Source: Catellatospora coxensis
Lineage (GTDB): Bacteria > Actinomycetota > Actinomycetes > Mycobacteriales > Micromonosporaceae
Length of the DNA stretch: 64,000 nt
Direction: 5' to 3'
Assembly: GCF_016862635.1 (NCBI RefSeq)
Contig: NZ_BONI01000002.1
Coordinates: 1 to 64,000 of the forward strand
A model generated the notes under the pieces. It searched no databases and had not been told where the DNA came from. It worked only from the letters and a program-made list of their open reading frames with translations. Each line of letters starts with the position of its first letter. Position 1 is the stretch's first letter. A program made the position numbers and the translations under genes. Positions 1 through 64,000 of this stretch are shown here, piece after piece.

Positions 1-1
1 C

Positions 2-424
2 CCCGCCGACCACCGCCACCTCGCCGGGATCACCGCCTACTACAACACCCTGAACTGGCACTACCTCTACCTGACCCGGGCCGACGACGGCCGGGCGGTG
101 CTGGAGCTGCTCAGTTCCGACAGCGGCCGGCGCACGGTGTACCCGGAGCTGACCGTGGACGCCAGCGCGGCCGGCCGGGTCGGTCTACGCGCGGAGTTCG
201 ACGGCCCCGCGGTGCTGTTCTCCTACGACCTCGGCGACGGCTGGCGCCAGCTGCCCGTCGAACTGGACGCGACGATCCTGTCCGACGAGCACGCCGCGCT
301 GATCATCGACGGTGAGCCCGCCGCGTGGGGTTTCACCGGCGCGTTTCTCGGCCTCTGGGTGCAGGACCTCGGCAACGACGGCGTGCACGCCGACTACGAC
401 CACGCCACCTACCTCGAACACTGA
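2..424 (+). CDS. GH43-type glycosidase, C-terminal part (5' end outside window)
   Basis: The first 141 residues visible form the tail of a larger protein that begins before the window. The text (AYYNTLNWHYLYLTR near the start, then VGLRAEFDGPAVLFSYDLGDGW, SDEHAALI and GFTGAFLGLWVQDL) matches the concanavalin-like beta-sandwich domain at the C-terminus of GH43 beta-xylosidases and arabinofuranosidases. In that family this domain contributes a residue to the active-site pocket of the N-terminal five-bladed propeller. The propeller and its acidic catalytic residues are not in the window, so activity cannot be checked. A secreted GH10 xylanase follows on the same strand, which fits removal of xylose or arabinose from xylan fragments. 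No signal peptide can be judged. The substrate is inferred from family and context only. Confidence 0.75.
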   Translation, partial: PADHRHLAGITAYYNTLNWHYLYLTRADDGRAVLELLSSDSGRRTVYPELTVDASAAGRVGLRAEFDGPAVLFSYDLGDGWRQLPVELDATILSDEHAALIIDGEPAAWGFTGAFLGLWVQDLGNDGVHADYDHATYLEH

Positions 425-763
425 CGTCTTGCCGATCGGGACCCGGCCGCATGGGGGCCGGGCCCCGATCGCGCCTGGCGAGACAGCGACCTGCGCACAT
501 GTCCCCAACCGAAACTTTCGGGGCTGAGCTGCACAGATTCAACGCTGTACCAAGGTATTTCCGGAAGTTCCGACGGTTGACGGTCCACAAAGCCCATCGT
601 AATGTTTCGGCGTAGTAACGGAACTTGAGCCGCAACTACCGCGCCTCGCGCGGGGAGGGTCTCCGCCCGCGGCTGCATTCGCCACTCACGCGTCATCCGC
701 ATCACGCAAACTCCCGTGCCTCTTCGTCGACCCCGTCGACCGCTCACCACGGAAGGAACGCTT
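425..763 (+). promoter_or_regulatory. xylanase upstream region with CGAAA-N-TTTCG operator-like sites
   Basis: This 339-base gap has no gene I can support. It holds a perfect palindrome CCGAAACTTTCGG at 509-521 (core CGAAA-C-TTTCG at 510-520). Weaker relatives are CGGAA-G-TTCCG at 562-572 and half-site-like GTAATGTTTCG and CGGAACTTGAG between about 599 and 630. From memory, a CGAAA-N-TTTCG element repeated several times upstream of Streptomyces xylanase genes (xlnC-type) binds a repressor, so these are probable operators. The Shine-Dalgarno GGAAGG at 751-756 sits 7 bases before the xylanase ATG. Confidence 0.65.
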
Positions 764-1951
764 ATGAGAATCAAACGGTGGATCGCCACCGGCGCCGTCG
801 CCATCGCGACCGTCGGGGCGCTCAACACGCTGCCGGCCTCGGCCGGTCATCCGTACAACCCGGCCGACCAGAGCCTGCGCAACCTCGGCCTGCGCCACGA
901 CCTGTACATGGGGACCGCGATCTCCATGGCAGCCCTCAACGACGCGGCCGACCCGCGCTACCGCGAACTGGCCGCGTCGGAGTTCTCCACGGTGACCGCG
1001 GAGAACGAGATGAAGTGGGAGAGCCTCGAGCCCACCCGCGGCGCCTACAACTGGGGACCGGCCGATGAGCTGATCGCCTTCGCCAAGCAGAACAACCAGC
1101 GGGTGCGCGGGCACGTGCTGGTGTGGCACAACCAGCTGCCCGCGTGGCTCACCAGCGGCGTGAACGACGGCTCGATCAGCACCGAGGAGCTGCGCGAGAT
1201 CCTGCGCAACCACATCACCGACGTGGTGACACACTTCAAGGGCAAGATCTGGCAGTGGGACGTGGTCAACGAGGCGGTCAGCGACCCGTGGGACAACCCG
1301 TCGACCCTGCACTACAAGGGGTTCTGGGCGCAGCACCTGGGGCCGGACTACATCGCCGACGCGTTCCGCTGGGCGCGGGCCGCCGATCCGAAGGCGCTGC
1401 TGTTCTACAACGACTACAACATCGAGGCGTTCGGCTCCGGTGACCCGGCCAACGACAAGACCCAGTTCGTGTACGACATGGCCAAGAACCTGCTGGCCCA
1501 GCGCGTGCCGATCGACGGCGTGGGCAGCCAGGGCCACCTGGGCACGCAGTACGGCAACTACGACACGCTGCAGGTCGCGGCGGCGCTGAAGAAGTTCGCC
1601 GGGCTCGGGCTGGCGACGGCGTTCACCGAGGTGGACGTGCGCAGCCAGATGACCGAAGCGGTGCAGAACGGCGATTCCAACGAGATCAACCCGCGGCTGC
1701 AGGCGTCGGCGGCGAACTACAGCGTGCTGCTGCAGGCCTGCCTGGCCGACCGGCACTGCCTGTCGTTCACCGTCTGGGGTTTCACCGACAAGCACTCCTG
1801 GGTGCCGAACTGGTTCGGCACCGAGGGCATGGCCAACATCTACGACGAGAACTACCAGCCCAAGCGGGCGTACAACCTGATGAAGGGCGACCTGATCTAC
1901 ACGGGTCCGCCGTACGTGCTCCCGCGCATCCCGCAGAAGCCGCGTAAGTAG
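764..1951 (+). CDS. secreted endo-1,4-beta-xylanase, GH10
   Basis: This 395-residue protein hydrolyses internal beta-1,4 bonds of xylan outside the cell. The N-terminus is a Sec signal peptide: MRIKRW, a hydrophobic run, then PASA-GHPY as a likely cleavage point. The rest is one GH10 (beta/alpha)8 barrel with no carbohydrate-binding module. The general acid/base is E170 in DVVNEAVSD and the nucleophile is E289 in AFTEVDVRS. Other GH10 marks are TAENEMKWE, RGHVLVWHNQLPAW, LFYNDYNIE and SFTVWGFTDKHSW. ATG 764 is chosen because GGAAGG lies 7 bases upstream and the signal peptide starts there. An in-frame start at 716 would add basic residues before it. CGAAA-N-TTTCG sites upstream suggest repression relieved by xylo-oligosaccharides. 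Ends in a strong hairpin. Confidence 0.95.
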   Translation: MRIKRWIATGAVAIATVGALNTLPASAGHPYNPADQSLRNLGLRHDLYMGTAISMAALNDAADPRYRELAASEFSTVTAENEMKWESLEPTRGAYNWGPADELIAFAKQNNQRVRGHVLVWHNQLPAWLTSGVNDGSISTEELREILRNHITDVVTHFKGKIWQWDVVNEAVSDPWDNPSTLHYKGFWAQHLGPDYIADAFRWARAADPKALLFYNDYNIEAFGSGDPANDKTQFVYDMAKNLLAQRVPIDGVGSQGHLGTQYGNYDTLQVAAALKKFAGLGLATAFTEVDVRSQMTEAVQNGDSNEINPRLQASAANYSVLLQACLADRHCLSFTVWGFTDKHSWVPNWFGTEGMANIYDENYQPKRAYNLMKGDLIYTGPPYVLPRIPQKPRK

Positions 1952-1965
1952 CAGCGTCGCCGCAG

Positions 1966-2004
1966 AGGGCCCGGCCGGTCTGGTCTCCAGGCCGGCCGGG
2001 CCCT
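1966..2004 (+). terminator. hairpin terminator after xylanase
   Basis: Perfect 13-base inverted repeat AGGGCCCGGCCGG (1966-1978) / CCGGCCGGGCCCT (1992-2004) with a 13-base loop, starting 15 bases after the xylanase stop. There is no clear T-tract, as is usual in these genomes. Confidence 0.75.
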
Positions 2005-2290
2005 GCCACGCCGTGATGCTGGGGCCGGGCGGCGCGACGCAGGCGGGCGGCCCTACACCGCCCGCCGCCGTCGTGTCCTCGCGCCGCCCGGCGTCACCGG
2101 GCCCCTCGGAACGGCCCGGTCCGCGGCCACGCCGCCGGCCTGCCGCCCCGGGCGCGTCGGGAGACACCCCGGCGCAACCCCGTGCGGTCGCCACCGCCGG
2201 TCACAGCGCCTCCTCCAACGCGCCGGGACAGCGGCGAACGGCCGACACCCTGGCCACAGCATCCGCAGTATTTTGGCTGACACCGACCGA
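2005..2290. other. gene-free GC-rich stretch
   Basis: Between the xylanase terminator and the deacetylase control region I see no gene I can defend. Open frames here are rich in P, R, G and A with no domain or good ribosome site, and look like GC-rich noise. No tRNA or obvious structured RNA was found. Confidence 0.5.
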
Positions 2291-2365
2291 CGTCAATGAC
2301 TTTCGGAAAGTATCGGAGCCGCCACGCCGCCGCGGGCCGCGAGAGTTCTCCGAAAGTCATTGACG
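2291..2365. promoter_or_regulatory. 17-bp inverted repeat upstream of deacetylase
   Basis: CGTCAATGACTTTCGGA (2291-2307) is repeated exactly, inverted, at 2349-2365, with 41 bases between. The left arm also runs into a local palindrome ACTTTC-G-GAAAGT (2299-2311). Both arms contain ACTTTCGG, the 8-mer also found in the xylanase palindrome at 514-521. It is most likely a pair of operator sites for a shared regulator, 55-130 bases before the deacetylase GTG. A large stem-loop in the leader is the alternative. Confidence 0.6.
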
Positions 2366-2419
2366 GTGCGGGAACAGCCTGCGGACAATGAGATCCGCAA
2401 CCAGGAGAAACGTTTCTAC

Positions 2420-3034
2420 GTGATTACAGAACAGTTTCCGCTCCTCATCGAGGCCGCACGCGGCGACGGTGACGTCGTCAGCCTCACCTTCGACGACGGC
2501 CCCAACCCCGCCGACACCCATCGCCTGCTCGACGTGCTGCGCGGGCACGACGTCAGGGCCGTGTTCTGCCTGCAGGGCGACCAGGTCGAGCGGCATCCCG
2601 AGACGGTGCGCAGGATCGTCGCCGACGGGCACACCCTGTGCAACCACAGCATGCACCACGACGACATGAGCACCTGGACGCCGGAGCGGATCGCCGCCGA
2701 CCTGCGCGAGACCGACGCCGCCATCCGCCGGGCCCTGCCGCACGCCCGCATCCCGTACTTCCGCGCGCCGTACGGCGCCTGGGGACAGAGCCCGGCCGTG
2801 GCCGCGGCGCTGGGCATGCGGCCGCTGGGCTGGCGGCTGGCCGTCGCCGACTGGGAGACCCCCGGCGCCGACGAGCTGGTGCGCCGCCTGGCGGCGGGCG
2901 TCACGCCCGGGGCGGTCGTGCTCCTGCACGACGGCGGCGGCGACCGCAGCCAGACCGTCGACGCCGTCGACCGGGTCATCCCGATCCTGAAGGCCCGGGG
3001 CTGGCGGTTCACGCTGCCCGAGACGGGCCGCTGA
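2420..3034 (+). CDS. NodB-type polysaccharide deacetylase
   Basis: A carbohydrate esterase family 4 protein of 204 residues that removes N- or O-acetyl groups from a polysaccharide. Typical motifs are present. SLTFDDGPN holds the catalytic base and metal Asp at about 25-26. HSMHHDDMS supplies two metal-binding His. RAPYGAW is motif 3. A Trp-containing ADWETP is followed by LLHDGGG, which holds the catalytic His. I chose GTG 2420, with AGGAGA at 2403-2408. A TTG at 2360 would extend the protein through the inverted repeat and looks wrong. There is no signal peptide from this start, so secretion is unclear. The control motif shared with the xylanase suggests acetyl-xylan, but chitin or peptidoglycan substrates cannot be excluded. 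Confidence 0.85.
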   Translation: MITEQFPLLIEAARGDGDVVSLTFDDGPNPADTHRLLDVLRGHDVRAVFCLQGDQVERHPETVRRIVADGHTLCNHSMHHDDMSTWTPERIAADLRETDAAIRRALPHARIPYFRAPYGAWGQSPAVAAALGMRPLGWRLAVADWETPGADELVRRLAAGVTPGAVVLLHDGGGDRSQTVDAVDRVIPILKARGWRFTLPETGR

Positions 3035-3116
3035 CCGGGGCGTCCCCGCCGCTTTGATCGATCTATGTCACCATGTCGAAACCTCGATGTCGTACCCTCG
3101 ACGCGGGGAGGTCGCC

Positions 3117-4007
3117 ATGCCCAATCCGCGCCGATCGCCTTCGCGGCTGGTGCCGTCGCCGCGGGGCGGCGTGCTGTCGGTCGAGGTCTCCGGCGCGCCG
3201 GACGGGCGCCCCGTGTTCCTCATGCACGGCACGCCCGGCAGCCGCAGCGGACCGCGCCCGCGCAGCATCGTGCTCTACCGGATGGGTGTGCGGCTCGTCT
3301 CCTACGACCGCCCCGGCTACGGCGGCTCGACCCGGGTCCCGGGCCGCCAGGTCGCCGACGCCGCGGCCGACGTGGCGGCCATCGCCGACACGCTGGAGCT
3401 GGACCGCTTCGGGGTCATCGGCCGCTCCGGCGGCGGCCCGCACGCGCTGGCCTGCGCGGCACTGCTGGCCGACCGGGTGACCCGGGCCGCGGCGCTGGTG
3501 GGCATCGCGCCGCCGGACGCGCCCGGACTGGCCTGGTTCGACGGCATGGCCCAGTCCAACACCAACGACTACGACATGGCCGACCGGGACGTGGCCCTGT
3601 TCACCGAGCGGCTGCTGGCCCGCGCCGACCGCGCCCGCCGCGACCCGGAGAGCCTGATGGCAGCCCTGCGCGGCGAGCTGACCCACTCCGACCTGCGGGT
3701 CATCGACGACACCGCGATCCGGCGGCTGATCACGGACAACTACGCCGAGGCGACGCGCTTCGGCGGCCACGGCTGGGTCGACGACGCGCTGGCGTTCCGT
3801 CGCGAGTGGGGGTTCCAGCTGTCCGACGTGACGGGCGAGGTGCTGCTGTGGCACGGCGCCGACGACGCGTTCTCGCCGGTCGGGCACACCGAGTGGCTCG
3901 CCAGGCGGATCGCGCACGCGTACGTGCAGGTCCAGGCGGACACGGCGCACTTCGGCTCGGTCGAGATCCTGCCGCAGGCGCTGGCCTGGGTGACGGCCGG
4001 GCCCTGA
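3117..4007 (+). CDS. alpha/beta hydrolase
   Basis: A 296-residue cytoplasmic alpha/beta-hydrolase. It has the oxyanion-side HGTPGSR, the nucleophile elbow GRSGGGPHA, an acidic residue in WHGADDAFSP and the catalytic His in DTAHFGSVE near the C-terminus. Family members cleave esters, lactones, epoxides or amides, and nothing visible fixes the substrate. ATG 3117 has GGGGAGG 5 bases upstream. A start at 3054 would add a segment without a ribosome site. It is 82 bases downstream of the deacetylase and convergent with the next gene, with only 4 bases between stops. No obvious functional tie to either neighbour. Confidence 0.8.
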   Translation: MPNPRRSPSRLVPSPRGGVLSVEVSGAPDGRPVFLMHGTPGSRSGPRPRSIVLYRMGVRLVSYDRPGYGGSTRVPGRQVADAAADVAAIADTLELDRFGVIGRSGGGPHALACAALLADRVTRAAALVGIAPPDAPGLAWFDGMAQSNTNDYDMADRDVALFTERLLARADRARRDPESLMAALRGELTHSDLRVIDDTAIRRLITDNYAEATRFGGHGWVDDALAFRREWGFQLSDVTGEVLLWHGADDAFSPVGHTEWLARRIAHAYVQVQADTAHFGSVEILPQALAWVTAGP

Positions 4008-4011
4008 CCGG

Positions 4012-6753
4012 TCAGCCGGGGAACGGGTCGTGGTGCAGGGTCGCGGTGTGCTCGCGCAGGTGCCCGAGCTGGCGGTGCAGTTCGGCGTGCGAGTCCGGGT
4101 CGGCGGTGCGGTCCAGCGCCCGGGTCCACAGCTCGTCGAGGTGGCGGCCCAGGGTGCGGCTCTCGCCGGTGTCGCCGTGCAGCTGCAGGTAGCGCAGCCG
4201 GTGCAGGAGCAGCTGCCGGACGGCGGCGTCGCCGCACTCGGCCGCGCCCGAGGCGTCCAGGTGCGGCCACAGCGCGCCGTACGCGGCCCAGGAACGGGGG
4301 TCGTCGACGTCGGCGCGGGGCCGCGTCGCGGCGAGCACCAGGTGGGCGCGGTGCCGGTTGGCGGACAGGTCGGCGTCGGCCATCCGGGACCTGATCACCC
4401 GTTGCAGGACGGGGTGGATCAGCACGCGCGCGCCGCCGGCGTCCTGGCCGCGTACGTCGAGGCGGACCAGGGCGAGCCGGTTGACGGTCTGCAGGAGCTT
4501 GCCGCGTTTCCACCGGTCGGTGAGGGCCGGGTCGACCTCGGCGAGGGTCGCGGCGAGCGCGTCGCTGTACACGATGTGCAGGGGTATCTCCGGGGCGAGC
4601 AGCGCGCAGATCTCGATCAGGCGGTATGCCGCCGGGGTCTCCTCGCCCAGCCTGCGCAGCGAAGCGTCCCAGGTGAGCCGCAGGTCGGGTTCGAGGCGGC
4701 CGGGTTCGACGAGCAGGTCGGCCGGGGGGCGGCCGGTGTCGGCCAGCCAGCTGCCGGCCGCGGCGACGGCGATCGGCAGGTCGGCGACGGAGGCGGCCAG
4801 CTGCACGGCTTCGGAGTCGCGGATGGTGGGCAGCCGGTGGCGCAGGTGGGCGATGCTCTCCACCCGGTCGAACAGGCCGACTTCGAGCAGGTCGGCGTGT
4901 TCGGCCCAGCCGGGGTTCCGGGAGGTCACCACGACGTGCCCGGACCCGCGGGGCAGCAGGCCGACGACCGCGTCGATGTCGTCGGCGCCGTCGATGACGA
5001 TGAGCCAGTGGCGGTACATGCGACCGCGTTCGAGTGCGGCCAGCGCGGCGCGGGCGGTGCCGGCAGGGGTGGGGCGCGCCGCGACGGCCAGGTGCGGGGC
5101 GAGCGCGGCGAGCTGGGCGGTGACGTCGGCGGTGGCGTCGATCCACCAGACGAGGTCGTACGCGCCGGCGTAGCGGTGGGCGTACTCGACGGCCAGCTGG
5201 GTCTTGCCGATGCCGCCCATGCCCTGCACGGCCACCCGCGCGCCGGCGGGCAGCAGGGTCGCGTCGTCGTGGTCGCGCAGCCGGGCGCGCAGCAGGCCCA
5301 GGTCGTCGTCGCGCCCGGTGAATCCCGGGTCGCGGGGTGGCATGTGGAACATCATGGGCGGCAGGCCGGGGAAGCGCACCGGCGGATGTGACGCGTCCAG
5401 GGCGGTCGCGGCGTGGCCGAGCAGGGTGAGCAGGCCGGTGCTGGCGGCGAGGACGTCGTCGCCGGACAGGCGCACGCTGTGGGCGGCGTCGAAGGCGGGC
5501 ACGGCGGCGACGTCGGCGACGTACACGGCCAGCGGCGGGTTGGCGGCGGGGGCGCGCTCGTCGCGGGTGAGGCGGGCCAGGGCGGCGGCGTTGGCGGCCG
5601 AGATGATCGTCAGCCGCCGTCCGTGGCCGCGGGCCGGCGTGTTGCCGGGTGTCGGATCCGCGACGGTGAGCCCGGCGGCGTGGCAGAGCGAGGTGACCCA
5701 TTCGGCCCAGACCGCGTCGGTGGCGTCGTGGTGCAGGATCACCTCGGTGACGGCGGGGTCGGGGGTGCGCACGAAGCGCGCGGCGGTGCGCCGGCGCAGG
5801 CCCTCGTCCATGACCGGGGCGCCGGTGACCGCGCCGTGGGTGATGTGCGCGACCAGCTCGGAGTATGCGGCGAGCAGCGTGCCGGGCAGGCCGGGCGGGT
5901 CGGCGACGGCGGCGAGGATCTCCTCGAACGCGTACGCGGGCTGGTAGGGCACCTCGACGGCGGCCCAGTAGCGGCGGCGCTGGGCCTCGGTCATGTTCGC
6001 GGGCAGCCCGGCCATGCGGCGCATGGCGACGGTCCGCCCGGCCTGGGCCTGGGCGGGCTGGGTCGTGTCGACGTGCATCGGGACGGGCAGGATGCGGATG
6101 GACCGGTTGCGGTAGCGGGTGGAGATCTCCCGGGCCAGCACGGCCGCGCCGTTGATCGCCTGCTCGGCGAAGGTGAAGCAGCTGACCAGGGTGTCGGGCA
6201 GGTGGGCGGTGCAGATGTCGGCGAGTTCGGTCAGGCCGGTGCGGCTGTCGACCAGGACGTAGTCGTAGTGGCGGCGCATGTCCTCGCGCAGCGCGTCGAA
6301 GAACCGGCCGCCGTGGCGGCGTTCGTAAAAGTCGTCCCAGTCGAGGTCGCCGAGCTGGGTGGCGTAGTCGCGGTTCTGTCGGCCTGCCGACAGGAAGTGC
6401 ACACTGCCGCCGCCGGGAAAGGACCAGCGCAGGGGTGTCGCATAGCGCTGCACCTGGGCGTAGTGGGCGTACCAGGACGGCTCGCGGGGTTCGTCGGCGG
6501 TGGTGGCGTGGTCGAACTCGCGGATCAGGTCGATGACCCCGCCGAGCGCGGACAGCCTGCTCACGTCGAGGAACGGGTGGAAGAAGCGGTGCAGGCCCGG
6601 GGATTCGAGGTCCCAGTCGGCGGCGAGCACGCGCTTTCCGGCGGCGCCCAGGATCCAGGCCACATTGGCCACCGCCATGGTGCGCCCGGTGCCGCCCTTG
6701 AAGGAGTAGAACGTGACGATCTCACCCTGTCGCGCCTCGGCGCCGTTCTGCAC
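4012..6753 (-). CDS. KGGTGRT ATPase - TIR-like - NB-ARC protein (FxsT-type, no TPR)
   Basis: 913 residues. At residues 10-25, EIVTFYSFKGGTGRT is a deviant Walker A of the ParA/MinD-like KGG type, followed by ADWDLESPGLHRFF and a YVLVDSRTG Walker B. Residues about 335-480 (EVILHHDATDAVWAEWVTSLCHAAGLTV) resemble a degenerate TIR domain. An NB-ARC module follows with P-loop GMGGIGKTQ at about 511 and WLIVIDGADD. Proteins with this order are usually called FxSxx-COOH system TPR proteins and run to roughly 1300 residues with a TPR tail. This one stops just after the winged-helix region (LHRLRYLQLHGDTGESRTLG), so the TPR sensor is missing. GTG 6753 has AAGGAGG 7 bases upstream. Divergent from the EAD2-like gene. 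A signalling or defence role is inferred. Confidence 0.8.
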   Translation of the reverse strand: MQNGAEARQGEIVTFYSFKGGTGRTMAVANVAWILGAAGKRVLAADWDLESPGLHRFFHPFLDVSRLSALGGVIDLIREFDHATTADEPREPSWYAHYAQVQRYATPLRWSFPGGGSVHFLSAGRQNRDYATQLGDLDWDDFYERRHGGRFFDALREDMRRHYDYVLVDSRTGLTELADICTAHLPDTLVSCFTFAEQAINGAAVLAREISTRYRNRSIRILPVPMHVDTTQPAQAQAGRTVAMRRMAGLPANMTEAQRRRYWAAVEVPYQPAYAFEEILAAVADPPGLPGTLLAAYSELVAHITHGAVTGAPVMDEGLRRRTAARFVRTPDPAVTEVILHHDATDAVWAEWVTSLCHAAGLTVADPTPGNTPARGHGRRLTIISAANAAALARLTRDERAPAANPPLAVYVADVAAVPAFDAAHSVRLSGDDVLAASTGLLTLLGHAATALDASHPPVRFPGLPPMMFHMPPRDPGFTGRDDDLGLLRARLRDHDDATLLPAGARVAVQGMGGIGKTQLAVEYAHRYAGAYDLVWWIDATADVTAQLAALAPHLAVAARPTPAGTARAALAALERGRMYRHWLIVIDGADDIDAVVGLLPRGSGHVVVTSRNPGWAEHADLLEVGLFDRVESIAHLRHRLPTIRDSEAVQLAASVADLPIAVAAAGSWLADTGRPPADLLVEPGRLEPDLRLTWDASLRRLGEETPAAYRLIEICALLAPEIPLHIVYSDALAATLAEVDPALTDRWKRGKLLQTVNRLALVRLDVRGQDAGGARVLIHPVLQRVIRSRMADADLSANRHRAHLVLAATRPRADVDDPRSWAAYGALWPHLDASGAAECGDAAVRQLLLHRLRYLQLHGDTGESRTLGRHLDELWTRALDRTADPDSHAELHRQLGHLREHTATLHHDPFPG

Positions 6754-6922
6754 GGACGGCCCTCCTTGCGTGTTATATGTATCGATTAAAGCACCCCGCG
6801 CCGCCTTTTCGGCTCCTTGTCGCGACCCGCTCGACAGTCGGCAATTCACCGGTTCCGATGTTTTGCGGGGCGGGTCAGGTCGGATAGGATCCGCAGAGGG
6901 TGTCGGTTCACAGCTGAAATGA
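6754..6922. promoter_or_regulatory. divergent promoter region of two NB-ARC genes
   Basis: An AT-rich patch (TTATATGTATCGATTAAAG, 6773-6791) lies just upstream of the leftward gene's ribosome site and is the likely leftward -10 area. For the rightward gene a TAGGAT hexamer at 6885-6890 with TTGCGG at 6863-6868 is a plausible promoter. No operator palindrome was seen. Confidence 0.4.
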
Positions 6923-6928
6923 GTGCCA

Positions 6929-9900
6929 ATGGCCGAAACGGTGGGAACCCGAGGCACGCTCGAAAACCTCGTGGAGATGCTCGTACGCGTACCCGAACTC
7001 GCCGATCCGGCCGTCCGTGACCAGCTCATCGAGCAGATGCGCCTGGTGCTGCGGCGGACGTTGCGGGTCAAGCGTTTCGACGACGTGCGCCACGAGATGT
7101 CCAGCCTGGTCAACACATCCGCGGCCTGCTCCGGCGGGCTGCGGGTGCTCGCCGCGATCGTGGCCGAGCAGCATGTGGGCGACACCTCGGCCATCCACGC
7201 GGCGGTCGCCGAGCTGAGCCCCGGCCTGCTGTCCGGACCGGACCGTGACCACCTGCGCAGCCTGCTGTCGAACCTGGCCGCGAGCCAGGTCGCCGAGGCC
7301 GTCGACGGGCTCGGCGGCGCCGAGCAGCTGTACTCGATGCGCACCTGGCGCGACACTGCCGGCGCGATCAAGATCATGGAGGGTCTGCCGATCCCGGACG
7401 ACGGCGTGCCGCAGGTGCTGGCCTTCGCCAGCCGCCTGTCGGAGCTGCTCACCGGTCCGATCGCGGACGGACTGCGGACCTGGGTGGACACCGTCGCCGG
7501 CGGTCTCGGCGTGGACCTCGCGGCGCTGGTGCTGCTGCGCGGCGGGGCGGGCCCGCTGCCCGCCACCGCGGCCCCGGCGTTCACTCCCCCGTCCCCGCGC
7601 ACGCCCAGCTCGCGCCGGTCCGAGACGCGCGTGGTCGGCGGCGGGGTGCCGATCCGCAACCGTAACTTCACCGGTCGCAGCGAGCTGCTGGACCAGCTGT
7701 CCGAGGTGCTCAGCAGCGGCGCGCAGGCGGCCGTGCTGCCGCCGACCATCCACGGCCTCGGCGGGGTCGGCAAGACCCAGCTCGTCGTGGAATACCTCTA
7801 CCGCCACCTCGACGACTACGAGGTGGTGTGGTGGATCCCGGCCGAGCGCACCGCGACCGTGCTCGGGGCGCTGACCCAGCTCGCCGAGACGCTGCGGCTG
7901 ACCGTGACCGAGGACCGGCAGCAGACCGCGCGCACCGTGCTCGACGCGCTCGCCGGCCTGCGCGTGCCGTGGCTGCTCGTCTACGACAACGCCGACGACC
8001 CCGACGCGCTCAAGCCGCTGCTGCCGGCGACCGGCGGCCACGTGATCGTGACGACCCGCAACCCGGAGTGGGGCTCGGTCGGCCGGCCCATCGAGGTCAA
8101 CGTGTTCCCCCGCGAGGAGAGCATCCAGATGCTCGAGGGCCGCGGCCTGCACATGCGGCCCGGCGAGGCGAACGAGCTGGCCGAGAAGCTCGGCGACCTC
8201 CCGCTGGCGCTGGAGCAGGCCGCGCTGTGGTGCCGCTCGACCGCGATGCCGGTCAGCGAGTACATCGAGCTGCTGGACAGCCACAGCCGCACGGACCTGC
8301 TGTCGGAGTCCAAGCCGTACGGCTACCCGGTCACCGTGACCGCGTTCGTCACCCTGGCCAGCGAGACGCTGCGGGCCACCGCGCCGGCCAGCGCGCAGCT
8401 GTTCGAGCTGCTGTCGTTCCTGTCGGGTGAGCCGGTGTCGCTGAACCTGCTCAGCCGGGGCCGCTCCGCCGACGTCACCGAGCCGCTGCGCAGCACCCTC
8501 AACGACCCGGTGAAGCTCAGCCGCGTCGTGCGCGACCTCAACAACCGCGGTCTGGCCAAGGTGGACCCGGCGCAGCGCATCCAGGTGCACCGGCTGGTCC
8601 AGGACATCCTCCGGGACATCCTGCCGCCCGACCTGGCCAGGACGACGCTGCGCAACACCCAGCGGCTGCTCGCCGAGGCCAACCCCGGCGACCCCGACGA
8701 GCTCGGCGGCCTGGACGTGCAGGCGGAGCTGGGTCCGCACCTCGACCGCGCGCAGATGATCTACGGCGACGAGGAGGCGGTCCTCAAGACCGTCCTGGAC
8801 CACACCCGTTCGCTGTACATGATCGGCGACTACGAGAACAGCCTGCGGCTGGCCACCGAGGCCGCCCAGGAGTGGGCCAAGCCCACCGACGACCCGGAGC
8901 GGGGCCCGAACGGCCTGGCGACGCTGCGGGCGCGCAGCATGATGGCCAACGCGCTGCGCGTGCTCGGCAAGGCCACCGAGGCCGCCGAGCTGGCCCGCGA
9001 CACCTACGACCGGATGTGCGCCAGCCCCCGGCTCGGTGAGCTGCACGAGTTCACCCTCATCCACGCCAACCAGGTCGGCCACGACATGCGCATCTCGGGG
9101 CAGTACGGCGACGCCCTGAGTTTCGACACCGCGTCGCTGGAGCGCCACCGGCGGGTGTTCAACGCGACCGAGGCCTACACCCTGCGCGCGCAGGCCAACC
9201 TCGCCGTCGACCTGCGGATGATCGGCGACTTCCCGAAGGCGTTCGAGCAGGACCGCGACATCGCCAACCACTGGGAGGACGTCGGCGGCTCCGACCCCCG
9301 GGCCCTGGCGGCGTACATCAACCAGGCTCGCAACTACTACGGCATGGGCGCCTACCGGGCCGGTCTGGACTGGATCCAGCAGTGGCGCGAGCCGCTGGCC
9401 GAGGCGCTGGGCGCGGGCAGCAGCCAGGTGCTGCTGGCCGAGCGCACCTACGCGATCCTGCTGCGCAAGCTGGGTTACCTCGACGACGCCCGGTGGATCC
9501 TGCGGGAGCACTTCGAGCGGACCCTGTCCCGGCTCGGCGACACCCACGAGTTCACCAACGCCGCCGCGGTCAGCTACGCCAACGTGCTGCGCCAGGTCGG
9601 CGGCACGTACGAGGCGGCGCAGCTGTTCGACGAGACGATGCCGCGCTACGACGAGTATTTCGGCGTGAAGCACCCGCTGACCCTGGCCGCGAAGGTCAAC
9701 CAGGCCATCCTGGCGCGCGCCATGGGTGACCTGGATCAGGCGCGCGCCCTCAGCGAGGTCTGCTATGCCGGTTTCGGCGAGGTGCTCGGCGACCGGCATC
9801 CGTACACGCTGTGCGCGGGCGCGTCGCTGGCCAGCGATCTGGCGCTGGCCGGTGAGCATGCCGGGGCGTGCGCGCTGTCCGAGAAGATGTACGAGGTGAG

Positions 9901-10138
9901 CCAGGGGTCCGGCGGCGGCCACGAGGCCCGCGGCGGCGGCGAGCACCCCTACCTGCTGATGCGCGGCATCAACTACGCCCACGACCTGCGCGCCGTGGGC
10001 CGCACCGCGGAGGCCGACAAGTTGCGGCGCACCTCGCTGCAGGCGCTGCGTGAGGCGCTCGGCGCGACCCACCCGGAGGTGGAGGCGATCGAGCGGGACG
10101 AGCGCACCGAGGGCGACATCGAGCCGCCCCCGACCTGA
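6929..10138 (+). CDS. EAD2-like - NB-ARC - TPR signalling protein
   Basis: 1069 residues. The first ~75 (LVRVPELADPAVRDQLIEQ, then CSGGLRVLAAIVAEQ) look like effector-associated domain 2, a small adaptor that recruits a separate effector through like-like pairing. A second helical segment runs to about 200. NB-ARC follows, with P-loop GLGGVGKTQ at about 276, WLLVYDNADD near 348, HVIVTTRNP and GDLPLALEQAA. The C-terminal ~450 residues are 42-residue-type TPRs (for example HEFTNAAAVSYANVLRQVGGT, HPLTLAAKVNQAILARAMGD, HPYTLCAGASLASDLALAGE). No enzymatic effector domain is fused, so a partner must supply it. The start is uncertain: ATG 6929 or GTG 6923, neither with a good Shine-Dalgarno. Convergent with the fxs cassette. 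Confidence 0.82.
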   Translation: MAETVGTRGTLENLVEMLVRVPELADPAVRDQLIEQMRLVLRRTLRVKRFDDVRHEMSSLVNTSAACSGGLRVLAAIVAEQHVGDTSAIHAAVAELSPGLLSGPDRDHLRSLLSNLAASQVAEAVDGLGGAEQLYSMRTWRDTAGAIKIMEGLPIPDDGVPQVLAFASRLSELLTGPIADGLRTWVDTVAGGLGVDLAALVLLRGGAGPLPATAAPAFTPPSPRTPSSRRSETRVVGGGVPIRNRNFTGRSELLDQLSEVLSSGAQAAVLPPTIHGLGGVGKTQLVVEYLYRHLDDYEVVWWIPAERTATVLGALTQLAETLRLTVTEDRQQTARTVLDALAGLRVPWLLVYDNADDPDALKPLLPATGGHVIVTTRNPEWGSVGRPIEVNVFPREESIQMLEGRGLHMRPGEANELAEKLGDLPLALEQAALWCRSTAMPVSEYIELLDSHSRTDLLSESKPYGYPVTVTAFVTLASETLRATAPASAQLFELLSFLSGEPVSLNLLSRGRSADVTEPLRSTLNDPVKLSRVVRDLNNRGLAKVDPAQRIQVHRLVQDILRDILPPDLARTTLRNTQRLLAEANPGDPDELGGLDVQAELGPHLDRAQMIYGDEEAVLKTVLDHTRSLYMIGDYENSLRLATEAAQEWAKPTDDPERGPNGLATLRARSMMANALRVLGKATEAAELARDTYDRMCASPRLGELHEFTLIHANQVGHDMRISGQYGDALSFDTASLERHRRVFNATEAYTLRAQANLAVDLRMIGDFPKAFEQDRDIANHWEDVGGSDPRALAAYINQARNYYGMGAYRAGLDWIQQWREPLAEALGAGSSQVLLAERTYAILLRKLGYLDDARWILREHFERTLSRLGDTHEFTNAAAVSYANVLRQVGGTYEAAQLFDETMPRYDEYFGVKHPLTLAAKVNQAILARAMGDLDQARALSEVCYAGFGEVLGDRHPYTLCAGASLASDLALAGEHAGACALSEKMYEVSQGSGGGHEARGGGEHPYLLMRGINYAHDLRAVGRTAEADKLRRTSLQALREALGATHPEVEAIERDERTEGDIEPPPT

Positions 10139-10150
10139 TCCCGTGGCCCC

Positions 10151-10184
10151 GTGGCCCGCTGCCGGAACATCGGCTGCGGGCCAC
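10151..10184. terminator. hairpin between convergent genes
   Basis: GTGGCCCGCTGCCG (10151-10164) pairs with CGGCTGCGGGCCAC (10171-10184) with one mismatch and a 6-base loop. It sits in the 58-base gap between two convergent stops and probably ends transcription from both sides. Confidence 0.55.
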
Positions 10185-10196
10185 CGGCGTCTCGGG

Positions 10197-11546
10197 TCAG
10201 CCCGCCACGAGCTGCCTGTTGCGGTCGAGCCACAGGCGGTGCGACTCGCTCAGCGCCTCCTCGGCCGCCGCGACCACGGCCGCGTCCAGCGGTTCGGCCA
10301 GCAGCTCGTCGGTGCGTTCCCGCAGCCCGGCGACCAGCCGCAGCCCGGTGCCGGTGAGCGCGCCGGACGCCTCCACCGCGCCCAGGCCGCGCTCGACCTG
10401 CAGGCGCGCCTCGGCGAACCGGGCACCGGCCAGGTCGGCGAGGCCGTCCTCGGCGATCAGCGCCCGCCAGGAGTCGGCGACCCCGACGAACGCGTACACG
10501 CCCTGCAGCAGCCCGGCCAGCGGCCGCGGGTCGGTGCGCCACGGGGCGAAGAAGCGCCGGGTGTCGGCGGGGTCGCTCATCGGGGTGAGGTCGAGCATGC
10601 CGCTGAGCTTCGAGTGCTGGAACTCGTGCACCATCGTGACGACCAGGTCGGCCGCCGACGACGGGCGGGTCAGCCCGAACGCGCCGAACGCGTACTTGAT
10701 CGTGGCGCTGCGCGCCGAGTGCGGGTCGGTCTGCGCCAGCGGCACCAGCACCTGCAGCCCGGCGGCCAGTTCCGCGGCGCGGCCGGGCATCCGGCGCTCC
10801 AGCATCCCCCAGGCCTGCGCGAACACGGTCTGCCAGTGGGCGACCTCGGCGTCGTCGAGCCGGTTGGCGGGCGGCGCGTGGTGGCCGTGCCGGTACGGGT
10901 CGACGTCGTCGAGCGCGACTCCGGGCGCGCCGGGCGCCGAGAGCCGGTGGACGGGCAGCCACCCGGGCACGTCCGCGACGGCTGCGCCCTGCGCCGGCAC
11001 CGGCGATGCGGACGACGCGTCCCCGCTGGGCAGCGGCTCCTCGTGCAGCGCCACGACCCGGCCGCCGGCCGCCACGGACAGCCGGCCGCCGTCGGCGACC
11101 AGCCGCGCGTCCGTGACGTCGCCGACCGTCAGCGCGCCGACGCCGGGCACGGAGACCACGCCGTCGCGGACCGGCACGGGCAGGTCGGCGGGCACGCCCG
11201 CGGCCGCGGCGGCGACGGCGGCGATGCCGCAGAGCTGCCCGAAGTCGGAGGCGGCCGCGACACCGCGCTCGGTGGCCCGCACGGTGATGCCGGTCCACGA
11301 GCCGACCAGCGGCGCGCCGAGCACCCGGGCGAACCGGCCCGGCGCGGCGCGGCGGGCCCGTTCGAGAGTGTCGGCGACGGCGTCGCGTTCGGCCGCGCTG
11401 CCCGGCCAGTTGCGCAGCAGGTGCCCGATGAGCAGCAGGTGGCGGCTGAGCTGCGCGGTCCGCAGCGCGTCGATGGCCGCCGGGCCGCCGTCACCGCGGG
11501 CCAGCGCGGCGAACTGGTCGGGATCGAACTCGTGGAAGGCAGTCAT
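10197..11546 (-). CDS. HExxH-motif protein of FxS peptide cassette
   Basis: 449 residues with a metal-site motif HEFQH at about 307-311 in VTMVHEFQHSKLSG. It matches the HExxH-containing domain that in many genomes is fused to the C-terminus of FxsB-type radical SAM proteins and is thought to act in peptide modification or cleavage. Upstream of the motif are SARSATIKYAFGAFG and a long alpha-helical N-terminal half. Here it is a separate gene whose ATG overlaps the fxsB stop by one base (TGATG), so the two are translationally coupled and probably form a complex. Whether it cleaves the FxsA leader, modifies the core, or is a structural partner is not shown by the sequence. It is the last gene of the leftward fxs cassette. 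Confidence 0.8.
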   Translation of the reverse strand: MTAFHEFDPDQFAALARGDGGPAAIDALRTAQLSRHLLLIGHLLRNWPGSAAERDAVADTLERARRAAPGRFARVLGAPLVGSWTGITVRATERGVAAASDFGQLCGIAAVAAAAAGVPADLPVPVRDGVVSVPGVGALTVGDVTDARLVADGGRLSVAAGGRVVALHEEPLPSGDASSASPVPAQGAAVADVPGWLPVHRLSAPGAPGVALDDVDPYRHGHHAPPANRLDDAEVAHWQTVFAQAWGMLERRMPGRAAELAAGLQVLVPLAQTDPHSARSATIKYAFGAFGLTRPSSAADLVVTMVHEFQHSKLSGMLDLTPMSDPADTRRFFAPWRTDPRPLAGLLQGVYAFVGVADSWRALIAEDGLADLAGARFAEARLQVERGLGAVEASGALTGTGLRLVAGLRERTDELLAEPLDAAVVAAAEEALSESHRLWLDRNRQLVAG

Positions 11547-12799
11547 CACGTCTCCGGTTGAGCGGCACGGTTCAGGTCCGCCGCGACGCGCGCGGACACG
11601 TGGTCGATGAGGCGGCGCATGTCGTCGCAGTACACCGACGGGTTGAGGAAGCCGGCGCCGGGCCGGTAGCGGTGGGCGTAGTGGCCGCCGCCGCACACCG
11701 GGCGCACCGGGCAGGCGCGGCAGGTGCTCGACAGGGCCTGCGCCCCGAGCTGGCGGGCGGCGATCCCGGCGTCGTCGAAGACCCGGTCGAGTTCGTCGTG
11801 GCGCACGTCGAGGCCGGTGGCCGCGGCGCCCGGGTAGGCGGACTTGAGCGCGTCGACCTGCTCCAGCGCGCCGTCGGACTCCACCACGAGCATGCCGGCG
11901 GGGCTCAGCCCGACCTGCTCGGAGCCGCTCGCGCCGCCCAGCAGCAGGGCCAGGATGTCGTCGAACAGCCGGATCCGGATCGGTGAGTCCCGGCCGTACC
12001 AGCGTTCGAACACCGTGATCAGCCAGTCGGCGTACGGCGTCGCCCCGGGCCGGGCGGCGGGCGGCGGCTCGCCCCAGTTGGCGTGCGGCAGCAGGAAGTC
12101 GATCATCGGTGGGTCGAACGCGGACAGCGCCTCGAAGGTGGCCACCGGGTCGGTCTCGGGCGCGACGGTGGTCAGGATCCCGGCGTACGCCGGCCGGTTC
12201 GCGGGCTCGCGCAGCAGGTCCAGGGCGCGGGCGACGGCGGTGAAGCTGCCCCGCCCCGAATGGGTGCGCCGGTGCCGGTCGTGATCGGGCTGCGCGCCGT
12301 CGACGCTGACCCCCACGCTGATCCCCAGCTCCACCAGCCGGGTGACGGTGGTCCTGGTCAGCAGCACGCCGTTGGTCTGCATACCCACCCGCACCCGGGT
12401 GGACCGCGGCATGCGGGCGTGCAGGAAGCCGACGAGGCGTTCGATGCGGTCGAGCCGGAACAGCAGCGGCTCGCCCCCGTGCAGGATCACCTGCACACGG
12501 CGCAGCCCGTGGGCGGCGGCGTGCCGGGCGAGGTTGTCGACCGCGGCCTGCCAGATCTCGTCGGCCATGACCGCCGGGCGGTCCCGCCAGCTCTGGTCGG
12601 TCGACTCGTAGACGTAGCAGTAGTCGCAGGCGAGGTTGCAGCGCTGGTGAACCTTGAGGATGAGGTCGCGGATCGGTGTGGGCCGCCAGCCGGCGGCGCG
12701 CAGCCGCTCCGGATCGAGCTCGGCGTACGGCCACGGTGCTGCCGCTCGCTGTGCCTGCCGCAGCGACGTCCTGGCGTCGCCGGCCGACAGCACGGTCAC
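11546..12799 (-). CDS. fxsB: FxsB-family radical SAM/SPASM peptide maturase
   Basis: 417 residues. The radical SAM cluster motif is CNLACDYC with C54, C58 and C61, followed by the GGEPLL glycine-rich SAM-binding strand and VGMQTNGVLL. The C-terminal SPASM part has CRACPVRPVCGGGHYAHRYR and a later Cys (PSVYCDD) that bind auxiliary iron-sulfur clusters. SVDGAQPDHDRHR is typical of peptide-modifying members. From memory, FxsB-type enzymes install three-residue cyclophane links in F-x-S motifs. GTG 12799 overlaps the fxsA stop (GTGA), and the end overlaps the HExxH gene. Precursor, maturase and HExxH protein are therefore one translational unit. The substrate is almost certainly the adjacent FxsA. 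Confidence 0.92.
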   Translation of the reverse strand: MTVLSAGDARTSLRQAQRAAAPWPYAELDPERLRAAGWRPTPIRDLILKVHQRCNLACDYCYVYESTDQSWRDRPAVMADEIWQAAVDNLARHAAAHGLRRVQVILHGGEPLLFRLDRIERLVGFLHARMPRSTRVRVGMQTNGVLLTRTTVTRLVELGISVGVSVDGAQPDHDRHRRTHSGRGSFTAVARALDLLREPANRPAYAGILTTVAPETDPVATFEALSAFDPPMIDFLLPHANWGEPPPAARPGATPYADWLITVFERWYGRDSPIRIRLFDDILALLLGGASGSEQVGLSPAGMLVVESDGALEQVDALKSAYPGAAATGLDVRHDELDRVFDDAGIAARQLGAQALSSTCRACPVRPVCGGGHYAHRYRPGAGFLNPSVYCDDMRRLIDHVSARVAADLNRAAQPET

Positions 12800-12987
12800 G
12801 AGGTGAACGACTGGAAGGCTGAGATGATGCCGTCCGGGTCGTCGAGCGCACGGATCACTCGGCGGGCCGCCCTGGCGAGGGCGTCGTCGCCGGCTTGGAT
12901 CGCATCGAGCAGGGGACGATCGGACAGATCAACCAGTGGCGACCATGCTGCGGCCGGAGGCTCCATCGTGATTTCAGCCTTCACCAT
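12796..12987 (-). CDS. fxsA: FxsA ribosomal peptide precursor, tandem F-x-S C-terminus
   Basis: A 63-residue precursor. The leader contains WSPLVDLSDRPLLDAI and ARAARRVIRALDD, typical of FxsA-type leaders that bind the radical SAM enzyme. The C-terminus is ISAFQSFTS-COOH: two adjoining F-x-S motifs, FQS and FTS. The family rule is a single F-x-S followed by two residues at the C-terminus. Here FQS is followed by three residues which themselves make a second motif. If FxsB acts on both, the product would carry two three-residue rings back to back. ATG 12987 follows GGGGAG, and GTG 12984 is an alternative. The gene is preceded by a repeat-bearing 213-base gap and overlaps fxsB. Confidence 0.88.
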   Translation of the reverse strand: MVKAEITMEPPAAAWSPLVDLSDRPLLDAIQAGDDALARAARRVIRALDDPDGIISAFQSFTS

Positions 12988-13200
12988 TTGCTCCCCATCG
13001 GGTATGCCATACGGCGACCCTCGCCGGATGACGTCTTCGGCGCCGGACTATGTGCCCGGACGACTCAAGATAGGGCTCAGGGGCAGGTCTCGGCACGTTT
13101 TTGCCACCCTGTTTGGCAAAGTTTGGCGGTACCGGTTTGGCAAAGTCTGTCGATCTTCCCCTTGCGCCGGAGGCGGCGGAATGCTGTGCTCGGCCGACGG
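12988..13200 (-). promoter_or_regulatory. fxs cassette leader with TTTGGCAAA direct repeats
   Basis: GTTTGGCAAAGT occurs exactly at 13111-13122 and 13135-13146, spaced 24 bases start to start. Each is centred on the near-palindrome TTTG-G-CAAA. A related TTTTTGCCACC lies at 13099-13109 in the opposite sense. The block is about 110-160 bases before the fxsA ATG on the coding side. Two sites about two helical turns apart suggest an activator or repressor controlling the peptide cassette separately from the upstream NB-ARC gene. Confidence 0.5.
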
Positions 13201-15996
13201 TCAGATCGGCAGCGGGTCCAGGTCACACTCGACCCGGGAGCCGCGCGCCCAGCGGGCGACGAACTCGTGCTCGCCCAGCAGGTCCTGCCAGCCGACGAGC
13301 ATCCGTTCGCGCAGGCCGTCGTCCGGTTTGCCGACGGCGATCAGGTCCAGGGCCAGGTTCGTGCCGGCGGCCAGGGTCTCCGGGTGCTCGGCCCCGCGCA
13401 CGGCGACGGCGATCTCGTACGCGGCCCGCGACGCCTTCACCGCGCCCGCCCGGTCACCGGTCAGCGACAGGTCTGTCGCATGGTTGACCGCGGCCGCGAT
13501 CGCGTACGGGTGACTCTCCCCGAGCAGCTTCTCCAGCTGCGCGGCGGCCAGCCGGCCGGTCTCGCGGGCGGCCGCCCACAACCCGCGGGCACGCTGCACC
13601 GCGGCCAGGTTCACCCGGGCCACCGCCGTCAGCGGGTGCCCGTCGGACAGCCTGCGCCGGTAGCCGTCGACGGCGTCGGTGACCAGCCGCTCGGCCCGCG
13701 AGGTGACCCCCGCGTCGCGCAGCGCGTTGGCGTAGCTGACCGTCACGCTGAGCAGGTGCGCGTCGGAGCGGTCCAGCATCTCCTGGCAGCGCAGGTACAG
13801 CTCGGCCAGCTCGTCGAGCGCCTGCGGCCAGCCCAGACGTCGCCGGGCCACCGCGGCGGTGCGGCGGGCGGCCAGCATGCCCAGGTCGCCGTCGCCGAGC
13901 AGCCGGCTGCCCAGGGGCAGGTAGCGGTCCAGCATCTCCAGCGCCCGGTCGTAGTGGCCCAGCCCGGACTGGTCCTCGGCCAGCGCGAACGCGGCCCGGA
14001 CCGTGGCGGCGGTGTCGGCGGGCTCCAGCCGCTCGAAGTCGGGCAGGTCCAGGAAGGCGGCTTCGGCGTACGCGCCCGCATGCCGCAGGCTCGCCGACAG
14101 CCGCCGCCGGCAGTCCGCGGTGCGCGCGTGCCCCGCGCCCAGCGCGCGCAGGGACCGGTCGTGGTTCTCCCGGCCGGCGGCGACGGCCTGCGCGTAGTCG
14201 CCCGCCACCAGCAGGTCGGTGGCCGTGCCCGCCACCGCGGCCAAGGTCAGTTCGTGATCGGCGCCGTGCGCCGGGCTCGCCTGCAGCCGCCGCACCACGT
14301 CCACGGCCAGCTCCCGGGCCCGCGCGTACTCCCCCAGCCCGCGCCACGCGCCGGCCAGCTCCACCTGCACCTGCAGGACCAGTTCGTGGTCCGGGCCGAG
14401 GAAGTCGGGCTGCTGCCAGACGGCCACGGCCTGGCCCGCCAGGTCCGCGGCCTTGGCCAGGTCGCCGTCGAGGACCCGGAACCGCACCTGGTCGGCGATC
14501 AAGCGCTGCGCGTCGGGGTTGCGCGACTCGACCAGCCGGGACGGCTGCAGGTGCCGGCCGATCTCGCGGTACTCCCCCGCCGCGGCTACCCCGGGTGCGC
14601 CCAGCGCTGCTCGGGCCAGGATCTCGTGGACGTGATGGCGGGCCCGCGCGTCGACGTCGGCGGGCAGCGTCGACCGCAGCGCCTGCCGGGCCAGGTGCGT
14701 CATCTCGACCTGGTGCTCGCCCAGCCGGATGAGGCCGTAGTTGGCCAGTGCCCGCAGCGCCCGGCGCAGCTCGACGCGGTTGCGCAGGGTCGTGCCCAGC
14801 GGCGAGCCGAGAGTGGTTCCGGCACGTTGCAGCAGGGCGATCGGCACCGGCGCCGGTCCGAACCAGGCGAACAGGTCGCACAGGTCCCGGTGCTCGGCGC
14901 TCAGTCCGGCCCGTGCGGCGGCCAGCGGTCTGACCACCGGATCCGACGGCGTGTACTGGTCATGCAGCGCGGCCGGGTCGATCCGGGCGGCGATGTTCAG
15001 GGCCTGCGGCAGCCGGCCCACCAGCTCGATGAAGTCGGCCAGCTGCGCGTCGGTGATGCCGGGACGCTGCCGGGAGAGGAACTCGCTGGCCTCGTCCGGC
15101 GCGAATTCGAGCACCTCGACCTCGACCATCGTGGCGTCGTACGGCAGCTCGCGGTCGGTGGTGGTCAGTATGGCGTGCCCGCCGCCGATCGGCAGCAGGT
15201 CACGGATCTCCCGCTCCTGCTCGCCGTTGACGTCGTCGAAGATCAGCAGGTGCGGCACCTCGGGCGCGCCGAGGTAGCGGCGCAGGTCCACCAGCGAGCG
15301 GTCGCCCGGGGATCCGTTGCCCAGGCCCAGCCGCGCCGCGAGCTCGGCCATGCCGGCGCGGGCCTGGTCGACGTCGGTGCAGCGCACCCACCAGACGATC
15401 GGGTAGCTCTCGCCGTAGCGGTGCGCGTACTCGGTGGCGAGTTCGGTCTTGCCGGCCCCGCCGACGCCGTGCAGCACGACCGTCGTGTGCTCATGCTGCT
15501 CGAACGCGGTGCGGATGCGGGCCAGCGCCGCCCGGCGGCCGGTGAACGAGGAGTTGCGGATCGGCAGTTGCTGCACCGGCCACGAGATGACCGCATCGGG
15601 TCGTGGGGGCTGCGGTGGAATGCCGCGCCCGGCGGGTGATCTCGGCACCGTCGTCTCCCCCGTCCGCGTCGGCCGCTGGCCGTCCTCCTGCGCGCGCGCC
15701 CAGAGTGCGTGGAACCTGCCGACCAGTTCGGCCTCGTTCCGCCGGGCGAGCGTGCGCTTGTTGAGATCGACGATAATCGACTGATACTTCGGCCACGAGA
15801 GCAGATATGCGCCACGCAGCGCCGCGCGGTAGGTCTCGTGCGAGACGTACTCCAGGGAACGGTCGCGGTTGATGCTGGTGCTGACCGTGCGGCCCGACGG
15901 GCAGCCGGCGCTCACGTACAGCTCATGCAGCGCGTCTATCAGGTCACGGAAAGGTCCCAGCGGGACCGCGTCCAAACTGGGTCTGCTGATCTGCAC
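13201..15996 (-). CDS. fxsT: HTH-like - NB-ARC - TPR protein of FxS system
   Basis: 931 residues. The N-terminal ~110 residues (FRDLIDALHELYVSAGCPSGRTVSTSIN, then YRAALRGAYLLSWPKYQSII) resemble the HTH-like domain at the head of many actinobacterial NB-ARC proteins. The NB-ARC P-loop is GVGGAGKTE at 177-185, with HLLIFDDVNG as Walker B and HAILTTTDREL. The C-terminal half is tetratricopeptide repeats (HELVLQVQVELAGAWRGLGEY, HPLTAVARVNLAAVQRARGL, HPYAIAAAVNHATDLSLTGD). This is the gene class that travels with fxsA/fxsB in FxSxx-COOH loci, and it lies 213 bases upstream of fxsA on the same strand. GTG 15996 has GGAG 7 bases upstream. Its role as sensor or regulator of the peptide system is inferred from linkage. 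Confidence 0.82.
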   Translation of the reverse strand: MQISRPSLDAVPLGPFRDLIDALHELYVSAGCPSGRTVSTSINRDRSLEYVSHETYRAALRGAYLLSWPKYQSIIVDLNKRTLARRNEAELVGRFHALWARAQEDGQRPTRTGETTVPRSPAGRGIPPQPPRPDAVISWPVQQLPIRNSSFTGRRAALARIRTAFEQHEHTTVVLHGVGGAGKTELATEYAHRYGESYPIVWWVRCTDVDQARAGMAELAARLGLGNGSPGDRSLVDLRRYLGAPEVPHLLIFDDVNGEQEREIRDLLPIGGGHAILTTTDRELPYDATMVEVEVLEFAPDEASEFLSRQRPGITDAQLADFIELVGRLPQALNIAARIDPAALHDQYTPSDPVVRPLAAARAGLSAEHRDLCDLFAWFGPAPVPIALLQRAGTTLGSPLGTTLRNRVELRRALRALANYGLIRLGEHQVEMTHLARQALRSTLPADVDARARHHVHEILARAALGAPGVAAAGEYREIGRHLQPSRLVESRNPDAQRLIADQVRFRVLDGDLAKAADLAGQAVAVWQQPDFLGPDHELVLQVQVELAGAWRGLGEYARARELAVDVVRRLQASPAHGADHELTLAAVAGTATDLLVAGDYAQAVAAGRENHDRSLRALGAGHARTADCRRRLSASLRHAGAYAEAAFLDLPDFERLEPADTAATVRAAFALAEDQSGLGHYDRALEMLDRYLPLGSRLLGDGDLGMLAARRTAAVARRRLGWPQALDELAELYLRCQEMLDRSDAHLLSVTVSYANALRDAGVTSRAERLVTDAVDGYRRRLSDGHPLTAVARVNLAAVQRARGLWAAARETGRLAAAQLEKLLGESHPYAIAAAVNHATDLSLTGDRAGAVKASRAAYEIAVAVRGAEHPETLAAGTNLALDLIAVGKPDDGLRERMLVGWQDLLGEHEFVARWARGSRVECDLDPLPI

Positions 15997-16223
15997 GTGG
16001 CGGCTCCGCGCGGATGACGGCCAGCCGAGGGTTGACGGTGGCGGAACGACTGTTGGCGGAACACGGAGACGCCATGCGGGCCCCCGGCGAGCATATCGAC
16101 GGATGACCCACCGGCGCCATCGACACGCGCCATCGTCGCGCACACCCCGCGAGCGGGTGAATCGCCTTGACAGCGTCACATTCCCGACAGTCGGCGGCGG
16201 CGGGCGGGGTGGCGCGAGGTCGA

Positions 16224-16229
16224 TAGGTT
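16224..16229 (+). promoter_or_regulatory. -10 box for leaderless lipase/caspase operon
   Basis: TAGGTT followed by 6 bases and then the ATG at 16236, with no Shine-Dalgarno. This is the arrangement expected for a leaderless actinobacterial mRNA. The rest of the 239-base gap (15997-16235) shows nothing else I can name. Confidence 0.5.
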
Positions 16230-16235
16230 TGGCGG

Positions 16236-17099
16236 ATGGCGCGGGTGGTAGCGGTGCACGGCATTCACAACACGTACGCCAGCCGGCCGCAGCTGGCCGA
16301 CGGCTGGATCCCCGCGCTGCTGGGCGGGCTGGACAACGCCGCCCAGGCCGGCCTGGCCCCCGCCGTGGGGCTCACCGCCTCCGAAGTGGCCTGTGTGTTC
16401 TACGGCGACGTGTTCCGCCCGCCCGGCAAGCGGCTCAGCGGTGACATTCCCCCGCTGACGGCCGACGACGTCGAGGAGGGGCCCGAAACCGAGCTGCTGC
16501 TGCAGTGGTGGGCGGCGGCGGCGCGGATCGACCCCGCGGTGGTCGCACCGGACGCGCGGACCCTGGGACCGCGCGCGTCGGCCCGCAAGGCGCTGCTGGC
16601 GCTGGCCGGCGCGCGCTTCCTGACCCAGGTGTCGGAGCGCCTGCTCGTGTGGTGGCTCAAGCAGGTCACGTCCTATTTCACCGACCCGGCGGTGCGCGCC
16701 GCCGCCCGGGACCGGTTCGCCGCCGCGATCGGCGACGACACCCGGGTGGTGGTGGCCCACTCGCTGGGCTCGGTCGTGGCGTACGAGGCGCTGTGCGCCC
16801 GTCCGGGGTGGCCGGTCACCGACCTGGTGACGCTGGGTTCGCCGCTGGGGGTGCCGCACCTGGTCACGCACCGGCTCGACCCGTCGACCGGCGCCTGGCC
16901 GGGGGTCGAGCGCTGGGTGAACATCACCGACGCGGGCGACTTCGTGGCGCTGCAGCCGCTGCTGCGCACCGTGTACGGCGAGCGGGTGCGCGATGTGGAG
17001 ATCAGCAACGGGCTGGGCGCGCACCAGGTCGAGCGGTATCTGTCCGATCGGGAGACCGGCGCGGCCGTGGCCGCGGGACTGCTCGCCGGCCGCTCGTGA
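16236..17099 (+). CDS. lipase-like alpha/beta hydrolase, partner of caspase-WD40 gene
   Basis: 287 residues of an alpha/beta-hydrolase resembling PGAP1/lipase-type proteins. MARVVAVHGIHNTYA gives the oxyanion His-Gly. VVVAHSLGSVVAYEAL is the nucleophile elbow with Ser in HSLGS. VNITDAGDFVAL offers the acid, and a His follows in LGAHQVERYL. There is no signal peptide and only short hydrophobic segments, so it is probably cytoplasmic. The ATG appears to be leaderless (TAGGTT 6 bases upstream). It ends 20 bases before the caspase-NTPase-WD40 gene, which has its own strong ribosome site, so the two form an operon. Lipase-like hydrolases are known effectors of NLR-type defence proteins. A membrane-attacking or lipid-signalling effector role is my inference. 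Confidence 0.75.
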   Translation: MARVVAVHGIHNTYASRPQLADGWIPALLGGLDNAAQAGLAPAVGLTASEVACVFYGDVFRPPGKRLSGDIPPLTADDVEEGPETELLLQWWAAAARIDPAVVAPDARTLGPRASARKALLALAGARFLTQVSERLLVWWLKQVTSYFTDPAVRAAARDRFAAAIGDDTRVVVAHSLGSVVAYEALCARPGWPVTDLVTLGSPLGVPHLVTHRLDPSTGAWPGVERWVNITDAGDFVALQPLLRTVYGERVRDVEISNGLGAHQVERYLSDRETGAAVAAGLLAGRS

Positions 17100-17119
17100 C
17101 CGGGCAGGAGGGCGGTCCG

Positions 17120-20100
17120 GTGGCGCGGCGGTACTTCATCGGCGCGGCGACGACCGTGTACGCCCCGGCGACCGAGCTGGTGGACCTGCCCGAACTCGTC
17201 GACGAGCTGCGCCGGGCCACCGAGCTGTTCACCGGCCTGGGCTACGAGGTGGTGCCGGACTTCGGCACGGACCTGAGCGCGGTCGCGTTCACCGGCCGGC
17301 TGCGCGCCTTCCTGCGCAGTCCCGAGCGCCTGCCCGACGACATGATCGCGGTGTACTACACGGGGCACGGCGAGGTGGCCGGGTCCGGGACGGAGCTGCT
17401 GCTGCCGATGGCCGACGCGACGGCCGACCGCTCGTACAGCTTCCTGCACGCCGGGGACCTGACCGGACGCCTGCTCGACAGCTACGCGCCCGGCGAGATG
17501 GTCGGCCAGCGGCTGCTGTTCGTGCTGGACACCTGCTACGCGGGCGCGGCCGGTGGCACACTGGCCGCCGGGGCGGTGGGCTTCGTCGACCGGCTGCGCC
17601 GCACGGCCAGCGGGCCCGCCGTCGCGGTGATCGTGGCGGCCCGCGACTACCAGCAGGCCGGGGTCGGCACGTTCACCCAGGCGCTGGCGCGCGCCGTGCA
17701 GGAACGGGCGATCGCCGGCCACGAGGTGCCGTTCCTGCCGCTGGAGCCGCTGATCACGCAGGTGAACGCGGAGATGGCCGAGGCCGCGGCGGGCGCGGCC
17801 GTCAGCCAGCACGCCCGCCTGCTCTACTTCGGCGAGCGGGCCGGGGAGTTCTTCCCGAACCGGCTGTACAGCCAGTGGTACGCCGACCTCGACGTGCGCA
17901 CCCGGGACCTGCGGCTGCAGCAGGACGCGCGGCGGGCCGAACGGGAGCGCAGCGAGCGCATCGGGCAGGGCCTCGACCCGGCGTCCGAGCGCGACGACCT
18001 GTGGCTGTTCACCGGGCGGCACGCCGCCCTGCGCCGCGCCTCGGCCTGGCTGGCCGAAGCCGCGGGGCACCCGCCGCCACCGACCCTGGTGATCACCGGC
18101 GATCCGGGTTCGGGCAAGTCCGCGCTGCTGGCCCGGCTGGACACGCTGGCCGACCCGGGCCGCAGCGCCCGCGTGCCCGACGTGCACCTGCTGCCCCCGG
18201 ACACCATCCCGCCGCGGGAGTCGATCAGCCGGTTCATCCACGCCCGCGGCCTGACCCCGGTGGCGCTGCTCGCCGGGCTGGCCGAGGCCTGCGGCGTCGA
18301 CGACATCGCCGCGATCGACTCGCCGGGCAAGCTCGTCGCGCAGCTGCGCAGCCGGACCGCGCCGGTCACGGTCGTCATCGACGGCGTCGACGAGGCGGCC
18401 GGCGAGGCCGGCGACACCACGGTCACCGGCCTCGCGATGGTCAAGCAGGTGCTGGCCCCGCTGGTACGCGCCGCGCACCGCACGCCGCTGCGGCTGCTGA
18501 TCGGCACCCGCCGGCACCTGATCGGCCCGCTCGGCAAGCCGGTCGAAGTCGTCAACCTCGACCGGGCCCGCTACGCCGACCAGCCCAGCCTGCACGCGTA
18601 CGTGCGCTCGTGCCTGATCGAGCTGGTCGAGACGTCGCCCTACCGCAGGCAGCGGCCCGAGTACCTGGCCGCGGTCGTCGACGCCGTCGCCGCAGCCGCC
18701 GGTGACTCGTTCCTCGTCGCCCTGATCACCGCCCGCAGCCTCGCCCTGCAGGACGAGCCGGTGGCCGACCCGTACGACCCGGTCTGGCGGGCCTCGCTGC
18801 CGCGGGAGGCCGCCGGAGCGATGAGCCGCGACCTCGACGAACGGCTGGGCGCGGACGCGGCCCGAGCCCGGGACCTGCTGCTGCCGCTGGCCTACGCGCA
18901 GGCGTCCGGGCTGCCGTGGGAGGATCTGTGGCCGCGCCTGGTGACCCGGCTGACCGGCCGCCCGTGCGGCAACCGCGACCTGGACTGGCTGGTCGAGAAC
19001 GCCGGCTACTACATCATCGAGTCGCGCCTGGCCAACAGCTCCGTGTACCGCCTCTACCACGCGGCGCTGGCCGAGCACCTGCTCGCCGAGCGCCGGGCCG
19101 GCCACGGCGCGGTCCCCCACGACCTGCCCGACGACGGCGACGCCAGGGCCGACGCCGCGGCGATCACCCGGGCCGACCACCGGGCGATCTTCGACATGCT
19201 CGTCGACCGGGTGCCGCGGCGGCTCGACGGCACCCGGGACTGGGCGATGGCCCATCCGTACACCGCGGCCGCCATCACCGGCCACGCCGTGCAGGCCGAC
19301 TGCCTCGACATGCTGCTGGCCGAGCCCCGGCTGCTCACCGACACCCCGGCCGAGCCGCTGCTGACCGCGCTGCACCGGGTCCGCACCCCGCAGGCGTGGG
19401 CGACCGCGGACGCGTACCGGCGCGCGATCGGCCGCATGCAGGCCCACCCGGCCGAGCGGGCCGCCTACCTGCAGCTCGCCGCCCGGTGCGCGCGAGCCCC
19501 GCACCTGGCCGACGACATCACCGCCAGCGGCCTGCCGCTGCCCTGGACCGCGCACTGGGCGTCCTGGCGTATGCACCCGCCGCACCAGACGCTGACCTGG
19601 CACCGCGGCCCGGTCACCGCCGTCGCGCTCGGCGAGGTCGCCGGCCGGGCGGTCGTCGCGTCGGCCAGCGGCGACCGCAGGCTTCGGCTGTGGAACGCCG
19701 CGACGGGGCGGCCGCTCGGCGAGCCGCTGGCCGGCCACACCGACTGGGTCACCTCGGTCGTGTTCGGACAGGTCGACGATCAGACGGTCGTGGTGTCCGG
19801 TGGCCGGGACGGCACCGTGCGGCGCTGGGACGCGACGACGGGCCGCCCCCTGCCCGGACGGCCCAACCGCCACCGCGGGCCGGTGCGCACGGTCGCGTTC
19901 GGACGGCTCGACGGCCGCGCCGTCGTCGTGTCCGGGGGCGAGGACGACGGTGTCATGGTGTGGGACGCGGCCACCGGACAGGTCGTCGCCGGGCCGCTGG
20001 CCGGGCACGCCGGCGGGGTCTACGCCGTGGCGGTCGGGGACGTGCGCGGGCAGGGCGTCGTGGCGACGGCCGGCGCCGACGGCCTGGTGCGGCTGTGGGA

Positions 20101-22390
20101 GGCGAGCACCGGCAGCCTGTTCGACGTGCCGTACGGCGGCCACACCGGCCGGGTGAAGGCCGTCGCGTTCGGACGGCTCGGCGACGACACGATCGTGATC
20201 TCCGGCGGTGAGGACCGGACGGTGCAGGTGTGGTCGGCCGAGACCGGACGGCTCGTCGCGGACGTCTACACCGGGCACACCGACCACGTCAACGCCGTCG
20301 CGTTCGGCCGCCGCGGCTCCCAGCCGGTCGTCGTGTCCGGCAGCAGCGACCAGACCGTGCAGGTGTCCGACGTGGTCACCGGACGCCAGATCGGGGTCCG
20401 GCTCACCGGCCACACCGACTGGGTGTCGTCGGTGGCGTTCGGCGTCCGCGACGGCCGGCCCGTGATCGTTTCGGGCAGCGAGGACGAGACGGTGCGCCTG
20501 TGGGACGCGGTGTCCGGCGAGCCGGTCGGCGAGCCCTTCACCGGCCACACCGGCACGGTCGACGCGGTGGCGTTCGGTGACCTGGCCGGGCAGCCGGTCG
20601 TCGTCTCCGGCGGCGGCGACCGCGCGGTGCGGCTGTGGGACGCCGCGTCCGGCCAGCCGGTCGGCGAGCCGATCACCGGCCACACCGGCGCGGTCACCGC
20701 GGTGGCGTACGGGACCGTCGGCGGGCAGCCCGCGGTCGCCTCGGGCGACGACGAGACGGTGCGCGTGTGGCACGCCGTGTCCAGGCGGGCGGCCGGCGAT
20801 CCGATCACCGGCGCCGGCCCGGTCCGCTCGGTGGCCCTGGGCAGCGTCGACGGCCGGGCCGTGGTGGCCGCCGCAGGCCCGGACGAGACGGTACGGCTGT
20901 GGGACGCCGCGTCCGGGCGGGCGGCGGGACCGCCGCTGACCGGGCACACGGGGGCGGTGAACGCGGTGGCCTTCGGCGAACTCGACGGGGCGGCCGTCGT
21001 CGCCTCCGGCGGCGACGACCACACGGTGCGGCTGTGGGACGCCGCGTCCGGCCAGCCGGTCGGTGAGCCGATCACCGGCCACACCGGCGCGGTCACCGCG
21101 GTGGCGTTCGGGACCGTCGACGGGCTGCCCGCGGTGGCCTCCGGCAGCGACGACGAGACGGTGCGCGTGTGGTACGCCGACTCCGGCGAGCCGGTCGGCG
21201 AACCCGTCACGGGGGCCGGGGCGATCCGGTCGGTGGCGTTCGGGCAGCTCGGCCGGCAGCCGATCGTCGTCGCCGGGGGCGCGGGCGCGCAGGTGCGGGT
21301 CAGCGACGCGGTCACCGGGGAGGCGGTCAGCGCGCTGTACGCGACGCCCGGCGGGGTGCGTTCGGTGGCGTTCGGGCGGCTCGGCCGCCAGCCGATCGTC
21401 GTCGCGGGCGGCGCGGACCGCGCGCTGCGCGCCTGGGACGCGGCCACCGGGCAGGTCGTCGCGGCCCCGTTCGCCGGGCACCTGAGCCCGGTCACCGCGA
21501 TCGCGTTCGGCCGCCTCGACCGGGCCCTGGTCGTCGCGTCGGGCAGCACTGACCACACGGTGCGGCTGTGGGACGCGGCCTCCGGCCGGCCGCTGGCCGC
21601 CCCGCTCACCGGCCACACCGACGGCGTGCGCTCGGTCGCGTTCGGGCAGGTCAACGGCCGGACCGTGGTCGTCTCCGCCAGCGACGACCGCACCGTGCGG
21701 ATCTGGGACGCCGGCACCGGCCGCCCCGTCGGCGAGCCGTTCACGGGCCACCGCAGCTCGGTGAACGCGGTCGTGTTCGGGCGGCTGGACGGGCATCCGG
21801 TGATCGTGTCCGGCAGCAACGACCACAAGGTGCAGATCTGGGACGCGGCCACCGGCAAGCTGCGCTGCCCGCCCGTCGACGCCCACCACGGCTACGTCAG
21901 CGCGGTCGCCTTCGCGTCGCTGCGCGGCCGCCCGATCGTGGTGTCGGGCGGCTACGACCACGTCGTACGGCTGTGGGACGCCCGCACCGGGGAGCCGGTC
22001 GGGGAGCCGTTCACGGGGCACGCCGCCGACGTCAACGCCGTCGCGGTGGGCGAGTCCGGGGACCGGCTGCTGGTGGTGTCGGCGGGACGGGACGGCACCG
22101 TGCGGACCTGGGACGCGACCACGGGCGAGCCGGTCGGCCCGACGTTCACCGGCCACGAGGGCTGGGTGCACGCGGCCGCGATCGACCGGCGCGGTGACCG
22201 TACGGTGGTGGTCAGCGGCGGAGCCGACCAGACGCTGTGGGTGCGGCCCGCACCGGGCGAGACCGGTGACCGGCCGCTCGGCGGCACCCGGATCCGGCTC
22301 AACGCGACGGTGCACTGCGTCGCCGTACGCGACGCGTCCCACCTGGTCGTCGGCACCGAACTCGGCATCGTGAGCCTGCAACTGCCGTGA
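17120..22390 (+). CDS. caspase-like protease - NTPase - 21-blade WD40 protein
   Basis: 1756 residues. Residues 1-240 are a caspase-fold (C14) protease, with catalytic His83 in VYYTGHGEV and Cys139 in LFVLDTCYAG. After a linker comes a P-loop NTPase of the STAND/NACHT kind (GDPGSGKSA at 327, TVVIDGVDEA as Walker B) with helical regions to about 820. Residues 827-1756 hold 20 clear WD40 repeats plus a divergent last one (GHTxxVxAVAFG, then VVVSGGxDxTVRLWDA). Twenty-one blades would make three seven-bladed propellers. GTG 17120 has AGGAGGG 7 bases upstream. GTG 17096, overlapping the previous stop, is less likely. By analogy, WD40 senses a ligand, NTP drives oligomerisation and the protease is released. 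The protease target is unknown. Confidence 0.9.
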   Translation: MARRYFIGAATTVYAPATELVDLPELVDELRRATELFTGLGYEVVPDFGTDLSAVAFTGRLRAFLRSPERLPDDMIAVYYTGHGEVAGSGTELLLPMADATADRSYSFLHAGDLTGRLLDSYAPGEMVGQRLLFVLDTCYAGAAGGTLAAGAVGFVDRLRRTASGPAVAVIVAARDYQQAGVGTFTQALARAVQERAIAGHEVPFLPLEPLITQVNAEMAEAAAGAAVSQHARLLYFGERAGEFFPNRLYSQWYADLDVRTRDLRLQQDARRAERERSERIGQGLDPASERDDLWLFTGRHAALRRASAWLAEAAGHPPPPTLVITGDPGSGKSALLARLDTLADPGRSARVPDVHLLPPDTIPPRESISRFIHARGLTPVALLAGLAEACGVDDIAAIDSPGKLVAQLRSRTAPVTVVIDGVDEAAGEAGDTTVTGLAMVKQVLAPLVRAAHRTPLRLLIGTRRHLIGPLGKPVEVVNLDRARYADQPSLHAYVRSCLIELVETSPYRRQRPEYLAAVVDAVAAAAGDSFLVALITARSLALQDEPVADPYDPVWRASLPREAAGAMSRDLDERLGADAARARDLLLPLAYAQASGLPWEDLWPRLVTRLTGRPCGNRDLDWLVENAGYYIIESRLANSSVYRLYHAALAEHLLAERRAGHGAVPHDLPDDGDARADAAAITRADHRAIFDMLVDRVPRRLDGTRDWAMAHPYTAAAITGHAVQADCLDMLLAEPRLLTDTPAEPLLTALHRVRTPQAWATADAYRRAIGRMQAHPAERAAYLQLAARCARAPHLADDITASGLPLPWTAHWASWRMHPPHQTLTWHRGPVTAVALGEVAGRAVVASASGDRRLRLWNAATGRPLGEPLAGHTDWVTSVVFGQVDDQTVVVSGGRDGTVRRWDATTGRPLPGRPNRHRGPVRTVAFGRLDGRAVVVSGGEDDGVMVWDAATGQVVAGPLAGHAGGVYAVAVGDVRGQGVVATAGADGLVRLWEASTGSLFDVPYGGHTGRVKAVAFGRLGDDTIVISGGEDRTVQVWSAETGRLVADVYTGHTDHVNAVAFGRRGSQPVVVSGSSDQTVQVSDVVTGRQIGVRLTGHTDWVSSVAFGVRDGRPVIVSGSEDETVRLWDAVSGEPVGEPFTGHTGTVDAVAFGDLAGQPVVVSGGGDRAVRLWDAASGQPVGEPITGHTGAVTAVAYGTVGGQPAVASGDDETVRVWHAVSRRAAGDPITGAGPVRSVALGSVDGRAVVAAAGPDETVRLWDAASGRAAGPPLTGHTGAVNAVAFGELDGAAVVASGGDDHTVRLWDAASGQPVGEPITGHTGAVTAVAFGTVDGLPAVASGSDDETVRVWYADSGEPVGEPVTGAGAIRSVAFGQLGRQPIVVAGGAGAQVRVSDAVTGEAVSALYATPGGVRSVAFGRLGRQPIVVAGGADRALRAWDAATGQVVAAPFAGHLSPVTAIAFGRLDRALVVASGSTDHTVRLWDAASGRPLAAPLTGHTDGVRSVAFGQVNGRTVVVSASDDRTVRIWDAGTGRPVGEPFTGHRSSVNAVVFGRLDGHPVIVSGSNDHKVQIWDAATGKLRCPPVDAHHGYVSAVAFASLRGRPIVVSGGYDHVVRLWDARTGEPVGEPFTGHAADVNAVAVGESGDRLLVVSAGRDGTVRTWDATTGEPVGPTFTGHEGWVHAAAIDRRGDRTVVVSGGADQTLWVRPAPGETGDRPLGGTRIRLNATVHCVAVRDASHLVVGTELGIVSLQLP
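20626..21106 (+). repeat. recent three-blade duplication within WD40 array
   Basis: Bases 20626-20707 and 21025-21106 are identical at 81 of 82 positions, offset by 399 bases (133 codons, three blades). The similarity extends, less exactly, over blades 8-10 versus 11-13, including the unusual GAG-P/A-V/I-RSVA blade that lacks the GH. This indicates unequal crossing-over or conversion in recent time. Confidence 0.85.
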
Positions 22391-22420
22391 TGCGGCGCCG
22401 CCGGACAGCCGCGCCGGGGC

Positions 22421-22448
22421 ACGGGCCCTCGCCGCCCCGAGGGCCCGT
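22421..22448. terminator. bidirectional hairpin
   Basis: ACGGGCCCTCG (22421-22431) pairs exactly with CGAGGGCCCGT (22438-22448) over a 6-base loop, between the caspase-WD40 stop and the convergent small membrane gene. Confidence 0.75.
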
Positions 22449-22462
22449 CCCGTCCCCCGGGT

Positions 22463-22747
22463 TCAGGCGGCGGCGCTCTTTCGCCGCTTGCGCTCGTCGC
22501 GCAGGATCTGCTTGGCCTCCTGCCGGCTGAGACCGAGTTCGGCCAGCAACTGCTTCTGCGGGATGAGCAGCAGCGCGCCGATGCCGACACCGACCGCCGT
22601 GCCGCATGCCGGCGAGATCATCAGATTGTTGGCGATGAGCAGGGCCAGTACCCCGATCATGGCGAAGCAGAAGACCCAGACCGAGATCTTCAGGTTGCGG
22701 TGGGAACGGACCAGCCGGTCGAGGTCCTGCGGACTCAGCTTGCGCAT
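22463..22747 (-). CDS. small two-helix membrane protein
   Basis: 94 residues that I do not recognise as a named family. It has a charged N-terminus (MRKLSPQDLDRLVRSHRN), then two hydrophobic segments (ISVWVFCFAMIGVLALLIANNLM and CGTAVGVGIGALLLIP), then an amphipathic basic tail (LSRQEAKQILRDERKRRKS). The likely topology is a hairpin with both ends in the cytoplasm. ATG 22747 is used. GTG 22753, with GGAAGG 5 bases upstream, would add two residues and is about as likely. It sits alone between the caspase operon and another NB-ARC gene. Whether it belongs to either, for example as a membrane anchor or pore, is unknown. Confidence 0.65.
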   Translation of the reverse strand: MRKLSPQDLDRLVRSHRNLKISVWVFCFAMIGVLALLIANNLMISPACGTAVGVGIGALLLIPQKQLLAELGLSRQEAKQILRDERKRRKSAAA

Positions 22748-23014
22748 GGTCACCGATGCCTTCCACTCGTGGGCGTGCCTGGCGTGCGCCGCGGCGGGAC
22801 ACGCCCGGCGCGCCGACGCTAGCCGCACGCCACCGCCGCCCTGCCGGACAGCTCGCTCACCGCACCGCCGTACGGCCAGCTCAGCGCAGGTAGGCAACGG
22901 CTGCGCCCGCTCCCCGGTGCGGGCCGGTCCGGTGACCGGCGCGGGCCGACCGTCCACATCGGCGCATCCTAGAATCAGATCGTCGACGGACCGGGGAGGG
23001 GGTCGCGGGCCACG

Positions 23015-25663
23015 ATGGCGGAGCGTTCGCACGATCAGGACTCCGTGCCCCGGATCGCGTTCACGGCCGCGCTGGCGCAGCTGCGCCGCCGCCTGCCCGA
23101 CGTGTCCGATGAGGTGCTGGCCCGCCGGGCGAGCGGGATCGCGCTGCCGTCGGGGCGGCGGATCGCCGTCAACGCCCGCCGGATCGGCGAGTGGATCAAC
23201 GGCCGGTCGGTGCCCCGCGACTTCGAGCAGGTGCACGCGCTCGTGCAGGCCGTGGAGACGGCCGCGGGCGGCTCGGCGACGGGCCAGTCGCTGCAGCGCT
23301 GGCGGCAGCTGTGGCGGGCCGCGCACGAGCAGCAGCGCGCTCCGGCGCGCACCGCACCGGCCGCCGAGCCCGTGGCGGAGCTGGTCGTCGGCCGCCCGCC
23401 CAGCGACGCCGCCTCGCTGCGCGAGCGCCCGGAGCTGGCCGCGGCCATCGACGGCGCGCTGCGCGACGACGCGGTCCGCCAGGTGCTGCTGACCGGGCCG
23501 GGCGGGTCAGGCAAGTCGCAGCTCGCGGCGGCGGCGTTCCACCGGGCGCGCGGCAGCGGGGGCCTGTTCGCCTGGGTGTCGGCGTCGTCGCGGCAGTCGC
23601 TGCTGGCCGGCTATGCCCGGGTCTGGCGTGCCGTCTCCGGCGGTGCCCTGGACCGGCCCGCCGCCGCCGGGCGCGCGGCGCACCCGGACGGCTACGGCCA
23701 CGACGAGGAGACGCAGGCCGACCTGCTGGTGGCGTGGCTGCGCACGACGCCGCAGCCGTGGCTGGTCGTGCTCGACGACGCCGACGACCCGGCCGACCTG
23801 GACGGGCTGTGGCCGATCGGCGAGCACGGGCGCAGCATCGTGACGACCCGCCGCCGCGACGCGATGGTGCTGCGGCCGGCGGCCCGGGTCGTGCGGGTGG
23901 GCATGTTCACCGGCCCGGAATCGGTGGACTACCTGCGCAACCGGCTGTCGCTGGATCCGGCGGCGGGGCACGGCGCGCCGCCGCCGGACGGAGAGCTGGC
24001 CGGGCTGGCGGCGGCGCTGGGGCACTTCCCGCTGGCGCTGTCGCAGGCCGCGGCGTTCCTCATCGACACCGGCACGGGTGTGGCGGCATACCGGCGGCTG
24101 CTCGACGACGAGCGCGAGCGGCTGGCCGACCTGTTCCCGCCGTCCTCCCCCGCCGACGGCCACGACCGCACGGTGGCCAGCACCTGGCAGCTGGCGGCGC
24201 AGCGGGCCGCCGCGCTGGCCAAGCCGGGCACGGCGCAGCGGCTGCTGGAGCTGGTGTCGCTGCTGGCCCCGGAGGGGGTGCCGCAGGAGCTGCTGCTGAC
24301 GGGCGCGGCCCGGGCCAGGATCGGCGCGGACCGGCGCGAGGCGCTGGCGGCGCTGCGGGCGCTGCACCGGCTGAGCCTGCTCACCCACGACACGGCGACG
24401 GTGGCGATGCACGCGCTGGTGCAGCGTGCGGTGCGGGAGTCCGTCCCGGACGCCGAACTGCCCGGACTGGCCCGCGCCGCCGCGGACGCGCTGGACGAGG
24501 CGTGGGCGGCCCCGGATACCGGCCTGCCGGTGGCCGCCCTGTACGACAGCCTGCTGGCGCTGCGCCGGGCGGCCGGTGAGCAGCTGTGGCACGGCGGCAT
24601 GCACCCGGTGCTGCGGCGGCTCGGCGAGCACCTGATGGCGGTGGGCCGCACCGCCGCGGCCCGCGACGACGTGGAGGGCCTGCTCCAGCAGGCTCGCGCG
24701 CGGCTCGGCGACGGGCACCGCGACGTGATCTTCCTGGCGGCGCAGCGTGCCCAGGCCGTCGGCGAGCTCGGCGACCCCGCCGCGGCGCACACGGAGCTGA
24801 CCCGGCTGCGGGGCGAGGCCGAGCGGCTGCTGGGCGCCGACGACCCGGACACGCTGTGGATCCGGCTGCACGAAGGGCTCCAGCCGTTCGAGCTCGGCGC
24901 GCCCGCCACGACGCTGGCCGACATGGTGCCGCTGCTCGCGCAGGCCACGGCCGTCCTCGGGGACGACCACCCGCTGACCCTGTCGGCGCGGCGGTACGTC
25001 GCGCTGTGCCACGGGATGTCGGGCGACCCGGCCCTGGCGCGGGACGGGTTCCGTGCGCTGGCCGACGAGCTGGCGCGGCGGCGCGGCCCGGCGCACCCGG
25101 ACACCGTCAGCACCCTGTCGGACCTGGGCCGGTGGATCGGCGAGGCCGGGGACGCGGAGCTGGCCGTACGGACGTACCAGCGGGCGGTGGAAGGGCTCGT
25201 CGCCGTGCACGGGCCGCTGCACCACGACACGCTGACGGCCCGGCACAACCTGGCCTACTGGCGCGGTCTGGCCGGGCAGCCGGCGGCGGCGGTCGAGGAG
25301 TTCGGGGTGGCCACCCAGGACGCCGAGCGGGCGCTGGGACCGCGGCACCCGACGACGCTGACGTTCCGCACCAACCTGGCCTACTGGACCGGCCTGGCCG
25401 ACGACCCGGCCGCGGGCATGGCGGCGCTGGCCGAGCTGCAGGCGGTCGTCGAGCAGGTGTTCGGGCCCACCCACCCGCGCGCCCTGCGGACCCGGCAGCT
25501 GCACGCGCAGCTGCGCCACCGCGGCGGCGACGTGACGGGCGCGGTCGGCGAGCTGACCGCGGTGCTGGCCGACATGCGCGCGGTGCAGACCGACGACCAC
25601 CTGCGCACCACCGAGGTCGCCCAACTGCTGGCGTCGTGGACGCAGTCGCCCGCGCAGGGCTAG
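23015..25663 (+). CDS. HTH-like - NB-ARC - TPR protein
   Basis: 882 residues. The N-terminal ~80 residues (RIAFTAALAQLRRRLPD, ARRIGEWINGRSVPRDF, VHALVQAVETAAG) look like an HTH-type domain related in layout to that of the FxS-linked NB-ARC protein. The NB-ARC P-loop is GPGGSGKSQ at about 161, with WLVVLDDADDPADLDGLWP, RSIVTTRRR and GHFPLALSQAAAFL. From about 600 to the end are TPRs with the HPDTVSTLSDLGRWIGEAGD / HHDTLTARHNLAYWRGLAGQ pattern. ATG 23015 follows a G-rich run at 22992-23002, and the spacing is long. It is the last member of the NB-ARC cluster. Three bases of intervening architecture tie it to no effector, so it is probably regulatory. The ligand is unknown. Confidence 0.82.
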   Translation: MAERSHDQDSVPRIAFTAALAQLRRRLPDVSDEVLARRASGIALPSGRRIAVNARRIGEWINGRSVPRDFEQVHALVQAVETAAGGSATGQSLQRWRQLWRAAHEQQRAPARTAPAAEPVAELVVGRPPSDAASLRERPELAAAIDGALRDDAVRQVLLTGPGGSGKSQLAAAAFHRARGSGGLFAWVSASSRQSLLAGYARVWRAVSGGALDRPAAAGRAAHPDGYGHDEETQADLLVAWLRTTPQPWLVVLDDADDPADLDGLWPIGEHGRSIVTTRRRDAMVLRPAARVVRVGMFTGPESVDYLRNRLSLDPAAGHGAPPPDGELAGLAAALGHFPLALSQAAAFLIDTGTGVAAYRRLLDDERERLADLFPPSSPADGHDRTVASTWQLAAQRAAALAKPGTAQRLLELVSLLAPEGVPQELLLTGAARARIGADRREALAALRALHRLSLLTHDTATVAMHALVQRAVRESVPDAELPGLARAAADALDEAWAAPDTGLPVAALYDSLLALRRAAGEQLWHGGMHPVLRRLGEHLMAVGRTAAARDDVEGLLQQARARLGDGHRDVIFLAAQRAQAVGELGDPAAAHTELTRLRGEAERLLGADDPDTLWIRLHEGLQPFELGAPATTLADMVPLLAQATAVLGDDHPLTLSARRYVALCHGMSGDPALARDGFRALADELARRRGPAHPDTVSTLSDLGRWIGEAGDAELAVRTYQRAVEGLVAVHGPLHHDTLTARHNLAYWRGLAGQPAAAVEEFGVATQDAERALGPRHPTTLTFRTNLAYWTGLADDPAAGMAALAELQAVVEQVFGPTHPRALRTRQLHAQLRHRGGDVTGAVGELTAVLADMRAVQTDDHLRTTEVAQLLASWTQSPAQG

Positions 25664-25667
25664 CTCG

Positions 25668-25696
25668 TTGACCGGTGGCGGTCGACGGGCCACAGT
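25668..25696 (+). promoter_or_regulatory. promoter of histidine kinase gene
   Basis: TTGACC at 25668-25673, a 17-base spacer and CACAGT at 25691-25696, with the GTG start only 6 bases further on. This suggests a leaderless transcript. The GGAGG at 25697-25701 is too close to the GTG to act as a ribosome site. Confidence 0.5.
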
Positions 25697-25702
25697 GGAG
25701 GC

Positions 25703-26823
25703 GTGTATCGGGCTCTGCACGCGCTGACCGTGGCCGCGTATCTGACGCTGGTCGCCGGGGTCGCCGTGGCGCAGCCGCCGCCCGGTATGCCGCACGATCC
25801 GGTCGCGGCGGTGGTGCTGGGCGTGGTGTACACGGCGACGGCCACGGCCGGTTTCAGCCGGGTGCGCCGAGGGTCGCGGCGCGGCCCGCGGATCGCGTTC
25901 GTCGCGGCGCAGCTGCTGCTCGGGTACGCCGTCTTCGTGACCTCGGGTGCGATGGTGGGTGCGATCCTGCTGCTGCTGGTCCTGGTGAGCCAGAGTGTGC
26001 TGCTGCTGCCGCCGCGCGGCGCGCTGGTGATCGTCGCCCTGGTCCCGTTCGCGCACACGGGCATGGAGTGGCGGGCGGGGCTCCGGGAAGCGCTGGGCAT
26101 GCTGGCCGCGGCAGCGTTCGCCGCCGTGCTCACCGGTCTGATCACCCGCGAGCGGCAGGCCCGCCAGGAGCTGACCCTGGCCCACGAGCAGTTGCGCGAG
26201 TACGCGCTGCGGGTCGAGCAGCTGGCCGTGGCGCAGGAGCGCAACCGGGTCGCCCGCGACATCCACGACGGGCTCGGCCACTCGCTCACCGTGGTGCAGA
26301 TGCAGGTGAAGGCCGCGCGGGCGGTGCTGGGCACGGACCCGGACCGGGCCGACGCGGTGCTGGCCAAGGCTCAGGTCCAAGCGGAGGAGGCGCTGGCGGA
26401 GGTGCGCCGCTCGGTGGGCGCGATGCGTGAGCCGCGGCCCCGCGCGCCGCTGGCCGACGCGCTGCGTGAACTGGTCGAGCAGTCCTCGGCGTCGGGGGTG
26501 CCGACCAGCCTGGACATCGCGGGCCAGGCCCGGCCGCTGCTGGCCGCCGCCCAGGAGTCGCTCTACCGGGCCGCGCAGGAGGGCCTGACCAACGTGCGCA
26601 AGCACGCCGGGGCGACCCGGGCCGCGCTGGTCCTCGACTACACCCGCCCGGCCGCCGTGCGGCTGGAGGTCCGCGACGACGGCGGCGGCCTGGCCGCCGA
26701 CCCGGCCGAGCTGCCCGGCTACGGCCTGCTCGGGGTACGCGAACGGGCCGCGCACGCGGGCGGCCGGATGAGCATCGAGTCCACGCCCGGCGAGGGCGCG
26801 ACGCTGAGCGTCGAGGTGCCCGG

Positions 26824-26827
<4 letters not shown>
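25703..26827 (+). CDS. NarL-family sensor histidine kinase
   Basis: 374 residues. Four or five hydrophobic segments fill the first ~150 residues and form a membrane sensor with no large extracellular loop. A coiled linker (ITRERQARQELTLAHEQLREYAL) leads to the HisKA_3 dimerisation domain with phospho-acceptor His188 in VARDIHDGLGHSL. The HATPase part has AAQEGLTNVRKHAGA (N box), VRDDGGGL and GYGLLGVRERA (G boxes). The stop overlaps the response regulator start (GTGA), so the two are co-translated. The signal is not evident from sequence. Probably a leaderless transcript, see the promoter entry. Confidence 0.88.
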
Positions 26828-27486
<659 letters not shown>

Positions 27487-27491
27487 CCCGA

Positions 27492-27513
27492 GCCGGCCAC
27501 CGTCGCGGCCGGC
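27492..27513. terminator. short hairpin between convergent genes
   Basis: GCCGGCC (27492-27498) pairs with GGCCGGC (27507-27513) over an 8-base loop, in the 32 bases between the response regulator stop and the convergent stop. Confidence 0.45.
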
Positions 27514-27518
27514 GGCGG

Positions 27519-27863
27519 TCAGCCCTTGGTGCGCCAGTCGGCGTCGCCGGCACGCCATTCGAGCCACGACAGGTTGACGAACCCGGCGTGCAGGAGGCTG
27601 ACCAGCCAGGTGGCGGCGACCATCGACGGCGCCCAGCCAGGGGTGTCCGCCGCGGCGATCAGCGCCGCGCCCGTGCCGACGACAGCGGTGTAGACGATGC
27701 CGGGCGCCCACCACCAGGCGCGGCGGGCCAGCAGCCCGATCAGCAGGAAGGCCGGTCCGGCCAGGCCGACGAAGGGCAGCACCAGCCACGAACTGTTGAG
27801 CAGCCGCCACCACAGCCGCCGCAGGGCGGTCGGGAGGGGCACATTGTCTTGTCCCAGCGACAC
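27519..27863 (-). CDS. small multi-pass membrane protein
   Basis: About 114 residues, no family recognised. Three hydrophobic stretches are clear: SSWLVLPFVGLAGPAFLLIG, WAPGIVYTAVVGTGAALIAA and PSMVAATWLVSLLHAGFV. The protein ends with EWRAGDADWRTKG. The start is uncertain: GTG 27863 is used, GTG 27842 is possible, and no good Shine-Dalgarno is visible for either. A far start at 27944 would cross into the promoter region of the next, divergent gene. Function unknown. Confidence 0.55.
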   Translation of the reverse strand: MSLGQDNVPLPTALRRLWWRLLNSSWLVLPFVGLAGPAFLLIGLLARRAWWWAPGIVYTAVVGTGAALIAAADTPGWAPSMVAATWLVSLLHAGFVNLSWLEWRAGDADWRTKG

Positions 27864-27970
27864 GGGCGGCAGCGTAGCCGCCACGATCAACAGGGTCCGG
27901 TCCGTCCCATGACCCAGACCGTGACTTCCGGCACCTGTGCGCACGACGCGGCCGGTCCAGGATGGCTGTC

Positions 27971-28393
27971 ATGACAACCTCGACCGGTTCGACCGCCCCC
28001 GCCGAACAGCCCCCGCGCTCGGCCGCCCGCAAGAACCTGCGCTTCGCCCTGCACTTCGTCGAGATGGTCGTGGCCATGGTCGTCGGGATGGTCGCGCTGG
28101 GCCCGCTGTGGTCGCTGGCGTGGCCCGGCCTGGCCGACCTGACCGTCGCGAGCGTGCTGGTCATGGCGACGAACATGACGATCGGCATGGCGCTGTGGAT
28201 GCGGTTCCGGCGGCACGGCTGGGCGCCCATCGCCGAGATGTCCGCCGCGATGTACGTGCCGTTCCTGGTCCTGCTGGTGCCCTACTGGTTCGGAGCCGTC
28301 TCCGGTGAGGCGCTGATGATGGGCGGCCACCTGCTGATGCTGCCCGCGATGCTCGCCGCCATGCTGTGGCGCCATCACGAGTACCGCCATTGA
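27971..28393 (+). CDS. small membrane protein (about 140 residues)
   Basis: 140 residues with a soluble N-terminus (MTTSTGSTAPAEQPPRSAARKN) and four hydrophobic helices: FALHFVEMVVAMVVGMVALG, TVASVLVMATNMTIGMALWM, MSAAMYVPFLVLLVPYWF and LMMGGHLLMLPAMLAAMLW. Similar proteins are common in actinobacteria and unassigned. ATG 27971 is chosen because AGGA at 27959-27962 is 8 bases upstream. ATG 27962 would overlap that site. Divergent from the other small membrane gene. Confidence 0.65.
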   Translation: MTTSTGSTAPAEQPPRSAARKNLRFALHFVEMVVAMVVGMVALGPLWSLAWPGLADLTVASVLVMATNMTIGMALWMRFRRHGWAPIAEMSAAMYVPFLVLLVPYWFGAVSGEALMMGGHLLMLPAMLAAMLWRHHEYRH

Positions 28394-28399
28394 GCACCG

Positions 28400-28447
28400 C
28401 CGGGGACGGGCCGGGACCGCTGGCACGCGGTTCCGGCCCGTCCCCGG
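28400..28447. terminator. bidirectional hairpin
   Basis: Perfect 15-base arms CCGGGGACGGGCCGG (28400-28414) and CCGGCCCGTCCCCGG (28433-28447) with an 18-base loop. They fill the gap between the membrane protein gene and the convergent beta-galactosidase gene. Confidence 0.8.
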
Positions 28448-28454
28448 TCGACGC

Positions 28455-30491
28455 TCAGGCCAGCCGCACCACGCGCACACCCCGCGCTGGTAGCGGCAGC
28501 TCGCCCTGCGTGCTCCGCGCTCCCAGGAGCGGTTCGCCGGGCAGGTCGGAAACCGTGAGGGGGCGGTCGGTGCGGTTGACGAGGAACGCGAAGCGCTCCG
28601 CACCACGGCGGCGCACGGTCAGCTCGACGTCTCCGCGCGACTCCAGGGGCAGCTCACTCGTCACGCCCGCGGCCCTGGCCAGCCCGTCCAGGACTGCCGT
28701 GAGACCCCGAGACCCCAGGCGGGTCGACACGTACGCCGCCGAGCCTTCGCCGACGGTGCGGCGGGTGACGGCCGGGTGGCCGGCGTGCTCGCCGGTCGTG
28801 TAGCACGACAGCACGGCGACGTCCGGGCCGGTGACCTGGACGCGTTCGGTCCACAGGGTCGCGGACAGGCCGTCGTCCAGCGTCACGGTCTCGTGGTCCA
28901 GCAGGGGCGCGAACTCCTCGACGCGTACGCCGAGCAGGTCGCGCAGCGCGCCCGGGTGGCCGCCGAGCCAGACGTGGTCGTGCTCGTCGACGATGCCGGA
29001 GAAGTACGTCGTGACCAGGTGACCGCCGGCTTCGGCGTACCCCCGCAGGTCCTTGGCGACCGCCTCGGTGACCATGTGCAGCATCGGCGCGACGACCAGG
29101 GAGTAGCCGTCGAGCGGCGTGCCCAGCGGCACGACGTCGGCGCGGATGCCGAGGTTCAGGCACGCGGTGTACCAGTCCAGGGCCTCCTGCCGGTAGCGCA
29201 GGCGGTCGGTGGGGTGCGAGTCGGCCTCGGCGGCCCACCACGACTCCCAGTGGAAGAGGATCGCGGCGGGGGCCTGCTCGCGGCTCGCGCCGGCGACGGG
29301 GGCGAGGTCGCGCAGGGTCGCGCCGAGGGCGGCGGCGGACCGGAACACGTCGCTGTCGGCGCCGGCGTGCGGGACCATCGCCGAGTGGTACTTCTCCGCG
29401 CCCGCCGCGGACTGCCGCCACTGGAAGAAGCACACCGCGTCGGCGCCGTGCGCGACGTGCGTCAGCGAGTCGCGGGCCAGCTCACCGGCCTTCTTGGCGA
29501 CGTTGACCGGCTGCCAGTTGACGGCGCTGGTGGAGTGCTCCATGAGGAACCACGGCCGCCCGCCGGCGATGTTGCCGGTCAGGTTGGCCGAGAAGGACAG
29601 CTCGTCGAACGCCTGCGGGCCGGGCTCGACGTAGTGGTCGTTGGACACGAAGTCGACGTCGGCCGCCCAGGCGGCGTAGTCCATGCCCTTGGTGCCGCCC
29701 ATGACCATGAAGTTGGTGGTGACGGGCACGTCCGGGGTGTGCCGGTGCAGGATGTCGCGTTCGGCCCGCAGGTATCGCCGCAGCGCGTCGGAGGAGAAAC
29801 GCTTGAAGTCCAGCTGCTGGGTCGGGTTGGGGTGGGTGGCGGCCAGGCGCGGCGGCAGGATCTGCGCCCAGTCGCTGTACTCCTGCGACCAGAACGCGGT
29901 GCCCCAGGCGTGGTTGAGCGCGTCCAGCGTGGTGTATCGCGCCTGGAGCCAGTCGCGGAAGGCGCGGGCCGCGTCGTCGGAGTAGTCGTAGACGTTGTGG
30001 CAGCCCAGCTCGTTGGACACGTGCCAGGCGGTGAGCGCCGGGTGCCCGGCGTAGCGGGCGGCCATCTTCTCGACCAGGGCCAGGGCGTGCTCGCGGAAGA
30101 CCGGCGAGGTGGGCCGCCAGTGCTGGCGGCCGCCCGGCCAGATCGTCTCGCCGCGGGCGTTGACCGGCAGGATCTCGGGGTGCTTGGCGGTCAGCCACGG
30201 CGGCGGGGAGGCGGTGGCGGTGGCCAGGTCCACGGCGATGCCGTTGTCGTAGAGCAGGCCCATGACCTCGTCGAGCCAGTCGAAGCGCCAGGCGTTCTCG
30301 GCGGGCTGCAGCTTCGCCCAGGAGAAGATGCCGAGCGAGACGATGTTGACGCCGGCCTCGCGCATGAGGCGTACGTCGTCGCGCCACACCTCGCGGGGCC
30401 ACTGCTCGGGGTTGTAGTCGGCGCCGTAGGCCAGGCCGGGCGCCACGTTGTCGGGCCGGCGCAGCCACTGCGGGCGGGCGGGGTGGGTCAC
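28455..30491 (-). CDS. GH42 beta-galactosidase
   Basis: 678 residues, the usual GH42 length. The N-terminal (beta/alpha)8 barrel starts with GLAYGADYNPEQWPREVW. The acid/base is E161 in WHVSNELGCHN and the nucleophile is E318 in WFLMEHSTSAVNW. A trimerisation domain (LDGYSLVVAPMLHMV) and a small C-terminal beta domain follow. There is no signal peptide, so it acts in the cytoplasm on galactosides or galacto-oligosaccharides brought in by the adjacent transporter. GTG 30491 has AAGGAG 6 bases upstream. It is the last gene of the leftward operon permease-permease-binding protein-GH42. A 127-base gap with a hairpin separates it from the binding-protein gene. Probably controlled by the LacI protein at 34106. 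Confidence 0.93.
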   Translation of the reverse strand: MTHPARPQWLRRPDNVAPGLAYGADYNPEQWPREVWRDDVRLMREAGVNIVSLGIFSWAKLQPAENAWRFDWLDEVMGLLYDNGIAVDLATATASPPPWLTAKHPEILPVNARGETIWPGGRQHWRPTSPVFREHALALVEKMAARYAGHPALTAWHVSNELGCHNVYDYSDDAARAFRDWLQARYTTLDALNHAWGTAFWSQEYSDWAQILPPRLAATHPNPTQQLDFKRFSSDALRRYLRAERDILHRHTPDVPVTTNFMVMGGTKGMDYAAWAADVDFVSNDHYVEPGPQAFDELSFSANLTGNIAGGRPWFLMEHSTSAVNWQPVNVAKKAGELARDSLTHVAHGADAVCFFQWRQSAAGAEKYHSAMVPHAGADSDVFRSAAALGATLRDLAPVAGASREQAPAAILFHWESWWAAEADSHPTDRLRYRQEALDWYTACLNLGIRADVVPLGTPLDGYSLVVAPMLHMVTEAVAKDLRGYAEAGGHLVTTYFSGIVDEHDHVWLGGHPGALRDLLGVRVEEFAPLLDHETVTLDDGLSATLWTERVQVTGPDVAVLSCYTTGEHAGHPAVTRRTVGEGSAAYVSTRLGSRGLTAVLDGLARAAGVTSELPLESRGDVELTVRRRGAERFAFLVNRTDRPLTVSDLPGEPLLGARSTQGELPLPARGVRVVRLA

Positions 30492-30530
30492 GGGGAGCTC
30501 CTTGCAAGGGGTTGTGCGGTAGGGCCAGGG

Positions 30531-30570
30531 CCGCGCCGCGGACGGTCGGGGTGTTCCGCCCGCGGCGCGG
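30531..30570 (-). terminator. intra-operon hairpin between binding protein and GH42
   Basis: CCGCGCCGCGG (30531-30541) pairs exactly with CCGCGGCGCGG (30560-30570) over an 18-base loop, in the 127-base gap between two genes read in the same direction. It probably acts as an attenuator or as a 3' stabiliser that sets the ratio of binding protein to enzyme. Confidence 0.5.
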
Positions 30571-30618
30571 GGTACGTAGCGGACGGATTCGTGGTCCGCC
30601 CGCGACGCGGGGCTGCGG

Positions 30619-31959
30619 TCAGCCGACCGTGAAGCCCTGGTCCTTGCCGTACTTCGCGGACGCCTCCTGCCAGGCCTTGAGGCCGTCGGTCAGCGGCTTG
30701 TCCGTCACGTACGCCTGTCCGACGGTGTCGTTGAAGATGCTGTTGGCGTACACCTGGAAGGGCAGGTACGACCAGCCGGGCACGACGTCGGCGGCCGACT
30801 TCGCGAACACCTCGTTGGCCTTCTGCCCGCCGAAGTACGGGAACTCCTTGCCGAGGAACTCGGCGGACTTGAGCTCGGCGGTGGTGGCCGGGAACGCCCC
30901 GTTGTCGACGCGGATCTTCACGCCCTCGCCGGCGGTGGCGTACTTGAGGAACGCGTAGCCGAGGGCGTTGTTCGCGCCGGCCTTCGGGATGGCCAGCGAG
31001 CTGCCGCCGTTCTCGGCCGCGGCGTTGGCGCCGGCGGTCCACTGCGGCATGGGCGCGACGCGCCACTTGCCCTTCGCTCCGGGCACGCCGGACTCCAGGT
31101 TGGCGGGCATCCACGCGCCGATGACCAGGGTGGCGATGCTGCCGTCGCCGAGGCCCTTGTACCAGCCGTCGCTCCACGAGCCGACCGGGGCGAGCAGCTT
31201 GTCGCTGATGAGCTTCTGCCAGGTGCCGGCGAACTTGGCGGAGCCCTCGTCGGCGAGGTTGATCTTCACGTTGGTGCCGTCGACGGCGAACGGCTTGCCG
31301 CCGGCCTGCCAGATCAGGCTGGTGGTGAAGCCGGCGTCGCCGGTGTCGTTGGTGATGTAGGCCTTCGGGTCGGCGGCGTGCAGCTTCTTGGCGGCCGCGG
31401 CGTACTCGTCCCAGGTGGTCGGCACCGCGATCTGGTGCTTGTCGAAGACCTCCTTGTTGTAGAACAGCGCCATCGGGCCGGAGTCCATCGGCAGGCCGAA
31501 CGTGCCGCCGCCGGTCTTGACCGACGACCACGGGCCGGGGGTGAAGGTGCCGTCGAGCTCGCCCGCGCCGAACGCGGCCAGGTCGGTCAGCGACTTGCCC
31601 AGGGCGAACTGGGGCAGCGCGTAGTACTCGACCTGCGCGACGTCCGGCACGCCGGAGCCGGCCGCGATCGCGTTCTGCAGCGCGGTGTACTGGTCGTTGC
31701 CGGTGCCCGCGTTGACCAGGTTGACCTTGACCTTGGGGTACTTGGCCTCGAACGAGGTGACGACCTGCTTGAGGGTCGGCTCCCAGGCCCAGACGGTGAT
31801 CGAGCCGCCCTTGTCGAGCGCGGCCTGTACCTGGTCGGCGGTGACCGGGGTGGTCGTGTCGCCGCCGTCGTCGGAGCCGCAGGCCGCGAGCGCCGCGGTC
31901 GTGATCGCGGCGGTGGCGAGCGCCGCGGTGCGCAGGAACGCGCGTCGGTTGGTGAACAT
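30619..31959 (-). CDS. CUT1 sugar ABC transporter binding lipoprotein
   Basis: 446 residues. The N-terminus MFTNRRAFLRTAAL carries a twin-arginine-like RRAFLR and a lipobox ending LAAC, so it is a lipoprotein possibly exported by Tat. The mature part is a family 1 extracellular solute-binding protein: ITVWAWEPTLKQVVTSFEAKYP, VDLDQ-like NDQYTALQNAIAAGSGVPDVAQ and GLPMDSGPMALFYNKEVFDKH. ATG 31959 has GAGAGGA 5 bases upstream. It lies 54 bases downstream of the permease gene. It is likely to bind a galactoside, given the GH42 next to it. No ATPase gene is present, so a shared MsiK-type ATPase elsewhere is expected. Confidence 0.92.
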   Translation of the reverse strand: MFTNRRAFLRTAALATAAITTAALAACGSDDGGDTTTPVTADQVQAALDKGGSITVWAWEPTLKQVVTSFEAKYPKVKVNLVNAGTGNDQYTALQNAIAAGSGVPDVAQVEYYALPQFALGKSLTDLAAFGAGELDGTFTPGPWSSVKTGGGTFGLPMDSGPMALFYNKEVFDKHQIAVPTTWDEYAAAAKKLHAADPKAYITNDTGDAGFTTSLIWQAGGKPFAVDGTNVKINLADEGSAKFAGTWQKLISDKLLAPVGSWSDGWYKGLGDGSIATLVIGAWMPANLESGVPGAKGKWRVAPMPQWTAGANAAAENGGSSLAIPKAGANNALGYAFLKYATAGEGVKIRVDNGAFPATTAELKSAEFLGKEFPYFGGQKANEVFAKSAADVVPGWSYLPFQVYANSIFNDTVGQAYVTDKPLTDGLKAWQEASAKYGKDQGFTVG

Positions 31960-32013
31960 CGGTGTCCTCTCAAACGGGGTGTGGCGCATTTCGTGAGCGG
32001 TGAGGTCGGTGGG

Positions 32014-32928
32014 TCAGTCCTTGACGCCGCCGGCGGCGAGGCCGGACTGCCAGTAGCGCTGCAGGAACAGGAAGGCGGCCAGCAGCGGCAGGATGGTCAG
32101 CAGCGAGCCGGTGATGACCAGGTGGAAGATGGCCTGCCCGCCGGCGGTGGCGGCCTGGTCGTTCCAGGCGTTGAGGCCCAGGGTCAGCGGGTACCAGTCC
32201 GGGTCCTTGAGCATGATCAGCGGCAGGAAGTAGTTGTTCCAGGTCGCGACCATGGTGAACAGCGCCACCGTGACGATGCCGGGGGCGAGCAGCGGCATGC
32301 AGATGCGGATGAAGGTGCGCAGCTCGCCCGCGCCGTCCACGCGCGCGGCCTCCAGCAGCTCGCCGGGGATGGCGCTGGCCGCGAAGGTCCACATCAGGTA
32401 GAGGCCGAACGGCGAGATCAGCGACGGGATGATCACCGCCCAGGGGGTGTTGGTCAGCCCGAGTTTGGAGAACATGAGGAACGTGGGCACGGCCAGGGCG
32501 GTGCCGGGCACGGCGACCGCGCCGATGACGACGGCGAACACGCCGCGCTTGCCGGGGAAGTCGAACTTCGCCAGGGCGTATCCGCCCAGCGTCGCCAGCG
32601 CGGTCGCGCCGCCCGCCCCCAGCACCACGTAGAGCAGGGTGTTGAGCAGCCACCGGACGAAGACGCCGTCGTCGTAGGCGAGCGTGGCGCGGATGTTGTC
32701 GAACAGGGCGAAGTCGTCGTCGAACCACAGCCCGAACGAGCTGAACAGGCCCTCCTGCGTCTTGCTGGCGTTGATGAGCAGCCACACCAGCGGCACCAGG
32801 CTGTAGATCAGCATGATGGCGGTGAGCGCGGTCAGCAGCGGGCTGCGCCGCTGTTCCTTGCGGCGTACGCGGCCGCGGGCGGGTGCCGTCGGCGCGGCGG
32901 CGGTGACGGGGGTGGTCTGCGTCGTCAT
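32014..32928 (-). CDS. CUT1 ABC permease (MalG-type)
   Basis: 304 residues with six predicted membrane helices. The EAA loop LLEAARVDGAGELRTFIRICMPLLAPG contacts the ATPase. The basic N-terminus (RGRVRRKEQRRS) is cytoplasmic. It partners the permease immediately upstream, with only 2 bases between stop and start, and the binding protein downstream. Probable cargo: beta-galactosides. Confidence 0.93.
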   Translation of the reverse strand: MTTQTTPVTAAAPTAPARGRVRRKEQRRSPLLTALTAIMLIYSLVPLVWLLINASKTQEGLFSSFGLWFDDDFALFDNIRATLAYDDGVFVRWLLNTLLYVVLGAGGATALATLGGYALAKFDFPGKRGVFAVVIGAVAVPGTALAVPTFLMFSKLGLTNTPWAVIIPSLISPFGLYLMWTFAASAIPGELLEAARVDGAGELRTFIRICMPLLAPGIVTVALFTMVATWNNYFLPLIMLKDPDWYPLTLGLNAWNDQAATAGGQAIFHLVITGSLLTILPLLAAFLFLQRYWQSGLAAGGVKD

Positions 32929-32930
32929 GG

Positions 32931-33857
32931 CTACCTGTCCTTCCGCGTGCCACGCAGCTGGACGGCGTAGGCGACGATCATGGTGAGCACGCCCATGACG
33001 ATCGCGACGGTCGCGGAGTAGTTGTACTGCTGGCCGGAGAACGACAGCGAGTACGCGTACATGTTCGGGGTGAAGTACGTGGTGATCGCGTTGGGCGCGA
33101 GGCTCTGCAGGATGCTGGGCTCGTTGAAGAGCTGGAAGCTGCCGATGATCGAGAAGATGGTGGCGATGAGCAGCGCACCCTTGATCGCCGGGATCTTGAT
33201 CGACCGGATGACCTGGAGCTGGCTCGCGCCGTCGAGTTCGGCGGCCTCGTACAGCGACTTCGGCACGACCTGCAGCGCGCTGTAGAAGATCAGCATGTTG
33301 TAGCCGACGAACTCCCAGGTGACGATGTTGCCGATGGAGGCGAGCACCAGGTCCGGGGAGAGCGGGTCGGGCAGCATCACGCCGAGCGCGTCGTTGATGT
33401 TGCCGATCAGGCCGAACCGGGAGCCGTACATGAAGCCCCACATCAGCGTCGCCACCACGGCGGGCACGGCGTACGGCATGAACACCGCGACGCGGAAGAA
33501 CGCCTTGCCGTAGAGCCGGCCGCTGTCGATGGCCAGGGCGACCAGCAGCGCCAGGAACAGCATGATCGGCACCTGGACGAGCAGGAACAGGGTCACCCGC
33601 CAGGTCGCCGACCAGAACTGCGGGTCGGTGAAGGCCTGCTGGTAGTTCTCCAGGCCGACGAAGCTGGTCCCGCCGATCAGCCGGGTGCGGAACACGCTGA
33701 GGTAGAGCGCGTAGGCGATGGGCGCGACGAAGACGAACGCGAACACGGCCATGAACGGGCCGACGAACGCCCATCCCGTCCAGGACCGGCGGCGGCGCGG
33801 TGGTCTGGGGGCGGCTTGGCCGGTGCGCGAGATGGTCGGCGGGGCAAGCACCGTCAT
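32931..33857 (-). CDS. CUT1 ABC permease (MalF-type)
   Basis: 308 residues, six helices, first gene of the leftward operon. The EAA motif is SLYEAAELDGASQLQVIRSIKIPAIKG. The N-terminus begins MTVLAPPTISRTGQ with a basic stretch (PRPPRRRRSW) before helix 1. ATG 33857 has a strong AAGGAGGAGA site just upstream. The promoter region carries two LacI operators, so it is expected to be repressed by the divergent regulator. Confidence 0.93.
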   Translation of the reverse strand: MTVLAPPTISRTGQAAPRPPRRRRSWTGWAFVGPFMAVFAFVFVAPIAYALYLSVFRTRLIGGTSFVGLENYQQAFTDPQFWSATWRVTLFLLVQVPIMLFLALLVALAIDSGRLYGKAFFRVAVFMPYAVPAVVATLMWGFMYGSRFGLIGNINDALGVMLPDPLSPDLVLASIGNIVTWEFVGYNMLIFYSALQVVPKSLYEAAELDGASQLQVIRSIKIPAIKGALLIATIFSIIGSFQLFNEPSILQSLAPNAITTYFTPNMYAYSLSFSGQQYNYSATVAIVMGVLTMIVAYAVQLRGTRKDR

Positions 33858-33902
33858 GTCTCCTCCTTCCGGCAGATCCTCAAGAGTGGCTGGTCAGGCC
33901 AG

Positions 33903-33918
33903 ATGTTTACGCAAACAT
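33903..33918. promoter_or_regulatory. LacI-family operator 1
   Basis: ATGTTTACGCAAACAT, palindromic except for one pair, 46 bases upstream of the permease ATG. Sequence matches operator 2 at 14 or more of 16 positions. Confidence 0.75.
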
Positions 33919-33979
33919 AGCGCCGCTGCCGAATCACACCACATCTACACGAATAGGAGTGATTTCGTCACGCTGCGTA

Positions 33980-33995
33980 ATGTTTACGTAAACAT
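33980..33995. promoter_or_regulatory. LacI-family operator 2
   Basis: ATGTTTACGTAAACAT, a perfect 16-base palindrome with the central CG typical of LacI/GalR sites. Its start is 77 bases from that of operator 1, close to seven helical turns, which would allow a looped repressor tetramer. It lies about 110 bases before the regulator gene, so autoregulation is likely. Confidence 0.8.
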
Positions 33996-34105
33996 CAGCT
34001 CGGTGATAGTGTCACCGAGGCCAACGGCCGTCAAGAAGCGGTTTCGGATTCGTTACCCGGAGCACTCGACCGCCCCGGCGGAGCCGCGCGAAGGGAGCAC
34101 GGGAG

Positions 34106-35128
34106 ATGAGCCGCCCCAAGGCGACCCGGGTGTCGATGGCCGACGTGGCCAAGCTCGCCGGCGTCTCCTCGCAGACCGTCTCCCGCGTGGCCAACGGCCA
34201 CCCCAGCGTCGTCGGCAGCACCCGCCAGCAGGTCCTCGCCGCGATGAAGGAGCTGCACTACCGCCCCAACAGCGCCGCCCGCGCGCTCAAGAGCGGCCAG
34301 TTCCGCACCATCGGCGTGATCCTGTTCACCCTGTCCAGCACCGGCAACAGCCGCACCCTGGAGGCCATCGCCACCCACGCGGCGCTGCAGGGATACGCCA
34401 TCACGCTCATCCCCGTCGCCGTGCCCACCCAGGACAGCGTGCTCGGCGCGTTCACCCGGCTCGGCGAGCTCGCCGTCGACGGCGTGATCGTGATCATGGA
34501 GGTGCACCTGCTCGACGCGGCGACGGTGACCCTACCGCCGAACGTGCAGGTGGTCGTCGTCGACTCCGACGCCGGCGACCGGTATGCCGTCGTCGACACC
34601 GACCAGGCCGACGGCGCCCGCCAGGCCGTCGAGCACCTGCTGGAACTGGGCCACCGCACGGTGTGGCACGTCACCGGCCCCGAGGAGTCCTTCGCCGGCG
34701 AGCGGCGCACCCAGGCCTGGCGCGACACCCTCACCGCCGCCGGGCGCGAGATCCCGCCGCCGCTGCGCGGCGACTGGTCGGCCGAATCCGGCTACCGGGC
34801 CGGGCTCGCCCTGGCCGACGAACCCGGCTGCACCGCCGTCTTCGCGGCCAACGACCAGATGGCCCTCGGCGTGCTGCGCGCCATGCACGAGCGCGGCCGC
34901 GCCGTGCCCGCCGACGTCAGCGTCGTCGGCTTCGACGACATCCCCGACGCCACCTCCTTCATCCCGCCGCTGACCACGGTGCACCAGGACTTCGCCGAGG
35001 TCGGCCGCCGGTGCGTGGAGGGCATCCTGCGCCAGATCGACAGCGGCGAGACCGGGCCCGGCACCGCGCTGGTCCCCACCCGCCTGCAGGTGCGCAGCAG
35101 CACCGCCCCGCCGCCGCCCGGCCGGTGA
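34106..35128 (+). CDS. LacI-family repressor of the galactoside locus
   Basis: 340 residues. The N-terminal HTH reads VSMADVAKLAGVSSQTVSRV, followed by the hinge helix (RPNSAARALKSG). The effector-binding domain is periplasmic-binding-protein-like (TIGVILFTLSSTGNSRTLEAI, AVFAANDQMALGVLRA, DVSVVGFDDIPDATSFIPPLTTV). ATG 34106 follows GGGAG. Divergent from the transporter/GH42 operon and sharing with it two palindromic operators, so it is the local repressor. The inducer is presumably a galactoside. Confidence 0.92.
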   Translation: MSRPKATRVSMADVAKLAGVSSQTVSRVANGHPSVVGSTRQQVLAAMKELHYRPNSAARALKSGQFRTIGVILFTLSSTGNSRTLEAIATHAALQGYAITLIPVAVPTQDSVLGAFTRLGELAVDGVIVIMEVHLLDAATVTLPPNVQVVVVDSDAGDRYAVVDTDQADGARQAVEHLLELGHRTVWHVTGPEESFAGERRTQAWRDTLTAAGREIPPPLRGDWSAESGYRAGLALADEPGCTAVFAANDQMALGVLRAMHERGRAVPADVSVVGFDDIPDATSFIPPLTTVHQDFAEVGRRCVEGILRQIDSGETGPGTALVPTRLQVRSSTAPPPPGR

Positions 35129-35306
35129 TTCCGCCCATCGCCCGGATTGGCACCAACGCCGGGATGCCACCGGTTCGACCGGTGATTCTGCCGATGCCGG
35201 TCCCGTTAACATCGATGAAACTGACTCCACTGCTCGATCGACCAGCTTCCCGTCCCCCGCAGCACCGCTGCTGGGGAGCTGGTTCCTCACCGTCAGGAGT
35301 GGAACA

Positions 35307-36179
35307 GTGCAGCAATCCGTCTCGTCCCCCCGCCGGCGGCTCACCCGCCTGATCGCCACCGCCTTCGTCGCCACCGCTCTCGCCGGCGGAACCGCGCTCG
35401 GCGCCGCCGCACCGGCGTACGCCGACGAGATCGGCCAGGCGCCGACCTCGTCGAACATCACCGGCAACGGCAGCTTCTCCGTGTCGACCTACAACATCTC
35501 CAGCCTCGTCAGCGGCTTCGGCGGCGGCGTGGCGTACTACCCGAGCACCGCCGGCCGCTACCCGGTCGTCGCCGTGTCCCCGGGCTTCACCGCCCGCTGG
35601 TCCAGCATCAGCTGGATCGGGCCGCGCCTGGCCTCCTGGGGCTTCGTCGTGGTCGGCATCGAGACCAACAGCGTCTACGACCAGCCCGCCAGCCGCGGCA
35701 GCCAACTGCTCGCCGCGCTGAACTGGGCCGTGAACTCGGCCCCGAGCGCCATCACCTCCCGCGCCGACGGCAGCCGCCGCGGCGTGGCCGGCCACTCCAT
35801 GGGCGGCGGCGGCACCCTGGAGGCCCTCGCGGCCGACACCACCGGCAACGTCAAGGCCGGCGTGCCGCTCGCGCCGTGGAACTCCGACAAGACCTGGAAC
35901 AACGTCACCGAGCCCGTGCAGATCATCGGCGGCGAGAACGACTCGGTCGCCGGTGTCAGCTCGCACTCGATCCCGTTCTACAACTCCCTCGGCGGACAGA
36001 AGAGCTATGTCGAACTGAACGGCGCCAGCCACTTCTTCCCGCAGACCACCAACGCGACCACCTCGCGGGCGCTGGTCTCCTGGTTCAAGCGCTGGCTCAA
36101 CCAGGACTCCCGCTTCACGCCGTTCACCTGCGGCTACAGCGGCACGGCGATCTCGGACTTCCGCACCAACGCCTGCTGA
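35307..36179 (+). CDS. secreted polyester hydrolase / cutinase-like (PETase family)
   Basis: 290 residues. A long signal peptide (MQQSVSSPRRRLTRL, hydrophobic run, AAPAYA before DEIGQ) leads into an alpha/beta hydrolase of the bacterial cutinase/PET hydrolase family. The triad is S164 in GHSMGGGGT, D212 in GENDSVAG and H242 in GASHFFPQ. Substrate-cleft residues resemble actinobacterial cutinases: Trp in LAPWNSDKTW, His in VSSHSIPFYNS, Phe after the catalytic His. The oxyanion-loop aromatic is Phe (SPGFTARW) where Tyr is common. One C-terminal disulfide is likely (FTCGYSG, NAC). GTG 35307 has AGGAG 7 bases upstream. Natural substrates are probably cutin or other polyesters. Activity on synthetic polyester is only a possibility. 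Confidence 0.9.
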   Translation: MQQSVSSPRRRLTRLIATAFVATALAGGTALGAAAPAYADEIGQAPTSSNITGNGSFSVSTYNISSLVSGFGGGVAYYPSTAGRYPVVAVSPGFTARWSSISWIGPRLASWGFVVVGIETNSVYDQPASRGSQLLAALNWAVNSAPSAITSRADGSRRGVAGHSMGGGGTLEALAADTTGNVKAGVPLAPWNSDKTWNNVTEPVQIIGGENDSVAGVSSHSIPFYNSLGGQKSYVELNGASHFFPQTTNATTSRALVSWFKRWLNQDSRFTPFTCGYSGTAISDFRTNAC

Positions 36180-36190
36180 TCACCACTGAG

Positions 36191-36223
36191 CGGACGCGGC
36201 GGGGCTGGTCCCCGCCGCGTCCG
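36191..36223 (+). terminator. strong hairpin after polyester hydrolase
   Basis: Perfect 14-base arms CGGACGCGGCGGGG (36191-36204) and CCCCGCCGCGTCCG (36210-36223) with a 5-base loop, 11 bases after the stop. Confidence 0.85.
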
Positions 36224-36276
36224 CGTGTGCCGGCACGACCGGCCCGGCCGCCGCCACGGCGTATATCGTGGATCAG

Positions 36277-37161
36277 ATGCGGGTGACGACCTGGAACGTG
36301 AACTCGGTGAAGCAGCGGCTGCCCCGGCTGCTGCCCTGGCTGGACCAGCGGCGACCCGACGTGCTCTGCCTGCAGGAGACCAAGCTCGCCGACGCCGCCT
36401 TCGCCGAGCTGCTGAGCAAGGAGCTGGCCGACCGCGGCTACGAGTACGCCGCGCACGGCGAGGCGCGCTGGAACGGCGTGGCGATCCTGTCCCGGGTCGG
36501 GCTCGACGACGTCGTGACGGGCATCCCCGGCGGCCCCGGCTTCCCCCATCCCGAGGCGCGGGCCGTGTCGGCGACCTGCGGCGGGATCCGCGTGCACTCG
36601 GTGTACGTGCCCAACGGCCGCACCCCCGACTCCGACCACTACCAGTACAAACTCACCTGGCTCAAGGCCCTGCGCGACCTCGTCGCCACCGGACCCGACG
36701 CCGTGATCGTGGCCGGCGACATCAACATCGCCCCGGCCGACGCCGACGTGTTCGACCCCGAAGCGTTCGTCGGCCAGACCCACGTCACGGCCCCGGAACG
36801 GGCAGCCCTGGCCGAACTCCAGGCGGCCGGGCTGCACGACGTCGTACGCGACCACTGGCCCGACAAGCGCGTCTTCTCCTACTGGGACTACCGCGCCGGC
36901 ATGTTCCACCAGGACCTCGGCATGCGCATCGACCTGGTGCTGGCCGGCACACCGGTCGCCGAACGGGTCAAGGCCGCCTGGGTCGACCGGCACGCCCGCA
37001 AAGGCACCGGCCCCAGCGACCACGCCCCCGTCGTCGTCGATCTCGACGAGGCCCCGGACGGCGACATCGGGCCCGTCGTGCCGCCGCCGTCGGCACCGGC
37101 CGCCCGGCGCGGCAAGGCCCGTCTGCCCCAGGCCGCGCCGGCCACCCCGGACGACAAGTGA
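36277..37161 (+). CDS. xthA: exodeoxyribonuclease III
   Basis: 294 residues of the Exo III/APE endonuclease-exonuclease-phosphatase fold, acting at abasic sites in base-excision repair. Motifs: MRVTTWNVNSVKQRL (Asn), VLCLQETKL (metal-binding Glu), IVAGDINIAPADADV (catalytic Asp/Asn), RIDLVLAG and GPSDHAPVVVDL (catalytic His). A proline-rich tail of about 30 residues is extra. ATG 36277 is probably leaderless: TATCGT at 36264-36269 is 7 bases upstream and there is no Shine-Dalgarno. GTG 36268 would add three residues. The stop overlaps the DUF72 gene start (GTGA). Confidence 0.93.
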   Translation: MRVTTWNVNSVKQRLPRLLPWLDQRRPDVLCLQETKLADAAFAELLSKELADRGYEYAAHGEARWNGVAILSRVGLDDVVTGIPGGPGFPHPEARAVSATCGGIRVHSVYVPNGRTPDSDHYQYKLTWLKALRDLVATGPDAVIVAGDINIAPADADVFDPEAFVGQTHVTAPERAALAELQAAGLHDVVRDHWPDKRVFSYWDYRAGMFHQDLGMRIDLVLAGTPVAERVKAAWVDRHARKGTGPSDHAPVVVDLDEAPDGDIGPVVPPPSAPAARRGKARLPQAAPATPDDK

Positions 37162-38027
37162 ACGGCACGGGCGCCCCTGCCCTGCACGTGGGCTGCGCGA
37201 TGTGGAGCCTCAAGGCCTGGCAGGGGCGCTTCCTGCCGCATCCGGCCACGGCCGAGGAGCGGCTGCGGGCGTACGCCGGCTGGTGCAACGCGGTCGAAGG
37301 CAACACCACCTTCTACGCCACCCCGGCACGGGCCACCGTGGCCACCTGGGCGCAGCAGACCGACCCGGACTTCCGGTTCGTGGCCAAGCTGCCCAAACTG
37401 ATCACCCACGAACGCCGCCTCATCGGCGCCGACGCCGAGTTGCGCGCCTTCCTGGACGCCGTCGAACCGCTCGGCCCCCGTAACCACGCCGTCTGGCTGC
37501 AGCTGCCGAGCTCGTTCGGCCCCTCGGACGTGCCCGTGCTGGCCGCCTTCCTGCGCGGCCTGCCCGCCGGGCACCGGTACGCCGTCGAGGTCCGCCACCG
37601 CGCGTTCTTCGACGAGCAGCGCTCGGCGCGGCTGCTCGAGGACGTGCTCACCGCGGCGAACGCCGAATGGGTGCCGTTCGACACCCGCGTGCTCTTCCGG
37701 TCCCCGCCGACCAGCGACGCCGAGCGCGAAACGTGGACCAGGAAGCCCCGCATGCCGTACCGCTCGCGCGCGCTCACCGATCAGCCGATCATCCGCTACC
37801 TGGGCCGCGACGACACCGCCGCGACCGTCGAGGGCTGGCAGCCGTGGGTCGAGACGGTCACCGGCTGGCTGCGCGAGGGGCGCTCGCCGACCGTGTTCAT
37901 CCACACCCCCGACAACGCCGACGTGCCCGAGCTGTGCCGCCGCTTCCACGACGAGGTGCGGGCCAGGGTGCCGGAACTGCGTCCGCTGCCCGAGCCCGAG
38001 CCGGTCGAGCCGCTGACCCTGTTCTGA
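37158..38027 (+). CDS. DUF72 family protein
   Basis: 289 residues of a TIM-barrel family of unknown activity. Typical text: LHVGCAMWSLKAWQGRFLP, YAGWCNAVEGNTTFYATP, FRFVAKLPKLITH, HAVWLQLPSSFGPSDVPVL, YAVEVRHRAFFDE and SPTVFIHTPDNADVPELCRRF. GTG 37158 overlaps the exonuclease III stop by four bases, so the two are co-translated. That coupling hints at a role in DNA or nucleic-acid metabolism, but this is context only. The gene ends 6 bases before a convergent stop. Confidence 0.85.
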   Translation: MNGTGAPALHVGCAMWSLKAWQGRFLPHPATAEERLRAYAGWCNAVEGNTTFYATPARATVATWAQQTDPDFRFVAKLPKLITHERRLIGADAELRAFLDAVEPLGPRNHAVWLQLPSSFGPSDVPVLAAFLRGLPAGHRYAVEVRHRAFFDEQRSARLLEDVLTAANAEWVPFDTRVLFRSPPTSDAERETWTRKPRMPYRSRALTDQPIIRYLGRDDTAATVEGWQPWVETVTGWLREGRSPTVFIHTPDNADVPELCRRFHDEVRARVPELRPLPEPEPVEPLTLF

Positions 38028-38033
38028 GCCGCC

Positions 38034-39302
38034 TCAGCAGGCCTTCTTGTACGGCGGCGGCATCGGCGGGGCGTGGTCCGGGGCCACGTACGCGCCGATC
38101 AGCCGGAACACGGTGTCGCTGGAGTTCGGGTAGACGCCCTTGCAGTCGAACGCGCCGGGCAGGAACGTGGTGGCCACCGAGATGCCGACCTTCTCCTGGG
38201 GCAGGAACGCCTCCGTCGCGCTGTACCCGCCGACCAGCGGGTCCTGCAGGATCCAGTCGCCGGAGCGGACCACGCCCAGGCCGTAGTTGTACCCGACGAT
38301 CTGCTTGAAGCACGAGGGCGCGCAGTTGGCCTGCGCGTGCCCGAAGCCCAGCAGGTTCGGCTCGGTCATCGCCCGGTAGCTCGACTCCGACAGCAGCTTG
38401 CCCGTGCCGACCGCGATCGCGGTGGTCGCCATGTCGTCGATGGTCGACGTCTGGTTCGCGCCGACCGGGGTGCCCCAGTCGGAGTTCCAGTACGTCGCCT
38501 CCTCGTAGAACGCCGTCTTCGGCGGGACGCCCAGCGCCACACGCCGTTCCGAGCTGTACGAATGCAGCGCCGGCTCGGGCACGGCCCCGGTCTGGCTGCC
38601 GACGGTGCTCCGCAGCCCCATCGGCTCCATGACCTTCTCGCGCAGCAGCACGTCGAGCGGCCTGCCGCCGATCTTCGCCAGGATCTCACCGAGGATCATG
38701 AAGTTGGTGTGCGCGTAGCTCCAGTTCGTGCCCGGCGGGAACTGGATCGGCCGGGAGAACGCGTACTTGAGCCGCCGCTCGAACGTCCACGACTGGAACG
38801 GGTCGGCGTTGAAGGCCGCGTTCCAGCCCGGGTCGGTCTCGAAGTCCGGGTAACCCGTGGTCTGGTTCGTCAGCATCTTCAGGGTGACCTTGCCGGACTC
38901 GGGCAGCTCCGGCATCCACCGGTCGATGGTGTCGTCGAGGCCGGCCTTGCCCTCCTCCACGAACAGCAGCAGCAGCGTGCCGAGGTACGCGAAGACGACC
39001 GCGCCGTTGCGGAAGCGCATGTCCGTGGTGGCGGGCACCCCGTCGAGGGACTCGCCGAACGCCTGGGACGTCACGACCTGGTCGCCTCTGGTCACCTTGA
39101 CGATGACGGCCCGCAGCGACTGGTCCGCCATCGCCTTGCGCACGATGTCGGCGATGCCCTGCTCCTGCGGCGTCGGGGCCGACGGCGCCAGCGCCGCCGC
39201 CGACGTGTCCACGGGAACCGTGCACCCGCCCAGCAGGAGCAGCACGGCGGCGGCTCCGGCGACTGCGGCACGGCGGAAGTCCCCCGCCCTCGACCTGGTC
39301 AT
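38034..39302 (-). CDS. beta-lactamase-fold lipoprotein lacking SxxK
   Basis: 422 residues. It starts with a lipoprotein signal (AAVLLLLGGC, lipobox LGGC), so it is an outer-face lipoprotein. The body aligns with class C beta-lactamase/D-Ala-D-Ala carboxypeptidase-like serine hydrolases: ADIVRKAMADQSLRAVIVKV, FVEEGKAGLDDTIDRWMPELP, LKMLTNQTTGYPD and PPGTNWSYAHTNFMILGEIL. The catalytic SxxK expected after MRFRNG reads AVVF, so both nucleophile and base are absent. The YxN motif is YAH. It is probably a binding or scaffold pseudoenzyme. ATG 39302 looks leaderless (TACGAT 6 bases upstream). Extra cysteines near the C-terminus (NCAPSCF, DCKG, KKAC) may form disulfides. Confidence 0.75.
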   Translation of the reverse strand: MTRSRAGDFRRAAVAGAAAVLLLLGGCTVPVDTSAAALAPSAPTPQEQGIADIVRKAMADQSLRAVIVKVTRGDQVVTSQAFGESLDGVPATTDMRFRNGAVVFAYLGTLLLLFVEEGKAGLDDTIDRWMPELPESGKVTLKMLTNQTTGYPDFETDPGWNAAFNADPFQSWTFERRLKYAFSRPIQFPPGTNWSYAHTNFMILGEILAKIGGRPLDVLLREKVMEPMGLRSTVGSQTGAVPEPALHSYSSERRVALGVPPKTAFYEEATYWNSDWGTPVGANQTSTIDDMATTAIAVGTGKLLSESSYRAMTEPNLLGFGHAQANCAPSCFKQIVGYNYGLGVVRSGDWILQDPLVGGYSATEAFLPQEKVGISVATTFLPGAFDCKGVYPNSSDTVFRLIGAYVAPDHAPPMPPPYKKAC

Positions 39303-39482
39303 CCCCGGATCGTATCGGCACAAATCAACCGAACAGGCCGCAACCGACGAACAGGACCGGTCGCTGGCGGCCCGCTGCCCACATCGCCGTATCCGGGCAT
39401 GTCAGAGGGGTCATGTCTACTGATCACACCGGCTCGACCAGCGCGCCGGAGCGAACGGGCACGGAGGGGAAGCGCAACCGTC

Positions 39483-40568
39483 ATGGCCGATCTCAAGGAC
39501 CACATCGACGACGCCAGCATCACGCGGCTGGCCGCGGCCCTCGCCCGGGTGCACCCCGCGTTCCCCGCCGCGGACTTCCGGGCCGCCGCCGGCCGAGGGC
39601 TGGAACCGCTCGCGCTCAAGCAGCGCGTGTCGGCCGTGTCCGCGCAGCTCGCCCGGTTCCTGCCCGAGCCGTTCCCGCACGCCGCACGCGTGCTGCGTGA
39701 AGCCGTCGCGGCGAGCCCGCTGGACATGTGGAGCGGCTGGCCCGCCACCGACTACGTCGCCGCGCACGGCCTGGCCCACCCCGACGACGCCCTGGCCGCC
39801 CTCGCCGCGCTGACCCCGCACGCCACCGCCGAGTTCGCGATCCGCCCCTACCTGGCCGCGCACCCCGAACGCACCCTCGCCCAGCTGCACACCTGGGCCA
39901 CCGACCCCGACCAGCACCTGCGCCGGCTCGCCTCCGAAGGCTCCCGGCCCCGGCTGCCGTGGGCGTCCCGGGTGACGATGCTGGCCGACCCGCAGGTCAC
40001 CCTCCCGGTGCTCGACCGGCTGCACGACGACCCCGAGCTGTACGTGCGGCGCTCGGTCGCCAACCACCTCAACGACATCACCAAGGACCACCCCGACGTC
40101 GCCCTGGCCACGGCCCGGCGCTGGGCCGCGAGCGGCGGCGACGGCACCGCCTGGGTGATCCGCCACGCGCTGCGCTCGCTGGTCAAGCAGGGTCATCCCG
40201 AGGCGCTGGGGCTGCTCGGCTTCGACCACGGCGCGGACGTCACCGTCACCGGCCTGACCGTCACGCCCACCACGCTGCCGATCGGCGGGCAGGTCACCAT
40301 CGCGTTCACCCTCACCGCCGACACCGGCGTACGGGCCGCCGTCGACTACGTCGTGCACCACGCGGGCGCGCGCGGCCCCCGCGCCCCGAAGGTGTTCAAG
40401 CTGACCACGGCCGACATCGAACCCGGCCTCCCCCGCCAGGTCACCCGCCGCCACACCTTCCAGCACGTCAGCGTGCGACAGCTGTACCCGGGCCCGCACC
40501 GCATCGACATCCAGGTCAACGGCCGCGTCCTGGCCGGCGCCGAGATCACCCTTGAGGACGGCCACTGA
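39483..40568 (+). CDS. AlkD-like DNA alkylation repair (HEAT repeat) protein
   Basis: 361 residues. Helical HEAT-like repeats include WATDPDQHLRRLASEGSRPRLPWA, LHDDPELYVRRSVANHLNDITKDHPD and HALRSLVKQGHPEALGLLG. This text is typical of actinobacterial proteins annotated as DNA alkylation repair proteins related to AlkD. The last ~110 residues form a beta-rich domain (VTGLTVTPTTLPIGGQVTIAFTL) seen in the same family. Family glycosylases remove bulky or positively charged bases. The catalytic residues cannot be placed with certainty by eye. ATG 39483 has GGAGGG but 14 bases upstream, a long spacing. Confidence 0.75.
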   Translation: MADLKDHIDDASITRLAAALARVHPAFPAADFRAAAGRGLEPLALKQRVSAVSAQLARFLPEPFPHAARVLREAVAASPLDMWSGWPATDYVAAHGLAHPDDALAALAALTPHATAEFAIRPYLAAHPERTLAQLHTWATDPDQHLRRLASEGSRPRLPWASRVTMLADPQVTLPVLDRLHDDPELYVRRSVANHLNDITKDHPDVALATARRWAASGGDGTAWVIRHALRSLVKQGHPEALGLLGFDHGADVTVTGLTVTPTTLPIGGQVTIAFTLTADTGVRAAVDYVVHHAGARGPRAPKVFKLTTADIEPGLPRQVTRRHTFQHVSVRQLYPGPHRIDIQVNGRVLAGAEITLEDGH

Positions 40569-40602
40569 CCCGGCGCAGGCGCACCGGCCGGCGAACGGCG
40601 GG

Positions 40603-40665
40603 TGATCGCCGTTTCAGGTCAGGGCCTGCGGTCTGGCCACAGTTCCCGACCCGAAACGGCGATCA
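40603..40665. terminator. inverted repeat between convergent genes
   Basis: TGATCGCCGTTTC (40603-40615) is repeated exactly, inverted, at 40653-40665 with a 37-base loop, between the HEAT-protein stop and the convergent CU044_5270-type stop. Probably bidirectional termination. The long loop is unusual. Confidence 0.55.
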
Positions 40666-40694
40666 TCGAGCAGCAGCTGCCCGCCGCGTCGCCG

Positions 40695-41876
40695 TCAGTT
40701 CACCGCGGGCGGGTCCTCGTCGGTGAACTCGGCACGCACCACGAGGTCGCTGCTGCGCAGGGTGCCGGTGGCGGCCGGTCTGCGGCCCGCGCCGAGGTCC
40801 CAGATCTCCTCGGCGAGCGCCTTGCCGGTGGTCAGGTCGACGATCAGGCGGGTCTGGTACCACCTGCCCCCGTCGTCCTTGCGGACGAAGCCGACCGCGG
40901 TGCCGGTGCGCCCGTGCTGGTCCTGGACGGTGCCGAGCACCGTGGCGCCCTTGACCTCGGCGAGCACCCGGTAGGCCGCCGCCCGTACCCGCGGGGACAC
41001 GGGCAGGTCGGAGACGAGCTGCTGCGCCGCCACGAAGAGGGCGTGGTCGGTGGCGATCTGCACCTCGCTGCGGCCGAGCATTCCGGACAGCGTGCGCCGT
41101 AGCGCCTGTGGTTCGGCGGGCAGGGCGTTCAGCTGGGCGAGGGTGACCTGGCCGCCGGCCAGTTCGTAGGTGGGCAGGGCGTGGGTCTGCTTCTCGGAAC
41201 CTCGGGGCGCGGGGCGGCCGGGCATGGGCCGCCACGGCCCGGGATCGGGCGTGAGGACGAGCTTGCCTTCGATCACGACCCACCGCGTCGGGGAGCCGTC
41301 CGCCTGCCAGGCCGCGACGTCCTCGGCGGTGATCGGGGCGGCTCCGGCGAAGCGTTTGCGGGCCGCGCCGGCGTACGCGGTGCTCATGTTGTCCCAGTAG
41401 GCTCTCTCCATCCCGTACCGGATGTGATACGGCCGGGTCGCCGGGCCGACGCGCAGCGGTTGGGCGTTCTCTTTGGCCAGCACCCAGTAGCGGCCGCTGG
41501 TCGCGGTGCCCGCCTCGATGCGTTCGGCGGCGACCAGGAAGAACTGCCGGGCCGTCCGCGGTGCCGGAGCCGCGGAGGCCGCTGTCGTGACGTCGACTCC
41601 GAGCGATGGTGTGCCCTCGGCCCGGGGCGGTGTCGTGCCGGTGCCGGTGCCGCCGGCCAGGAAGACCGCGACCGCCGCGGTCAGGGCGGCCGCCGGCAGC
41701 CCTGCGGCCAGGGCGATCCGCAGCGCGGGCCGCCGTGTCCGGCCGGTCTTGACCCGTGCGGCTCGGTCGGCCGGGGCCGCTGCGACGCCGTCGAGGACCC
41801 GCCGTCCCTCGGCGCTGCCCGCCCAGCCGGCCGAGGTGCGCGGGCGGGTGGCGCGTACCAGTTCGTCGATGTTCAT
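40695..41876 (-). CDS. CU044_5270-type protein, probable ECF sigma partner
   Basis: 393 residues. The N-terminal ~45 residues (MNIDELVRATRP, GRRVLDGV) are cytoplasmic. One membrane helix follows (LRIALAAGLPAAALTAAVAVFLAG), then a ~300-residue outer domain (QFFLVAAERIEAG, YWVLAKENAQP, LPAEPQALRRTL, YQTRLIVDLTTGKALAEEIWDLG). This layout is that of CU044_5270 family proteins, which often follow an ECF sigma gene. It starts 8 bases after the sigma stop and is co-transcribed. It probably tunes that sigma factor or responds to envelope stress. The anti-sigma role is inferred from position. Confidence 0.75.
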   Translation of the reverse strand: MNIDELVRATRPRTSAGWAGSAEGRRVLDGVAAAPADRAARVKTGRTRRPALRIALAAGLPAAALTAAVAVFLAGGTGTGTTPPRAEGTPSLGVDVTTAASAAPAPRTARQFFLVAAERIEAGTATSGRYWVLAKENAQPLRVGPATRPYHIRYGMERAYWDNMSTAYAGAARKRFAGAAPITAEDVAAWQADGSPTRWVVIEGKLVLTPDPGPWRPMPGRPAPRGSEKQTHALPTYELAGGQVTLAQLNALPAEPQALRRTLSGMLGRSEVQIATDHALFVAAQQLVSDLPVSPRVRAAAYRVLAEVKGATVLGTVQDQHGRTGTAVGFVRKDDGGRWYQTRLIVDLTTGKALAEEIWDLGAGRRPAATGTLRSSDLVVRAEFTDEDPPAVN

Positions 41877-41884
41877 GGCGCTCC

Positions 41885-42427
41885 TCACACTGCCAACGGA
41901 TTGCGGACTGCCGACGGGTGGTCTTCGGCTCCGGCGACCTGCTGGTATGCCGAGCGGAAGCGGTTGCGGGCGCGGTGCAGCCGGACCAGGTAGGCCGGGC
42001 GGGAGATGTCGAGGACCCGGGCGGCCTCGGCGGGGGTCAGGTCGAACCAGTTCGCGGTGATCAGGACTTCGCGGTCGCGCTCGCCGAGCGCGTCCAGAGC
42101 CCGGCATACGTGGTCGCGGCGGGCGACGTCGTCGGCGAGTCCGTCCCGTTCAGACTCCTCGACGGCCAGGGTGACCAGGCGCTGTCCCAGGGCGGCCGAG
42201 GCGGCCCCGTGCCGGTGGCGGGCCAGCACGATGTTGCGGGCCGCGCCGAACAGCCAGCCGCGTTCCTCGCCGGCGCGGATCCGGTCCAGGGACCGCCAGG
42301 CGGCCAGGAACACCTCGCCGACCACGTCCGGGGCGTCCTGGCGGCCGACCCGCCACGTCGCGTACGCGTGGATGTCGTCGGCATGTCTGCGGAACAGTTC
42401 CGTCAGCCGTTCTTGCCGTTCTCGCAT
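41885..42427 (-). CDS. ECF RNA polymerase sigma factor
   Basis: 180 residues. Region 2 reads ELFRRHADDIHAYATWRVG, DAPDVVGEVFLAAWR and ERGWLFGAARNIVLARHR. Region 4 reads ALDALGERDREVLITANWFDLTPAEAARVLDISRPAYLVRLHRARNR. ATG 42427 has GGAGGTG 2-3 bases upstream. It directs RNA polymerase to a small regulon, usually including its own operon. The paired membrane protein follows 8 bases downstream. Confidence 0.92.
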   Translation of the reverse strand: MRERQERLTELFRRHADDIHAYATWRVGRQDAPDVVGEVFLAAWRSLDRIRAGEERGWLFGAARNIVLARHRHGAASAALGQRLVTLAVEESERDGLADDVARRDHVCRALDALGERDREVLITANWFDLTPAEAARVLDISRPAYLVRLHRARNRFRSAYQQVAGAEDHPSAVRNPLAV

Positions 42428-42573
42428 GGCACCTCCGTGAGTCGCGCTGTCGACGGGTACTTGTCGAGCCGCGCGCCAGGAATTACAGGCCGGCCGCGAC
42501 GATCATTGTCAGCGCTTCGCGTGGTCGGGCGCTCATCACCTTGGCTGTACGATGAGCTGCGAGTGAAGGGCTG

Positions 42574-43269
42574 ATGTCGTTGGCTACCCGAACCAGGCGC
42601 ACCGAGTCACGGCCCGCGTTGAGCCGGGACCGCGTGCTGCGGGCGGCGATCGAGATCGCCGACGAGGGCGGTATCGCCGCGGTGACGATGCGCCGGCTGG
42701 CCGAGAGCCTCGGGGCCGAGGCGATGTCGCTCTACCACCACGTGGCCAACAAGGAGCAGGTCCTGGACGGCGTCGTCGACGTCATCGCGACCGAGATCAA
42801 CGAGGCCGTCGGCCGGATCACGCTGCCGACCCGCGGCGCGGCCTGGCAGGGCGCGGCCCGCGAGCGCATCCTGACGGCCCGGCGGCTGCTGCTGCGGCAC
42901 CGGTGGGCGCCCGCGGTGTTCGAGTCGCGGACCACGACCAGCCCCGCGGTGCTGCTGTACTACGACGGCCTGGTCGGCATCATGCGCGACGGCGGGTTCT
43001 CCAACGACCTGGCCCACCGGGCGATGCACGCGCTCGGCAGCCGGGCGCTGGGCTTCAGCCAGGAGCTGTTCAGCCCGGGTGACGGGCCGACCACCGGCGA
43101 GCCGGATCCGGTCATGGCGGCCATGGCGGCGCGGCTGCCCCACCTGGTCGGCATGCTGAGCGAGGTCATGCACGTCGATCCTGATGCGACGCTGGGCTGG
43201 TGCGACGAGCAGGCGGAGTTCGAGTTCGGACTGGACCTGATCCTCGACGGCCTCGACCGCCGCCGCTGA
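42574..43269 (+). CDS. TetR-family regulator
   Basis: 231 residues. The N-terminal HTH reads LSRDRVLRAAIEIADEGGIAAVTMRRLAESLGAEAMSLYHHVANKEQVL. The C-terminal ligand domain is of the type found in TetR proper. A TACGAT box at 42549-42554 is a likely -10. The gene is followed by three tandem CTTAC-N3-GTAAG palindromes and an oxidoreductase gene, so it most likely represses that gene and is relieved by a small hydrophobic ligand. The Shine-Dalgarno (GAAGGG) is only 3 bases from the ATG. Confidence 0.88.
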   Translation: MSLATRTRRTESRPALSRDRVLRAAIEIADEGGIAAVTMRRLAESLGAEAMSLYHHVANKEQVLDGVVDVIATEINEAVGRITLPTRGAAWQGAARERILTARRLLLRHRWAPAVFESRTTTSPAVLLYYDGLVGIMRDGGFSNDLAHRAMHALGSRALGFSQELFSPGDGPTTGEPDPVMAAMAARLPHLVGMLSEVMHVDPDATLGWCDEQAEFEFGLDLILDGLDRRR

Positions 43270-43302
43270 CCCTCCACTTAAGGGATTTCCCTCCTTGACT
43301 GC

Positions 43303-43347
43303 CTTACGGCGTAAGTCTACCTTACAACGTAAGACTTACAACGTAAG
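43303..43347. promoter_or_regulatory. three tandem CTTAC-N3-GTAAG operators
   Basis: 13-base palindromes at 43303-43315 (spacer GGC), 43321-43333 and 43335-43347 (spacer AAC), just upstream of the oxidoreductase ATG at 43362. Half-sites fit TetR-type binding. Occupation would cover the promoter and block the ribosome site AGGAGA. Confidence 0.85.
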
Positions 43348-43361
43348 GTCAGGAGACCTCG

Positions 43362-44351
43362 ATGAAGGCGTACATGCTCCACTCCTACGGGCCGCCCGAG
43401 AATCTGCACCTCACCGACGTCGACGAGCCCACGCCCGGGCCCGGCGAGGTGCTCGTCCGGGTCCGCGCCACCTCGATCAACCCGTACGACTGGCACCACC
43501 TGCGCGGCGAGCCCGTCGTCGCCCGGTTCATGGGCGGCGGCTTCGGCAAACGCCGCCCGACCCACCCCATCCTGGGCTGCGACGTGGCCGGCGAGGTCGC
43601 CGCGGTCGGCCCCGGGGTCACCCGCTTCCGCCCCGGCGACGAGGTCTACGCGCTCGTCACCCACGGCGGCTTCGCGCAGTACACCTGCATCCCCGAGGAC
43701 CACCTGGCGCTCAAGCCGCGCAGCCTGTCCTTCGAGCAGGCCGCCACGGTGCCGATGGCCGCGCTGACCGCGCTCGTCGCGATCCGCGACAACGCCAAGG
43801 TCCAGCCGGGACAGCGCGTCGTCGTCAACGGGGCCTCCGGCGGCGTCGGGACGTACGCGGTGCAGCTCGCCCGCGCGGCGGGCGCGCAGGTGACCGGGGT
43901 GTGCAGCGCGCGCAACGCCGAACTCGTCCGGTCCATCGGCGCCACGCAGGTCATCGACTACACCACCCAGGACTTCACCCGGCTCGTCCGCGACCACGAC
44001 GCGCTCATCGACATCGCCAGCAGCCCGTCGGTCTGGGCCGCGCGGCGCGTACTGCGCCCGTCCGGCACCTACGTCGTCGTCGGCGGCAACGCGGGACGGT
44101 GGGCCAGGCCGGTCGACCACATGATCGCCGCCACCCTGATGGGCAAGCTCGCCTCCCAGCCCGTGGTCATCACCGACACCCCGGCCGCCCCGGCCAGCGC
44201 CCGCGACCTGGTCGAACTGACCCCGCTGTTCGACTCCGGCGAAGTGACGCCGGTCGTGGAGCGGCGGTTCCCGTTCGCGCAGCTGCCCGAGGCGATCCGT
44301 CACGTCGAGACGGGGCGCGCCCGCGGCAAGGTGGTGGTGGCCGTCGAGTGA
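43362..44351 (+). CDS. zinc-independent MDR oxidoreductase (quinone reductase-like)
   Basis: 329 residues of the medium-chain dehydrogenase/reductase superfamily. A GroES-like N-terminal domain (PGPGEVLVRVRATSINPYDWHHLRG, GCDVAGEVAAVGPGV) is followed by an NADPH-binding Rossmann fold with VVNGASGGVGTYAVQLARAAGAQVTGV. The catalytic-zinc cysteine of alcohol dehydrogenases is absent (NPYDWH), so it is quinone-oxidoreductase-like. It lies 92 bases after the TetR gene behind three operators and is expected to be induced by that regulator's ligand, perhaps a reactive quinone or enone. Confidence 0.9.
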   Translation: MKAYMLHSYGPPENLHLTDVDEPTPGPGEVLVRVRATSINPYDWHHLRGEPVVARFMGGGFGKRRPTHPILGCDVAGEVAAVGPGVTRFRPGDEVYALVTHGGFAQYTCIPEDHLALKPRSLSFEQAATVPMAALTALVAIRDNAKVQPGQRVVVNGASGGVGTYAVQLARAAGAQVTGVCSARNAELVRSIGATQVIDYTTQDFTRLVRDHDALIDIASSPSVWAARRVLRPSGTYVVVGGNAGRWARPVDHMIAATLMGKLASQPVVITDTPAAPASARDLVELTPLFDSGEVTPVVERRFPFAQLPEAIRHVETGRARGKVVVAVE

Positions 44352-44412
44352 GGCCCCGAAGCCGGTCCTGCGGGGACCGCGGGTGTCGGTCAAGATTGCT
44401 ACGCTCCGCGCC

Positions 44413-45480
44413 ATGTTCTCGGAGGACGTTGACGCCGACCTGCGGCAGATGGCAGACGACCCCTCGTTTCCGCACCGCGACGCCGCCCGGCACGCGGTGC
44501 GGTTCCGCGCCGGCGGCGACGTGGCGGACCTGGTCGCGGTGCACGACGATCCGCACCCGTGCGGGATGACGGACATCCTGTTCGCCATGGCCGGCGCGAA
44601 GCGGCACTGGCTCAACTGGGTGCCGATGCCCAGCGAGGCGATCACCAACATCGCCAACGAGGTCGGCAGCCGCCGGGCACAGGGCGAGGAGCTCGTCCTC
44701 ACCGGCCTCGGCCTGTCGGCCGGCGAAGCCGCCAGCGCCGTGACCGCGTGCCGCCGGGTCACCGGCCCGCTCGACATCGCGGTCGCCGGCTTCCCCCACC
44801 CCGACATCCGGGTGCCCCTGCGGCCCGGCCGGTACGCGGTCTGGCGCTACGACGGCGACGAGCCGCTGCCCGCCGTCGCGGTGCCGTCGCCCGCCGCGGT
44901 CGCGCTGCTGCACGAGGTCGCGGGCGAGCCGTGGCAGTCGCCGCTGTCGGGATACACCAAGGCCGCGCCGCTCGGCGAGCTGCCGCTGGACGACCTGCTC
45001 GGGCTGCTCGCGCACCTGCCGGGGCCGCCGGACACGGGGCGCTGGCAGCACCTGGCCAAGTCGACACCGACGTACTGGTACCGGCTCATGCAGCCGTGGG
45101 TGTGCCTGGGCATCCTGCACCACGCCGCCGGCGAGCCGTGGCCGACGTCGACCCGCCGCCAGGTGCTGGTCGACCTCGCGTTCGGGGTCGAGGACTGGGT
45201 CAGCGACGCCGCCCTGTTCGCGCTCGTCACCGCCGCGTACCGGACGCCGGAGCTGCGCGAGGAGGTGCGGACGCTGGTCCGGGCCCGGCTCGACGCGGCC
45301 GTCGCGGCCCGCCGCGCGGTCACCATCGAGGAGTCCCTGGCGAAACTGATGCTGGTCACGCCGGGCTGCCAGTCCGTGGACCGGACCGTGGCGCAGGCGG
45401 TGCTGGACCGCGCCGAGCAGGACGACGAGGACGAACCCGTCGCGCCGGCGAAACGCCGCTGGTGGCAGCGCGGCCGCTGA
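44413..45480 (+). CDS. hypothetical protein, about 355 residues
   Basis: I do not recognise this family. The first part (FSEDVDADLRQMADDPSFPHRDAARHAVRFRAGG) looks like helical repeats. The rest is mostly helical with conserved-looking Trp-rich stretches (GAKRHWLNWVPMPSEAIT, STPTYWYRLMQPWVCLGILHHAAGEPWP) and a basic tail KRRWWQRGR. There is no signal peptide or membrane helix. Probably leaderless: TACGCT at 44400-44405 lies 7 bases before ATG 44413. An upstream in-frame start at 44383 lacks support. It ends in a hairpin repeat shared with another site in the window. Confidence 0.7.
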   Translation: MFSEDVDADLRQMADDPSFPHRDAARHAVRFRAGGDVADLVAVHDDPHPCGMTDILFAMAGAKRHWLNWVPMPSEAITNIANEVGSRRAQGEELVLTGLGLSAGEAASAVTACRRVTGPLDIAVAGFPHPDIRVPLRPGRYAVWRYDGDEPLPAVAVPSPAAVALLHEVAGEPWQSPLSGYTKAAPLGELPLDDLLGLLAHLPGPPDTGRWQHLAKSTPTYWYRLMQPWVCLGILHHAAGEPWPTSTRRQVLVDLAFGVEDWVSDAALFALVTAAYRTPELREEVRTLVRARLDAAVAARRAVTIEESLAKLMLVTPGCQSVDRTVAQAVLDRAEQDDEDEPVAPAKRRWWQRGR

Positions 45481-45532
45481 TCCTCACCGTTGCGGCGGCG
45501 GTCGTTCCCGCAGGCAGCGGCCAATTGAGGTT

Positions 45533-45580
45533 AGGAAGGGCACCTTCCACAACGCATAGCGATGTGCAGGTGCCCTTCCT
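45533..45580. repeat. dispersed hairpin repeat, copy 1, between convergent genes
   Basis: Arms AGGAAGGGCACCT (45533-45545) and AGGTGCCCTTCCT (45568-45580). The loop contains ACAACGCATAGCGATGTG. The whole element is nearly identical to 54301-54346. It lies directly before a convergent stop, so it probably acts as a bidirectional terminator. Such AAGGGCACC hairpins are, from memory, scattered through Micromonosporaceae genomes. Confidence 0.8.
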
Positions 45581-45581
45581 T

Positions 45582-46574
45582 TCATCGGGGGCGGCCGGTG
45601 AGCAGGGCGCTGCCCAGCGGGGTCACGATGTGCAGCATGTTCCTGCCGTACGGGCGGGTTCGCAGCAGACCCGCCCGGCGCAGTGTCGTGGCGTGCTCGC
45701 TGGCGCTGGACAGCGAGATGCGGACCCGGCGGGCGAGTTCGGTGGTGGTGCAGCCCTGCGGGTGCAGCTGCGCCGCCCGCAGCACCGCGGCGCGGGTGTG
45801 GCCCAGCAGCGCGACCAGCTCGCCGTCCGGCGGCGGCGCGCGTTCGGCGTCCCAGTCGGGGTCGTGGTCGATCGGGTACACCAGCACCGGCGGCCGGTCG
45901 GCGGCCCGCAGCGTCACGGGCGTGCCCCGGCAGAAGAACGAGGGCAGCAGCACCAGCCCTCGCCCGGCCAGGTGGATGTCGCGGTCGTTCGGGTAGGCGA
46001 CGTGCAGGGTCGGCGAGTCCCACCGGATCGTCGGATGCAGCGTGCTCAGCAGCCGGTCGACGCCCCCGTCGACCAGGAACCGGGCCCCGCGGGCGCGGGC
46101 GCCGGCGACCTGCCCGGAGATCAGCTCCCAGTGGCCGGCGAGCACCGCCTCGAAGTAGGCGCGCATCGCCGACACCAGCGCGGTCACCTCGGCGCGGTCG
46201 CCGTCGGCCAGCCGTTCGGCCCGCTCGCGCGGGCAGTGCCGCGGCAGCACCCGGCGCAGGTCGGCGCGCAGGTGGTCGACGGGTGTCGCCCGCACCTCGG
46301 CCAGGCCCGCGGCGAGGCCCTCGTCGGCGTCGGGCAGGCCGCGGGTCGGGGTCAGGAAGTCGGGCGAGTAGCCCGTGGGCGGGGCCAGGCTCAGCAGCGC
46401 CCGCATCTCGGGGGTCAGACGGGTTATCGCCCGCCGCCGCCACGAGCCGAGGGCCGGCGGCGCGTGCCCGCTGGTCAGCGCGTGCTGGCTGAGCAGGGAT
46501 TCCCACAGTGGATCGGCGCCTGCGGCCAGCCGCAGCGAGCCCAGGTCTGCGGCGGTGAAGTGGATACGCAGCAT
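45582..46574 (-). CDS. ArsR-like winged-helix regulator with long N-terminal domain
   Basis: 330 residues. The C-terminal ~90 residues form an ArsR-type winged helix (LVALLGHTRAAVLRAAQLHPQGCTTTELARRVRISLSSASEHATTLRRAGLLRTRPYGRNMLHIVTPLG). The first ~230 residues are a helical domain found with this HTH in actinobacterial regulators (MLRIHFTAADLGSLRLA, PLWESLLSQHAL, FYF-like SFFCRGTPVTL). No metal-binding Cys motif is visible in the HTH, so metal sensing is unlikely. It is divergent from the secreted GH43 gene and could regulate it, though the 181-base gap shows no obvious palindromic operator. Confidence 0.82.
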   Translation of the reverse strand: MLRIHFTAADLGSLRLAAGADPLWESLLSQHALTSGHAPPALGSWRRRAITRLTPEMRALLSLAPPTGYSPDFLTPTRGLPDADEGLAAGLAEVRATPVDHLRADLRRVLPRHCPRERAERLADGDRAEVTALVSAMRAYFEAVLAGHWELISGQVAGARARGARFLVDGGVDRLLSTLHPTIRWDSPTLHVAYPNDRDIHLAGRGLVLLPSFFCRGTPVTLRAADRPPVLVYPIDHDPDWDAERAPPPDGELVALLGHTRAAVLRAAQLHPQGCTTTELARRVRISLSSASEHATTLRRAGLLRTRPYGRNMLHIVTPLGSALLTGRPR

Positions 46575-46755
46575 GGTCGGGCCTCCGCTGCGCGGACTCT
46601 ACCGCCAGACCGGCAATACGGGCAATCAGTGATGTCCATGCGGCGATCTGCCGGGCACCCTTCGGCTCTGCCCGAAGCGAGTGGCACCGCTCGATGCGCG
46701 GGTCGCATGCTCTGTCGCGACCGCGCTCCACCATCCCGAGACGGGAGTTGATCCG

Positions 46756-48162
46756 ATGCGACGCCTGGTTGTGCTGCTCACGACGCTCGTGCTGCTCATA
46801 CCCGCCGCGCCCGCGCTGGCGGCGGGCACGTTCACCAACCCGCTCAACGGCAGCGCGGACCCGACGCTGACCTACGTCAACGGCAACTACTACCTGGCCA
46901 CCACGCTCGGCGACCGGATCGGGATCTGGAAGTCGCCGACGCTGAAAGGGCTCGCCACGGCCGGTGAGCACACGGTGTGGCGCGACAGCGATCCCAGCCG
47001 CAACCAGCAGATGTGGGCCCCGGGGCTGTACCGGTTCGGGCAGCGCTGGTACGTCTACTACACGGCCAGCAACGGCATCGACGCCAACCACCGCACGTAC
47101 GTGATCGAGTCCGACGGCGACGACCCGCTCGGGCCGTACCACTTCAAGGCCCGCATCGCCGACCACGGTGAGTACGCGATCGACGGTGAGCCGTTCGTGC
47201 ACAACGGGCAGATGTACTTCGCGTGGAGCGGTCCCGGCCGCGGCATGGGCGGCCCGGCGCAGATCTACCTGCAGCGCATGGACACGCCCTGGTCGACGAC
47301 CGGTTCGCGGATGGCGCTGCCGGCCAGCGGCGGCTGCACCGAGGTGCGCGAGGGCGCGGTCGGGCTGCGCGGCAGCGGGCGGCTGTTCCTCGTGTACTCC
47401 ACCTGCGACACCGGCAAGCCGGACTACCAGCTGTGGATGAAGTCGATCGCCGACGGGGCGGACCCGATGGTGGCGGGCAACTGGGTGCAGCACGCGGGGC
47501 CGGTGTTCTGGCGCAACGACGCCGCGGGCGTGTACGGGCCGGGACACAACGGGTTCTTCAAGTCACCGGACGGGACCGAGGACTGGATCGTCTACCACGG
47601 CAAGACCACGTCGGCGTACACGTACGCGGGCCGTACCACGCGTGCGCAGAAGATCAGCTGGAACGGCGACGGCACCCCGAACTTCGGCCGGCCGGTCGCG
47701 CTGGGCACGGCGCTGACGCCGCCGTCGGGTGATCCGGACAACCCGTCCACGGCCTGGTCGGCGATCGTCGACAACACCACCGAGGGGCGCTTCACGGCGA
47801 GCGCGAACTGGGGCGTGTCGTCGTACTCGGTGCAGCGCTACGGCGCCGACTACCGGTTCGCCGAGCCGGTGTCGGCCAGCGACGCGGCCTGGTACCGGTT
47901 CGCGATCCCGGAGACGGGCACGTACCGGGTCGACGCGTGGTGGCCGTCGCTGTCGGGGTACAGCACGAAGGCGCCGTATGTGATCGTCACCGCGAGCGGC
48001 AACCAGACGGTCAACGTCGATCAGCGGTTCAACGGCGGATCATGGCGCACGCTGGGGACCTTCACGCTGACCGCGGGCGACGAGAACAAGGTGGCCGTCA
48101 GCCGCTGGACCAACGGCACGGGCCTGGTCATCGCCGACGCGATCCGCATCACGCGGGTCTGA
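46756..48162 (+). CDS. secreted GH43 glycosidase with golvesin-like C-terminal domain
   Basis: 468 residues. A signal peptide (MRRLVVLLTTLVLLIPAAPALA) precedes a GH43 five-bladed propeller: FTNPLNGSADPTLTYVNGNYYLATT with the general-base Asp in the ADP motif, MWAPGLYRFGQRWYVYYTAS, and YAIDGEPFVHNGQMYFAWSG with the acidic residue. REGAVGLRGSGRLFLVYS supplies the Glu, and GPGHNGFF follows. The last ~130 residues (TEGRFTASANWGVSSYSVQRYG, YRVDAWWPSLSGYS, VIADAIRITRV) match the golvesin/xanthan-lyase-type carbohydrate-binding domain. It probably acts as an alpha-L-arabinofuranosidase or arabinanase on plant polysaccharide. ATG 46756 has CGGGAG upstream. Ends in a hairpin. Confidence 0.88.
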   Translation: MRRLVVLLTTLVLLIPAAPALAAGTFTNPLNGSADPTLTYVNGNYYLATTLGDRIGIWKSPTLKGLATAGEHTVWRDSDPSRNQQMWAPGLYRFGQRWYVYYTASNGIDANHRTYVIESDGDDPLGPYHFKARIADHGEYAIDGEPFVHNGQMYFAWSGPGRGMGGPAQIYLQRMDTPWSTTGSRMALPASGGCTEVREGAVGLRGSGRLFLVYSTCDTGKPDYQLWMKSIADGADPMVAGNWVQHAGPVFWRNDAAGVYGPGHNGFFKSPDGTEDWIVYHGKTTSAYTYAGRTTRAQKISWNGDGTPNFGRPVALGTALTPPSGDPDNPSTAWSAIVDNTTEGRFTASANWGVSSYSVQRYGADYRFAEPVSASDAAWYRFAIPETGTYRVDAWWPSLSGYSTKAPYVIVTASGNQTVNVDQRFNGGSWRTLGTFTLTAGDENKVAVSRWTNGTGLVIADAIRITRV

Positions 48163-48176
48163 CCGGCAGCGGATCC

Positions 48177-48204
48177 GGGAGAGCCGAACCCCCTCGGCTC
48201 TCCC
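48177..48204. terminator. bidirectional hairpin
   Basis: GGGAGAGCCGA (48177-48187) pairs exactly with TCGGCTCTCCC (48194-48204) over 6 bases, with a partly paired GGATC(C)/GATCC outside. It lies between the GH43 stop and the convergent subtilase stop. Confidence 0.8.
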
Positions 48205-48215
48205 AGATCCGGGTC

Positions 48216-51200
48216 CTAACGCAGGCCGAACGCCCGCACGACGGTCTGGGTGACCGTGTTGCCCGCGGAGTCGGCGGCGCTGACGCGCACCGAGGCGAAC
48301 TTCGCCCACCCCGGCGCGTGCAGGGTCGTCTGCCAGGAGCCGTCACGCCGGTCGAGCGTCGCGCGCTGCCAGGTGCGGCCGTCGTCGTACGACACCTCCA
48401 GCCCGACCTCGCGGACGGTCCCGCCCTGGTGGACGCCCTCGAACTGCTGGGCGGTCACGGCCAGCCGGGCGCGGCGGTCGGCCCGGCCGGCGAGGTCGGT
48501 GTCGACCGTGTAGTGCACGCCCATCAGCGGCAGCCGCCGGATCTCGTCCGGGGCGGCCCCGGTGAACGGGAACGTCCACTCGGTGCGGGTGCTCGTCGAG
48601 TACGGCGACACCACCGACTGGCTGGTCTCGGTGATCAGCCGCACCGGCCGCGGGCCCGGCGTGAGCGTGCCGTACATGCTGCTGCCCGGGTTCTCGGCGA
48701 TCAGCTCGTCACCCTGGTACAGGCTGGTCTTCTGCGCGATCTCGCCCTCCCAGACCAGTGCCTGGTGGTGCGGGTCGGAGTCGCCCCAGTTCGGCAGCGC
48801 CCAGACCATCAGGTCGTTGCCGAGCATCGTCGGGCGGCCGGACACGAGGCTGTCCTGCAGCATGCTGGGCCGGCCGATCGGCGCGAACCAGCGCACCTGT
48901 GTACGGCTGCCCGGCCGGTAGCCGAGCAGGTCCGAGGAGTAGGTCAGCGGCTGTACGGTGGCCTGCTCGAACCACTGGTTGCCGTGGTCGGCCGACACCC
49001 AGTCGGTGCGGGTCCCCTGCGCGGGCACCGGCAGGATGCCGCCGCCGAGCGCCGAACCCGGCTGGTCCGGGGACACGTCGTAGCGCAGCCCCGTCCCCAC
49101 ACCGGGCACCGGGTTGCGGAAGGCGACGTCGACGCGGGCCAGGTCACCCGGCCCGGGGCGGTAGGACAGGTCCTTCGGGACCGCGCCGCGATAGCGGTGG
49201 ACCAGGTCGTACACGTAGGACGGCAGCGGGTGCGACTCGACGCCGTAGCGCCGCCGGCCCGCCGCGAGCTCGGCGATCAGCTGCTCGCCCTGGTCCCGGC
49301 CGAGGGACGCGACCGGCAGCGCCGGGTTCGGCTCGGGCAGCTCGTACCAGGCGTCGAGGCGGCCGTCGCCGTCGTTGACGAGCAGCAGCATCTTCGCCCC
49401 GGCGGCGGCCGCCGCGTCGGCCTGCGCGACGACGTCCCCGCCGGTCTCGTGCCGCACCACGGCGATCTTCCCGCGGACCCGGGCCCGGTCCAGCTCGGCC
49501 GGGGTGCCCCGGCCCGCGAAGGCCAGGTCGAGCTGCTCGCGGCCGTCGGGCAGGCTGCGCGAGGCGGTCTGCATGAGCAGGTCGTCGTAGCGGCGACCGT
49601 ACCCGCCGATGGTCAGCGGCGGCTCGACCAGGCTCCACCGGAACCCGAGGCTGAACACGCCCTGCTTGACGGGACGGCCGGTCGGGGTGGCCCAGAGGCT
49701 GTGGAAGCGGTTGGGGACCAGGTAGTTGTCGAAGAACGGCGCCCGGTCGGGGTAGGTGCGGCCGTAGTCGACGCGGACCTCGGCGCGTGCGGTCGGCTGC
49801 TTCGCCGTGGCGGTGACCTGCCGCAGCTGCCGGGCGTCGAGCACGACGGTGCGGTCGCCGGCCAGCACGATCTCCGGTGCGATCAGCACGCCCAGGCCCA
49901 GTGAGTGCGGGCCGGACACGCCGGGCAGGTCGGCCTGCATGATGGCGCTGTAGGTGCCCGGCGGCAGGCTCACCGACAGGCGGCCGGTGCCGTCCACGGC
50001 GTACAGCCGCGGCGCGGTGTCCCGGGTGACCTCCTTGAGCAGGATCAGCCCGGCCAGGCCGCGCCCGGCGCGGTCCCGGGTCTGGAAGGTCAGGTCGGCT
50101 CGCTCGCCCTCCTTGTTCAGCCCGACCAGGGTGCGCAGCCGCTGCCCGCCGGGGCCGGTCGCGTCGACCGCGACGTGGGCGTAGGTGTCGTCCTCGGCGC
50201 GGTCGAGGGCGATGTGGACGGTCGCCTTGGCGGTGCCGTGCGCGGGCACGGTGATCTGCTCGGCGTCGAGGCTGAACAGGCCCGCCGGGGCGGTCGGTGC
50301 ACGGACCGCCAGGTCCAGGTCCACCGGCGCGTCGCCGGTGTTGGTGTAGACGACCTTCCGGTCGACGCGCTGTCCCGGCTGGTACGGCCAGGCCAGGTCG
50401 GTGAAGTCGGTGCCGGTCGCGAACACCGTCGCCGTGGTGGCCGCGACGGCGTCGACGCGGCCGATCCCGTCGACGTACGGGTCGATGCGCTCGCTGGTGC
50501 GGCTCGTGCTCATCAGCACGTCCTTGAGCCGCTGCCCGGTCCAGTCCGGGTGCGCGGCGGCCAGCAGCGCCGCCACGCCCGCGACGTGCGGCGTCGCCAT
50601 CGACGTGCCACTCATCGTGGTGTACATGCCCTCGCCCTCGCTCGACTGCTGCGAGCGGGCCGCGTACACGTCCACGCCCGGGGCGGTGATGTCGGGCTTG
50701 AGTCCGTTGTCGCCGCGGCGCGGGCCGCGGCTGGAGAAGAACGCGACCCGGTCGAGGCCGTCGACCGCGCCGACGGTGAGCGCGGCGTCGGCCGCGCCGG
50801 GCGCGCCGACGCTCTGCATGTCCGGGCCGGAGTTGCCGGCCGCGATGGCGAACAGCGCGCCGGTCTGCGCGCTGAGCTCGTTCACGGCGCTGCTCAGCGG
50901 GTCGGTGCCGTCGGTGGGCGCGCCGCCCAGGCTCATGCTGACGACCTTCGCGCCCTGCTGGCGGGCGGCCCACTCCATCCCGGCGATGATCCAGGAGTCC
51001 TGGCCCTCGCCGAGGTCGTTGAGGACCTTGCCGACGTGCAGGCGTACGCCGGGGGCGACGCCGCGCTCGCGGCCGTCCGAGGCGGCTCCGGTGCCCGCGA
51101 TCGTCGACGCGACGTGGGTGCCGTGGCCGTGCTTGTCGGTCACCTCCTGTCCCGGTACGAAGCTGGCCGTCTGCGCGATCTGCCCGGCCAGGTCCGGGTG

Positions 51201-51938
51201 GGTGAGGTCCACACCGGTGTCGAGCACCGCGACGGCGACGCCCGAGCCGGTGTTGCCGGTCGCCCAGACCTGCGGCGCGCCGATCTGCGCGGTCGTGTCG
51301 GCGAGCGCGGCGCGGACCTTGCCGTCCAGCCACACCTTGGTGACCCCGCCGGCGAGTGCGGGCCGGTCGTCGGCGCGCTTGGCGGCCGGGGCGGTCAGTG
51401 CCGCCCAGAACCGGTCGGCGTCGCCGCGCTGCTGCTCGACGGCCGCGCCGTGCACGCTGTCCAGGCCGCGTACCTGCACCGAGCCGGGCAGGGGCGCACG
51501 GCGGGCGGCGGTGACGTCGGTGTACTGCACGATCAGCGGCAGCCGCGGGCGGCGCGCGTCGTCGTAGCCGTCGGCGATCAGGTCGGTGACATTGAACAGG
51601 CGCTCGTCGAGCAGCCCCGCGGCGACGTACGGCGCGGCCGCGTCGGGGTACACGTAGGTGTCGGCGCCGTAGGTCAGCACGTGCGCGCCGACCGGGCCGC
51701 CGTGCGCGCTGCGGACGCTGGTGGTGGTGCGGCCGCCGGGCAGCGCGGTGACGGTGACCCGGTCGCCGGTGATCAGCGTGACGGTGCGCGGACCGCCGGG
51801 TGCGGCCGGGAGTTTCCCGGTGGGTACGGCGGCGACGGCGCTGCCTGGGGAGGTGACCGAGATCGTGCCCAGAGCCAGCGTGATCGCCAGCAGGGCATGC
51901 GCGGGGGCGCGGCGTCTCGGTGAGGGAAGTACTGCCAC
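48216..51938 (-). CDS. large secreted subtilisin-like serine protease (S8)
   Basis: 1240 residues. A signal peptide (ALLAITLALGTISVTSPGSAVAA) and a propeptide-like region to about 215 precede the S8 domain. Asp240 is in VAVLDTGVDL, His272 in HGHGTHVAS, the oxyanion Asn in AIAAGNSGPD and Ser446 in SGTSMATPH. About 740 residues follow: Fn3-like beta domains, a PA-like segment (GKIAVVRHETGGDVVAQADAAAAAGAKMLLLVND) and a terminal domain (YDDGRTWQRATLD, VSAADSAGNTVTQTVVRAFGLR). No cell-wall anchor is visible, so it is released. GTG 51938 has GGAG 8 bases upstream. Family members digest proteins for nutrition. The PA-like segment lies outside the catalytic domain and may help substrate access. Confidence 0.92.
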   Translation of the reverse strand: MAVLPSPRRRAPAHALLAITLALGTISVTSPGSAVAAVPTGKLPAAPGGPRTVTLITGDRVTVTALPGGRTTTSVRSAHGGPVGAHVLTYGADTYVYPDAAAPYVAAGLLDERLFNVTDLIADGYDDARRPRLPLIVQYTDVTAARRAPLPGSVQVRGLDSVHGAAVEQQRGDADRFWAALTAPAAKRADDRPALAGGVTKVWLDGKVRAALADTTAQIGAPQVWATGNTGSGVAVAVLDTGVDLTHPDLAGQIAQTASFVPGQEVTDKHGHGTHVASTIAGTGAASDGRERGVAPGVRLHVGKVLNDLGEGQDSWIIAGMEWAARQQGAKVVSMSLGGAPTDGTDPLSSAVNELSAQTGALFAIAAGNSGPDMQSVGAPGAADAALTVGAVDGLDRVAFFSSRGPRRGDNGLKPDITAPGVDVYAARSQQSSEGEGMYTTMSGTSMATPHVAGVAALLAAAHPDWTGQRLKDVLMSTSRTSERIDPYVDGIGRVDAVAATTATVFATGTDFTDLAWPYQPGQRVDRKVVYTNTGDAPVDLDLAVRAPTAPAGLFSLDAEQITVPAHGTAKATVHIALDRAEDDTYAHVAVDATGPGGQRLRTLVGLNKEGERADLTFQTRDRAGRGLAGLILLKEVTRDTAPRLYAVDGTGRLSVSLPPGTYSAIMQADLPGVSGPHSLGLGVLIAPEIVLAGDRTVVLDARQLRQVTATAKQPTARAEVRVDYGRTYPDRAPFFDNYLVPNRFHSLWATPTGRPVKQGVFSLGFRWSLVEPPLTIGGYGRRYDDLLMQTASRSLPDGREQLDLAFAGRGTPAELDRARVRGKIAVVRHETGGDVVAQADAAAAAGAKMLLLVNDGDGRLDAWYELPEPNPALPVASLGRDQGEQLIAELAAGRRRYGVESHPLPSYVYDLVHRYRGAVPKDLSYRPGPGDLARVDVAFRNPVPGVGTGLRYDVSPDQPGSALGGGILPVPAQGTRTDWVSADHGNQWFEQATVQPLTYSSDLLGYRPGSRTQVRWFAPIGRPSMLQDSLVSGRPTMLGNDLMVWALPNWGDSDPHHQALVWEGEIAQKTSLYQGDELIAENPGSSMYGTLTPGPRPVRLITETSQSVVSPYSTSTRTEWTFPFTGAAPDEIRRLPLMGVHYTVDTDLAGRADRRARLAVTAQQFEGVHQGGTVREVGLEVSYDDGRTWQRATLDRRDGSWQTTLHAPGWAKFASVRVSAADSAGNTVTQTVVRAFGLR

Positions 51939-52151
51939 GAGGCGGACTCCGTTCGTGCGGGGGTGAACGTTCGAAGATCGTCGCAACGGCGCAGGCCGGG
52001 CGGGATACGTCGCCCGTGGCGCAGATGTGACTCGCCCGTTCACGCCACCGGTGCCGGGCGGCGTTCCGGCGCGTCGGGTATGCCTGGCACTACCTCGGAT
52101 CGGCCCGCTGGGCGGCTGGGCCGGGCCGCTCGCGCTGGCTAGCGTGTCCAC

Positions 52152-53483
52152 ATGCCCTCTGACCTGCCACGTAACCTCTTCGCTGCGCTCACCTTCCGCC
52201 GCTACCTGTTCTCGGAGTGGCCGTGGCGCGGCCTGGTGTACGTCCTGACCGCGCTGCCCGTCATCGGCGTCGCCACGCTGCTGCTGTCGCCGATCACGCT
52301 GCCCTGGGCCGGCACGCTGGTGCAGTTCGCCAAGGGCGGGTTGCACACCGTGCCGCTGGTGGCGGTGTCGGGGCTCGGCATAGCCGGGCTCGGCATGTTC
52401 GGCACGCTGCTGGCGGCCCCGTTCGCCGCGCTGGAGCGCCGCCGCCTCGGCCTCGTCGATCCGCGCCCGGTCGAGCCCGCGCCCCGGTCCGGCGGGGCCG
52501 CGTCGTGGTTCGGCTCCCGCTACGCCGAGCCCGCCGCCTGGCGTGAGCTGCTGTTCCTGATACTGCTGGCGACGGTCGCCCCGCTCGTCTACGCCACCCT
52601 GGCCTTCGCCGCGTTCGTCATCGGCACCCTGATCCTCAGCCCGCTGCTGGTGCCCCGCAACGCCATGGGTGGGTACGACGTGCGCAGTGCGATCACGCTG
52701 GGCCCGTGGGAGGCGTCCAGCCCGGCGCAGGCGATCCCGATCGCGCTGCTCGGCCTGGCCTTGCTCCCGGTGCTGGCGTACCTGACCGGGCTGGTCGCGG
52801 CCGGCCACGCGGCCACGGCCAGGGCGCTGCTCGGCGGCGGCGGGCAGGCCGAGCTGCGGGAGGTGGCCCGGTCGCGGACCCGGCTGGTCGACGCGTTCGA
52901 CGCCGAACGCCGCCGCATCGAGCGCGACCTGCACGACGTCGCCCAGCACCGGCTCACCAGCCTCACCCTGCAACTCGGCGTCGCCCGGCTGGACCTGTCC
53001 GACGACACCCCCGCCGCGCAGGCGCTGGACCGGGCGCACGCCGAGGCCAAGGACCTGATGGTGCTGATGCGCGACCTCGTGCACGGCATCAGCCCCCAAA
53101 CACTCGCCGACCTCGGCCTGCCCGCCGCGCTGCGCGACCTGGCCGACCGCAGCCCGCTCGACGTCACGGTCACCGTCGAACCCGAGGTGGCCGACCGTTA
53201 CCCGGCACGGGTGGAGAACACCGCGTACTTCGCCGCCTCCGAGGCCCTGGGCAACGTGGCCAAGCACGCTCGCGCCACCACGGCGGCGATCCGGCTGGCC
53301 CGGCACGGCGACGCCCTGGTCCTGGAGGTGCGCGACGAGGGCGCGGGCGGCGCGGACCCGGCTCGTGGCACCGGCTTGACGGGTCTGGCCGACCGGGTCG
53401 CGGCCGTCGGCGGGCGGCTGCTGCTGTCCAGCCCGGCCGGAGGCCCTACGCTCGTACGCGTGGAGCTGCCGTGCCTGCCGTGA
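52152..53483 (+). CDS. sensor histidine kinase with membrane sensor domain
   Basis: 443 residues. The N-terminal ~220 residues are a multi-helix membrane sensor (WRGLVYVLTALPVIGVATLLL, LVAVSGLGIAGLGMFGTLLAAPFAAL, FLILLATVAPLVYATLAFAAFVIG, IPIALLGLALLPVLAYLTGLVAAG) of the kind common in Streptomyces-type kinases. HisKA_3 has His261 in RIERDLHDVAQHRL. The HATPase part has ASEALGNVAKHARA, VRDEGAGGADP and GTGLTGLADRVAAVGG. ATG 52152 is probably leaderless (TAGCGT at 52140-52145, 6 bases upstream). It overlaps the response regulator gene by 13 bases. Confidence 0.88.
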   Translation: MPSDLPRNLFAALTFRRYLFSEWPWRGLVYVLTALPVIGVATLLLSPITLPWAGTLVQFAKGGLHTVPLVAVSGLGIAGLGMFGTLLAAPFAALERRRLGLVDPRPVEPAPRSGGAASWFGSRYAEPAAWRELLFLILLATVAPLVYATLAFAAFVIGTLILSPLLVPRNAMGGYDVRSAITLGPWEASSPAQAIPIALLGLALLPVLAYLTGLVAAGHAATARALLGGGGQAELREVARSRTRLVDAFDAERRRIERDLHDVAQHRLTSLTLQLGVARLDLSDDTPAAQALDRAHAEAKDLMVLMRDLVHGISPQTLADLGLPAALRDLADRSPLDVTVTVEPEVADRYPARVENTAYFAASEALGNVAKHARATTAAIRLARHGDALVLEVRDEGAGGADPARGTGLTGLADRVAAVGGRLLLSSPAGGPTLVRVELPCLP

Positions 53484-54136
53484 CCAGGGTCGTGCTGGCC
53501 GAGGACGGGGTGCTGCTGCGGGAGGGCCTGGCCGGGGTGCTGGAGCGCTTCGGGTTCACGGTGGTGGCCGCGGTCGGCGACGCCGACGCGCTGCTGGCCG
53601 CCGTGGCCGCCGAGGACCCCGATCTCGTGATCACCGACATCCGCATGCCGCCCGGCTTCACCGACGAGGGGCTGCGCGCCGCACTGGCGCTGCGGGCCGC
53701 GGACCCGGGCCGCGCGGTCGTGGTGCTCAGCCAGTACGTGCAGGCCGAGTACGCGTCCCGGCTGCTCGACAGCGGCGACGGGCAGCGGGTCGGCTACCTG
53801 CTCAAGGACCGTGTCGTCGACATCGCCGACTTCATCGGCGCGCTGCGCGCGGTGCTCGGCGGCGGCACCGTCATCGACCCCGACGTGGTGCGGCGGCTGC
53901 TGGCCCACCGCCGCGACCCGGTCGCCGAGCTGTCCGCCCGCGAACGCGAGGTGCTGGCACTGGTCGCCGAGGGTCACTCCAACGCCGCGATCGCCCGTCG
54001 CCTGACGGTAACCGAGGCCGCCGTCGGCAAACACGTCGGCAACATCCTCGCCAAGCTCGGCCTCCCACCCGACGACGACACGAACCGCCGCGTCCTGGCC
54101 GTCCTCGCCCACCTGCGCTCAAGCCCGGAAACCTGA
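53471..54136 (+). CDS. NarL/LuxR-type response regulator
   Basis: 221 residues. The receiver domain has RVVLAEDGVLLREGL, D56 in LVITDIRMPPG, the Ser switch in VVVLSQYV and Lys in YLLKDRV. The C-terminal HTH reads LSAREREVLALVAEGHSNAAIARRLTVTEAAVGKHVGNILAKL. GTG 53471 has GGAG 5 bases upstream. GTG 53480, which overlaps the kinase stop, is the alternative. Cognate to the kinase immediately upstream. Targets unknown. Confidence 0.9.
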   Translation: MPAVTRVVLAEDGVLLREGLAGVLERFGFTVVAAVGDADALLAAVAAEDPDLVITDIRMPPGFTDEGLRAALALRAADPGRAVVVLSQYVQAEYASRLLDSGDGQRVGYLLKDRVVDIADFIGALRAVLGGGTVIDPDVVRRLLAHRRDPVAELSAREREVLALVAEGHSNAAIARRLTVTEAAVGKHVGNILAKLGLPPDDDTNRRVLAVLAHLRSSPET

Positions 54137-54173
54137 CCCGCCCCCCTCGCCCCCCCGCGCCGAACCAACCCTC

Positions 54174-54262
54174 AAGATCGCGACGATCTTGCGCGCCCTG
54201 TGGGCACGACACACTCCTAACGGGCAAAACGGCAACAGTTCGCGCAAGATCGTCGCGATCTT
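54174..54262. repeat. 22-bp nested inverted repeat after response regulator
   Basis: The 22 bases at 54174-54195 (AAGATCGCGACGATCTTGCG plus CG) recur exactly, inverted, at 54241-54262 with 45 bases between. Each arm contains its own palindrome AAGATCG-CGA-CGATCTT. It lies between convergent genes. It may be a bidirectional terminator, an operator pair or a small repeat element. The nesting favours protein binding or a cruciform over a simple terminator. Confidence 0.7.
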
Positions 54263-54300
54263 CGGTGGAGGCGGGTGCCGGCGACAGGCGGGGTGTTGGT

Positions 54301-54346
54301 AAGGGCACCTTCTACAACGCATAGCGATGTGAAGGTGCCCTTCCTT
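54301..54346. repeat. dispersed hairpin repeat, copy 2, between convergent genes
   Basis: AAGGGCACCTTC (54301-54312) pairs with GAAGGTGCCCTT (54331-54342). The loop TACAACGCATAGCGATGT is the same as in copy 1 at 45533 apart from one base. It sits a few bases before the convergent stop at 54350, as copy 1 does. Confidence 0.8.
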
Positions 54347-54349
54347 GCA

Positions 54350-54988
54350 CTAGTGGAGGGTGGCGGTGAGGTGGCGGGTGTTGGCCCAGACGGCGTAGAG
54401 GGCGGGGGCGGGGAGGAGGAACAGGCCGATCGCGGGTTTGGCGACGATCGCGGCGGCCAGGATGCCGAGGATGGCGAGGTTGGCCAGGCTGAGGTACCAG
54501 TAGCGGATCGACAGGTAGGCGCAGGCCAGCGTTGTTTTCCAGGTCGGTTTGGCTTCGGCGGCCAGTAGTGCGGTGGTGGTGGCGGCGACCAGGGCGATGA
54601 GCAGGGCGAGCAGTGGGGTCACCGCGCCGAAGGGGCTGCCGAGGGCGAGTTGGAAGTCGGCGGCGAGCACGATCACGGCGGCGGCCGCGGCGGCGGCGAC
54701 GGCCAGGGAGCGGCTGAACGCCGTGCGGTAGGTCGTCCAGAAGGTGCGGGCGACGTGGTGTTCGCCGTCGGACAGGGCCCGGAAGGCGGCGAACGCGGCG
54801 GCGGCGGCCGGGCCGCAGAGGGCGGACAGTGCGGTGTAGAACGGCCAGGACTGTAGCGGGCTGCTGCCGCTCAGCGCCAGGGTCGCGAGCAGGGGCAGGC
54901 ACGCGGCGACGAGGCAGAGGTTGATTTTGAGGGCGGCGTACACCGTGTTGAAGACGGTGTCGTAGGGCAGGCGGGCGAGCAGGCGCAT
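54350..54988 (-). CDS. YesL/DUF624-type membrane protein
   Basis: 212 residues with five or six membrane helices (INLCLVAACLPLLATLALSG, FYTALSALCGPAAAAAFAAF, SLAVAAAAAAAVIVLAADF, VTPLLALLIALVAATTTALL, LANLAILGILAAAIVAKPAIGLFLLP). It starts MRLLARLPYDTVFNTVYAALKINL. Family members sit in operons for uptake of oligosaccharides, for example the YesL gene of the Bacillus rhamnogalacturonan locus, and their function is unknown. It is the last gene of the operon, 5 bases after the permease stop. Confidence 0.8.
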   Translation of the reverse strand: MRLLARLPYDTVFNTVYAALKINLCLVAACLPLLATLALSGSSPLQSWPFYTALSALCGPAAAAAFAAFRALSDGEHHVARTFWTTYRTAFSRSLAVAAAAAAAVIVLAADFQLALGSPFGAVTPLLALLIALVAATTTALLAAEAKPTWKTTLACAYLSIRYWYLSLANLAILGILAAAIVAKPAIGLFLLPAPALYAVWANTRHLTATLH

Positions 54989-54993
54989 GGCGG

Positions 54994-55857
54994 TCAGCCC
55001 TTCATGCCGGAGGAGGCGATGCCCTGGATGAAGTGGCGCTGGCCGAGCAGGAATATGATCATGATGGGTAGGACGGAGAGCACTGAACCCGTCATCATCA
55101 TCGCGTAGTCGGCGTCGTACTGGCCGACGAACGAGCGCAGGCCGAGCTGGATCGTCCACAGGTCGTTGCTGGTCAGGTAGATGAACGGGCCCATGTAGTC
55201 GTTCCATGTGTTGACGAAGGTGAGCAGGGCCAGGCTGGCCAGCGCCGGCTTGGACAGCGGCAGCATGATCCGGGCCCAGATGCCGTACTCGGACAGGCCG
55301 TCGACGCGGGCCGCCTCGCACAGCTCGTCCGGGATGGTGAGGTAGTACTGGCGCATCAGGAAGACGCCGAACGCGCCGAACGCCTGGATCAGGATCAGCG
55401 ACAGGAACGTGTCGGTCAGCTCGGCCTTCTGCATCATGATGTACTGCGGGATCATGTACGCCTGCCACGGCACGGCGATGGTCGCGATGTACAGCATGAA
55501 CAGCGTGTCCCGGCCGCGGAAGCGCACTTTGGCGAACCCGTACGCGGCGAAGCTACCGGTCAGCACCTGCAGGAACGTGATGACCAGGCTGAGGAACACG
55601 GTGTTGCCGAGGTAGGTGTCCAGCGGCACCCGGGTCCAGATCTCGGTGAAGTTGCCCCACTGGAAGTCCTGCGGGATCCACTGGATCGGGATGGTGAACA
55701 CGTCGTTGTTGCGTTTGAGCGAGGCGCTGACCATCCACAGGAACGGGACCAGGATCGCCAGCGCGGCCAGGGCCAGCACCGCGTAGAGGACGGCCCGGCG
55801 GGCGAGGGCCAGCGGGCCGCGTGCGCGCGGGGCCGCGGCCGTGTCGGCGGTGGTCAT
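54994..55857 (-). CDS. CUT1 ABC permease (MalG-type)
   Basis: 287 residues with six helices. The EAA loop is LCEAARVDGLSEYGIWARIMLPLSKPALA. The C-terminus is typical for the family (QRHFIQGIASSGMKG). The ATG overlaps the previous permease stop by four bases (ATGA), so the two are co-translated and assemble as a heterodimer. The locus has no ATPase gene. Confidence 0.93.
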   Translation of the reverse strand: MTTADTAAAPRARGPLALARRAVLYAVLALAALAILVPFLWMVSASLKRNNDVFTIPIQWIPQDFQWGNFTEIWTRVPLDTYLGNTVFLSLVITFLQVLTGSFAAYGFAKVRFRGRDTLFMLYIATIAVPWQAYMIPQYIMMQKAELTDTFLSLILIQAFGAFGVFLMRQYYLTIPDELCEAARVDGLSEYGIWARIMLPLSKPALASLALLTFVNTWNDYMGPFIYLTSNDLWTIQLGLRSFVGQYDADYAMMMTGSVLSVLPIMIIFLLGQRHFIQGIASSGMKG

Positions 55858-56795
55858 CGGCGCTCCCGGCGGTTGTTGATCCAGAACTGGACGAGGGTGA
55901 AGACCAGCACGAGCAGGAACAGCACGAATGAGATGGCCGAGGCGTAGCCGAACTCGCCCTCGACGATGCCGCGGCGGTAGATCTGCTGCGACAGCACCAG
56001 GGTGGCCCGGCCGGGGCCGCCGTCGGTCATGACGACGATGAGGTCGAAGACCTTGAAGCTCTGCACGGTCAGCAGGACGAGCACGAGGAAGGTGACCGGC
56101 CGCAGGCCGGGCAGGGTGACGGCGCGGAAGCGCTGCCAGGTGCTCGCGCCGTCGACCTTGGCGGCCTCGTACTGCTCGACGGGGATCGCCTGCAGGCCGG
56201 CCAGGAACAGCACCATGTAGTAGCCCATGTCGCGCCAGACACTGGTGAGGATGACCGCGGGCATGGCCCAGGTGGTGCTGGTGGTCCAGCCGGGCGGGCT
56301 GTCCACGCCGAGGAACTGCAGGAACTGGTTGACCGGCCCGAACTCCGGGTTGAACAGCATGTTCCAGACGATGGCGACGGCGACCATCGAGGTGATGTAG
56401 GGGAAGAACGCCGCGGCGCGGAAGAACCCGACCCCGGCGATCTTCCGGTTGAGCAGCAGGGCCAGGCCGAGCGCGGCGAGCATGGTCAGCGGCACGTGGC
56501 CCAGGGCGTAGTAGGCCGTGTTGCGCAGTGCGATCTTGGTGGATTCGTCGTTGAGCAGCCGTTCGAAGTTGTCCAGGCCGACCCACTCGGGCGGGTTGTA
56601 GGAGTCCCACTCCATGAACGACAGCGCGAACGCCGCGAGCACCGGCACGAGGGTGAGCACGGCGAAGCCGAGGAAGTTCGGCAGGATGAAGCTCCAGCCG
56701 ATGAGCGTGTTGCGCCGGGCGCGCCGCCTGTCGCGGGCCCGCGGCGGGGGCGCGGCGCTCGCGGTCGCCGGCGTCGCGGTGAGCAGGTCTGCCAT
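55854..56795 (-). CDS. CUT1 ABC permease (MalF-type)
   Basis: 313 residues with six helices after a basic N-terminus (RARDRRRARRN). The EAA motif is VEQYEAAKVDGASTWQRFRAVTLPGLRP. FMEWDSYNPPEWVGLDNFERLL before helix 2 is typical of MalF-type subunits. It lies 51 bases downstream of the binding-protein gene. Confidence 0.93.
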   Translation of the reverse strand: MADLLTATPATASAAPPPRARDRRRARRNTLIGWSFILPNFLGFAVLTLVPVLAAFALSFMEWDSYNPPEWVGLDNFERLLNDESTKIALRNTAYYALGHVPLTMLAALGLALLLNRKIAGVGFFRAAAFFPYITSMVAVAIVWNMLFNPEFGPVNQFLQFLGVDSPPGWTTSTTWAMPAVILTSVWRDMGYYMVLFLAGLQAIPVEQYEAAKVDGASTWQRFRAVTLPGLRPVTFLVLVLLTVQSFKVFDLIVVMTDGGPGRATLVLSQQIYRRGIVEGEFGYASAISFVLFLLVLVFTLVQFWINNRRERR

Positions 56796-56846
56796 CTCGT
56801 CCTCCCGGGCGGGGACGGCCCGGGCGGCCGTCCCCGCGTTGCTACG

Positions 56847-58115
56847 TCAGTTGACCTCGTTCTTGACGCGGGTCTCCATCTCCTTGATCGCGTCGTCGAT
56901 CGACTTCTGCTTGGTCATGATCAGCTGGTGTTCCTCGTTGAGGATCGTGTCGACCTTGGCGGTCTTGTCGCTGACCGGCATCTCCGGGTTGATCTTGTCG
57001 GGGGTGAAAGCCTTCTTCGACAGGTCGTCGGTCGGCATGCCGGGCAGCGCGAAGTACTGCTGGCGGATCTCGTCGCTGGAGTATGCCGGGACCACGCCGA
57101 TCCCGGCGATCGCCTTGGCGCCCGCGGCCGAGGCCGCGAACTGGACGAACTTCTCCGCCGCCGCGGCGTGCTTGGCCTTCTTGTTCACCGCGAACGCCGT
57201 CGGCGCGCCGAACGTGGTGATCCCGCTCGCGCCGGTGCGCTGCGGCAGGGGCGCGATGGCCCAGTCCGCGTCGGTGCTGCCCTTCTTCTTCTCCGACAGG
57301 ATCTTCGCGATGTACCAGGTGCCCATCGGCAGCATCGCGGTCTTGCCGGACTCGAACATCGAGGCGTACCCGGTCTTCTGGGTGACCGCGGTGCCGAAGT
57401 CGAGCGTGGCCCCGGCCTCCTGCAGCGCCAGCGCGGTCCTGTACTGGTCGGCGAGGAACTTGTAGTCGCCGCTGAGCTGGTCGCCGCCGGTCTGCGCGGC
57501 GGAGATGGCCTGCACGATCGAGCGCCAGGTGTGCTGGTAGGCGCCGTAGACCTTCTTCTCGCCGGTGCCCGAGGTCAGCTTCTTGGCCAGCTCGACGTAC
57601 TGGTCCCAGGTCAGGTTCGTCGGGTACGGCTGCCCGGCGGCGTCGAACATCTTCTTGTTGTAGTACAGGACCCAGAAGTCCTGCCGGTACGGCAGCGCGT
57701 AGTACTTGTCGCCGTCCTGCTTGTACTGGTCCAGCCCGGCGAGCTTGCCGGCGTCGGCCGACGTGGCCAGCGAGCTGACGTCCTTGAGCTGGCCGCGCCC
57801 GGCGAAGCGCACGTAGTCGGCCAGGGTCTTCATGGTGATGACGTCGGTGGTGTCGCCGCCGGCGAGCATCGTGGTGACCTTGGTCGGGTAGTCGGCGGCG
57901 AGGATGTCGACCGGCTTGATCGTGATGTCGGGGTTCGCCTGGTGGAAAGCGTCGAACAGGGTCTGGAACTCGGGTGTGGAGGCGAGGCTCCACACCGCGA
58001 CGGTGAGCTCTACGGGGCCGCTCTCGGCTTCGTCGCCGCCGGAGCCGCACGCGGCCAGCGGCAGCGCGACTGCCATCGCGAGGCCGACCGCTGCCAGCAT
58101 CTTCCTTCTTTTCAC
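56847..58115 (-). CDS. CUT1 ABC transporter binding lipoprotein
   Basis: 422 residues. The lipoprotein signal is VKRRKMLAAVGLAMAVALPLAAC (lipobox LAAC), with a short Ser/Gly/acidic linker after the Cys. The mature fold is a family 1 solute-binding protein: ELTVAVWSLASTPEFQTLFDAFHQANPDITIKPVD, DVITMKTLADYVRFAGRGQLKDVSSL, YALPYRQDFWVLYYNKKMFDAAG. GTG 58115 is chosen, with AAGGAAGGAA just upstream. A TTG at 58133 would place the ribosome site inside the gene. The substrate is probably an oligosaccharide with uronic acid, judging by neighbours. Confidence 0.92.
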   Translation of the reverse strand: MKRRKMLAAVGLAMAVALPLAACGSGGDEAESGPVELTVAVWSLASTPEFQTLFDAFHQANPDITIKPVDILAADYPTKVTTMLAGGDTTDVITMKTLADYVRFAGRGQLKDVSSLATSADAGKLAGLDQYKQDGDKYYALPYRQDFWVLYYNKKMFDAAGQPYPTNLTWDQYVELAKKLTSGTGEKKVYGAYQHTWRSIVQAISAAQTGGDQLSGDYKFLADQYRTALALQEAGATLDFGTAVTQKTGYASMFESGKTAMLPMGTWYIAKILSEKKKGSTDADWAIAPLPQRTGASGITTFGAPTAFAVNKKAKHAAAAEKFVQFAASAAGAKAIAGIGVVPAYSSDEIRQQYFALPGMPTDDLSKKAFTPDKINPEMPVSDKTAKVDTILNEEHQLIMTKQKSIDDAIKEMETRVKNEVN

Positions 58116-58143
58116 GAACGTTCCTTCCTTCAAGGACGGCCGC

Positions 58144-60249
58144 TCACGCGGCGGAGGATCTGTTCTGTGCGTGGTGGTGCGGGCCGGTCAGCGGCAACGC
58201 CGCCGTCGTGGTGGCCTGGTCGGGCCAGGTGACCCGGACGACCGGCGCGTCCTCGGGCCCCGAGATCTGTGCCAGCGGCCACCGGCCGCCGCCGTTGAGC
58301 GCGAACGCCGCGACGTGCCAGGCCGCCCGCCCCGGTCTGGTCTGCAGCCAGGGAATGGCGGTGTGCTCGGCGATGGGGGTGGCGTCGTGCACGGTGTGCA
58401 CGCCCGCGACGTCGAGGCCGTGCAGGCCGACCGCGGTCGAGGTGAGCGTCGTGCCGACCGCTTCGGCGACGGGCCGGGCCGATCCGTCGACGAGGGGCCC
58501 GGCCGGTCCGCCGGAAACGGGTCGGGGCGCGGCTGTCCCGTCGGATGCGGGTCCCTCCGCCAGGTCCGTCGACACGGCGAGTGCGCCTGCGGCCGGGCGC
58601 GGCCGGGCGACGACAGGGATCGACCGGTCATCGGCGGCTGCCGCCGGAACCGGCCAGCCGCCGACCCGCAGCGCCGTGACCTGCTCCCAACCTGGTGCAC
58701 CGGCCGGGTCGACGTGGATCAGCCGCACCTCCCACGCGCCGCGCACCACGGACACGGTCGTGACGGTCGCCGCGTCGAGGGCGTCGCCCGGATAGCCGGA
58801 GCCGTGGTCCGGGGCGTCGCGGTCCGGCTTGACCCAGTGGCAGCGGGCGCGTGAGGCCAGCACGGCGGCGTCGCCTTCCGCCCGTACGTCCAAGGTGGTG
58901 AAGCCGCTGCGGTGGGTCGCCTCGCCGTGCGTGTCCAGCAGCACCACGGACTGGTCCAGCGGGGAGTCCCAGCCGTCGTCGTCCATCGCGGGCGCGGTCG
59001 CGGTCGAGTAGCCGAGCCGGGCGTACAGCGGCGAGTCGGTGCTGCGGTCGCCGCGGCGGGCGTGGTCGGTGCCGTGGTTGTAGACGCGTACCACCCCGTC
59101 GGCCGCCGTGGCCGACAGCGCCCAGCCGGGGGCGGTGATGACGGCGAGCTGGTCGGCCTGCTCGACGGGCAGCGGCTGCTCGACGGCCGTCCACACCGGA
59201 TGCTCGGCGGGCAGGGCGAGGCCGAGCAGGCCCTTGGACGCCCAGTACGGCGAGCCGGGGCCGGAGTAGCGCTGGGCGATGCGCCGCCACGGATGGAACC
59301 AGCCGAGGGTGAGCAGCCCGTCCTCGTCGGGTGCGCCGCGGTCGGCGAAGTGCTTGACGATCCCGGACGCGGCCCGGCGCAGCAGTCCGGGCGCGAGCGC
59401 GTCGCTGCCCGCGACGGCCCCGGCCCAGAACGGGGCGGCGGCCGCGAAGCGGTAGGCCAGGCTGCGGCCCTGGATCAGCGGCGAGCCGTCCGCGCCGACC
59501 AGGCGCACCGCGTCGAGCAGGTAGCGGTCCAGGCGCCGGGTGTACTCGGGCAGCAGCGGCGCGGCCCGCTCCTGCGCGCCGGCCATCCGGCTCCACATGA
59601 TCGGGTACAGGTGCAGCGCCCAGCCCGCGTAGTGGTCGTAGCTGCGTTCGGGTCCGTCGCAGTACCAGCCGCCGTCGCGGGCGAACGACTCGTGCCGGGC
59701 CAGGTCGGCTTCGATGTCGTCGGGTGACCAGGGTCCGCCGACGGAGGCGAGGAACTGCTCGACGACGATGCGGAACCAGACCCAGTTCGTCTGCGGGTAG
59801 GTGTGGTCGCCGACGACCTGGGCGAGGTAGTCCACGACGCGTGCCTGCACGCCGGCGTCGAGGTTGTCCCACAGCCACGGCCGGGTCAGGTCGAGGATCA
59901 GCGCGATCGACGCCGCCTCCACCTTGGCCTGGCCGTGCTCGCGGGGCGTCACCCAGCGTTCGGGCGAGTGCGGGTCGGTGCCCGCGGCGATGCCCTGCGC
60001 GTAGCGTTCCAGCAGGTTGCCCGGGTCGCGGCCGTGCTCGCCGGCGATCCGGAACCCGGCGAGCAGGAACGTGCGGGCGAAGCCTTCCAGCCCGTCGACG
60101 GCGGTGCCGTAGCCGCCGGGCGCGCCGGGCGGGGTGATCCGCGCCCCGGTCGGCGAGGCGTGCCGCCAGGCGGAGTCGAGCAGGTGGTCGGCCAGCCCGG
60201 CCCATTCGGCGCGGGTCCAACCCGTGTACGGCGAGATCTGCTCGCTCAT
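58144..60249 (-). CDS. DUF2264 family protein, probable glycosidase
   Basis: 701 residues. The N-terminal ~370 residues are the DUF2264 (alpha/alpha)6-type domain: YTGWTRAEWAGLADHLLDSAWRHASPTGARI, GYGTAVDGLEGFARTFLLAGFRIAGE, QTNWVWFRIVVEQFLASVGG, DGGWYCDGPERSYDHYAGWALHLYPIMWSR and DGSPLIQGRSLAYRFAAAAPFWAGA. The C-terminal half is beta-rich, as in similar carbohydrate enzymes. There is no signal peptide, so it is cytoplasmic and would act on imported oligosaccharide. From memory, DUF2264 proteins have been linked to a beta-glucuronidase family (GH154). I hold this loosely. The ATG overlaps the dehydrogenase stop (ATGA). Confidence 0.85.
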   Translation of the reverse strand: MSEQISPYTGWTRAEWAGLADHLLDSAWRHASPTGARITPPGAPGGYGTAVDGLEGFARTFLLAGFRIAGEHGRDPGNLLERYAQGIAAGTDPHSPERWVTPREHGQAKVEAASIALILDLTRPWLWDNLDAGVQARVVDYLAQVVGDHTYPQTNWVWFRIVVEQFLASVGGPWSPDDIEADLARHESFARDGGWYCDGPERSYDHYAGWALHLYPIMWSRMAGAQERAAPLLPEYTRRLDRYLLDAVRLVGADGSPLIQGRSLAYRFAAAAPFWAGAVAGSDALAPGLLRRAASGIVKHFADRGAPDEDGLLTLGWFHPWRRIAQRYSGPGSPYWASKGLLGLALPAEHPVWTAVEQPLPVEQADQLAVITAPGWALSATAADGVVRVYNHGTDHARRGDRSTDSPLYARLGYSTATAPAMDDDGWDSPLDQSVVLLDTHGEATHRSGFTTLDVRAEGDAAVLASRARCHWVKPDRDAPDHGSGYPGDALDAATVTTVSVVRGAWEVRLIHVDPAGAPGWEQVTALRVGGWPVPAAAADDRSIPVVARPRPAAGALAVSTDLAEGPASDGTAAPRPVSGGPAGPLVDGSARPVAEAVGTTLTSTAVGLHGLDVAGVHTVHDATPIAEHTAIPWLQTRPGRAAWHVAAFALNGGGRWPLAQISGPEDAPVVRVTWPDQATTTAALPLTGPHHHAQNRSSAA

Positions 60250-61256
60250 GCGATGACCTCCATCGCTTCGCTGGTGACGGCGTCGATCGGGGGGCGGCCG
60301 TGGACGAGGTGTTCGAGTTCGTCGAGGGCCTGGGCGCTCAGGCGGCGGGTCTCCGAGCCGAGCGACCCGGCGATGTGCGGGGTGATCATGACGTTGGGCA
60401 GCTGGGCCAGCAGGGATCCGGCGGGCAGCGGCTCGGGGTCGGTGACGTCGAGGATGGCGTTGAGCCGGCCGGTGGCGCATTCACGCTCCAGCGCGGCGGT
60501 GTCGAGCACGGCGCCGCGGGCGGTGTTGATGACGGTCGCGCCGTCGGGCAGCAGGGCCAGCTCCCGGGCCCCGATGGCGTGCCGGGTCTGCGGCAGCTCG
60601 GGCAGGTGCAGGGAGACGATGTCGGACGTGGCCAGCAGCTCGTCGAGTTCGACGAGGCGGCCGCCGGCGGCGGCGACGGCGGCCGGGTCGGCGTACGGGT
60701 CGGTGACGAGCACGTGGGCGGTGTCGAGGGTCCGCAGCCGTTCCAGGACGCGGCGGCCGATGCGGGAGAAGCCGACGATGCCGATGGTGCGGCCGTAGTT
60801 GGACAGGTCCTCGCGGTGGTGCACGGCGTCCCAGTCGGCCGGGCGCAGCCGGGACTCGGCGGCCAGCACGTGGGCCTTCTTGCCCGCGAACACGATCGCG
60901 GCGAGGGTGTACTCGGCGACCGGGGTGGCGTTGGCCTCGGCGGCGCTGGTGACCAGGATGCCGCGCCGCCAGATCTCGTCGGAGACGAGGTTGCGCACGC
61001 TGCCGGCGCAGTGCAGCACGGCCCGCAGCCGGGGTGCGGCGGCCAGCCGCTCGGCGGTGAGCCGGGGAGCGCCCCACGAGGTCAGCAGCACCTCGGTCTC
61101 GGCCAGCCGGGCGCGGACGTGCGGGGCGTCGAGGTCGTCGGTCCAGATCGGATCGCCGAGGTCGGCGAGGGTCCGCAGCCGTTGCAGCTCCCGGGGCCCG
61201 AATTGGAGCCGGAACGGTTCGGGCCCCATCACGAGCAGTGCCTGCGGACGGTACAT
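60246..61256 (-). CDS. D-2-hydroxyacid dehydrogenase family protein
   Basis: 336 residues. The NAD-binding fold has TIGIVGFSRIGRRVLERL. The catalytic set is Arg in VINTARGAVLD, Glu in ILDVTDPEPL and His in VMITPHIAGSLG. The N-terminal substrate domain is normal in length. The substrate is probably a 2-hydroxy or 2-keto acid from sugar-acid breakdown, but this is inferred from the locus. It is the first gene of the six-gene leftward operon and is divergent from the hybrid regulator, with which it shares a 331-base control region. Confidence 0.9.
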   Translation of the reverse strand: MYRPQALLVMGPEPFRLQFGPRELQRLRTLADLGDPIWTDDLDAPHVRARLAETEVLLTSWGAPRLTAERLAAAPRLRAVLHCAGSVRNLVSDEIWRRGILVTSAAEANATPVAEYTLAAIVFAGKKAHVLAAESRLRPADWDAVHHREDLSNYGRTIGIVGFSRIGRRVLERLRTLDTAHVLVTDPYADPAAVAAAGGRLVELDELLATSDIVSLHLPELPQTRHAIGARELALLPDGATVINTARGAVLDTAALERECATGRLNAILDVTDPEPLPAGSLLAQLPNVMITPHIAGSLGSETRRLSAQALDELEHLVHGRPPIDAVTSEAMEVIA

Positions 61257-61587
61257 GCGGTGGCCTCTCCCCAGGTTCCCAAGCCTTGCTGATATGTTTG
61301 TTTATGTTCGTTCGAACAGTGCGATGAGTAGACCAGCCCGGAAACTGCACGACAAGGGCCCGTTACAAAGCCGTAACCCGGAACGCGTAGACCTGCGCTT
61401 TTCTTTGTGAACGAATATGTTCGTTTCGAGGGCGACGGAAGGGGATGATGGTGCGAGCAGACCGCTGTCGATACCCGTCCGGGCCGGTCAGGTCCGTCCG
61501 GACGGCGGCATGCCGCGTGCCGTGCCGCCGCCCGCGTCCGTGCACAATCGAGCCCGACGCGCGCGACACCACCGTGGAGGCCAAGCC
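61257..61587. promoter_or_regulatory. divergent control region with TATGTTYGTT repeats
   Basis: TATGTTTGTT at 61293-61302 is directly followed by TATGTTCGTT at 61303-61312, and TATGTTCGTT recurs at 61416-61425. Two of them sit in palindromes: TGTTCG-TT-CGAACA (61305-61318) and AACGAA-TATG-TTCGTT (61410-61425). They are about 110 bases apart, one near each divergent promoter. They are the likely binding sites of the hybrid regulator that follows. The remainder (61430-61587) holds no gene I can support. Confidence 0.7.
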
Positions 61588-62715
61588 GTGACCCTGTCCG
61601 AGCCCCCGCTGCTGCCGGACCAGCGCCGCGAACGGCTCCTGGCCGACCTGCACGCCCACGGCACGCTGCGGGTCAGCGAGATCGCCCGCGCCCTCGGCGT
61701 CACCACCGTCACGGTGCGCCGCGACATCGCCCAGCTCGCCGACGAAGGCGCGATCGAGCGCGTCCACGGTGGAATCCGGCTGCCCCGCGGCGGCGACGGG
61801 CAGCCGCCGTTCAGCGTCGCCGTCGAGGAACCGGGCCGGTCCGTGAGCACCGACGAGGCGTCGCTGCCCGCGGTCGGCATGGTCGTGCCGTCGCTGGACT
61901 ACTACTGGCCGGAGATCGTGCGCGGCGCGCGCGACGCCGCCCCCGACGCCGGGGTGCGCATCGTGCTGCGCGGATCGTCCTACGACGACGTCGCCGACGT
62001 ACGCCGCCAGACCGCCTGGCTGCTGGAGACCGCCGGCATCCAGGGCCTGCTCATCGCCCCGCCCACCATCGGCGACGAGGCCGCGCGCCTCATCGACTGG
62101 CTGGCCGGGCTCGACATCCCGGTGGTGTTCCTCGAACGCACCGCCACCGTCGGCCTGTATCAGGAGCACGTCGAGTCCGTCTCCACCGACCACGCGTTCG
62201 GCGCGAGCCTGGCCGTGCGTCACCTGGCCGCGCGCGGCCACCGCCGGGTCGGTTTCCTGGCCTCGGCCAGCAGCCCGCACACCCCCGCCGTACGGCGCGG
62301 CTGGCAGCAGACCGTCACCGCGATCGGCCTCGAACCCGACGCCCCCGAGCTGATCAGCCCCGATCACCGCGACCCGCGCTGGGACGACGAGATCGACCGC
62401 GGCATCGACGCCTGGCTGGCCAGTGGCACGACCGCGCTGCTGGCGCACTCCGACCGGGAGGCGATCTCGCTGGTCGCCCGCTGCGAGGAGCGCGGCATCC
62501 GGGTCCCGGACGACCTCGCCGTCGTGGCGTTCGACGACGAGGTGGCGGGCCTGGCCAACCCGGCGCTGAGCGCGGTCCGGCCGGCGAAGTACACCATCGG
62601 CGAGAGCGCGATGCAGCTGCTGTCCAAACGCCTGCAGGACCCGGCGCGGCCGGTGCACCGGGTGCTGATCAGCCCGCAGCTGATCGTGCGCGACTCCAGC
62701 GGCCCGCGCGGCTGA
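61588..62715 (+). CDS. hybrid regulator: DeoR-type HTH + LacI-type sensor
   Basis: 375 residues. The N-terminal ~60 residues form a DeoR winged helix (RRERLLADLHAHGTLRVSEIARALGVTTVTVRRDIAQLADEGAIERVHGG). From ~90 a LacI/GalR-type periplasmic-binding fold follows: AVGMVVPSLDYYWPEIVRGARDAA, GIQGLLIAPPT, IPVVFLERTA, GASLAVRHLAARGHRRVGFLAS, LAVVAFDDEVAGLANPALSAVRPAKYTIGE. GTG 61588 has GGAGG 7 bases upstream. An in-frame start at 61417 would add a basic segment without domains. It probably represses the divergent transport operon and its own operon with the heparinase-like gene until an oligosaccharide binds. Confidence 0.9.
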   Translation: MTLSEPPLLPDQRRERLLADLHAHGTLRVSEIARALGVTTVTVRRDIAQLADEGAIERVHGGIRLPRGGDGQPPFSVAVEEPGRSVSTDEASLPAVGMVVPSLDYYWPEIVRGARDAAPDAGVRIVLRGSSYDDVADVRRQTAWLLETAGIQGLLIAPPTIGDEAARLIDWLAGLDIPVVFLERTATVGLYQEHVESVSTDHAFGASLAVRHLAARGHRRVGFLASASSPHTPAVRRGWQQTVTAIGLEPDAPELISPDHRDPRWDDEIDRGIDAWLASGTTALLAHSDREAISLVARCEERGIRVPDDLAVVAFDDEVAGLANPALSAVRPAKYTIGESAMQLLSKRLQDPARPVHRVLISPQLIVRDSSGPRG

Positions 62716-62723
62716 CGGCCGCG

Positions 62724-64000
62724 ATGACCGGCAGCGCCCTTCCCCGCCCGGCGGGCGAGCTGACCTCGCTGCTGCGCGACATCCGCGCCGCGGCCGCCGA
62801 CGACACGATGCCCGAACTGGGCTACCGCGCCTACCGCGACTACTTCGACACCGGCAACCGCCTGCGGTACGAGCGGCGCTACTTCCGCCGCCGCGCCCGG
62901 CTGGCCGCCCGCGCCGCCCAGGCGCTGCTCGACCCGGACACCGACCTCGGGCCGCTGTCGGACACCCTGTGGTCGGTCTGCGACGAGTACACCTGGGCGC
63001 TGCCCGCGCACGTGCGCCACAGCGCCGACCAGGACCGCGGGCCCGAGCAGTGCCTGGACCTGTTCGCCGCGGAGACCGCGCACACCCTCGCCGAGACCGT
63101 GGCCGCCCTCGACGGCCGCCTCGACCGGCGCGTGGCCGACCGGGTCCGCGCCGAGGTAGAGCGCCGCGTCTTCACCCCCTACACCGACCCGCGGCCGCTG
63201 AACTGGGAGGGCTACGCCAACAACTGGGAGGCGGTGTGCGCGGGCGCGGCCGGCATGGCGGCCCTGGCGCTGCTGCGCGGCTCCCCCGCCGACGCCTCCC
63301 GGCTGGCCGCCATGCTCGACCGCAGCCGTGCGGCGATGGACCGCTACCTGGCCGGGTTCGGCGGCGACGGCGGCTGCGCCGAGGGCGTCGACTACTGGGT
63401 CTACGGCTTCGGCTACTTCGTGTACTTCGCCGAGGCGCTGCGCGAGCACACCGGCGAGGACCTGCTCGACTCGGCGAAGGTGGCCCAGATCGCGGCGTTC
63501 CCGCACCGGGTGGCGCTGGGCGGCGGCGCGTACGCCCCCTTCTCGGACGCCTCCGAGCGGCCGTGGCTGCCGGCGGGGCTGCTCACCCGGCTGGCCGAGC
63601 GGTTCGGCACCCCGCCCGCGCGGGTCGTGCCGTCCCTGCACGACGACCACTGCTACCGGTGGGGGCACCTGTCGCGCACCCTCGCCTGGTTCCGGCCGGC
63701 CCTGCCGGAGAGCGCTGTCGAGGCGACGAGTCTCCTGCCCGACCTGGCCTGGGTCGTCAGCCGGGGCCGGTTCGCGTTCGCCGCCAAGGGCGGCCACAAC
63801 GACGAGCCGCACAACCACAACGACCTGGGCCATTTCGTACTGCACACCCGCGGCCGCAGCGTGCTGGACGACCTCGGCGCGGGCGAGTACACCGCGGGCT
63901 ACTTCGGCCCCGACCGATACGACCACCTGCACCCGTCGGCGCGTGGGCACTCCGTGCCGGTCGTCGACGGGCAGGTCCAGCTGCCGGGCCCGGACCGGGT
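62724..64000 (+). CDS. heparinase II/III-family protein, 3' end outside window
   Basis: The open frame runs from ATG 62724 to the window end without a stop (425 codons). The N-terminal helical part (ELTSLLRDIRAAAADDTMPELGYRAYRDYFDTGNRLRYERRYF, NWEGYANNWEAVCAGAAGMAALALL, GCAEGVDYWVYGFGYFVYFAEALREHTG) is an (alpha/alpha) toroid. The beta-sandwich start KGGHNDEPHNHNDLGHFVLHTRGRSVLDDLGAGEYT is the heparinase II/III signature with conserved His and Asn. Such proteins are uronate-polysaccharide lyases or relatives. There is no signal peptide, so it is cytoplasmic. It begins 8 bases after the regulator stop, forming an operon with it. Confidence 0.85.
   Translation, partial: MTGSALPRPAGELTSLLRDIRAAAADDTMPELGYRAYRDYFDTGNRLRYERRYFRRRARLAARAAQALLDPDTDLGPLSDTLWSVCDEYTWALPAHVRHSADQDRGPEQCLDLFAAETAHTLAETVAALDGRLDRRVADRVRAEVERRVFTPYTDPRPLNWEGYANNWEAVCAGAAGMAALALLRGSPADASRLAAMLDRSRAAMDRYLAGFGGDGGCAEGVDYWVYGFGYFVYFAEALREHTGEDLLDSAKVAQIAAFPHRVALGGGAYAPFSDASERPWLPAGLLTRLAERFGTPPARVVPSLHDDHCYRWGHLSRTLAWFRPALPESAVEATSLLPDLAWVVSRGRFAFAAKGGHNDEPHNHNDLGHFVLHTRGRSVLDDLGAGEYTAGYFGPDRYDHLHPSARGHSVPVVDGQVQLPGPDR

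What the first reader, a model, noticed from the sequence alone, without database searches (positions are those of the whole stretch)
12796..12987. FxsA precursor ending in two adjoining F-x-S motifs (AFQSFTS-COOH)
The known family ends F-x-S-x-x. Here the three residues after FQS form a second motif, FTS, at the very C-terminus. If the FxsB-type enzyme makes a three-residue cyclophane in each F-x-S, the product would have two fused or abutting rings and a free C-terminal Ser inside a ring motif. That would be a new variant of the class.
Basis: partly seen in the sequence, partly recalled or inferred. Interest (0 to 1): 0.85.

Follow-up and report, generated by a model that had tools for sequence, protein, structure and literature searches.

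The report
Double F-x-S motif ending an FxsA peptide
A soil bacterium encodes a small peptide that ends in two back-to-back copies of the three-residue motif which a neighbouring radical enzyme is thought to lock into a ring; relatives show that the second copy is a recurrent but optional feature of a whole group, which makes a two-ring product plausible but unproven.

Summary
In detail: window 12796-12987 (-) encodes a 63-aa FxsA-type precursor ending ...SAFQSFTS-COOH. Its stop overlaps (GTGA) an FxsB-type radical SAM/SPASM gene, which overlaps (ATGA) a HExxH hydroxylase-like gene; three genes matching the FxSxx-system TPR model lie around them. It is not a one-off. In 354 genomes of its family (Micromonosporaceae) I found 29 such loci, the window's included, in 28 genomes, each with fxsB next door. 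The first F-x-[S/N] is in 29 of 29. An aromatic follows at +3 in 23 of 29 and a full FxSFxS in 13 of 29. Four of 29 stop right after it, as here; six end FxSFxSxx-COOH. Among FxsA-like peptides from the wider class, 1 of 42 has an aromatic at +3; but 5 of 14 other family peptides also have one, none with Ser at +5. One close relative has lost the second Phe (FQSAVS); five more clade members lack it. So the second motif is favoured yet dispensable. One ring at FQS is very likely by homology; a second at FTS is a little under an even bet. The rings would abut, not fuse. A new variant of a known kind.

The parts
12796..12987 (-). fxsA-type precursor, 63 aa, ending AFQSFTS-COOH (F58-Q59-S60, F61-T62-S63)
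12799..12816 (-). tandem core codons TTC CAG TCG TTC ACC TCG, directly before the stop TGA (12796-12798)
11546..12799 (-). fxsB-type radical SAM/SPASM peptide maturase, 417 aa, CxxxCxxC from residue 54, GTG start overlapping the fxsA stop (GTGA)
   Evidence: TIGR04269, 454.3 bits, cut-off 370; ChlB 9gm3, E 1.1e-74
10197..11546 (-). separate aKG-HExxH-type peptide beta-hydroxylase-like protein, 449 aa, with HEFQH, ATG overlapping the fxsB stop (ATGA)
   Evidence: TIGR04267, 158.5 bits, cut-off 40; 22nu, 8s5f ChlH
13201..16179 (-). protein matching the FxSxx-COOH system TPR model, with NB-ARC and TPR, upstream of fxsA on the same strand (listed ORF; true start not determined)
   Evidence: (NF040586, 539.4 bits)
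6923..10138 (+). protein matching the FxSxx-COOH system TPR model, with EAD2, VMAP-M0, NB-ARC and TPR domains
   Evidence: (NF040586, 825.3 bits)
4012..6810 (-). KGGVGR/ParA-like ATPase followed by the first half of the FxSxx TPR model (positions 1-438 of 830); stretch scanned, ends of the gene not determined
   Evidence: (NF047398 138.8 bits, NF040586 415.4 bits)
13099..13146 (-). CGCCAAACTTTGCCAAAC / ACTTTGCCAAACC direct repeats before fxsA; possible operator, not tested

Best explanation
FxsA of this locus is a substrate peptide with a tandem F-x-S core. The neighbouring radical SAM/SPASM enzyme FxsB is expected to abstract a beta-hydrogen from the third residue of the motif and join that carbon to the Phe ring two residues before it, giving a three-residue cyclophane. 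The first ring (F58 to S60) is very likely. The same enzyme then most likely repeats the reaction on F61-T62-S63, giving two abutting rings that end the peptide, with Ser63 bearing both the crosslink and the free carboxylate. The HExxH enzyme probably adds one or more beta-hydroxyl groups, and the peptide acts with, or is read by, the NB-ARC/TPR proteins coded around it. Shown: the genes, their motifs, the tandem motif and its recurrence. Inferred: every chemical step, the order of steps and the biological role.
For: FxsB is over its curated cut-off and keeps CxxxCxxC. Review PMC11002830 (passages read): MscB, listed there under IPR026335, joins Phe C4 to Ser C-beta, with crosslinks at i and i+2; that IPR026335 is the FxsB family is my recollection. 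The best sequence match among solved structures is ChlB, called a 'multiple cyclophane synthase' in the title of a paper in the reference list of PMC12636437 (that paper itself not seen). Aromatic at +3 in 23 of 29 clade members against 1 of 42 in the class sample. Ser is at +5 in 15 of 29, at +4 in 0 of 29, at +6 in 4 of 24. Within the clade, Pro stands at +5 in 0 of 23 members with the second aromatic and in 4 of 6 without (lineages not independent, two of the four share one tail). FxSFxS lies in several separate branches of the FxsB tree. One member has FQNYAFQNLAS, two FQN copies. fxsB lies beside fxsA in 29 of 29, and the genome has one FxsB over the cut-off (a second, weak match of 94 bits is far below it), so one enzyme would have to make both rings.
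Against: The second motif is lost or degenerate in part of the clade: no aromatic at +3 in 6 of 29, among them the close relative FQSAVS, whose FxsB is full-length; S at +5 in only 15 of 29; tail length 3 to 8. In the 24-row alignment +5 ranks 36th and +3 22nd of 58 columns from most to least conserved, against 4th and 7th for the first F and S. An aromatic at +3 is not confined to the clade: 5 of 14 other FxsA-like peptides of the family have one, followed at +5 by Pro, Arg or Gly and never by Ser (FQNFAP, FSSYQR, FDNYAG three times), so there it must serve something other than a second F-x-S, and the missing Pro/Gly at +5 does not hold outside the clade. FxSFxS is only weakly clustered on the tree (38 of 500 shuffles as low). 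No product, mass or structure is available.
Confidence: 0.45

Rival explanations
1. One ring only, at FQS. The tail FTS is a C-terminal follower that helps binding, hydroxylation or trimming. It replaces the short pair that ends canonical FxsA (Ala or Ser, then often Leu, Ile or Val), and resembles F-x-S because an aromatic at +3 suits some pocket.
For: First F-x-[S/N] in 29 of 29, tail variable in sequence and length. FQSAVS in a close relative beside a full-length fxsB. Five of 14 other peptides of the family have an aromatic at +3 without any second F-x-S. The NCBIfam model places its F-x-S on FQS.
Against: Does not explain why Ser in the clade is concentrated at +5 exactly (15 of 29 against 0 of 29 at +4 and 4 of 24 at +6), or why six of 29 members end in FxSFxSxx-COOH.
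Confidence: 0.43
2. The second motif is the truly modified one, because it holds the canonical FxSxx-COOH place in some relatives; the first F-x-S is a recognition element.
For: F at -5 in 13 of 29, and FxSxx-COOH formed by the second motif in 6 of 29.
Against: The first motif is the invariant one; here FTS has no residues after it; AVS in one species has no aromatic to crosslink.
Confidence: 0.05
3. The tandem is a chance result of a variable tail with no role in the product.
For: Tails vary and the second aromatic is lost in some lineages; FxSFxS is only weakly clustered on the tree.
Against: 23 of 29 against 1 of 42 for an aromatic at +3 (lineages not independent), across separate branches of the FxsB tree.
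Confidence: 0.07

Closest known systems
FxSxx-COOH cyclophane RiPP system (FxsA TIGR04268, FxsB TIGR04269, FxSxx_TPR NF040586)
   Same: Same kinds of gene side by side; FxsB and the proteins matching the TPR model pass their curated cut-offs.
   Different: The precursor scores 19.1 against the cut-off of 28 and does not end F-x-S-x-x; it has a tandem F-x-S with nothing after it.
Triceptides made by MscB, OscB, XncB (three-residue cyclophanes; PMC11002830, passages read)
   Same: Aromatic-x-X3 motif; MscB makes the Phe to Ser link expected here.
   Different: No product is known here; the passages read do not mention a tandem F-x-S.
ChlB/ChlH of Chlorogloeopsis (PDB 9gm3, 8s5f)
   Same: Best match of FxsB among solved structures (E 1.1e-74). 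The HExxH protein matches ChlH weakly (E 5.2e-5) and 22nu strongly (5.1e-52). ChlB is named a multiple cyclophane synthase in a cited title.
   Different: PMC12636437 (passages read) speaks of a fused radical SAM-HExxH protein; here the two are separate overlapping genes.
Other radical SAM peptides with repeated aromatic motifs (PMC9062424, passages read)
   Same: Precursors with two Aro-x-x-Asn motifs, and with Tyr-Asn-Arg and two adjoining His-Asn-Arg units, are described there, so repeated ring motifs are a known theme.
   Different: Other motifs and enzyme clusters; products only predicted there.
Actinobacterial peptide-processing modules beside AP-ATPase conflict systems (PMC7159879, section 24 read)
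   Same: FxSxx peptide, radical SAM/SPASM, HExxH-type gene and AP-ATPase/TPR proteins, one with a MinD/ParA-like domain.
   Different: That paper treats the HExxH-type protein as a peptidase; PMC12636437 describes such proteins as hydroxylases and related oxidative enzymes.

Membership tests
FxSxx-COOH precursor, TIGR04268 | score at or over the curated cut-off (28 bits) | tested here: not met
   19.1 bits; 18.4 bits in the genome search
FxSxx-COOH precursor, TIGR04268 | C-terminus F-x-S followed by exactly two residues | tested here: not met
   three residues follow FQS, none follow FTS; 6 of 29 clade members do meet it by their second motif
FxSxx-COOH precursor, TIGR04268 | encoded next to fxsB and genes matching the FxSxx-system TPR model | tested here: met
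FxsB, TIGR04269 | score over the curated cut-off; CxxxCxxC; further cysteines near the C-terminus | tested here: met
   454.3 bits against 370; CNLACDYC from residue 54 and cysteines at 360, 363, 369, 391
aKG-HExxH peptide beta-hydroxylase, TIGR04267 | score over the cut-off with an HExxH motif | tested here: met
   158.5 bits against 40; HEFQH aligned with HEFQH of 22nu and HEHRH of 8s5f
Triceptide | aromatic carbon to C-beta crosslink between residues i and i+2 | not testable with these tools
   needs product mass and NMR
Multi-ring triceptide | more than one ring per precursor made by one enzyme | not testable with these tools
   one FxsB over the cut-off in the genome; tandem motif present; product unknown

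The most novel reading that the evidence does not exclude
A clade of FxsA precursors in Micromonosporaceae carries a duplicated F-x-S unit that one FxsB closes into two directly abutting cyclophanes. In Catellatospora, and separately in one other lineage, the peptide is cut back so that the second ring closes on the C-terminal residue itself; other lineages have gone back to one ring or moved to repeated FQN units.
Probability: 0.37. Interest if true: 0.6.

Novelty: new variant of a known kind. Interest (0 to 1): 0.42.

Why it matters
What FxSxx peptides do beside NB-ARC/TPR conflict genes is an open question so far as I could see (PMC7159879 proposes a toxin or signal). A clade in which the ring motif has been doubled, truncated and lost gives a natural panel (FQSFTS, FQSAVS, FQSFTSAS, FQNYAFQNLAS and others) to ask whether FxsB works repeatedly, whether it needs residues after the motif, and how ring number relates to function. 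Two abutting strained rings ending in a free carboxylate would also be an unusual small scaffold.

Tried and rejected
Frameshift or assembly artefact: judged unlikely, because two further genomes of the genus end in the same FQSFTS with TGA and a third in FQSAVS, in a like overlap. Chance similarity: disfavoured by recurrence in the clade. 'Unique to this genome': rejected. 'Fused rings': rejected, as the two motifs share no residue.

Twelve other FxsB loci were looked at for a precursor directly upstream (L051, L053, L056, L058, L059, L060, L061, L063, L064, L072, L087, L103) and I saw none; they are not in the tallies. One search shows weak FxsA-like hits downstream in L059 (ends FGNTP) and L064 (ends FGNAP).

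Rows dropped before counts. One search used 54 of the 58 rows over the cut-off (four not fetched). Of the 54, 42 gave a core by my pattern [AG][FYH]x[SN], 3 gave none (ending FDAVL, TFDEFAPGDESGGVA and FEAVI) and 9 were over my profile's E-value limit; by eye six of those 9 end in FNSAL or FQSAL, one in GFQSVQSSLL, one in AFNSSV, and one has no FxsA-like end. The clade of 29 is all rows at E 5.8e-17 or better (next row 1.1e-10); 24 of the 29 peptides had been used to build that profile, so their recovery is by construction. The 15 other family rows are those fetched, not all weaker hits; one has no core. L188 and L189 lay under the cut-off and are not counted. The list of canonical tails typed is not relied on; one search replaces it. 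The Fisher values treat related sequences as independent and are descriptive only. Column ranks come from 24 rows, not 29.

Structure prediction was not used: a single-chain model would not show how many rings form. The papers on MscB, ChlB and the fused enzymes that I asked for are not held; I know them only as described or cited by others. Searches for this in print: (the last with FxSFxS, FxSxx, tandem cyclophane and bis-cyclophane among its terms). I saw no paper describing the tandem in their listings, but most subscription papers of the field are not held.

Full report
What is there. Window 12796-12987 on the - strand encodes a 63-aa peptide ending SAFQSFTS. Its stop overlaps by four bases (GTGA) the start of a 417-aa radical SAM/SPASM protein that passes the FxsB cut-off (TIGR04269, 454.3 bits against 370) and keeps CxxxCxxC. 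The stop of that gene overlaps (ATGA) a 449-aa protein with HEFQH, over the cut-off of the aKG-HExxH peptide beta-hydroxylase model (158.5 against 40) and alignable with the solved proteins 22nu and ChlH 8s5f. Around this three-gene unit lie three stretches that match the FxSxx-system TPR model NF040586 (13201-16179, 6923-10138 and, over its first half, 4012-6810). One has EAD2 and VMAP-M0 domains and one a ParA-like ATPase domain. This resembles what PMC7159879 describes (section 24 read) for peptide-processing modules next to AP-ATPase conflict systems.

Where it comes from. The best FxsB matches in the named genome collection are Catellatospora species (87, 84 and 80% identical) and Hamadaea bins (82 and 81%). 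Of the 11 genomes placed in the window's own genus, itself included, 4 carry a full FxsA match.

The motif in its clade. A profile search of 354 genomes of the family found 29 closely related FxsA loci, the window's included, in 28 genomes, set off from the rest by a gap in E-value (5.8e-17, then 1.1e-10). 24 of the 29 had been used to build the profile. All 29 have fxsB directly downstream, and all 29 FxsB keep CxxxCxxC. Counting from the first Phe (position 0): the first motif is F-x-S in 28 and F-x-N in 1. Position +3 is Phe in 21 and Tyr in 2. Position +5 is Ser in 15. A full FxSFxS is present in 13. Four peptides end exactly there (three of this genus, the window's included, and L021). 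Six end FxSFxSxx-COOH, and 13 of 29 have Phe at -5, the canonical place. One ends FQNYAFQNLAS, with two FQN copies. A close relative ends FQSAVS.

Comparison outside the clade. From the 394-genome class sample I fetched 54 of the 58 rows over the TIGR04268 cut-off. 42 gave a readable core; of these, 25 end with exactly two residues after it, and 1 of 42 has an aromatic at +3. Two of 42 have a second F-x-S somewhere in the tail (L122 FNSFSS..., L169 FNSSLAFTSALSAL). The clade profile found no close member in that sample apart from the window's own genome (next best 31.4 bits). In the window's own family the contrast is weaker: of 15 other FxsA-like rows fetched, 14 have a core, and 5 of these have an aromatic at +3 (FQNFAP, FSSYQR, FDNYAG three times), none with Ser at +5. 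So an aromatic at +3 is a wider trait of the family, while the full second F-x-S was seen, among the family rows fetched, only in the clade.

History. On a tree of FxsB the 29 form one side of a fully supported branch (100/100) against three canonical outgroups, with many unresolved forks inside (11 open of 29 inner branches). FxSFxS needs at least 8 changes and the lack of an aromatic 5 (that group includes the three outgroups). FxSFxS itself is only weakly clustered (38 of 500 shuffles as low), the lack of an aromatic more so (3 of 500). My reading, an inference, is that an F-x-S unit was doubled early in this group, that the trailing residues were lost in Catellatospora and separately in L021, and that the second motif decayed several times.

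Does the second motif do something? For: the aromatic at +3 (23 of 29 against 1 of 42 in the class sample); Ser concentrated at +5 (15 of 29; +4 0 of 29; +6 4 of 24); within the clade Pro at +5 in 0 of 23 with the aromatic and 4 of 6 without. Against: the natural losses, the variable tail, the rank of +5 (36th of 58 columns; +3 is 22nd, the first F and S 4th and 7th), and the family peptides with an aromatic at +3 but Pro, Arg or Gly at +5. So it is favoured but not needed for the system to persist. That fits an optional second ring, and also an aromatic follower.

Chemistry expected. PMC11002830 (passages read) reports that MscB joins Phe C4 to Ser C-beta, with crosslinks at i and i+2, and that other such enzymes crosslink Asn, Asp, Arg and Ala. 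The best match of the window's FxsB among solved structures is ChlB, which a title cited in PMC12636437 calls a multiple cyclophane synthase (that paper itself not seen). PMC12636437 also reports that the HExxH partner hydroxylates Asp and His of a peptide with a preformed cyclophane. Repeated ring motifs are described for other radical SAM peptides (PMC9062424, passages). The rings would abut and share no residue, and Ser63 would carry both the ring bond and the free carboxylate.

Verdict. The precursor should work like FxsA but falls below the TIGR04268 cut-off and does not end in FxSxx, so I do not file it as a member of that model. It belongs to a related group with a tandem core: a new variant of a known kind.

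Noticed in passing
window 13099-13146: Two exact copies of TTTGGCAAAGT upstream of fxsA (0.01 expected with up to one mismatch). On the fxsA strand they belong to CGCCAAACTTTGCCAAAC-like direct repeats 133 and 157 bases before the start; TTTGCCAAA stands at -130 to -140 in L041, L042 and L043, and looser forms are seen in L044, L046 and L052. Possible operator; a sigma-70 scan of 12900-13250 found nothing.
   Followed up: partly
window 16505-22390: Weak match to a caspase domain of the EACC1-associated type (46.5 bits, under its cut-off of 140) followed by a long WD40 array, beside an alpha/beta-hydrolase-like gene 16236-17099 (17.3 bits, under its cut-off).
   Followed up: no
window 23015-25663: A further AAA/NB-ARC-like protein with TPR repeats.
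   Followed up: no
window 4012-6810 and 11546-12799: In PADLOC-DB the ParA-like stretch matches PDC-M28B (79 bits) and FxsB matches viperin models weakly (44.3 bits), the latter probably through the shared radical SAM domain.
   Followed up: no
L017 (G076), FxsA C-terminus: FQNYAFQNLAS: two FQN copies with a Tyr between them, a possible three-aromatic core.
   Followed up: partly
L122 (G651) and L169 (G514): FxsA-like peptides outside the family with a second F-x-S (FNSFSSD..., FNSSLAFTSALSAL), perhaps separate origins of multi-motif cores.
   Followed up: no
L174, L176, L179: Another kind of FxsA-like peptide in the same family has AFDNYAGDP..., with FDN in place of F-x-S and a Tyr at +3.
   Followed up: partly
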